Assembly: GCA_030685015.1 (NCBI GenBank)
Contig: JAUXWS010000027.1
Span: 1-32,024 of the forward strand
Reading direction: 5' to 3'
Origin: a bacterium
GTDB taxonomy: Bacteria > CAIWAD01
DNA length: 32,024 nucleotides
Shown here piece after piece: positions 1 to 32,024 of this stretch (positions are counted from its first letter, which is position 1; the number at the start of each line of letters is the position of its first letter). The notes under the pieces are model-generated. The model was given only the letters and a program-made list of their open reading frames with translations. It had not been told where the DNA came from and did not search any database. The translations under genes and the position numbers were made by a program.

Positions 1-67
1 TCGCGCCGGGCGGGCGAGCTGTTGCCCCATGTGGAGAGGTGGCCGGGGAGTGTCTGCTTCTGCGAAC

Positions 68-94
68 AGGTGTCCGACCCATGGTCGGACACCT
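68..94 (-). terminator. Perfect 12-bp inverted repeat downstream of mcsB
   Basis: AGGTGTCCGACC and its exact complement flank a 3-nt loop, about 60 nt past the mcsB stop codon. A second, shorter palindrome (95-109, 7-bp arms around one base) abuts it. Neither is followed by a T-run on the minus strand, so this is not a textbook intrinsic terminator. It could end the spoIID-prfB-lysS-lolCD-mcsAB transcript by another route, stabilise its 3' end, or be a protein-binding site. Positions 1-155 hold no gene I can support. Confidence 0.4.
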
Positions 95-155
95 CGGCAA
101 GGCTTGCCGCCCCCTGTGAACATGCCCGGCGCCCATGTCCAACCAAAGGGACGGG

Positions 156-1217
156 TCAGTCCAGGGCCGCCCGCAGCAGCCTGGCACGCAGGGCGGAGGC
201 CTGGCGACCGTCCCGTGCGGCATCACCGCGGAGGGCCAGGTGGGCGGGCGCCAGGCTGAGCAGGAGGCGCGTGAAGGGGCCGGGCAGGGCGGGCAGCTCC
301 CAGCCGGCTTCCTTCAATTGACGGCCCAGGCGGAGCAGGGAGAGCTGCTCGACCAGTTCCGGATAGCCCATCAGACGGGCAGCGCGGCAGAGGGCGAGGG
401 CTCGCAGGACGCGGTCCTCCACCTCCAGGCGGCGGTGCCGCTTGAGCTGGGAGCGGGCGGAGCGCTCCGCCTCCTCCAGCCGCCGGGCCGCCTCCAACAG
501 GCGCCGCAGCGTGAGCAGCACCGGGCCCTCGGCGGGCGGGGCTTCACCGTCCGGCCAGGCATCGCCCCGCACATTCTCCAGCACCACGTAGTCGCCGAAG
601 CCCTCCTGCCACGTGCGGTAGCTGAGGCCGCATTCGTAGAGCGGGTCCAGTTGCTCCTCGACCTGCCCCCACCAGGCCAGGGCCGGCAGGTGGAGCACGA
701 GGGAGCCGTGACAGCCGCTCCCGCAGAGGAAGGGGTTGGCCACCAGGCGGCGGCCCGACTCATCCTTGGCCAGCCCCGCCCCGGCCTCCAGGGTCCGGCA
801 ACGCCCGTCCAGGTCGCGGGCCGCCTCTTCCAGCTCCTCCGGCCGGGCCCGCAAGCCCAGCCGCAGGTGGTCCTCGCCCACCAGCAGGGTGTCCCGCCCC
901 TCGCCCTCCTCCACCACCAGCAGGGCCTCGCCGTGCCCCCAGTCGGCCGGCTCCTGCAGCCAGCGCTCGGAGAGGAACTCCCAGTGTTCCCCGCCCAACC
1001 TGGCCAGCAGGCCATGGCGGGGGGGCAAGCCCTGCGGCCAAAGGGTGGACGTCAATTCATCGCGCAGGGCCAGGCGGGCGGCCTCGGTCATCCGGGCGGG
1101 AAAGGCCCGACCGGGCAGGTTGAGCGAGACCTGCAGGCGTCCAAAGAGGAGCGGATGGGAGTCATCGGGCAGCCAGCCCGGCGACTCCTCGCCCAGGCGG
1201 GGGATCAACTCCTTCAG
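156..1217 (-). CDS. McsB-like protein, probable degenerate protein-arginine kinase
   Basis: This 353-residue protein matches the ATP:guanido phosphotransferase (McsB) family over its whole length. Landmarks are GEDHLRL (residues 114-120), LVLHLPAL (173-180) and EVEDRVLRALALCRAARL (265-282). McsB normally phosphorylates arginines to mark proteins for ClpCP. Here key positions differ. The SSRVRLARN motif reads FGRLQVSLN, keeping one of three arginines. The catalytic Cys of CPTNVGTGLR is Asn161, and its Arg is His170. The DHLR Arg and the catalytic-type Glu115 remain. I infer a weak or inactive kinase, possibly a regulatory pseudokinase. The start is uncertain: the CTG at 1217 overlaps the mcsA stop as CTGA and has GGAGG at good spacing, while a TTG at 1208 is the alternative. 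No ctsR or clpC is visible within the window. Confidence 0.78.
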   Translation of the reverse strand: MKELIPRLGEESPGWLPDDSHPLLFGRLQVSLNLPGRAFPARMTEAARLALRDELTSTLWPQGLPPRHGLLARLGGEHWEFLSERWLQEPADWGHGEALLVVEEGEGRDTLLVGEDHLRLGLRARPEELEEAARDLDGRCRTLEAGAGLAKDESGRRLVANPFLCGSGCHGSLVLHLPALAWWGQVEEQLDPLYECGLSYRTWQEGFGDYVVLENVRGDAWPDGEAPPAEGPVLLTLRRLLEAARRLEEAERSARSQLKRHRRLEVEDRVLRALALCRAARLMGYPELVEQLSLLRLGRQLKEAGWELPALPGPFTRLLLSLAPAHLALRGDAARDGRQASALRARLLRAALD

Positions 1218-1609
1218 GGGGCCTCCTCCTGGTCGAGCCGGTCGCGGATGCGGGCGGCCAACTCGTAGTCCTCCAGCAGCAGGGCCAGACTGAGATCGCT
1301 CTCTGCGGGGGGGTGCTCCGTCCGCCGGGGGACCGGGCGGGCCCCATTCCCGCCGATCAAGCCCTCCAGGATCGCCGTGAAGCGAAGGGCGCAGGCCGGA
1401 CAGCCGGCGCGGCCGCTGCGGGCGAAGAGTTCCCAGCCCAGGCCGCAGTCGGGGCAGGGCTCGGGCACTTGCCCCACGGGGAGCAGACGCCACCCGCTCA
1501 GCAGATGCAGGCCGGTGCGGGAGAGACAGGTGTAGCACATGCGCAGGTGATACGATCCGTCGCCTCGTTCGAAGGCGGCGGAGTGCTCGTTGCAGACCTG
1601 GCAAATCAT
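1214..1609 (-). CDS. McsA-like zinc-finger protein with UVR motif
   Basis: This 131-residue protein has four CxxC pairs (C3/C6, C25/C28, C52/C55, C70/C73), expected to bind two zinc ions. A C-terminal UVR-like helix (SLALLLEDYELAARIRDRL, about residues 108-126) follows. This is the McsA arrangement. In Firmicutes McsA activates the arginine kinase McsB and links it to the Clp machinery. Here the gene lies 38 nt after lolD and its stop overlaps the proposed mcsB start, implying translational coupling. The metal-binding residues look intact even though the McsB partner is divergent, so a role as adaptor or regulator independent of arginine phosphorylation is possible. Confidence 0.88.
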   Translation of the reverse strand: MICQVCNEHSAAFERGDGSYHLRMCYTCLSRTGLHLLSGWRLLPVGQVPEPCPDCGLGWELFARSGRAGCPACALRFTAILEGLIGGNGARPVPRRTEHPPAESDLSLALLLEDYELAARIRDRLDQEEAP

Positions 1610-1647
1610 CGGACACCTCCACGTGCGCGGCGGGCGTCCGCCCCCCG

Positions 1648-2328
1648 CTATCCGTTGATTCGGCCGTCTTCCAGTTCCAGAACGCGATGGGCGATCCGGG
1701 CCAGATGGGGGTCATGGGTCACCATGATGAGACAGCGGCCGGGTTCGGCCATGATCCCCAGGACGTCCGCCAGCACCCGGTCCGCTTGCAGGCGGTCCAG
1801 GTTGCCGGTGGGTTCATCGGCGAGCAGGATGGCGGGAGAGGGGACCAGGGCCCGGGCCAGGGCCACGCGGGCGCATTCGCCGCCCGACAATTCGACCGGG
1901 TGATGGGTCAGGCGGTGATCCAGTCCGAAGCGCTCCAGCCAGGTGCGGGCCTCGTGCTCGGCCCGGGCCGGATCCAGACCGGCGATCAGGCCGGCCAGTT
2001 GCACGTTCTCCAGGGCGTTGAAATCGGGCAGCAGGTGATGGGACTGGAAGACGAAGCCCACGCTGCGGGCGCGCAGCCGGGCGCGGGCGGCCTCGCCGCC
2101 GGCCCACAGGCTCTCGCCCAGCAGATGGACCTCTCCCGCGCTGGGGGCCTCCAGTCCTCCCAGCACATGCAACAGCGTGCTCTTGCCGGAGCCGCTGCGC
2201 CCCACCACCGCCAGGATCTCGCCGTCGCGGGCGTCCAGGTCCAGCCCCATCAACACGTCCACGGTTCCCCCCGGGTGGGGAAAACTCTTGCACAGGGCGC
2301 GGGCCGTCAGCAGCAGGTCATCCTTCAT
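1648..2328 (-). CDS. Lipoprotein-releasing ABC transporter ATP-binding protein LolD
   Basis: This 226-residue ABC ATPase has Walker A GRSGSGKS (residues 43-50), the signature LSGGECARVALARAL, and Walker B ILLADEPTGNLD followed by the H-loop VTHD. The NLD ending and short length are typical of the LolD/MacB branch. It should power extraction of lipoproteins from the inner membrane together with the permease encoded just upstream. Its ATG at 2328 lies 11 nt inside the lolC reading frame, so the two are translationally coupled. The pairing with a LolC/E-type permease supports Lol over a MacB-type exporter. Confidence 0.9.
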   Translation of the reverse strand: MKDDLLLTARALCKSFPHPGGTVDVLMGLDLDARDGEILAVVGRSGSGKSTLLHVLGGLEAPSAGEVHLLGESLWAGGEAARARLRARSVGFVFQSHHLLPDFNALENVQLAGLIAGLDPARAEHEARTWLERFGLDHRLTHHPVELSGGECARVALARALVPSPAILLADEPTGNLDRLQADRVLADVLGIMAEPGRCLIMVTHDPHLARIAHRVLELEDGRING

Positions 2329-3553
2329 GGCGGATCACCTCCACCGGATGCAGGTTGCTGGCCCGCCAGGCCGGGTAGAGGGTGGCGAGCAGGCTGATGA
2401 CCAGCGCGCTCAGCACCACCGTGACCACATCCGGCCAGCGCAGCTCCACGGGGAAGGTGCTGATGAAGTACACGTCCGGGGGCAGGCTGAGCAGCTTGAA
2501 GCGGATCTGCAGCCAGCAGATGAAGAGGCCCAGCGCGGCGCCCAGCAGGGTGCCCGTGCCTCCCAGCAGCAGGCCTTCACGGACGAAGATGCGCCGGATG
2601 GCGGCGGGGTCGGCGCCCAGGGCCTTGAGAATGCCAATCTCCCGCCGGCGCTCCATGGTGACCATGGTGAGGACGGAGATGATGTTGAAGGCCGCCACCA
2701 GGACGATCAGGCTCAGCATGATGAACATCATCCATTTCTCCAGCTTCATCATGCTGAACAGGTTCTTGTGCATGTCATACCAGGTCCAGGCGGCGAGGGG
2801 ATAGTCCAGGCGCTCCATCAGCCAGTTCTTGGCCGCGCCCGCCCGCTCCACGTTGTCCAGGCGGATCTCCAGTCCCGTCACGAGGGAGCCCATGCGAAAG
2901 ATGGACTGGGCCTCGGCCAGGCTGATGAAGGCGATGGCGTCGTCGAACTCGTAGATGCCCAGCTCGAAGATGCCGCTCACCTGGAAGCGGCGCACCAGGG
3001 GCTGGCTGTAGGTGGAGACGATGCCCGTGGGGGACAGCAGCAGCAGGGTGTCGCCCGTGACCACGCCCAGGCCGGCGGCCAGGTAGCGACCCACCAGGAT
3101 GCCGGGCAGGCCGTCCTCCTCCCGCGCCTCCACCACCGGGCTGCCCTCGAGCAGGGACTCCGGGCGCTGCAGGACGGTGGCCAGACCCTCCGGCGTGCTG
3201 CCGCGGATGACCGCCCCCTCGCTCTCGCCGCGGAAGCGCAGCATGCCCTTGTCCAGGACGTAGGGATGGATCTCCCGCAGGTGCGGCAGGCCGGACAGCC
3301 GCTGGGCCAGGGCCTCGTGGTCGGCGATGCCGCGCTCGTGCCAGCTGCGCACGCGCAGGTGGGCGTCCAGCCCCACGATGCGTCCCTGGACCTCGCTCTC
3401 GAAGCCGCTCATCACCGCCAGGACGAGGATGAGGGCCGCCGTGCCCAGGAAGATGCCCAGCACGGAGAACCAGGTGACGACCGAAATGAAGCCCAGGTGG
3501 TGCCGTCCGCGCAGGTGGCGCAGGGCCACCGCCGCCTCCCAGCCGCCGCTCAT
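2318..3553 (-). CDS. Lipoprotein-releasing permease LolC/LolE family
   Basis: This 411-residue permease has the LolC/E/MacB-type topology: one N-terminal membrane segment (about residues 20-48, ending VLAVMSGFE), a large periplasmic domain (about 50-270), and three C-terminal membrane segments. The conserved cytoplasmic loop MERRREIGILKALGADPAAIRRIF is present. It should form a homodimer or heterodimer that passes outer-membrane lipoproteins to a LolA-like carrier. Only one permease gene is present here, so a homodimer (LolF-like) is possible. The ATG at 3553 overlaps the lysS stop as ATGA, and the 3' end overlaps lolD by 11 nt. Confidence 0.9.
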   Translation of the reverse strand: MSGGWEAAVALRHLRGRHHLGFISVVTWFSVLGIFLGTAALILVLAVMSGFESEVQGRIVGLDAHLRVRSWHERGIADHEALAQRLSGLPHLREIHPYVLDKGMLRFRGESEGAVIRGSTPEGLATVLQRPESLLEGSPVVEAREEDGLPGILVGRYLAAGLGVVTGDTLLLLSPTGIVSTYSQPLVRRFQVSGIFELGIYEFDDAIAFISLAEAQSIFRMGSLVTGLEIRLDNVERAGAAKNWLMERLDYPLAAWTWYDMHKNLFSMMKLEKWMMFIMLSLIVLVAAFNIISVLTMVTMERRREIGILKALGADPAAIRRIFVREGLLLGGTGTLLGAALGLFICWLQIRFKLLSLPPDVYFISTFPVELRWPDVVTVVLSALVISLLATLYPAWRASNLHPVEVIRHEG

Positions 3554-5055
3554 GCCGGACCCTGGGGCCGCATGGTCGGGAAGAAAATGACGTCGCGGAT
3601 GGACTCGGCCCCCGTCAAGAGCATGACGAGGCGGTCGATCCCGATGCCCAGGCCGGCGGTGGGCGGCATGCCGATCTCCAGCGCGCGGATGAAGTCCTCG
3701 TCCAGGGGGTGGGCTTCCGCGTCGCCGCGCTGGATCAGGGCGTGCTGCTCCAGGAAACGCTGTCTCTGGTCGATGGGGTCGTTCAACTCCGTGAAGCTGT
3801 TGCACAGCTCCTTGCCCGCCACCACCGCCTCGAAGCGCTCCACCAAGCGGGGATGCTCGCGGTGCCGGCGGGCGAGGGGACTCATCTCGCGCGGATGATC
3901 ACAGACGAAGACAGGCTGGATCAGACCCGGCTCCACTAGTTCGCCGAAGATGGCGTCCACCATGCCGCTCCAGCCGGCCGTGGGCTCCACCTCCACGTGG
4001 TGCCGCCCGGCCAGCTTGCGCAGTTCGGGTTCGTCCATCTCCAGCAGGTCCTCGCCCGTCGCCTCGCGCAGCAGATCCATCAGGGTGGCACGCCGCCACG
4101 GGGGGGCCAACTCCACCTCGTGGCCGCGCAGGCCGACACGGGTCGTGCCGTGCAGTTCCAGGGCCAGACCACTGACCAGGGTCTCCACCAGGCTCATCAT
4201 GTCCCGGTAGTCCTGGTAGGCGGCGTAGCACTCCAACTGCGTGAACTCGGGGTTGTGGAAGCGGTCCATCCCCTCGTTGCGGAAGTCCCGGGCGAATTCA
4301 AAGACACGGTCGAAGCCGCCCACGATCAGGCGCTTCAGGTACAACTCGTTGGCGATGCGCAAATAGAGCCGCATGTCCAGCGCGTTGTGGTGGGTGACGA
4401 AAGGGCGCGCCGCCGCTCCTCCGTAGAGGGGCTGCAGGATGGGGGTCTCCACCTCCAGGTAGCCCGCCATCTCCAGGTGCCGGCGCATGGCCGACACAAT
4501 GCGGCTGCGCTGCTCGAAGACCGTCCGGGTGGACGGGTTGACCAGCAGGTCCACATAACGTTGGCGGTAGCGCTGATCCTTGTCGGTGAACTCGTCGAAA
4601 ACCTGACCGTCCTTCTCCTTGGAGGAGGGCAGGGGGTGCAGGTTCTTGGCCAGCAAGCGGATATGACTGACTTCGATGGACCGCTCGCCGCTTTTCGTAA
4701 CGAATGCTTTTCCATTCACGCCAACAATGTCGCCGATGTCAAAGAGCTTGAAGACATCGTAGATATCGGCACCCACGGCGTCCCGCTGGACGTAAAGCTG
4801 GATTTTCTCCCCGCCGTCGAGGAGTTCGGCAAAACTTGCCTTGCCCATTCTCCGCATGGCCATCAGGCGTCCGGCCAGGGCGAGGGCGCTGCCCGCCTCC
4901 GCCCATTCATCAAAGCGGGCGTGGACCTCCCCAACACGCTGTTCGCGGGTGAAACCGATGGGCCAGGGCTCGACGCCCAGCGCGCGGAGGCGCTCCAGCT
5001 TCTCACGGCGCTGCTGGAGCACGGGCGCCAGGCGCGGCCCCTCTTCGATGGACAT
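3550..5055 (-). CDS. Lysyl-tRNA synthetase, class II
   Basis: This 501-residue protein charges tRNA-Lys with lysine in the cytoplasm. It has the N-terminal OB-fold anticodon-binding domain (about residues 55-155) and the class II catalytic core. Motif 2 contains FRNEGMDRFHNPEFTQLE and motif 3 contains GIGIDRLVMLLTG. The length is normal for bacterial LysS. I chose ATG 5055 because it follows the prfB stop by 11 nt, has a GAGGGA element upstream, and gives the usual N-terminus. The stop overlaps the lolC start by ATGA. No truncation or missing motif was seen. Confidence 0.96.
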   Translation of the reverse strand: MSIEEGPRLAPVLQQRREKLERLRALGVEPWPIGFTREQRVGEVHARFDEWAEAGSALALAGRLMAMRRMGKASFAELLDGGEKIQLYVQRDAVGADIYDVFKLFDIGDIVGVNGKAFVTKSGERSIEVSHIRLLAKNLHPLPSSKEKDGQVFDEFTDKDQRYRQRYVDLLVNPSTRTVFEQRSRIVSAMRRHLEMAGYLEVETPILQPLYGGAAARPFVTHHNALDMRLYLRIANELYLKRLIVGGFDRVFEFARDFRNEGMDRFHNPEFTQLECYAAYQDYRDMMSLVETLVSGLALELHGTTRVGLRGHEVELAPPWRRATLMDLLREATGEDLLEMDEPELRKLAGRHHVEVEPTAGWSGMVDAIFGELVEPGLIQPVFVCDHPREMSPLARRHREHPRLVERFEAVVAGKELCNSFTELNDPIDQRQRFLEQHALIQRGDAEAHPLDEDFIRALEIGMPPTAGLGIGIDRLVMLLTGAESIRDVIFFPTMRPQGPA

Positions 5056-5066
5056 GGTGTCGTCCC

Positions 5067-6195
5067 TCACTTGTCGGCGCGGGGCCGGTTGAGCACGGGA
5101 TCCAGCAGGAAGCCGCGCACGAAGCGCAGCAGCTCCCCGCCCAGGACACCGGTCGTGTCGCTGGTCTCGACCCCCGTGCGGTGGTCCTTGACCATGTTGT
5201 AGGGGTGCAGCACGTAGCTGCGGATCTGCGAGCCCCAGGCGTTGTCCAGCTTGGTGCCCTCGAGCACGACCCGCTTGGCCTCCTCCTCGTCGCGCTTCTT
5301 CGCCAGCAGGCGGCTCTTGAGCATCTTCATGGCCGTGGCGCGGTTGCGGGACTGGCTGCGCTCGTTCTGGCACTGCACAACGATGCCGCTGGGCAGGTGG
5401 GTCATGCGGATGGCGCTGTCCGTCTTGTTGACGTGCTGGCCGCCCGCCCCCGAGGCGCGGTAGGTGTCCACCCGGATCTCGCTGGGATCGATCACGATCT
5501 CCGGGTCCTCCTCCTCCACCACGGGATAGAGGAAGACGCTGGCGAAGCTGGTGTGGCGGCGGCTTTGGCTGTCGAAGGGCGAGATGCGCACCAGGCGGTG
5601 CACGCCGATCTCGCTGCGCAGGTAGCCGAAGACGTTGGCGCCGCTGATCTCGATGGACGCGTTCTTGATGCCGGCCAGTTCGCCCGGCTGCTCGTCCAGC
5701 GTCTCCATCTTCCAGCCCTGGCTCTCGCAGAAGGCCCGGAACATGCGCAGCAGCATGCCCGCCCAGTCCTCCGATTCCGAACCGCCGGCGCCGGGGTGGA
5801 CGGTGAGGATGGCGTTCTTCTCGTCGTCCGGCCCGCACAGCATGGTGGCCAACTCCAGCGCGTCGAGATCCGCCTCGAGGGTGCGCGTCAGCTGGGCCAG
5901 CTCCTCCAGCTCGTCCTCGGCGGACAGTTCAAGTAGGTCGGCGATGTCCCGGCATTCCGTCTCGACGTGCTGGTAGCGGTTGACCACCTGCTTCAGGCGG
6001 GCCGCCTCCTGCAGGATGGTGCGGGCCTGGGTCGGTTGCTCCCAGAAGTCCGGAGCCTGGCTGCGGGCCTCCAACTCATTGGCCTTCTCCTGGCGGCGAT
6101 CGACGTCAAAGACTCCTCCGCAAATGCCCCAGCCGCAGCTCGCCCTGCTTCAGCACACGCTTGAGGTCGCTCTTGAGGATCGCCATCGTCGTCAT
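5067..6195 (-). CDS. Peptide chain release factor 2, made by programmed +1 frameshift
   Basis: RF2 releases peptides at UGA and UAA. The main frame (5067-6107) carries the codon-recognition tripeptide SPF in RISPFDSQSRRH and the catalytic GGQ in SGAGGQHVNKTDSAIR. Upstream, a short zero-frame ORF begins at ATG 6195 (or ATG 6186, better spaced from AAAGGA) and ends in-frame at TGA 6106-6108. A +1 slip at CTT joins it to DVDRRQEKANELEAR, the standard RF2 N-terminus. The first ATG overlaps the SpoIID stop as ATGA. A single-frame annotation would miss the first 28 or so residues or call a pseudogene; the slippery site shows it is intact. Confidence 0.95.
6105..6117 (-). promoter_or_regulatory. prfB programmed +1 frameshift site
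   Basis: On the minus strand the sequence reads GGAGG, AGT, CTT, TGA, C. The SD-like GGAGG sits 3 nt before the CTT slippery codon, the same spacing as the known E. coli prfB site, and the next codon is UGA followed by C, a weak stop context. When RF2 is scarce the ribosome slips forward onto GAC and completes RF2, giving autoregulation. All elements are seen directly; the mechanism is the established one for this gene. Confidence 0.95.
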
Positions 6196-7817
6196 GTCCT
6201 TTCAAGTGGACCGCCCGTGGGCGGATAGAGCCTGATCAACTCGGTACCCGGAAAGTAGTGGTCCAGGATGCCTGCGCAATCGAGACCGGCTTCGGCCAGG
6301 GCGCCGGCGCCCACCTGGCAGAGGCCGCAGCCGTGGCCCTCACCGGCGCCGCACAGGCTGAAGGAATGGGGCAGGCCCTCGGCGTCCTGCTCGGCGTGGA
6401 CGCTGAAGCAGCTGCTGAGCAGCCGGCCCGGGGCAAGTGCCTCACGGATCTTCAGCTCTTTCTGCAGCCTCAGGTTGTGGCGGCTGCCGATCAGCTCCAG
6501 CTCGATGATGCGGCCCGAGACGCCCCGCTTGACGGGCACGATCTCATAGAGGGTGCCCAGGTCGACGCCGGTCTTGCGCAAGACGATCTGCTCCAGCTCG
6601 GCCCGCATGAAGACCTCCTTCCAGCGGAAGGTGCGGCGCGATCGTTCGAGCAGGGCGGGGTGCTGCGAACGGGTGACCCGGCAGAGACAATCCGCCGGCG
6701 GATTGAGGATCCAATTCCGCACCGCCGCCTCCCGGGCCAGGGAGACGCGCCGCGTGGTCGCTTCCGCCGTGTCCGGGCGGCCGCGCAGCACGGCCTCGGG
6801 CGGCGTGGACCAGACGTTCTCCTTGTGTTCGCCATGGCCGCCGCAGCAAGCGTGGACCACCGCGTCGCAGATCTCGTCCCGGCAAAGGATCACTTCGCCG
6901 CGACTCTCGTCCACGGCCCGGTCGCAATCCTCGTCGCGGTGGGTCAGACCGCTGTAATGGAAGCAGTGGCCTCCCGCGCAGAAGTGCCAATCCTCATTGC
7001 GATGGCGCATGCCCAGCATGGCCAGGGCCATGGAGCGAACCGCCACGGCGGCGGCGCGCTGGGCCTGGGAGGGAAAGCCCGTCTCCAGCTCGGCGGGCAG
7101 GACGCCCTTCAGCCACTCGTCCACCGCCAGCTCGTTGACCACGGCCAGCTGGCCATGGTTGTCCACCCGGAACTCGAGGTCACCGCTGAACCGCCGGTCC
7201 TCCAGCGGGCTGTCCGGCCAGCGCTCGCAGGGCAGGCGGAAGAGGGTGACGGCGCCCCCCGCCTCCGGCCGGATGCGCAGCCCCTCCCCCACTTCCTGGT
7301 CCAGCTCGAAGGACGCGTCGGTGATCTCCACCTGGCCGGCCGGCGGGATCAGACGTTCGCGCACCAGGCGGGGTCGCCACGCGTTCTGGAAATGGGTCAT
7401 CAGCTCGGCCGCGGCGGCGGGATCTTCAAAGGAGCCGCAGACCACGCGGTATCGCTTGCGGCCCGGTCGCACCGTCGCGTCGGGCGCCTGGACAGCGCCC
7501 AGCTCCACGATGCGGGCCTCGTAACCCTGGGCGGCCAAGCGGCCCACCACCCGCCGGGCGGCGCGCGGGTCGGACGTGGCGGTCACGATGACGGCGTGGC
7601 GCAGGCTGGCCGGCACCCCGTTCTGTGTCCGCACCATCCAGCGGCGGTCGGAGGCATCCAGCCGGTGCAGCAGGTCCCCGGCCAGGGTCTCCAGACGGAA
7701 GGGTCCCTGGACCCTGATTTCGATCTTGCTCAAGCGCTCGGCCAACAGGACGCGGATGAGCGGCGCGGCCTTCCACGGCGTCGCCCTGGCATTCTTGCTC
7801 CTGCTGGTGCGAGCCAT
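6192..7817 (-). CDS. SpoIID/LytB-domain protein, Cys-rich, no evident signal peptide
   Basis: This 541-residue protein has a SPOR-like or FlgD-like stretch near residues 75-150 (RYRVVCGSFEDP). A SpoIID domain begins near 205, with the catalytic-type Glu243 in GVLPAELETGFP. Motifs ACCGGHGEHKENVW and GEGHGCGLCQVGA are also typical. SpoIID domains are lytic transglycosylases acting on peptide-denuded glycan; the non-sporulating role here is unknown. Roughly 17 cysteines are present and I see no hydrophobic leader, so localisation is unclear. ATG 7817 is preferred over ATG 7826 because AAGGA is better spaced. The stop overlaps prfB by ATGA, so it heads the prfB-lysS-lol-mcs operon. Confidence 0.8.
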   Translation of the reverse strand: MARTSRSKNARATPWKAAPLIRVLLAERLSKIEIRVQGPFRLETLAGDLLHRLDASDRRWMVRTQNGVPASLRHAVIVTATSDPRAARRVVGRLAAQGYEARIVELGAVQAPDATVRPGRKRYRVVCGSFEDPAAAAELMTHFQNAWRPRLVRERLIPPAGQVEITDASFELDQEVGEGLRIRPEAGGAVTLFRLPCERWPDSPLEDRRFSGDLEFRVDNHGQLAVVNELAVDEWLKGVLPAELETGFPSQAQRAAAVAVRSMALAMLGMRHRNEDWHFCAGGHCFHYSGLTHRDEDCDRAVDESRGEVILCRDEICDAVVHACCGGHGEHKENVWSTPPEAVLRGRPDTAEATTRRVSLAREAAVRNWILNPPADCLCRVTRSQHPALLERSRRTFRWKEVFMRAELEQIVLRKTGVDLGTLYEIVPVKRGVSGRIIELELIGSRHNLRLQKELKIREALAPGRLLSSCFSVHAEQDAEGLPHSFSLCGAGEGHGCGLCQVGAGALAEAGLDCAGILDHYFPGTELIRLYPPTGGPLERT

Positions 7818-7933
7818 CGTCAGCATCCTTGGGTCGATATCCGGCTTTCCAGCGGTCTGATGCTTGCGCTTCGCACTTCCGGATCAATTCCTTCGGACAT
7901 CCGCATGTTCAGCCGCCTTTCCGGAAAGTGCTT

Positions 7934-7962
7934 AATTTATCCAGCAAGGAGGCGGGAAGCAA
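7934..7962 (-). promoter_or_regulatory. Probable sigma70-type promoter for the spoIID-prfB-lysS-lolCD-mcsAB operon
   Basis: TTGCTT (7957-7962) and TAAATT (7934-7939) are separated by exactly 17 nt on the minus strand, placing a start near 7927, about 110 nt before the SpoIID ATG. The -10 matches the consensus at 4 of 6 positions. A perfect 12-bp palindrome, CTTTCCGGAAAG (7917-7928), lies over the predicted transcription start and could be an operator. Confidence 0.5.
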
Positions 7963-8088
7963 GGTTGCCGGATCATTCCAATTCTGCCTCAAGCACATGG
8001 AATGGGCCACATATGGCATCATGTCACGGTGGGTTGTGGTACATGATCTTTAAGAAAGTAAGCTTTAGCTTATTTAATGGCAAGATTT

Positions 8089-8094
8089 TATAAT
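8089..8094 (+). promoter_or_regulatory. Consensus -10 box (TATAAT) upstream of the small plus-strand gene
   Basis: A perfect TATAAT occurs in an AT-rich stretch 72 nt before ATG 8166. The -35 position (TAGCTT or TTAGCT, 17 or 18 nt upstream) is poor, so the promoter may rely on the AT-rich DNA or an activator. A strong AAGGAAGGA ribosome-binding sequence lies at about 8146-8154. Confidence 0.45.
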
Positions 8095-8165
8095 TTTAGA
8101 TTTTGCCTACTTATTAATCGTCATTACAAATCACATAACCCTGAAAAGGAAGGAAGACAACCAGC

Positions 8166-8399
8166 ATGTGGATCAAAACCGGACCCCATCGTCTGATCAG
8201 CGCCCATGCCCTGCGGCTGGATAGCATCCAGTTGCGCCCCATCACCCACAGCGACAGTTTCGCCCTTCATTTCAAGGGCGCCGACGATCAGGTCGTGAAC
8301 GTGGGAGTCGATTTGGAGAAGGCGGAAGCCCTCCTCCGCAAGATTGCCCGTGCTCTCGAACAGGGCGTGGGTTACCTGGACCTCAGTGCCGAGCTCTGA
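8166..8399 (+). CDS. Small protein of unknown function, 77 aa
   Basis: This is the only plus-strand gene I support. It has its own AT-rich promoter region and a strong ribosome-binding sequence about 11 nt before the ATG. The protein has no signal peptide, membrane segment or metal motif. It appears to have a beta-rich first half (SIQLRPITHSDSFALHFKG) and a C-terminal helix (EKAEALLRKIARALEQG). I do not recognise the family. Its end converges with rpiB, only 8 nt away, with no obvious terminator between. The isolated orientation and separate promoter suggest independent regulation. Confidence 0.75.
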   Translation: MWIKTGPHRLISAHALRLDSIQLRPITHSDSFALHFKGADDQVVNVGVDLEKAEALLRKIARALEQGVGYLDLSAEL

Positions 8400-8407
8400 T
8401 TCGGGCC

Positions 8408-9091
8408 TCAGCTGCCCGGCCGGTCCAGGGCCATGATCATGTCCACCCGGCGCTGGTGGCGGCCTCCCTCGTAGGGCTCGGCCAGCCAGGCCAGGGCCAG
8501 GGCCAGGCAGGCCTGTTCCCCCAGACGAGCTCCCAGGGTGAGGAGATTGGCGTCGTTGTGCCGCCGGCTGGACGTGACGCTTTCCAGCGACTCGCAGGCG
8601 GCCGCGCGCACGCCCGGCACCCGGTTGCAGACCATGGCCGAGGCCACGCCCACCGTGTCCAGCATGATGCCGCGGGCCGCCCCGCCGCCGGCCACCTCCC
8701 GTGCCAGGAGCGCGGCCCACAGGGGATAATCGGTGGGGGCGGGGTCGGGACAGCCCAGATCCCGCACCGTGTAACCGGCCTTCTCCAGCTCCCGGGCGAG
8801 GTGCAGGCGGCAGGCATAGCCGCCGTGGTCGCTGGCCAGGGCAACCTGGACGCGATCCCGCCGCGCCGGGTTCTCCCCCGCCTCGGCGGCCACCGGTCGC
8901 GGCAGGTCCTCCACCCATTCCAGCACGACACCCAACCGGTGGGCCAAATCCCGCGCCTCGTCGGTGAGGACGGAGCGGCCCCTGGGCAGCAGCAGCCGGC
9001 CGCCCCCGGCCGCGCCGGCCTCCCGCCTCACGCGTTCGGCCGTGATCAACACGACACCCGAATCGTGCCGCCCGACCGCAGGCCGCCTCAT
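8408..9091 (-). CDS. RpiB/LacA-family sugar-phosphate isomerase-like protein with N-terminal extension
   Basis: Residues 81-227 align along their length with ribose-5-phosphate isomerase B. Asp88-His89, SRRHND with His178, and PYEGGRHQRRV are all present. The active-site loop differs: where RpiB has CGTGIG, this protein has DTVGVA, so Asp145 replaces the catalytic Cys. An extra N-terminal domain of about 60-80 residues (LITAERVRREAG, then LTDEARDLAHRLGVVLEW) resembles the N-terminal segment seen in some microcompartment-associated EutQ-like proteins; this is a weak resemblance. The ATG at 9091 overlaps the stop of the GH2-like gene as ATGA, so the two are coupled. It may act on another sugar phosphate or be non-catalytic. 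Confidence 0.82.
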   Translation of the reverse strand: MRRPAVGRHDSGVVLITAERVRREAGAAGGGRLLLPRGRSVLTDEARDLAHRLGVVLEWVEDLPRPVAAEAGENPARRDRVQVALASDHGGYACRLHLARELEKAGYTVRDLGCPDPAPTDYPLWAALLAREVAGGGAARGIMLDTVGVASAMVCNRVPGVRAAACESLESVTSSRRHNDANLLTLGARLGEQACLALALAWLAEPYEGGRHQRRVDMIMALDRPGS

Positions 9092-11658
9092 CCCCACCCC
9101 CCGTGGATGCGCCGGTAGTAATCGATGTACTCGAAGAGGCTCTGGGACCGCTCGTACCAGAAGAGGACGAGCAGGAGCGTGGCCAGCCCCAGCACTCCCA
9201 TCAGGCCGAACATGCCGTAGAAACGGCCCTCGAAGGCGATGCGCAGGGCCTTGACAAGGCGGACCAGATACCAGGAGATGAGCACGGCCAGCAGGAAAAC
9301 GGTGGGGATGCGAGCCGCCGGCGAAAGCATGAGGGGCTGGAAGACAATGCCGATGGGGATGGTGAAGAGCAGACTGGTGGAGCTCCAGGCCAGCAGCGTG
9401 ATGGCCTGTCGAAGCGTGAAGCGGGCGTTGCTGAACAGGCCCAGCACGCGCAGGCCGATGGCGAAGAGGATCTGCCCGCCCAGCAGGGCCAGCGACAGTT
9501 GCGCCACGCTTTCCAGCGGGTTCCAGGCCAGGCGGTGGATCCAGTGGAGCAAAGGGTCCAACACCACGACCAGGCCCAGCAAACGGTCGAGAAAAGGGCT
9601 CTTGCGCAACAGATGGAGCCAGCCGGAACCCAGCAGGGCCATGGCTCCCGACACGACGACGAGGAGGAAGATGGCCTGCCCGAACTGGAAGACGCGACGG
9701 TCGCGGATGTCCGTGAAAAAGCCGTGGGAATGGATGAAGCTGCGGCGCAGGTTCTGCCCGAAGACGTTGTTCTGGCGCCAGCCGATGAGCAGCAGGATGA
9801 GCAGGCCAAAACCCACCAGGGCGAAAGCGGGAGGGTGGGGCGACTGGTACTCCCCGCGGCTGAGGGTGCCAGGCGCTCCCCCCGAGAAAAGATTGGCCAC
9901 CTCCTTGGCCGAGGCGCGCGCCACGCGGTCTTCGGTGAAGAGGCCCTGCGTGACCAGCAGGGGGTCCTGGCCGGGTGGGGCGGCCAGCTGCGGCCGTCCG
10001 CCCCGCCAGTCGGCGTAGCCATGCACGATGGTGCCGGCGGGCGCGTCTGCCGCGCCGGATTTCCAGGCGGCCAGCGCCTGGCCCAAGGCCGACTGGAGGG
10101 CCCAGGCTTGGTGCAGCTCGCTATAGGGGTCCTCGTATCCGGCCAGGTTGCCCACCTCCACGGGCCAGCCCAGGCGCGACAGCAGGACGGGCCGGGCCAA
10201 GTCGGGAAGCTGCGCCTGCACATCCTGGCCGAAGGACTCCAGCAGCAGCAGATCCAGGCCTCGCAGCGCCTCCGCCCCCTCCGTGCCAGCACCGGTGAAG
10301 AAGCCACCAGCCGCCAGCAGGAACTGGCCCTCCGTGCGCAGGACCTGCAGGTCGTCGATCCAGGTGCGCGCCGCCGTCGTGCTGAAGTCCAGGCCGCTGC
10401 CCATGCTGAGGCCCAGCCAGCAGGCGCTGCCACGACTCTGGTGGACCAGCTCGCGGGCCTGGACGAGGGCCGCCTGGCGAAAGGCGGCGCGGGAGACAAG
10501 GCGGGGCGGCACCTGCCAGACCGGCAGCTCGCTCATGAGGAGGAGGCCCAGCTGGTCGCAAACCTGGCTGAGGGCGGGGTGGGGCGCCCCCCTCATGTGC
10601 AGTACCAGATTGACACCCATGTTCTTCATGGCCTCCAGGTCCCGCCTGAGTTGGGCGGCGGTAATGGCCATCCCCGTGGCGGGATGGTCGGCCACATAGG
10701 TCATGCCCTGGAGGAAGAGGGGTGCGCCATTCAGCCGCAGCTGTCCCTTGTCCAGATCCACCTGCTTGAGACCGATGGCCTGCCGGCGGCGATGGATCAG
10801 GCGCCCATCCTGGCTGAGGGAGAGGGTCAGTTCCAGCAGATCGGGATGATCGGGCGACCACAGCGGGAGGCGGGCCGACGCCGTCAGCAGCAGCTCCACT
10901 TCCTGGCTCTCCAACGGCCGGACCTGGATCGGCAACCGGACGGCGGCCAGCAGGGAACCGGCCGGATCACGCAGGGCGGCGTCCACCCAGAGATCCGGCG
11001 CGCGGCGCAGGCTGTCCAGTCCCAGCAATTCCTGGTTGCGCACACGCAGACGGAGCTGGAGGCGATCCCCCGTGGCCGGGAAGTCCCAGCGCAGGTCGCC
11101 CACGGTCAGGCGCGGGCTCTCAAGCAGCAGCACCTCCCGGTAGATGCCGCCAAAATGGGCCGGATCCCCGCTCTGGGTCTTGAGGGGAAGGGACTGGCGG
11201 GCCGACAGCCGGTTGTCGACCAGGACCTCCAGCTGGTTGGGCGGTCCGAATTGCAGGAAGCGCTCGGGGATCTCCAACTCGAAGGAGGCGGAGCCGCCCT
11301 CATGGCGGTCGAGGAACTTGCCGTTGACGAGGACCTGGCAGGTATAGGAAACGCCGCCGAACCAGAGCCGCCAGGAGGACTGCACCCCCGCCTCGGGCAA
11401 GGTGAAGCTGCGCTGGAAGCGGATCTCCCCCTCATGGCCGGTCCAGCAGGAGGGCACCAGGCACTCTCCGCCGCCCGGTCCCTCCGCCATGTTCCATTGC
11501 CAGGTACCGGACAAGTCGTGGACGCGAGCGTCCAGGCTGTCCAGCCGCGGCAGCCAGACAGCTTCCCGCCTCTCACCCGGACGTGGAAGGAAGTGCGGCT
11601 GGGCGCCCAGGCAACCCGCCAGCAACAGAATGACCAGCCAATGGATCGGGTGGCCCAC
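9088..11658 (-). CDS. GH2-like sugar-binding protein fused to a multi-pass membrane domain, catalytic glutamates absent
   Basis: This 856-residue protein begins with a lipobox-like leader (LLLAGC, residues 11-16). A GH2 sugar-binding jelly roll (about 47-180), an Ig-like domain (about 180-300) and a TIM-barrel-like region (about 305-570, with LNGAPLFLQGMTY and CDQLGLLLMSELPVW) follow. The WSLGNE acid/base motif reads WLGLSM (414-419), and the nucleophile position in RPVLLSRLGW is Arg495, so neither catalytic Glu is present. About seven membrane segments follow (roughly 611-627, 659-681, 690-708, 718-741, 752-778, 783-805, 813-834), perhaps Yip1-like. I infer a membrane-anchored glycan sensor or scaffold. 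The GTG start is the only option after an upstream in-frame stop. A hairpin separates it from the Exb-type cluster. Confidence 0.8.
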   Translation of the reverse strand: MGHPIHWLVILLLAGCLGAQPHFLPRPGERREAVWLPRLDSLDARVHDLSGTWQWNMAEGPGGGECLVPSCWTGHEGEIRFQRSFTLPEAGVQSSWRLWFGGVSYTCQVLVNGKFLDRHEGGSASFELEIPERFLQFGPPNQLEVLVDNRLSARQSLPLKTQSGDPAHFGGIYREVLLLESPRLTVGDLRWDFPATGDRLQLRLRVRNQELLGLDSLRRAPDLWVDAALRDPAGSLLAAVRLPIQVRPLESQEVELLLTASARLPLWSPDHPDLLELTLSLSQDGRLIHRRRQAIGLKQVDLDKGQLRLNGAPLFLQGMTYVADHPATGMAITAAQLRRDLEAMKNMGVNLVLHMRGAPHPALSQVCDQLGLLLMSELPVWQVPPRLVSRAAFRQAALVQARELVHQSRGSACWLGLSMGSGLDFSTTAARTWIDDLQVLRTEGQFLLAAGGFFTGAGTEGAEALRGLDLLLLESFGQDVQAQLPDLARPVLLSRLGWPVEVGNLAGYEDPYSELHQAWALQSALGQALAAWKSGAADAPAGTIVHGYADWRGGRPQLAAPPGQDPLLVTQGLFTEDRVARASAKEVANLFSGGAPGTLSRGEYQSPHPPAFALVGFGLLILLLIGWRQNNVFGQNLRRSFIHSHGFFTDIRDRRVFQFGQAIFLLVVVSGAMALLGSGWLHLLRKSPFLDRLLGLVVVLDPLLHWIHRLAWNPLESVAQLSLALLGGQILFAIGLRVLGLFSNARFTLRQAITLLAWSSTSLLFTIPIGIVFQPLMLSPAARIPTVFLLAVLISWYLVRLVKALRIAFEGRFYGMFGLMGVLGLATLLLVLFWYERSQSLFEYIDYYRRIHGGWG

Positions 11659-11671
11659 CCGCGTGTCCCGT

Positions 11672-11709
11672 CAAAAGGAGACAGGCGGAGGGACTGCCGC
11701 CGCCTGTCT
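11672..11709 (-). terminator. Probable intrinsic terminator or attenuator after the TonB-like gene
   Basis: On the minus strand AGACAGGCGG pairs perfectly with CCGCCTGTCT (10 bp, 11-nt loop, hairpin 11679-11709), followed by CCTTTTGA. The T-run is short, so termination may be partial. I see no clear promoter between the hairpin and the GH2-like start at 11658, so that gene may be expressed by read-through. Confidence 0.6.
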
Positions 11710-11754
11710 GTGTGTGTGTTGCAGGTGCCCCGGATGGTCGCACCGGGCGGTCGC

Positions 11755-12798
11755 TCAGGATCCGAAGGCCATCTTCTGGCCCATCTTGAAATCACCCATG
11801 GAAGGATCGATGGGATCGAAGCGCCAGCTGGAGATCTTCTGCTTGAGACAGGATTCCACCCGGCGCCCGGCGTTGGGATCGGACCACTTGGGCTGGGTCA
11901 GCTCCACATCGGCGACGGAGCCGTCGGCCTTGATGGTGAACTTGGCCAGGACCGAGCCCTTGAGCCCGCGATCCCGCTGCAGCTGCCGCTCGTAGCAATC
12001 CTTGAGGCCGGGCGAGTAGCCGGCGATGGCCGCGCGCAGGGCCTCGGCGCTGCGCGCCTGCTCCCCGGCAAACTTGCCGCTGCGGTCGTAGGTCTGCACT
12101 CCGCCCTCGAGCAGATCGCCCACCGTGCCGCCACCCACCGCCACATCCACGCCCGTCAGCGCGCCCTGCAGGTTGACTCCGCCCGAACCGCCGCCCTTGG
12201 GACCATCCGTCTTGAGGCGCCGGGCGTTCTCGGCGGCCTGGCCCGTCACCATGCCGACCAGCCCCTCTGTCGAGACGGCGCCGCCCCCCGTCACCTGGGC
12301 GGCGTCCACCAGGCCGCGCGCCGCCGCGCCTCCGCTGGAGCCCGTCACCAAGGCGATGCCGCCGGTGGAATTGACCAATTCCTGCGAGATGGCCTCCCGC
12401 CGGCTGGCCCGGCGCTCCGCCGCCGCGCCGCGCCGCGCCTCGGCCTGCTGGGCGCTGCCCTGCTGGCGCTCCACCGGCCGGTCCAGCACCTCGCGCTCCG
12501 CCCGCTCCTCCTGGCCGACCTCCGCCTGCTCCTCGACGACGTCGGTGGGCGTGGTCAACCCTTCCGCGATGGGGGCGGCGGCCTCGGGCGCCTTGATTTG
12601 CTCGATGCGCCGAAAGCGGGTGGCGAAGAATTCCTGGATCTCCTCCTGGCTCAGTTCCCGCACTTCCATCTGGCTGCCCACATAGAGGATGGCCAGCTCC
12701 ATGAGGCCGAAGATCACGAAGAGCCAGACGGTCAGCGCGTCCAGCCCGGAGAAGGGCCTCTTGCGATAAGCCGCCAAGGCGGCAGGGGAAGCGGACAC
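11755..12798 (-). CDS. TonB/AgmX-like energy transducer
   Basis: This 347-residue protein has one membrane segment (about residues 19-41), then a charged Glu/Arg/Ala-rich linker, a Gly-rich stretch (about 145-235), and a C-terminal domain of about 95 residues. The latter has the AgmX/PglI-type pattern: GLKDCYERQLQRDRGLKGS, KFTIKADGSVADVELTQP, then a second Cys in ESCLKQKI and a WRFDP ending. Such proteins carry force or proton-motive energy from an ExbB/ExbD or AglRQS motor into the periplasm or outer membrane. It is last in the tightly packed exbB-exbD-exbD set, with a GTG start after AGGAG and 9 nt after exbD2. The partner is unknown; the TPR proteins are natural candidates. Confidence 0.85.
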   Translation of the reverse strand: MSASPAALAAYRKRPFSGLDALTVWLFVIFGLMELAILYVGSQMEVRELSQEEIQEFFATRFRRIEQIKAPEAAAPIAEGLTTPTDVVEEQAEVGQEERAEREVLDRPVERQQGSAQQAEARRGAAAERRASRREAISQELVNSTGGIALVTGSSGGAAARGLVDAAQVTGGGAVSTEGLVGMVTGQAAENARRLKTDGPKGGGSGGVNLQGALTGVDVAVGGGTVGDLLEGGVQTYDRSGKFAGEQARSAEALRAAIAGYSPGLKDCYERQLQRDRGLKGSVLAKFTIKADGSVADVELTQPKWSDPNAGRRVESCLKQKISSWRFDPIDPSMGDFKMGQKMAFGS

Positions 12799-12807
12799 GG
12801 TCCTCTC

Positions 12808-13362
12808 CTAGTTGCTGCTCCGGACCACCACGAACTCCGTCATGTTGAACCCCGCCGAACCGCAGGTGGCCAGGACTTTGAGGATCGAGTTGTAATCCAC
12901 GGCCGCGTCGGCCTGGATCGTGATCTCCCCCTGGAAGGGGATGCCGAAACGGGTCTCCAGGTCGCGGGCCTCGGCGGCCTTGACCAGCAGGAAATTCTCC
13001 AGGCCGCGCAGGATCATGGAGCGCGGATCGAAGGCCGCCGCCCCCGCCGCCTGGCCCAGCAGGCTGCCCGCGTCGTCGAGCAGTTCCTGGCGTTCGCCCC
13101 CGCTCTCCGTGAAGACGCCCGCCACGCCGCTCAGACGCCCCGAGTCCACCACGATGGAGAGAGCCTCGCGGGGCGTCGTGTTGATGTTGGAGGCGGGCAG
13201 TTCAAGCTGATCCACCTCCATCACCAGCGATCCACTCGCAGAGTAGCTCTTGATCAGGAAGAGGAGGACGATGGTGAAGAGGTCCATCATCGAGGTCAGC
13301 GGGATGCCCTGCGGGACCCCGCCCGAGCCTCCCCAGCGCCGCATGTTGCTTGGTGCCGCCAC
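12808..13362 (-). CDS. ExbD/TolR-like protein 2, with conserved transmembrane Asp
   Basis: This 184-residue protein has a short cytoplasmic N-terminus and a membrane segment (about residues 20-40). Asp27 in LTSMMDLFTIVLLFL sits at the position of the proton-carrying Asp of ExbD. The periplasmic domain ends in the usual TolR-like fold (GEITIQADAAVDYNSILKVLATCGSAGF). The GTG start at 13362 has GGAGG 5 nt upstream and follows the first exbD by 9 nt. It should be the stator subunit that actually carries protons in this motor. Confidence 0.9.
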   Translation of the reverse strand: MAAPSNMRRWGGSGGVPQGIPLTSMMDLFTIVLLFLIKSYSASGSLVMEVDQLELPASNINTTPREALSIVVDSGRLSGVAGVFTESGGERQELLDDAGSLLGQAAGAAAFDPRSMILRGLENFLLVKAAEARDLETRFGIPFQGEITIQADAAVDYNSILKVLATCGSAGFNMTEFVVVRSSN

Positions 13363-13371
13363 GGCGACCTC

Positions 13372-14007
13372 CTACTGGATCTTGCCCATCAGGGGACTGG
13401 GAAAGAGCTTCTCCATCTCCCCTGTGCTTGGATTCTTGATGCTGCGGCAGGCGTCCAGCAAGCTGACCAGCACCTGAAACTGCAGGTCGTTGGGCGCGCT
13501 GATCATCACGTTCTCCGCATCATCGTAGCCATAGGCCTCCACCATGCGGGGACTGCCGTCCGCGTTGAAGACCGGCTTGCCGAGGGCGTCCTCCTCCTGC
13601 ACCTTGCCGGTGATGGAGGGCACGACGATCTCCCGCCGGATGCGGGTCAGCTCCGCGCCCAGGCCCGCCAGATCCAGCCGGCCGTCGGACAGGCGCGGCA
13701 GATAACGGTAGCGGCCGGGCTCGGCGCTTTGGCTGGTGGCGCCCATGATCGAGACCGCGCTTCCCCCCTCGTCCACCGACACCACCAGGGAAAGCCGCGA
13801 CAGGGGCTTGTCCTGCTCCTCGGACATGCCGGATCCGCCCCCGGCGGCGGCGGGCGGCAGGCGGGTCTCCAGGAGCCCCAACTTGACGAACTCCGCGGTC
13901 GCCAGAAGGAGGGGAATCAGCACCACCACCAGGTTCATGATCGGCGTGATGTTCAGTTCCTCGTCCTGGCCCACGAACTTCCGTCGCCGGGTAGGTTTGA
14001 AGGCCAC
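13372..14007 (-). CDS. ExbD/TolR-like protein 1, transmembrane Asp replaced by Asn
   Basis: This 211-residue paralogue has the ExbD N-terminal signature ELNITPIMNLVVVLIPLLL, in which Asn25 (codon AAC, 13933-13935) occupies the position of the essential Asp. The rest of the membrane helix and the periplasmic TolR-like domain (ending NDLQFQVLVSLLDACRSIKN) appear intact. A 60-70 residue insertion with little recognisable homology lies between the two. The GTG start is immediately after the exbB stop. Because it cannot carry a proton at this site, I infer that it pairs with ExbD2 as a structural half of a heterodimer. A single-base GAC/AAC change would account for the substitution. Confidence 0.88.
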   Translation of the reverse strand: MAFKPTRRRKFVGQDEELNITPIMNLVVVLIPLLLATAEFVKLGLLETRLPPAAAGGGSGMSEEQDKPLSRLSLVVSVDEGGSAVSIMGATSQSAEPGRYRYLPRLSDGRLDLAGLGAELTRIRREIVVPSITGKVQEEDALGKPVFNADGSPRMVEAYGYDDAENVMISAPNDLQFQVLVSLLDACRSIKNPSTGEMEKLFPSPLMGKIQ

Positions 14008-14658
14008 TTACTTGCTCCGCGTGATCAGATGGATCAACTTGACTGAGTACTCGTCGATGTCCGCCAGGATCGAGTTGGTGCGATTGTTGATGATGCTGTA
14101 GGCCAGCATCGCCGGCACCGCCACGATCAGGCCGCTCAAGGTGGTAAGCATGGCTGTCGAGATGCCCGCCGCCAGGGCCTGGGAGGCTCCGGCGCCGCCA
14201 CCGGCCAGGGCGGCGAAGGACTGGATGAGGCCGAAAATGGTGCCCATCAAGCCCACCAGGGTGGAGACGTTGGCGAAGGTCTGCAGCCAGGCGGTCCGCT
14301 TGGTGAGCTTGGGGATGATCTCGAGGGCGGCCTCGTCCACGGCGTTCTGGATGTTGCGGTAGTCGACGATCTCACGGTCCACCGCTTCCTTCAGGGCGCG
14401 GGCGTAGATGTAGGCCAGGGCCTTCTCCGACATGCTGTCCGCCAGCTTCCACGCCTTCGACACGTCCCCCGCGCTGACCATTTTGAAGATGTCCTGGGAG
14501 AAGCGGGCGGCGTCGATGTTGGATTTGAAGTTCACCGTGATCAGGCGCTCAACGAAGACCACCAGCGCCAACAGACCGATGAGCCAGATCAACCAGAAGA
14601 AGCTGGCGCCCGGATCGGTGGAAGCCGTGGCATTGAGCAGCTGCACAAAGGGGTTCAT
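14008..14658 (-). CDS. MotA/TolQ/ExbB-family proton channel protein
   Basis: This 216-residue protein has three membrane segments: about residues 18-40 (FFWLIWLIGLLALVVFVERL), 120-150 (VSTLVGLMGTIFGLIQSF) and 160-190 (STAMLTTLSGLIVAVPAMLAY). This is the ExbB/TolQ/AglR core that forms the pentameric ring around an ExbD pair. ATG 14658 is preferred over longer starts because GGAGGA lies just upstream and the protein then begins with a normal short N-terminus. It leads the motor genes and directly follows the Cys-cluster gene by 20 nt. Confidence 0.93.
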   Translation of the reverse strand: MNPFVQLLNATASTDPGASFFWLIWLIGLLALVVFVERLITVNFKSNIDAARFSQDIFKMVSAGDVSKAWKLADSMSEKALAYIYARALKEAVDREIVDYRNIQNAVDEAALEIIPKLTKRTAWLQTFANVSTLVGLMGTIFGLIQSFAALAGGGAGASQALAAGISTAMLTTLSGLIVAVPAMLAYSIINNRTNSILADIDEYSVKLIHLITRSK

Positions 14659-14678
14659 GAAGTCCTCCGCTATCCCTT

Positions 14679-15056
14679 TTAGCCCAACAGTTTCGAAAGC
14701 AGGTGCCGGATGGCCTCCAACTGCCCGCGCAGCTTGTTCGAGGCGCAAACCGGATTGGTGTAGACGCAAATGTTGGCCCGGCAGTAATCCAGGCGTTCAT
14801 TGCAGCCCACGTTGTATTGATAGGTCGAGGTGGGCAGCATGCGCGCCGTGACCTCGTCCCGCTGGAAGGTGATGCCCCGTTCCTTGGACAGGCGATGCAG
14901 GAAGTCCCAGAGGAAAACCTGGGCTTCCAGAACCTCGCGCGGTTTGAGCTTCTTCAGCTCCGCCGTGAACCGTTCCCCGTCGTGGCAGCACTCGATGAGG
15001 CGCTCCCCGATCTCGCGGATGTTGGACGACAACTGCTTCGACTTCTCACTTGCCAC
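14679..15056 (-). CDS. Small predicted cytoplasmic protein with a C-x6-C-x4-C-x6-C cluster
   Basis: This protein of about 125 residues has no signal peptide or membrane segment. It is mainly helical in its first half (IREIGERLIECC, VLEAQVFLWDFLHRLSKERG). Near the C-terminus four cysteines (87, 94, 99 and 106, counted from the ATG at 15062) form a symmetric C-x6-C-x4-C-x6-C pattern that could hold a metal or Fe-S centre. A CC pair lies at 25-26. I do not recognise the family. The GTG at 15056 is chosen because GGAGG sits 6 nt upstream; ATG 15062 abuts it directly. It overlaps the small secreted protein gene and precedes exbB, suggesting a role with the motor. Confidence 0.78.
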   Translation of the reverse strand: MASEKSKQLSSNIREIGERLIECCHDGERFTAELKKLKPREVLEAQVFLWDFLHRLSKERGITFQRDEVTARMLPTSTYQYNVGCNERLDYCRANICVYTNPVCASNKLRGQLEAIRHLLSKLLG

Positions 15057-15438
15057 TCTCATCCTCCGTGGCTGCCTTGTCTTGATCGGCGGATGCCGGA
15101 CTCCCCTTTAGCGGCCAGGCGGTCTGCGGCAGGATGCGCGTCCTGGCCAGCAGACTCTCCCGGTCCCGCAGGCGCTCCCCGCGGACGAGGGCGCGATCCA
15201 GGCCGACCAGCCGCGGGTCGGGCGTGCGCAACTGGTCGAAGAAGGACTTCTCCAAGCGGAAGCCGGAGATTTCCGGCTGCAGGCGCGAGGAGATGATCGC
15301 CACCGACGGCTCCCGCACCTGGCCCTGGATGTTGACCTCATCCAGCATGAGGATGCCCTCCTCCTGGGCCGCCGCCCGCCCGGCCAGCAGAAGCAGCAGG
15401 GCGGCCGCGGGAAGGCTAATCGATCCGGTTCTTGACAT
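15046..15438 (-). CDS. Small secreted protein of unknown function
   Basis: This 130-residue protein has a clear signal peptide (PAAALLLLLAGRAAA, cleavage likely near residue 25). The mature part begins LMLDEVNIQGQVREPSVAIISSRL, probably a beta-rich motif, and ends in a charged, disordered-looking tail. I do not recognise the family. Its ATG lies 23 nt inside the giant TPR gene and has GGTGAG upstream; its end overlaps the next gene. This tight packing points to a shared function with the TPR proteins and the ExbB/ExbD motor, probably in the periplasm. Confidence 0.75.
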   Translation of the reverse strand: MSRTGSISLPAAALLLLLAGRAAAQEEGILMLDEVNIQGQVREPSVAIISSRLQPEISGFRLEKSFFDQLRTPDPRLVGLDRALVRGERLRDRESLLARTRILPQTAWPLKGSPASADQDKAATEDESGK

Positions 15439-18400
15439 GGATCCGGCTCACCTTGCGCTGGAAGTCCAGCTTGCGCTGCCCCTCCAGCTCCCGTTGAATC
15501 TGCGCCTCCAGCATCTCCGGCGTCAAACGCGCGATCTGGCGGACATGCAGTTCCAGAACGAAGCCGCCGCCCAGACCGTCGCGGTCCCGCACCTCCACCG
15601 CCAGCAGGTTGCTGCCGCTGCGAAGGAACTCGCCCAGCTCGTAGCTCATCAGGCCCGTGGGCGCCGCCTGGCCGTTCGGATCCCCGCCCACCTGCTCGTC
15701 AATGTACTCGCCGTTGAAGAAGATGGCGAATCCATCATCGGCGGCCAGCTGCAAGTTGGCCCCCACCGGCGTGCCCGCCAACTCGAAGGCGTGGCGGAAG
15801 TAGAGGGTGTCCGCCACGGCGACCACCGTGGCCTGGCTAGGCAGCGCCAGGCGCACCACGCTGTCCAGGCTGTCCACCAGCAGGGCGCCCTTCGCCAGCA
15901 GCCCGGACAAGGCCTCGGTGCTGTCGGCGGGCACGCTCAGGGTGTCCGGCGGCAGGGTGCGGCCCGGAGCCGGATTCCAGAGCGCCGCCGCCCCGGGCAG
16001 GAGACCCTGCAGGGCCGGCCGCCCGACGACCTGGGCGTCCATCCAGCCGCTCTCCTCGTGATCGGGCCGCTCGAAGCCCTCCACATAGCCGCGCCGCACG
16101 CGCCAACTCGCGCCGCTGCGGACGACCAGACCCTCCTCGCTCAAACCGAAGCGGTCGCCGAAGGCGGCGGGGTCCATCTCGGCCAGGGCCATGAGCAGGC
16201 GCCGGGCGGGGACGCTGCCGGCCCGGGTGCGCGAGACGGCGGGCTCGACCTGGACCAGCACCTCCCGCGCCGTCTGGACCAGGAAGTAGGAGGCGTCGTC
16301 CAGGGTGGTGTGGGCGTCCCGGTGGACGTAGCTGGCCGATTGCTCGAAGCGGCGCCAGTAGTCCTCCTTGCGCACGGTGAGGCCGTCCCGCCGGCGCTTC
16401 GTCTCAACGGACCAGGCCAAGGCGTGGGCGGCCAGGGTGTCGCTCAGCTCGCCGCCCAGGGAGGAGGGCAGGCCGCTCTCGATCAAATGCTGGATGATGC
16501 GCTCCGTGAGCAGCAGGCTGCTCAGCGCGTAGCCCTGGCAGAAGTCGGCCATGTCCAGCACATCGCTCCCGTAGTCCTCTTCGGTCAAGCCGGCCGGGTC
16601 GACATAGTTCTCGCCGCGGTCCACCGTGGCCAGGAAGCGGTCCACCAGGAGGTCGAACTCCGCCGCCGCCTCCCGGCGGAAGGCCAGTCCCGCCTGCGGC
16701 ACCTTGTGGACGAGCAGGCGCAAACGCTGCTCGACGCGGGGCAGCCAAAGACGGTCAAGCCCCACCTGTCCGATGATCTCGAGCCCCTCCCGGTAGGCAT
16801 CCAGGCTGCCCTGCAGGGCGACCATCACTGTGCCGCCCAGGATGTTCTTGTCCGTGTCGGCCAGACGCAGGAAGGCGTCGTCGCGATACTGGGACCTGAG
16901 GGCGAGGGCGTGGTCCACCCGCTGCTCGAAGATGGCGAGGGAGGCGAGGATGAGTTCGGGCACCCGCTCCCGGCTGCGGCTGGTCCAGATCGTGCTTTCG
17001 GTCAGGGAGCTGTCCAGCAGGTCGGCGGCGCGCAGGATCGCCAGACGCTGGGAGAGGCTGTCCTCCGACAGGCCGCCACTGTCGGGCGCGGCGGCCAGCC
17101 AGGCCTCCAGGTTCTCGCGCCGGCGGCCCAGATCCCGCTGCTGGCGGCGGAGGGACTCGATGGCCGCGTCCAGCTCCTGGGTTGTGCCGATGTAACTGCG
17201 CGCCGCGACACGAGCCAGCTCGTGGGAGGCGTCCTGGATCGTCACCTCGCTGCGCAGCCGCTCCTCCGGCGTCAGCCAGGAGGCCCGCTCCTGCTCGCGG
17301 TAGGCCCGGGCGAACTCCTCATGGGTGGCCGCGATCATGTAGCGGGCGTAGAAGACGTCGCCCGTCCCCATCTGCACCAGTTCGCTCAGGTCGGCCAGCA
17401 ATCCATCGCGCGCCGCCTTCTTGTCGGCCAGATCCTGCTCGAAGCGAAGCTCGGGTTGATGCAGGGCCAGACGCTGGTAATCCTCGAAGCGCCAGCCCAC
17501 CAGTTTGCGCAGGGCGCGCGAGGCGTAGAGCGGATTGCCCGCCCCGCCCCGCCGCAGCAGCTGGCGGTTTCGCTCCACCGCCTCGCGGTACTCGGCGCGG
17601 GCGGCCGGCTCGTCCCGTTGGCGCTGCAGGTACTCGGCCCGCTCGACATAGGCCTGCACAGTGCGCGGGTCGTCCGGATAACGGGCGGCGAAGTCGGCGT
17701 AGATCGTGTTGGCGGCCGTCACGTTGTCCAGCTTGAGCCAGAGACCGGCGTTCTCGAAGAGCACGGCCGAGGCGTCCTCGGCCTCCGGATAGCGCTCCAC
17801 GTAAATGGCGTTCATGCGGATGGTGCTGGCCCAGTCCTCGCTTCGATTGTAGCACCAGGCGGCATTGCTGATGGCCGAGCGGGCGTAGGGCGAGTCCGGG
17901 TACTCCATGGCCAGCCGCTCGAAGGTGCGGGCGGCGCGGGCCTGGTCCTTCAGCTCGTTGAGGCAGAGGAAGGCGCCCAGGGAGAGGGCCTGGTCGGCGT
18001 AGGCGGACTGCGGATGATGGTCGGCCAGGTAGAGGTAGGTCTCGGTGGCCGACGCATGGTCCTGGGCCAGGCTGAACTCGTTGCCCGCATCCATCAGGGC
18101 GGCGTCGGCGAAGGGGGAGTCCGGCACGTCCAGGGCCATGCGCCGGAACTCCTCGGCGGCGCGCCGGTGGTCCTCGGCCTTGCGCAGGCCGTCGGCGAAG
18201 CTGTAGACGGACTCGGCCTGGCGCTGACGGGCGCGGGCCAGGGCATCGGCCGGCAGGTCCATCCCCTGGATCTCGCGGGCGATGGCCTCCGCCTCCTGGA
18301 AGCGCCCCAGGGCGAAGAGACTCTCCAGCTTGAGCTGATAGGCCTCGCCCACTTCGGGCGCCTGGGGCCAGGCGGCGATCAGGCTGTCGAACAGGGCCGT

Positions 18401-20347
18401 GGCCGCCGCGAAATCGTAATGCGAGTAGTGGAGCTTGCCCTCGAGCAGGCGGTAGCCGGGAGCGCGCTCGTCTTCCGGGAAGAGGTCCACGAAGTTGGCC
18501 AGGGCCTCCTTCTTCTTCTCCTCCATGGGTGTCAAGGGCACCAGCACCATGGCGCCCACCGAATCCGGCAGGGCCGGAGCCGGCCCGCCCCGGGCCTCCG
18601 TGTCCACCAGGATCTGGGAGAGGGCGATGGCGTTGTAGGCGGCGTCGCGCCGGTCGCGCTTGGGATAGCCGCGGCTGATGGCCAGATACTCGTCATAGGC
18701 CGTGCCGTGGTCCTGCAGCTCGGCCTCCAGTGTCTTGGCCAGGTTCCAGTGGATCAGGTAGGCCGAGCTGTCGTCGGGAAAGGACTGCAGGTAGCGGCGG
18801 CTCTGCAGCATGTACTCGTCGAAGTCGGCGCGGTGGCGCGTGGCATAGGCATGGTCCAGGGCGATGCCCACGTTCTCCTCGAGGTGCCGCTCGAGCAGCT
18901 CCTCGACCCGCGCCCACGTCTCCGCGTCCGAGCGCCAGGGACCTTCCCCCGCGTAGCGCTCATAGAGCTCGTTCTTCTCCTGGTAGGCGAGCTGGGCGTC
19001 GGCCAGGGCACCGGGCGCGTAGCACTGGATGATCTTTTCCTGGATGAAAGGCGCCTCCGGCCGGTCCGCATAGAGGGAGAGCAGGCTGTCGTAGGCCGCC
19101 ACGGCGCGCGGGAAGTCCTGCGTCTCCTCGCGGAAGAGGTCGCCGTAGCGCTCCATCAGGCGCAGGCCCACCCCGGCGCGCAGCTCTCCGTCGTCCGCCA
19201 CCAGCCGGGTAAGGCCGCCCACCGTCGCCTGGTCCCAGTCGGGATCGGCGTAATTGACGGCGATGTAGGCGATGGATTCGTCCAGCAGGTCGGCCCCCAG
19301 GCCCTCCTCCACGTCCTGCTTGCGCACGGCGAACTTGGCCGCCTCGACGAAGTAGGACACGCTCGTCTCGTGTTCCTGCAGGCGGTAGTGGCACCAACCC
19401 AGCTTGTAGAGGGCCTTCTCCCGCGCCGGATAATCGTGGTAGTCGAGAATCATGGCGTAGGAGTCGATGGCCTGGCGGATGGCCTCCTCGCCGTCCTGGC
19501 GGAACCAGTATTCCCCCAGCCGCATCCAGGCCTCGGGCGCATAGGCGGAAGCGGGAAAGTCCCGCACCAAGTGCTCATAGAGGCGCCGGGACTCCTCCAC
19601 CTCCACCGGATTGGTCGAGTTCTCCCGGATGTAGGCCACGTTGTACAAGGCGTCGTCCATGAAGTCCGAGTAGGGGAACTCATCGATCACGCGCTGGTAC
19701 TTCTGCACGGCGTCGGTGAAATCCTTGACCGGTTCGAAGCCGGTGGGCAGCCCCCGCTCCGCCCGCGCCAGCAGGCTGTCCTGGGCGGCGAAATAATGCT
19801 CCTCGGAACGCGAGTAGTAGAGTTCGGCGAGCTGCAGGCAGAGCTTGGCCACCACGTCGCGCTGGCTGAAGCGCTGCAGGTTGCGGTCCCGCCGATAGGT
19901 GGCGAGGAAGCGCTCGCCCTTGTCGAGCACCGTGTCCCGCACTTGGGCCCTGCGTTTGAGCAGGCTCTCCCGCTCGGCCTCGTACTCGCGCTGGAGGGTG
20001 CGCAGCTGACTCTCGTCCAGATCGAAAAGACGGGCCTCCTCGATGCTGCGCAGCAGGTGGATGAGGCGCAGCTTGAGCTTGGAGATCTCAATGTTGATCT
20101 CCCCCTGCCTGGGGCCGCTGCGGGAGGCGTCCAGGGCCACCAGCTCACGGTACTGGGCCAGCACCAGGTTGCCCTCGTCGATCCAGGCGCGGGCCCGATC
20201 CCCCACCGCCAATTGGGAGACGCGCCCCCAGCGGGCCAGCACGGCCTCCTCGATGCGGACCTTGTCGGAAGTGGCGGCCGGCTGGGCCAGGACGCCGGAC
20301 ACCAGCAGCGTCAGCAGGGCCAGCGCCAGCAGCAGGAGCTTCCTCAT
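15416..20347 (-). CDS. Giant secreted TPR protein (1643 aa) with putative C-terminal carbohydrate-binding-type domain
   Basis: A signal peptide (residues 1-21, KLLLLALALLTLLVSGVLA) precedes a coiled-coil region (about 75-155). An array of TPR/YbgF-like helical repeats then extends to at least residue 950, with recurring YPDSPYA- and FPYSDF-type turns. A long helical region follows. At about 1515-1603 is a putative galactose-binding-like beta-sandwich (ADDGFAIFFNGEYID, then SGSNLLAVEVRD). The protein is expected in the periplasm as a scaffold. Its ATG overlaps the stop of TPR protein A as ATGA, and its end overlaps the small secreted protein gene. Large TPR proteins also accompany Agl/Glt gliding motors (AgmK-type), but this resemblance is architectural, not a demonstrated orthology. 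Confidence 0.85.
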   Translation of the reverse strand: MRKLLLLALALLTLLVSGVLAQPAATSDKVRIEEAVLARWGRVSQLAVGDRARAWIDEGNLVLAQYRELVALDASRSGPRQGEINIEISKLKLRLIHLLRSIEEARLFDLDESQLRTLQREYEAERESLLKRRAQVRDTVLDKGERFLATYRRDRNLQRFSQRDVVAKLCLQLAELYYSRSEEHYFAAQDSLLARAERGLPTGFEPVKDFTDAVQKYQRVIDEFPYSDFMDDALYNVAYIRENSTNPVEVEESRRLYEHLVRDFPASAYAPEAWMRLGEYWFRQDGEEAIRQAIDSYAMILDYHDYPAREKALYKLGWCHYRLQEHETSVSYFVEAAKFAVRKQDVEEGLGADLLDESIAYIAVNYADPDWDQATVGGLTRLVADDGELRAGVGLRLMERYGDLFREETQDFPRAVAAYDSLLSLYADRPEAPFIQEKIIQCYAPGALADAQLAYQEKNELYERYAGEGPWRSDAETWARVEELLERHLEENVGIALDHAYATRHRADFDEYMLQSRRYLQSFPDDSSAYLIHWNLAKTLEAELQDHGTAYDEYLAISRGYPKRDRRDAAYNAIALSQILVDTEARGGPAPALPDSVGAMVLVPLTPMEEKKKEALANFVDLFPEDERAPGYRLLEGKLHYSHYDFAAATALFDSLIAAWPQAPEVGEAYQLKLESLFALGRFQEAEAIAREIQGMDLPADALARARQRQAESVYSFADGLRKAEDHRRAAEEFRRMALDVPDSPFADAALMDAGNEFSLAQDHASATETYLYLADHHPQSAYADQALSLGAFLCLNELKDQARAARTFERLAMEYPDSPYARSAISNAAWCYNRSEDWASTIRMNAIYVERYPEAEDASAVLFENAGLWLKLDNVTAANTIYADFAARYPDDPRTVQAYVERAEYLQRQRDEPAARAEYREAVERNRQLLRRGGAGNPLYASRALRKLVGWRFEDYQRLALHQPELRFEQDLADKKAARDGLLADLSELVQMGTGDVFYARYMIAATHEEFARAYREQERASWLTPEERLRSEVTIQDASHELARVAARSYIGTTQELDAAIESLRRQQRDLGRRRENLEAWLAAAPDSGGLSEDSLSQRLAILRAADLLDSSLTESTIWTSRSRERVPELILASLAIFEQRVDHALALRSQYRDDAFLRLADTDKNILGGTVMVALQGSLDAYREGLEIIGQVGLDRLWLPRVEQRLRLLVHKVPQAGLAFRREAAAEFDLLVDRFLATVDRGENYVDPAGLTEEDYGSDVLDMADFCQGYALSSLLLTERIIQHLIESGLPSSLGGELSDTLAAHALAWSVETKRRRDGLTVRKEDYWRRFEQSASYVHRDAHTTLDDASYFLVQTAREVLVQVEPAVSRTRAGSVPARRLLMALAEMDPAAFGDRFGLSEEGLVVRSGASWRVRRGYVEGFERPDHEESGWMDAQVVGRPALQGLLPGAAALWNPAPGRTLPPDTLSVPADSTEALSGLLAKGALLVDSLDSVVRLALPSQATVVAVADTLYFRHAFELAGTPVGANLQLAADDGFAIFFNGEYIDEQVGGDPNGQAAPTGLMSYELGEFLRSGSNLLAVEVRDRDGLGGGFVLELHVRQIARLTPEMLEAQIQRELEGQRKLDFQRKVSRIHVKNRID

Positions 20348-22434
20348 GGGCGACCTCCGCCGCCGTTGGCCGCTCCCGCGCCACCCTCGAGCAGGCCGCC
20401 GATGCTTTCCAGGTAGCCGTCCAACTCGCGCAGGCGGTCCTCGATGCGGCGCAACTCCTCGAACTCGATGTCGCCGATGGCCAGGCGTGAAAAAGCCAGC
20501 TCACTCCAGCGGGGCAGGTTGCTCATGACCGGACGTCGCGGCAGGCGGGCGGCGTGGCTGCGCAGGCCCTCCACCCCGGCCTCCATCCGCAGGTAGCGCT
20601 CGCGGTAAAGGGTCTGCAGGGGATCGCTCTCCAGGCCGCGGGGCTGCAGCTCGGCCAGGCGCCCGTCCAGGCGGTTCAGCTCGATGCGCGAACTGACGGC
20701 CAGGGTGTCCAGCATGGCATTGGCGCTGGCCAGGGTCCGCTCATGGATCATGAGGGGCTGGCGCTGGATCTCCATCAAGCCGGAGAAGCGGATGCGGCTC
20801 ATGAGGCGCCGCACGTCCCGTTGGAGGAGGGCCATCTCCTGGCGGGCGGCCGGGGCGGCCTCCTGGTAATCGCTCTTCAGCAGGGTGCCCAGGCGGCGCG
20901 CCAATTGGGCGATCTGCCGCCGCTCGTCGATGTACTCGCGCATGGACTCGTTGGCTGTCTGCAACTCGGTGTACTTGACGCGGTTCATGAGGACGCGGCT
21001 CTGGCCGCGCAGCCGCAGGTACTCGTCGAAGTGGTCGGTGCGGCCCTCGCCGAAGACGCTGGTCTCCATCTCCACCAGTCGACGCAGCAGGTGCAGCATC
21101 TGCCGCCGCTCAAGGGCCAGCTCGCGCAGGCTCTCGCCCCGCTCGGCCTCGTCCATCACCTGGCTGTACCAGCGGCGCGACTCCTCGCTGTTCAGCTCCT
21201 CGGCGGCGTATCCGGCCAGGGTCATGGCCTCGTAGCGGTAGGAGGAGGAGGGATAATGGGTCACCAGCTCGCGGGAAAGGGAGAGGGCCCGCTCGTGGTC
21301 TGAGAGGCTGAGGCCGCTCCAGGCCTTCCCGAGCAACGCTTCCGGGTAGCGCTCGCCGCCCTTGGCCACCGCCTCGAACATGCGGGCCGCCTCCTGGAAC
21401 TGGCCGGCCTCGAAATAGAGATAGCCCAGCTTGATGCGGGCATCCTCGCGGATGGCGGGGTTGGCCGGATCCTCGCGCCGCTGGCGGCGGGACATGGCGG
21501 CCAGGTCCTCGAAGAGGGCGATGGCGTCGGTCTGGCGGTTCTCCAGGATCAGGCAGAGGCCCGTCAGGTGGCGGGCGCGGATCTTGACCGGATCCCCGGC
21601 CGGCACCTGCTCGAGCAGGCGCAGGGCGTCGCGGAAACGCTGCGCCAGGAAGTACTCGCGACCACACAGGTAGGAGACCTCGCCCGGGGCGGCGGCCAGG
21701 TCGCGGCTGAACTCGTCGCACTCGGCCACGGCCGTGGCGTGCTGGCCGAAGAGGGCGCGCAGGGCGACAAGATGCCGGAAGGCCTGGGGTCGGAAGGCGC
21801 TTTCCGGCTGCGTGCGCAGCAGGACCAGGTAGTGCTCCACCGCCGTGTCCCAGGCGCCGTCCGCCAGGGCGGCCTCGGCGCGATAGAAGCGCACGTCGTC
21901 CAGGTTGACATAGGGATAGAGGTCCAGGATCTCCTGCAGCAGCGCTCCAGCCAGGCCGTGCTGCCCTGCGGCATAGGCGGCCACGGCGCGCTTCAGGTCC
22001 CGCCGGAACATGTCCTGCAGCGCATCGGGCGCCGCCGTGGAGGCCAGGCGGCGGCGGATGTCCCCCGAGGCGGCCAGCTTGACGGCAAGCACCTCCTGTT
22101 GGCGCTTCATCCAATAGTCCAGCCGTTCCGCCACATGGGCAGCGCCGTCCGGAGCCTTGACCGGCGTGATCAGGGCCGGCACGTCATCTGACAGCAGCGG
22201 CTCAAGGGCCAGGTTGCCCAGGATCCCGCTGCGTCCGCCCTCCTCGATGATGCCCTCCAGCCGGAAGGTGAGCACCTGCTCCTGGAGGATGAGCCGGCGC
22301 GTCAGGGAGCGCACCTGGTCGCGCAGCCAGGCTTCGCGGGCTTGATCGAAGGTGACGGGAGCGGGGTCGATGGCTTCCGCGGCCATGCACCAGAGCGGCG
22401 AGAAGGCCAGGAGGATCAGTACTCTTGGGAGCAT
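20344..22434 (-). CDS. Secreted TPR protein A (about 696 aa)
   Basis: The N-terminus has a signal-like segment (LPRVLILLAFSPLWCMAAEA). Helical TPR repeats follow across roughly residues 130-420 (for example FRYDAL-like and YLYFEAGQFQEAARMFEAVA units). The last third is coiled-coil rich (IDERRQIAQLARRL, RIELNRLDGRLAEL). It should be a periplasmic scaffold. I favour ATG 22434, which begins the signal sequence and has GGAAG upstream; GTG 22467 would add eleven basic residues. It is the first gene after the promoter at 22552-22580 and its stop overlaps the giant TPR gene by ATGA. No enzyme motif was seen. Confidence 0.82.
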   Translation of the reverse strand: MLPRVLILLAFSPLWCMAAEAIDPAPVTFDQAREAWLRDQVRSLTRRLILQEQVLTFRLEGIIEEGGRSGILGNLALEPLLSDDVPALITPVKAPDGAAHVAERLDYWMKRQQEVLAVKLAASGDIRRRLASTAAPDALQDMFRRDLKRAVAAYAAGQHGLAGALLQEILDLYPYVNLDDVRFYRAEAALADGAWDTAVEHYLVLLRTQPESAFRPQAFRHLVALRALFGQHATAVAECDEFSRDLAAAPGEVSYLCGREYFLAQRFRDALRLLEQVPAGDPVKIRARHLTGLCLILENRQTDAIALFEDLAAMSRRQRREDPANPAIREDARIKLGYLYFEAGQFQEAARMFEAVAKGGERYPEALLGKAWSGLSLSDHERALSLSRELVTHYPSSSYRYEAMTLAGYAAEELNSEESRRWYSQVMDEAERGESLRELALERRQMLHLLRRLVEMETSVFGEGRTDHFDEYLRLRGQSRVLMNRVKYTELQTANESMREYIDERRQIAQLARRLGTLLKSDYQEAAPAARQEMALLQRDVRRLMSRIRFSGLMEIQRQPLMIHERTLASANAMLDTLAVSSRIELNRLDGRLAELQPRGLESDPLQTLYRERYLRMEAGVEGLRSHAARLPRRPVMSNLPRWSELAFSRLAIGDIEFEELRRIEDRLRELDGYLESIGGLLEGGAGAANGGGGRP

Positions 22435-22749
22435 GCACTTCCGGAACCGGCTTCGCCTTCGATTCACCTGCTACCCTGTTCGAGTTGCCAATGGTGTGGG
22501 AAGTCTCTGTCTGGCCCGGCCACGAGTGCGGTCGGTATGCCGTGCGCGAAGAAAGTAGGAATCACCTGCTCTCAAGTCAATTCGGAAGCCCGGTTGGGGC
22601 GCTTGTCGGCCCCTCCCTGGCCGGATGGGACTGTCGCCCCCGGCCCCTCATTGAACAAGGGCGGCATCGGGGACGGGGGAGCGGCCCAATCCACTGCGGC
22701 CCGGGGATCCTGCGGCCGGCTGTTGCCCCAGACCGCGCCGCCCATCCGC
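22435..22749. other. Intergenic region between atpC and the TPR operon, 315 nt
   Basis: Besides the promoter at 22552-22580, it contains a GC-rich hairpin (22619-22645; GGCCGG and CCGGCC arms extended by GGG/CCC with a 2-nt bulge) without a T-run on the minus strand. It could end the atp transcript but is not a classic intrinsic terminator. I see no gene here. Confidence 0.5.
22552..22580 (-). promoter_or_regulatory. Probable sigma70-type promoter of the TPR/Exb operon
   Basis: TTGACT (22575-22580) and TACTTT (22552-22557) are separated by 17 nt on the minus strand. The predicted start near 22545 gives a leader of about 110 nt before ATG 22434. The -35 is a 5/6 match and the -10 is 3/6. It is the only good match in the 315-nt gap after atpC. 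Confidence 0.55.
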
Positions 22750-24662
<1,913 letters not shown>

Positions 24663-25526
24663 CTACTGGATGGCCGCGGCGCCGCCCACAATTTCCGCGA
24701 TCTCCTGCGTGATGGCCGCCTGGCGCGTCCGGTTGTACTGCAGGGTCAGATCGGCGATCATCTCGCTTGCGTTCTCCGTGGCGCTTTCCATCGCCGTCAT
24801 CCGCGCCCCCTGCTCGGCGGCGTGGGAATCCAGCAGCACGCGCCAGACGATGCGGTCGACATACATGGGCAGCAGCCGGTCCAGCACCGCCCGGGGGCTG
24901 GGCTCGAAGATGGCCTCGGCGGGCGGGGCGCCGCCGCCCTCCTCCAACACCACCGGCAGCAGCTGGTCCGTGTGCAGGATCTGTTGGATGGCGCTCTTGA
25001 ACTCGTTGAAGACGAGCACGACGCGATCCACCTTGCCCTCGCTGAAGAGGGCGGTGATCTCCTGCCCGATGGAGCTGGCGTGGGTGAAGGCGAGACGGTT
25101 GAAGACGCCCGTCCAGCGCCCCACGATGGGGGTGGGCCGGTTGCGGAAGAAATCCACGCCCTTCTTGCCCACCAGGTAGAGCACGCTCCGCTGGTCGGCC
25201 GGCGCCGCGGCCAGCAGCTGCTGCGCCCGCTTGATCACCGCCGCGTTGAAGCTGCCGCACAGGCCGCGGTCGGCCGTCACCACCAAGTAGCAGACCACCG
25301 GCCGCTCCGTGCGGCGGCGGTCCAGCAGGGGATGGAGGCCGGCCTCCTGGCTGCCGGCCAGCCCGGCGAGGGCCTCCTGCAGGCGCAGGGCATAGGGGCG
25401 GGCCAGGATGATCGCCTCCTGGGCCCGGCGCAGCTTGGCCGCGGAGACCATCTTCATGGCCTTGGTGATCTGCTGCGTGGAGGCCACGCTGCTGATCCGC
25501 CGCTTGATCTGCTTCAGGTTGGCCAT
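24663..25526 (-). CDS. ATP synthase F1 subunit gamma
   Basis: This 287-residue subunit is the central rotor shaft of F1. The N-terminal helix (LKQIKRRISSVASTQQITKAMKMVSAAKLRRAQ in parts) and the C-terminal helix (ENASEMIADLTLQYNRTRQAAITQEIAEI in parts) are the highly conserved coiled-coil. The central Rossmann-type domain contains TADRGLCGSFNA. The length is normal. Its ATG lies 2 nt after the atpA stop. Confidence 0.97.
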   Translation of the reverse strand: MANLKQIKRRISSVASTQQITKAMKMVSAAKLRRAQEAIILARPYALRLQEALAGLAGSQEAGLHPLLDRRRTERPVVCYLVVTADRGLCGSFNAAVIKRAQQLLAAAPADQRSVLYLVGKKGVDFFRNRPTPIVGRWTGVFNRLAFTHASSIGQEITALFSEGKVDRVVLVFNEFKSAIQQILHTDQLLPVVLEEGGGAPPAEAIFEPSPRAVLDRLLPMYVDRIVWRVLLDSHAAEQGARMTAMESATENASEMIADLTLQYNRTRQAAITQEIAEIVGGAAAIQ

Positions 25527-25528
25527 GC

Positions 25529-27070
<1,542 letters not shown>

Positions 27071-27142
27071 CAAGACTCCTTCATGCAATCATGCATCTCA
27101 ACGATTCGGCGCCGCAGGGCGCGGCCTTCCTGCCGGTGGGCC

Positions 27143-27673
27143 TCAGCCGGCCAACAAGTGGCGGCGCAGGCGGTCCAGCCTCGTGCGCAGGGACAGGTCC
27201 AGCAACTGGTTGCCCACCCGCGCCACGAAGCCGCCCAGCAGCTCGGGATCCTGCACCTGCCGCAGGCGCAGCTCGGTTCCGGTCAGACGGGCCATCGTCC
27301 CGCGGATGCGCTCCCCCAGCTCCTCCGACAGCGGGGCCGCCGTGCGCAGTTCCCCCACCGCCCGGCCCGCCGCCGCGTCCTCCAGGTCGCGCAGGACCTG
27401 GACCATCTCCGCCAGGGCGCCGGCACGACCCTTGCGGATCACCAGGCTCAACCAGGAAAGGAAGAGCGGGCTGGTGCCGGCAAAGATCTCGGCGACAATG
27501 GCCAAGCGCGTGGCCAGCGGCACCTTGGGCGAAAGGAGCAGGGGCTGCAGGTCGGTGCGCAGGGCCTCGGCCAGGGCATCCGCCTCCGCCCGTACGCGCT
27601 CGCCCGTGCCCGCCTCGCGGGCGGCCTCGAAGAGGGCCCGCCCATAGCTGCGGGCGACGGCGCCCCGGCTCAC
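27143..27673 (-). CDS. ATP synthase F1 subunit delta
   Basis: This 176-residue protein has the six-helix N-terminal domain (VARSYGRALFEAARE, then LFLSWLSLVIRKGRAG) and the C-terminal stalk-binding domain (ELLGGFVARVGNQLLDLSLRTRLDRLRRHL in parts). It connects the alpha-beta ring to the b stalk. The GTG start has GGAGG about 6 nt upstream. It overlaps the stop of a 21-codon ORF that fills the gap from atpF. Confidence 0.94.
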   Translation of the reverse strand: MSRGAVARSYGRALFEAAREAGTGERVRAEADALAEALRTDLQPLLLSPKVPLATRLAIVAEIFAGTSPLFLSWLSLVIRKGRAGALAEMVQVLRDLEDAAAGRAVGELRTAAPLSEELGERIRGTMARLTGTELRLRQVQDPELLGGFVARVGNQLLDLSLRTRLDRLRRHLLAG

Positions 27674-27735
27674 AGGGTCCTCCAGGCGGCATGGCGGGTG
27701 ATCGGCGTGGCCGCCATGTGGTCCGGCCGGCTCAT
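27670..27735 (-). other. Possible 21-codon coupling ORF between atpF and atpH
   Basis: An ORF runs ATG (27733-27735), overlapping the atpF stop as ATGA, to a TGA at 27670-27672 that overlaps the atpH GTG. It fills the gap exactly and could pass ribosomes from atpF to atpH. It contains the atpH Shine-Dalgarno sequence. The peptide has no recognisable features and the arrangement could be chance. Confidence 0.35.
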
Positions 27736-28235
27736 GAGGCCTGCTCCGCCTGGCGCAGTGCGTCCTGGATGATCGCCTCGTGGTCCGCCCGCTTGAGGCC
27801 GCGGCGCATCACCTGCTCGGCGGCGGCCAAGCTGAGCCCGACCAACTCGCCCTGCAGGCTCTGGCGGACCTTGATCGCCTCGCGGGCGATCTCCTCGCTG
27901 GCCCGTTCGCGCAGCTTCTGCGCCTCGGCCCGCGCCAGCTCGGCCTGTTCCGCCTCGTAGCGCTGGGCCCGTTCGCGGCTTTCGCCCAGGAGGGCCTGCG
28001 CCTCGCGCCGGGCCTCGCCCAGGGCTTGCTCATGGCTCTGGCGGGCCTGTTCGGCCGCCTGGCGGTCGAAGCGGGCGCGCTCGATGTCGTCCCGGATGCC
28101 CTGCTCGCGGGCCTCCAGGGCACCCAGGATGGGCTTCCAGGCAAACTTGCGCAGGATGAGGAGCAGGATCAGGAAGGTGATGATCGTGTAGAGGACCGAA
28201 CCCGGATCCAGCGAAAAAATGTTGTTCAGACTCAT
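27732..28235 (-). CDS. ATP synthase Fo subunit b
   Basis: This 167-residue protein has one N-terminal membrane segment (about residues 12-30, [18 protein letters not shown]) and a long Glu/Arg/Ala-rich helix with no breaks. This is the typical b subunit that forms the peripheral stalk. The WKPI motif after the membrane segment is well conserved. ATG 28235 follows GGGAGG. Only one b gene is present, so it probably forms a homodimer. Confidence 0.96.
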
Positions 28236-28275
28236 CCGCCCGGCCTCCCTGCCGATTGACGCTCCGCGTCGACCA

Positions 28276-28497
28276 CTACTTCAGGACTGCCAACAGGCAC
28301 ACCACCGTGCCGAACAGGGCGACACCCTCGATCAAAGCCGCGGATATGATCATCGCTGTCTGGATTTTGGCGGTCGCCTCGGGCTGGCGGGCAATGCCGT
28401 CCATGGCGCTGCCGCCGATACGGCCAATGCCCAGGCCCGCGCCCAGCGCGACCAGTCCCGCCCCGATGCCGGCGCCGATCAGTCCAATGTTTTCCAT
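28276..28497 (-). CDS. ATP synthase Fo subunit c
   Basis: This 73-residue protein has two membrane helices joined by the polar ARQPEA loop. The ion-binding carboxylate is Glu57 in [11 protein letters not shown]. The helix-1 position that is Gln in sodium-type c subunits is Arg in GIGRIGG, and Glu57 is followed by Gly rather than Ser. I therefore infer proton coupling. A GGGAG sequence lies upstream of the ATG. The gene lies between atpB and atpF as usual. Confidence 0.97.
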
Positions 28498-28533
28498 GGA
28501 TCGCTCCCTGATTGATTTGGTTCGAGATGTCTT

Positions 28534-29634
28534 TCAGTGCTGGTGAATGAAGGCCCCGGTGAAGATCGCCGTCAGCATGGTGAAGATGAAGGCCTGCAAG
28601 AAGGCGACGAAGAGCTCCAGCAGGCCGATGGCCACGGCGACGGGCACGTTGGTCAAGGCCAGCACGGGCACAACGATCAGCCCCATGAAGGCCGCGATCA
28701 CGGCATGCCCGGCCATCATGTTGGCGAAAAGCCGCACGCAGAGGGCGAAAGGCTTGGTGAACAAGCCAAGGAACTCGATGGGCAAGAGGATGGGGGCCAC
28801 GAAGACGGGCACGCCGTGGGGCATCAGGCCTTTGAAGTGGCCCCACACGCCGTGGGCGCGCATGCCAGCCACCTGCATCATGGCGAAGGCGCAGAGGGCC
28901 AGCCCCGCCGTCACCGAGAGGTTGCCGGTGGCACTGCTGCCAAAGGGCACCAGACCTAGCAGATTCATGGTGAGGATGAAGAAGAAGACGGTGAGAAAGA
29001 AGGGCAGGTAGCGGCGCCCCTCCTCGCCCGTGTTGGGCAGGACGACCTGATCGCGGATGAAGAGGATGAATACCTCGATGAGATTGCCCGCGCCCCTGGG
29101 CGAGGCGCTGCCGGCGGTGCGGCGCGCCCTGGCCATCAGCACCAGCAATAGCAGAACAGCCACGCCCATGAAGACCAGGTGCTTCGAGAGCATCAAGTAG
29201 GCGCGGCCATCTTCCGCCTTCACCATCCAGTTGATCAGCGGGTTGCCCTCGCGCGTGGCTTGGTAGAGTCCGTTGAAGAACGGCAGGGGAATGCGCACGC
29301 GGTCCATGTGGAAGGCCACCAGCGGCAGCTCGATGTGGCCCGAGTCGGTCAGGTGGTGTTCCATCACCCCCTTGACGATCGAGCCCACATCACCCGCCGG
29401 GGCGCCGTGGCCGTCGTCATGTCCTGCCCCGCCATGCCCTGCCTCGGGGGGTGCGGCCTCGCCCTGCGCCTCGTCATTGGGGGCGATCCCGTGGCCGGCT
29501 TCCGCGGGTGGATCGGCAGTCACGATCGACGGCTTCTCATCATGCTGCGGGGCCGCCGGAGCGGCGCCGGCCGGGCCGGCCGCCAGCAGCCAGATCAGGC
29601 CCAGGCTGCAGATCAAGGGTAGCAAGCGCCTCAT
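28534..29634 (-). CDS. ATP synthase Fo subunit a, with signal-like leader and His-rich N-terminal extension
   Basis: This 366-residue protein has an N-terminal leader (LLPLICSLGLIWLLAAG) and then about 60 residues rich in His, Asp, Glu, Gly and Pro (His31, 48, 67, 72, 76). The standard subunit a helices follow. The essential Arg301 is present in CVRLFANMMAGH, and the last helices (LLELFVAFLQAFIFTML) are typical. Subunit a forms the proton half-channels. The long N-terminus, with the VMEHHLTDSGHIELP segment, is like that of FCB-group subunit a proteins. The start is the ATG at 29634, 17 nt after the preceding gene; a downstream start would lose the leader. Confidence 0.93.
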   Translation of the reverse strand: MRRLLPLICSLGLIWLLAAGPAGAAPAAPQHDEKPSIVTADPPAEAGHGIAPNDEAQGEAAPPEAGHGGAGHDDGHGAPAGDVGSIVKGVMEHHLTDSGHIELPLVAFHMDRVRIPLPFFNGLYQATREGNPLINWMVKAEDGRAYLMLSKHLVFMGVAVLLLLVLMARARRTAGSASPRGAGNLIEVFILFIRDQVVLPNTGEEGRRYLPFFLTVFFFILTMNLLGLVPFGSSATGNLSVTAGLALCAFAMMQVAGMRAHGVWGHFKGLMPHGVPVFVAPILLPIEFLGLFTKPFALCVRLFANMMAGHAVIAAFMGLIVVPVLALTNVPVAVAIGLLELFVAFLQAFIFTMLTAIFTGAFIHQH

Positions 29635-29651
29635 GCGGATGGTCCGGCCCT

Positions 29652-29981
29652 CTATTTTTCGTGCACGTGCTTCGTCGTCGTCTCGGCGCGACCTTCCCCG
29701 TCCAGCCGCTTCAGGCGCCAGGCGAGCAAAGCCGCCTGGGTGATCAGCAGCGCCACCACGCAGAAGGCGAGGCTGACCGCGTAGGGCTGGGCGAAGTCCT
29801 TGCCCGCCCTGGCATGCACGACCAGGATGAGCGCGGTCAGGGCCGCCAGCTTGCCCAGGAAAACTCCCGTCGCCCGGGCCAGTAGCGGCAGCAGGCCGCG
29901 TCCCAGGGCCGGCCAGATGACGGCCAGGCCGGCCAGGCTGAGGGCGATGCCGCTGGTCAGGCCGGCCACCACCGGGTTCAT
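29652..29981 (-). CDS. AtpI-like small membrane protein
   Basis: This 109-residue protein has about four membrane segments (for example GLTSGIALSLAGLAVIWPALG and SLAFCVVALLITQAALLAW) and lies between atpZ and atpB. By position and topology it is probably an ATP synthase assembly or c-ring chaperone of the AtpI type; sequence conservation in this family is low, so identity is inferred. The ATG at 29981 overlaps the atpZ stop as ATGA. The C-terminus is charged and contains HVHEK. Confidence 0.7.
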   Translation of the reverse strand: MNPVVAGLTSGIALSLAGLAVIWPALGRGLLPLLARATGVFLGKLAALTALILVVHARAGKDFAQPYAVSLAFCVVALLITQAALLAWRLKRLDGEGRAETTTKHVHEK

Positions 29982-30205
29982 TTCGGCTCCCGGTTGATCA
30001 GATCCCGCAGCTTGAAGAAGGACCACGTGGCCCCCAGTGCCAACCCCAGCGCTGTGCCGGTCAGAGTCAACCAGGGAGTCCAGCCCCAGCGCTGGTCCAG
30101 CTTCCAGCCGCCCCAGACCGCCAAAGCCAGCAAGAGGGCAAAGCGCAGGCCCACGTCACCCAGTTCGCCGGCCTGTCGCCAGCCGGATTCCTCGCCGGTG
30201 GCCAT
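29978..30205 (-). CDS. AtpZ family protein
   Basis: This 75-residue protein has two membrane segments (about residues 21-37 and 43-60) with the AtpZ pattern GLRFALLLALAVWGGWKLDQRW followed in the next segment by PWLTLTGTALGLALGATW, and the ending FFKLRDLI. AtpZ proteins are encoded at the head of many atp operons and are thought to help with Fo assembly or magnesium or calcium supply. ATG 30205 is chosen because it starts a normal-length protein 7 nt after the bactofilin stop; an in-frame ATG upstream would read into the bactofilin gene. Confidence 0.85.
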   Translation of the reverse strand: MATGEESGWRQAGELGDVGLRFALLLALAVWGGWKLDQRWGWTPWLTLTGTALGLALGATWSFFKLRDLINREPK

Positions 30206-30212
30206 GGCGGTG

Positions 30213-30641
30213 CTAGTGCCCGGCGGGCTTGCGGCCGAAGAGGCCGGCCCGCTCCGGCTCCGCCGCCTCCCCGGCGGGCGCCCCCGCATCCGGCGCCGGC
30301 GTCAAGCCCGCGGCCCGGCCGCCCATCTTGCACATGCCCTCGAACTGGGCGCCGTCCTCGATCACCAGGCGGGTGGTGACCAGATCACCGTCCAGCCGGC
30401 TCTTGCCCTTCAACTCGACCTTGTCCCGCGCGTTGACGGCCCCCTTGATGTGTCCCGCCGTGATGACATGGGCAGCCGTGATGTTGCCTTCCACCGAACC
30501 CGTGTCGCCCACCTCGATGGTCGACTCGGAGCGGACCTCGCCCACCAGGCGGCCGTCGATCTTGACCGAATCCTTGGATGTGATCTTGCCTTCGAAAGTG
30601 GCGTCCTTGGACAGGACCGTCTGGGCGCTTCCGCTGTTCAT
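30213..30641 (-). CDS. Bactofilin (polymer-forming cytoskeletal protein)
   Basis: This 142-residue protein contains a central right-handed beta-helix domain (about residues 10-110) with the repeating hydrophobic-glycine pattern GKITSKDSVKIDGRLVGEV, SVEGNITA, IKGAVNARDKVELKG, LDGDLVTTRLVIEDGA. The C-terminal tail is Ala/Pro-rich. Bactofilins polymerise into filaments that localise peptidoglycan enzymes. The gene follows an M23 peptidase by 15 nt, the classical pairing in cell-shape control. ATG 30641 has AAGGAG upstream. Confidence 0.93.
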   Translation of the reverse strand: MNSGSAQTVLSKDATFEGKITSKDSVKIDGRLVGEVRSESTIEVGDTGSVEGNITAAHVITAGHIKGAVNARDKVELKGKSRLDGDLVTTRLVIEDGAQFEGMCKMGGRAAGLTPAPDAGAPAGEAAEPERAGLFGRKPAGH

Positions 30642-30656
30642 GGATTCCTGCTCTCC

Positions 30657-31328
30657 TTATTCCTTCCAATCCGTCATAAGAGTCACCCCATCCAGGGGAA
30701 CGCCATCCCGCTGGGTCGAGAAATGCAGGTGGCTGCCGCGTCCCAGACCGCCGCGGGCCACCCGGCCGATCAGCTGCCCGCGCGCCACCCGCTCGCCGAT
30801 CTCCGGGAAGGCCATGGACATGTGGCCGTAGCCGGTGGTCAATCCCTGGCCATGGTCGATGAGGACCAGGAAGCCAAGGCGCTGGGTGCGGTCCCGGAAC
30901 ACCACATGGCCGGCCGCCGCGGCGTAGACCAGTTCGCCGGGCCCCGTGGCGATGTCAATGCCGGCGTGGTCGATCTGCTGGGGCCACCCCCCTCTTTCGT
31001 AGAGGCGGCTGATGCGGCCCGACACCGGCGGCGACAGGGGTAGCGCATAGGACGCTGCCACCGGTTCCTCGAACGCGATGGCGACGCGCCCGGCGTCCTG
31101 CCCCAGTTCCACCCCGGGAACCGGACCCAGGTGCTGGTTCAGTTTGCTCGACAAATCCTGCAATGCGGCCAGGTCACGGCGCAGGGATCCCACCGTCAGC
31201 AGCTGCTGCCGCAGAAGCTGGTTCTCCCGCTGCAGGTTCCATTCCCGCATGCTGCGAACGAGCAGGAAGCCGTAATGCGCCAAGACCACCGCGGCCAGCA
31301 GGATGATGACAGGTCGCCAACTCTTCAT
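30657..31328 (-). CDS. M23-family peptidoglycan endopeptidase, membrane-anchored
   Basis: This 223-residue protein has an N-terminal membrane anchor (about residues 6-24), a short coiled coil (about 28-68) and an M23/LytM domain (about 95-215). The zinc ligands and catalytic histidines are visible: His121 and Asp125 in HAGID, His169 in GYGHMS, and His200/His202 in HLHF. It should cleave peptide cross-links in the periplasm. It is the first gene after the promoter at 31358-31386, and its stop is 15 nt before the bactofilin gene, so the two probably work together on cell shape. Confidence 0.93.
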   Translation of the reverse strand: MKSWRPVIILLAAVVLAHYGFLLVRSMREWNLQRENQLLRQQLLTVGSLRRDLAALQDLSSKLNQHLGPVPGVELGQDAGRVAIAFEEPVAASYALPLSPPVSGRISRLYERGGWPQQIDHAGIDIATGPGELVYAAAAGHVVFRDRTQRLGFLVLIDHGQGLTTGYGHMSMAFPEIGERVARGQLIGRVARGGLGRGSHLHFSTQRDGVPLDGVTLMTDWKE

Positions 31329-31357
31329 CGCAAGGCCCGGTGTTTCACAGACTGTCC

Positions 31358-31386
31358 ATTAAATCAAAATGGGCGTGGAGAGTCAA
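31358..31386 (-). promoter_or_regulatory. Strong sigma70-type promoter of the M23-bactofilin-atp operon
   Basis: TTGACT (31381-31386) and TTTAAT (31358-31363) have exactly 17 nt between them on the minus strand. They match the consensus at 5/6 and 5/6 positions. The predicted start is near 31350, about 22 nt before the M23 ATG, so the leader is short. No other comparably good promoter was noticed before the atp genes. Confidence 0.75.
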
Positions 31387-31681
31387 TGCGAAGAATGGCT
31401 CTCCTGTGCCTTCATGCGGGCGCCGGACGAATTTGGCAGGCCATCCGGCCCGCAGCTGTCCACTCTCCGGGACAGCGGTTGTGGGCGGGACATGAATTCC
31501 ACGTCATGTCTTGTGCCCCATGGCGGATTGCACTAAGCTGGAGTCGCGTTTCAAGCCTCCTGATGCCCCAGTATTTTACTTGCCCAAATTCTAGGAGCTA
31601 TCTTTTTGACTGTCATAAGTATTACTGACCGACTTTCCCCGAAAACGGTTTTGGTCGCCGTTTCGTCGCCTTGAACTCAAA

Positions 31682-31708
31682 CGCCCCGTTGCGTGGGCAA
31701 CAGGGCGT
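31682..31708 (-). terminator. Intrinsic terminator of the lytic transglycosylase gene
   Basis: On the minus strand CGCCCTGTTGC pairs with GCAACGGGGCG (one internal mismatch) and is followed by TTTGAGTT. It begins about 25 nt after the stop codon of the gene at 31735. Confidence 0.7.
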
Positions 31709-31734
31709 AAACGAAAGTAAGGTAAGACGGCCAT

Positions 31735-32024
31735 TTACGGTGGATGGCTCAGGCGCCCGAACAGGCGCCGGATCCGCTCCACGTAGGTGCGGGTCTCCTC
31801 CGCGTGCCTTCCGGTGACCCGGTGCAGCTCGGCGGCCACGGGCGCCCAGTGGTTGGGATTCATGCCGGCCGCCACCAGGCCCTGGGCTTTCAGGATGTGG
31901 CCCGGACCAGCGTTGTAGCTGGCCAGGGTGAAGGCGATTCTCTCCTCCAGCGGCCGCGGGGCCTTCCAGATGACCCACATGCGCGCGTCGTAGTAGATCC
32001 CGGCCTGGATGTTGTCCTTCACCA
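31735..32024 (-). CDS. Lytic transglycosylase, SLT/MltF-like, 3' fragment
   Basis: About the last 95 residues of a larger protein are visible; the rest, including the catalytic Glu, lies beyond the window edge. The visible portion contains DNIQAGIYYDARMW, then ERIAFTLASYNAGPGHILKAQ, the conserved YNAG-type motif of GH23 soluble lytic transglycosylase domains. It probably cleaves glycan strands of peptidoglycan in the periplasm. It ends at a TAA followed by an intrinsic terminator, so it is transcribed separately from the M23-atp operon. Confidence 0.9.
   Translation of the reverse strand, partial: VKDNIQAGIYYDARMWVIWKAPRPLEERIAFTLASYNAGPGHILKAQGLVAAGMNPNHWAPVAAELHRVTGRHAEETRTYVERIRRLFGRLSHPP

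Follow-up and report, generated by a model that had tools for sequence, protein, structure and literature searches.

A conserved family of GH2-like proteins lacking the catalytic glutamate pair and fused to a Yip1-like membrane domain

The window, by which we mean the whole 32,024-nucleotide stretch of bacterial DNA analysed here, carries a gene for a protein with a GH2-like body and a Yip1-like membrane domain (Table 1). The open reading frame is real and lies on the minus strand, running from a GTG start at 11658 to a stop codon at 9088-9090 and encoding 856 aa; the plus-strand reading of the same interval was rejected, as its translation gives no GH2 protein. The gene follows the TonB-like (AgmX/PglI-tail) gene of an ExbB-ExbD-ExbD cluster, on the same strand and 96 bases apart, and overlaps an rpiB-like gene by about 10 bases. 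Also in the motor cluster are two TPR proteins (1643 and 707 aa) that show YbgF- and GltC-like matches. Two further minus-strand features of the window are a gene for a SpoIID-domain protein with a SPOR domain (6192-7826) and prfB (RF2), where a CTTTGAC site follows a GGAGG-like stretch upstream of the main frame (6100-6120), the usual arrangement for the programmed +1 frameshift of RF2.

Table 1. Features of the locus, in window coordinates, with residue numbers of the encoded protein
Feature	Position	Strand	Basis or remark
Motor cluster	11755-22467	-	resembles Glt/Agl-type motors
Two small proteins, no known family	14679-15062, 15046-15438	-	
ExbB/TolQ-like protein	14008-14769	-	
Two ExbD-like proteins	13372-14007, 12808-13362	-	
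AgmX/PglI-tail TonB-like protein	11755-12798	-	
Gene of GH2-like/Yip1-like membrane protein	9088-11658	-	856 aa; full-length in about 108 genomes
Predicted signal peptide, residues about 1-19, hydrophobic core	11602-11658	-	sequence; family hydropathy peak
GH2 N-terminal jelly-roll (sugar-binding), residues about 44-185	11104-11529	-	GH2_N, PF02837, E 6.1e-10
Ig-like domain, residues about 186-298	10765-11103	-	PF00703, E 0.0015; 16/18 members
TIM barrel without the catalytic pair, residues about 299-595	9874-10764	-	GH2_C, PF02836, E 4e-8; fold match
Gly422 codon, at the acid/base Glu position of ordinary GH2 enzymes	10393-10395	-	alignment columns
Arg495 codon, at the nucleophile Glu position of ordinary GH2 enzymes	10174-10176	-	alignment columns
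Membrane helix 1 of the mature protein, residues 610-630	9769-9831	-	hydropathy, AlphaFold2
Basic segment between helices 1 and 2, predicted cytoplasmic, residues 631-658	9685-9768	-	
Yip1-like five-helix domain and short C-terminal tail, residues 659-856	9091-9684	-	

The order of domains in the exported part is that of GH2 enzymes. Pfam profiles detected GH2_N (residues 77-182) and GH2_C (residues 300-380) above cut-off in the window protein and the Ig-like domain weakly, in agreement with a sequence-only reading that had recognised sugar-binding, Ig-like and barrel regions; across the family, the TIM-barrel model PF02836 was matched in 18/18 members tested. The same 18 proteins all match beta-galactosidase/beta-glucuronidase models, the window protein far below the cut-offs of those models. 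An AlphaFold2 model of the full protein, built from a ten-row family alignment, reached a mean pLDDT of 77.5 and a pTM of 0.72, and when the PDB was searched with this model by Foldseek, GH2 beta-glucuronidases and beta-galactosidases were returned. The best E was 1.8e-30, and TM-scores normalised to the target were 0.76-0.77 for 6xxw and 6ncw_C. The suggestion that the GH2 fold is kept is thus borne out by structure prediction. On its domain order and its modelled three-dimensional fold, the protein is a homologue within the GH2 superfamily, sharing the jelly-roll/Ig/TIM-barrel order, homology and fold with beta-glucuronidases and beta-galactosidases such as the Bacteroides beta-glucuronidases 6ed1 and 5uj6, and also 6xxw and E. 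coli LacZ. Unlike ordinary GH2 proteins, however, it belongs to a separate clade in which no member has the full Glu pair and to which a six-helix membrane tail is attached.

To locate the catalytic positions, we used an alignment of 52 rows comprising the window protein, 39 relatives and a further twelve GH2 proteins. Ten of these twelve have the ordinary N-E motif and are referred to here as ordinary GH2 rows. The acid/base Glu column falls on Gly422 of the window protein and the preceding Asn column on Ser421, so that the earlier placement of the acid/base position at Met419 reflects a register slip of three residues; the nucleophile column falls on Arg495, the very residue proposed before. 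In the ordinary rows, the Asn-Glu of the acid/base site is kept in 10/10 and the nucleophile in 9/10 (the tenth has an alignment gap), both Glu being present in 9/10. Among 95 aligned family members, by contrast, the nucleophile Glu occurs in 2, the acid/base Glu in 18 and both together in none. Residues as unlike one another as N, S, G, R, K, I, D and L stand at the nucleophile position, most members have lost the Asn that precedes the acid/base position, and the 95 members show no conserved substitute acid at either site. Other positions of the fold are kept (D550 in 93/95, Q517 in 73/95, C367 in 37/40, D469 in 33/40). This combination, in which fold positions persist while active-site positions have drifted, is the pattern of a retained fold and lost catalysis.

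Judged by its sequence, the family therefore lacks defining features of an active GH2 glycosidase, and the loss of catalysis claimed for the window protein extends to the family as a whole: with both catalytic Glu in no member, hydrolysis by the usual GH2 mechanism is not to be expected of these proteins. A GH2 enzyme that is active in the absence of its nucleophile Glu is not known to us. The 18 holders of the acid/base Glu are clustered, 16 of them belonging to one lineage, the phylum of genome G077, which suggests that loss of the nucleophile preceded that of the acid/base residue. These 16 members, together with the conservation of D550, Q517 and other barrel residues, might instead be taken to mean that the family is still enzymatic, using a different set of catalytic residues or substrate-assisted chemistry. 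We consider this unlikely, given that unrelated residues replace the nucleophile, that the Asn is mostly gone and that no substitute acid is conserved.

The membrane part had been read as about seven segments. Its multi-helix character stands, and the count is better described as a signal peptide plus six helices (about 610-630, 660-682, 714-740, 755-777, 781-802 and 810-835) in both the family-averaged hydropathy profile and the AlphaFold2 model. A LAGC motif at residues 13-16 of the signal peptide could be a lipobox, but it is not common to relatives. AlphaFold2 modelling of residues 600-856 on 41 sequences gave a mean pLDDT of 91.6, and helices 2-6 of the mature protein form a set of five membrane helices, as in a Yip1 domain, by hydropathy and in the model. 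Yip1 profile PF04893 matched 10/18 full-length members and 23/41 membrane domains (E up to 1; best E 2.7e-8), below cut-off in most tested members; L090 scored 33.9 bits against a gathering cut-off of 28.6 with a match spanning almost the entire profile, and the best members in general match near the full length of the profile. The window protein itself gave no match to PF04893, so its Yip1 assignment rests on alignment with members that do. A Foldseek search of the PDB with the modelled membrane domain found no match (best E 1.9), and no Yip1 domain structure has, to our knowledge, been solved. The likeness to the Yip1 family (PF04893), which includes YknW of the YknWXYZ transporter, lies in the five-helix membrane domain, and the difference in its fusion here to a GH2-like body that is predicted to be exported. 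The membrane domain of L084 gave a match to DUF4271 that stays below cut-off (E 1.2e-4), and the DUF4271 and Yip1-like domains may be related; a literature search on DUF4271 found nothing relevant.

Charges in the loops support a consistent orientation of the membrane part. The segment after helix 1 carries a family mean of 6.4 K+R versus 2.4 D+E, and the loop between helices 5 and 6 a mean of 2.7 K+R versus 0.3 D+E; this alternation fits the positive-inside rule with a periplasmic GH2 body and a periplasmic C-terminus, the predicted topology in the cell. Helix 1 and the basic segment are the most conserved region of the protein, with a mean pairwise identity of 36%, followed by the jelly-roll (33%, the highest value within the GH2-like body), the barrel (25%), the Yip1 part (24%) and the Ig domain (20%). 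Near-invariant residues are R639, F647 and R655 in the basic segment and W712, P714, W758, W796 and R800 in the Yip1-like part.

The fusion had also been called unusual for GH2 proteins, which is too strong: we found two further groups with a GH2 body followed by several membrane helices, L062/L064/L065, in which the catalytic Glu pair is intact, and L063/L066, in which it is lost. Their tails are not detectably homologous to the Yip1-like tail, and they form separate clades in the tree. A common ancestry of the tail with that of the intact-pair proteins L062/L064/L065 is not supported (hhalign probability 0.3%).

About 108 genomes, belonging to seven phyla or more, carry the full-length protein. 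It was found in all five genomes of the window genome's own phylum, in 8/9 of the phylum of G056, in 47/82 of that of G049, in 32/40 of that of G077 (21 of 23 complete genomes) and in 12/13 of that of G084 (all nine complete genomes); further carriers are G005, the sole member of its phylum, G011, G058 and G332. The count of at least seven follows from the genome lists of six phyla, which do not overlap and contain none of G011, G058 and G332. Nearly all carriers have one match per genome at strict thresholds; a few copies are truncated where the contig ends, and one is split (G462). In a maximum-likelihood tree of the GH2-like part, computed with the catalytic columns removed, all 34 family rows fell into one clade (SH-aLRT 100), by which the sequences show that the family has a single origin.

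These data bear on whether the gene is in decay or an artefact of assembly, as its missing catalytic residues might suggest. We find this scarcely credible, and the survey refutes it: nearly all carriers, in several phyla, hold a single copy with a full-length open frame, and near-invariant residues occur in all domains. A single copy across most genomes of five phyla speaks for retention and not decay. Joining of a separate membrane gene by assembly error is likewise ruled out, since in relatives, too, one reading frame covers the GH2-like body and the membrane part, so that the fusion noticed in the window is real and conserved. The protein thus appears to be an unrecognised conserved component, probably of the envelope, and not an oddity of one genome.

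Its position beside the motor cluster had led to the idea of a glycan receptor or scaffold feeding the nearby motor. An accessory of the ExbB-ExbD-ExbD/AgmX-PglI-tail motor, relaying glycan binding to it, would fit the arrangement in the window's genus, where, in three species (G000, G001 and G002), the gene immediately follows the TonB-like gene and shares its strand. Direct adjacency is limited to these species, however. In G003, of the same family, about 7 kb of other ORFs separate the gene from the motor cluster, and no motor gene was found at the G004 locus or at the first loci examined from other phyla. The AglRQS/Glt-type envelope motor therefore shares the locus in one genus, is not a conserved neighbour elsewhere and has no sequence relation to the family that we could find. 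With smc and a GWxTD gene as the widespread neighbours, the motor link does not hold as a general explanation, and we regard an accessory role of this kind as quite unlikely.

Neighbours were counted at the 45 family loci with sequence downstream. An smc gene of the same strand lies directly downstream in 22/45 loci and within three genes in 26/45, and a gene for a GWxTD-domain protein (PF20094) lies within four genes downstream in 20/45, giving a same-strand order of GH2-Yip1 gene, smc and often GWxTD gene across several phyla (for example at L034, L039, L104 and L115). In a sample of 336 genomes, GWxTD was present in 18/18 family carriers versus 79/336 overall (hypergeometric P 9e-13, a value made too extreme by the relatedness of the carriers). 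These conserved neighbours do not point to a glycan function. At three loci from part of G056's phylum (L038, L105 and L106), the surroundings of the gene include a Wzi-type capsule assembly gene and one for a bacterial sugar transferase (we checked these domains in L038); this vicinity is a weak hint of a link to surface glycans.

The neighbourhood raises the alternative that the GH2-like body binds a protein and not a glycan, serving in assembly or as a chaperone for a partner such as GWxTD, with a vestigial sugar pocket. The barrel pocket is variable compared with the conserved jelly-roll and membrane/basic region, and both the proximity of GWxTD genes at 20 loci and their presence in every sampled carrier would agree with such a partnership. 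The co-occurrence, however, is confounded by shared ancestry, and 61 of the sampled genomes have GWxTD without the GH2-Yip1 family; smc usually separates the two genes, and in the window genome the GWxTD gene is on another contig. We therefore view a purely protein-directed role as possible but rather doubtful.

The reading that we favour, with modest confidence, is that the protein is a periplasmic platform for non-hydrolytic binding or assembly, set on a Yip1-type membrane domain and acting in the envelope. The signal peptide would export the GH2-fold body, with its jelly-roll, Ig domain and TIM barrel, to the periplasm; helix 1 would lead back to the conserved basic cytoplasmic segment, followed by the five-helix Yip1-type domain with the C-terminus outside. 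The body would bind a periplasmic glycan or a partner protein without cutting, and the Yip1-type domain would couple this binding to a membrane complex. In bacteria, the Yip1 family member YknW modulates how the YknXYZ ABC transporter complex is assembled (PMC4887032), a precedent that makes an assembly role of the Yip1-type domain conceivable by analogy. Given the lower conservation of the barrel pocket relative to the jelly-roll and basic segment, a conserved glycan ligand in the pocket is no more than a possibility; a role as receptor or scaffold is plausible. From these features we infer ligand binding, scaffolding and an envelope function, in which the protein would serve several phyla as a constitutive single-copy envelope component and not as part of the ExbB/ExbD motor. 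More tentatively, it may be an ancient pseudo-glycosidase that has become a near-universal single-copy factor of several, mostly uncultured, phyla and takes part with GWxTD proteins in a core step of envelope assembly or secretion.

A literature search covering papers outside subscription found no description of the GH2-Yip1 fusion, an architecture that domain databases may list; papers holding both Yip1 and GH2 were unrelated as far as their titles and abstracts indicate. The search likewise found no paper on pseudo-GH2 membrane proteins and no mention of GWxTD, and a GH2-Yip1/GWxTD envelope system, if real, has not been described so far. In the usual case, a pseudoenzyme is recognised as a rare relative of enzymes that are active. 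In the present case, an entire clade of GH2-fold proteins lacks the catalytic pair, carries a fused membrane domain and is kept as one copy in the majority of complete genomes in several phyla, a retention that implies an important role. On the strength of their N-terminal domains, these proteins would tend to be called beta-galactosidase or beta-glucuronidase in databases, a misleading label. For poorly known phyla, the family offers a direct way into the biology of the envelope.
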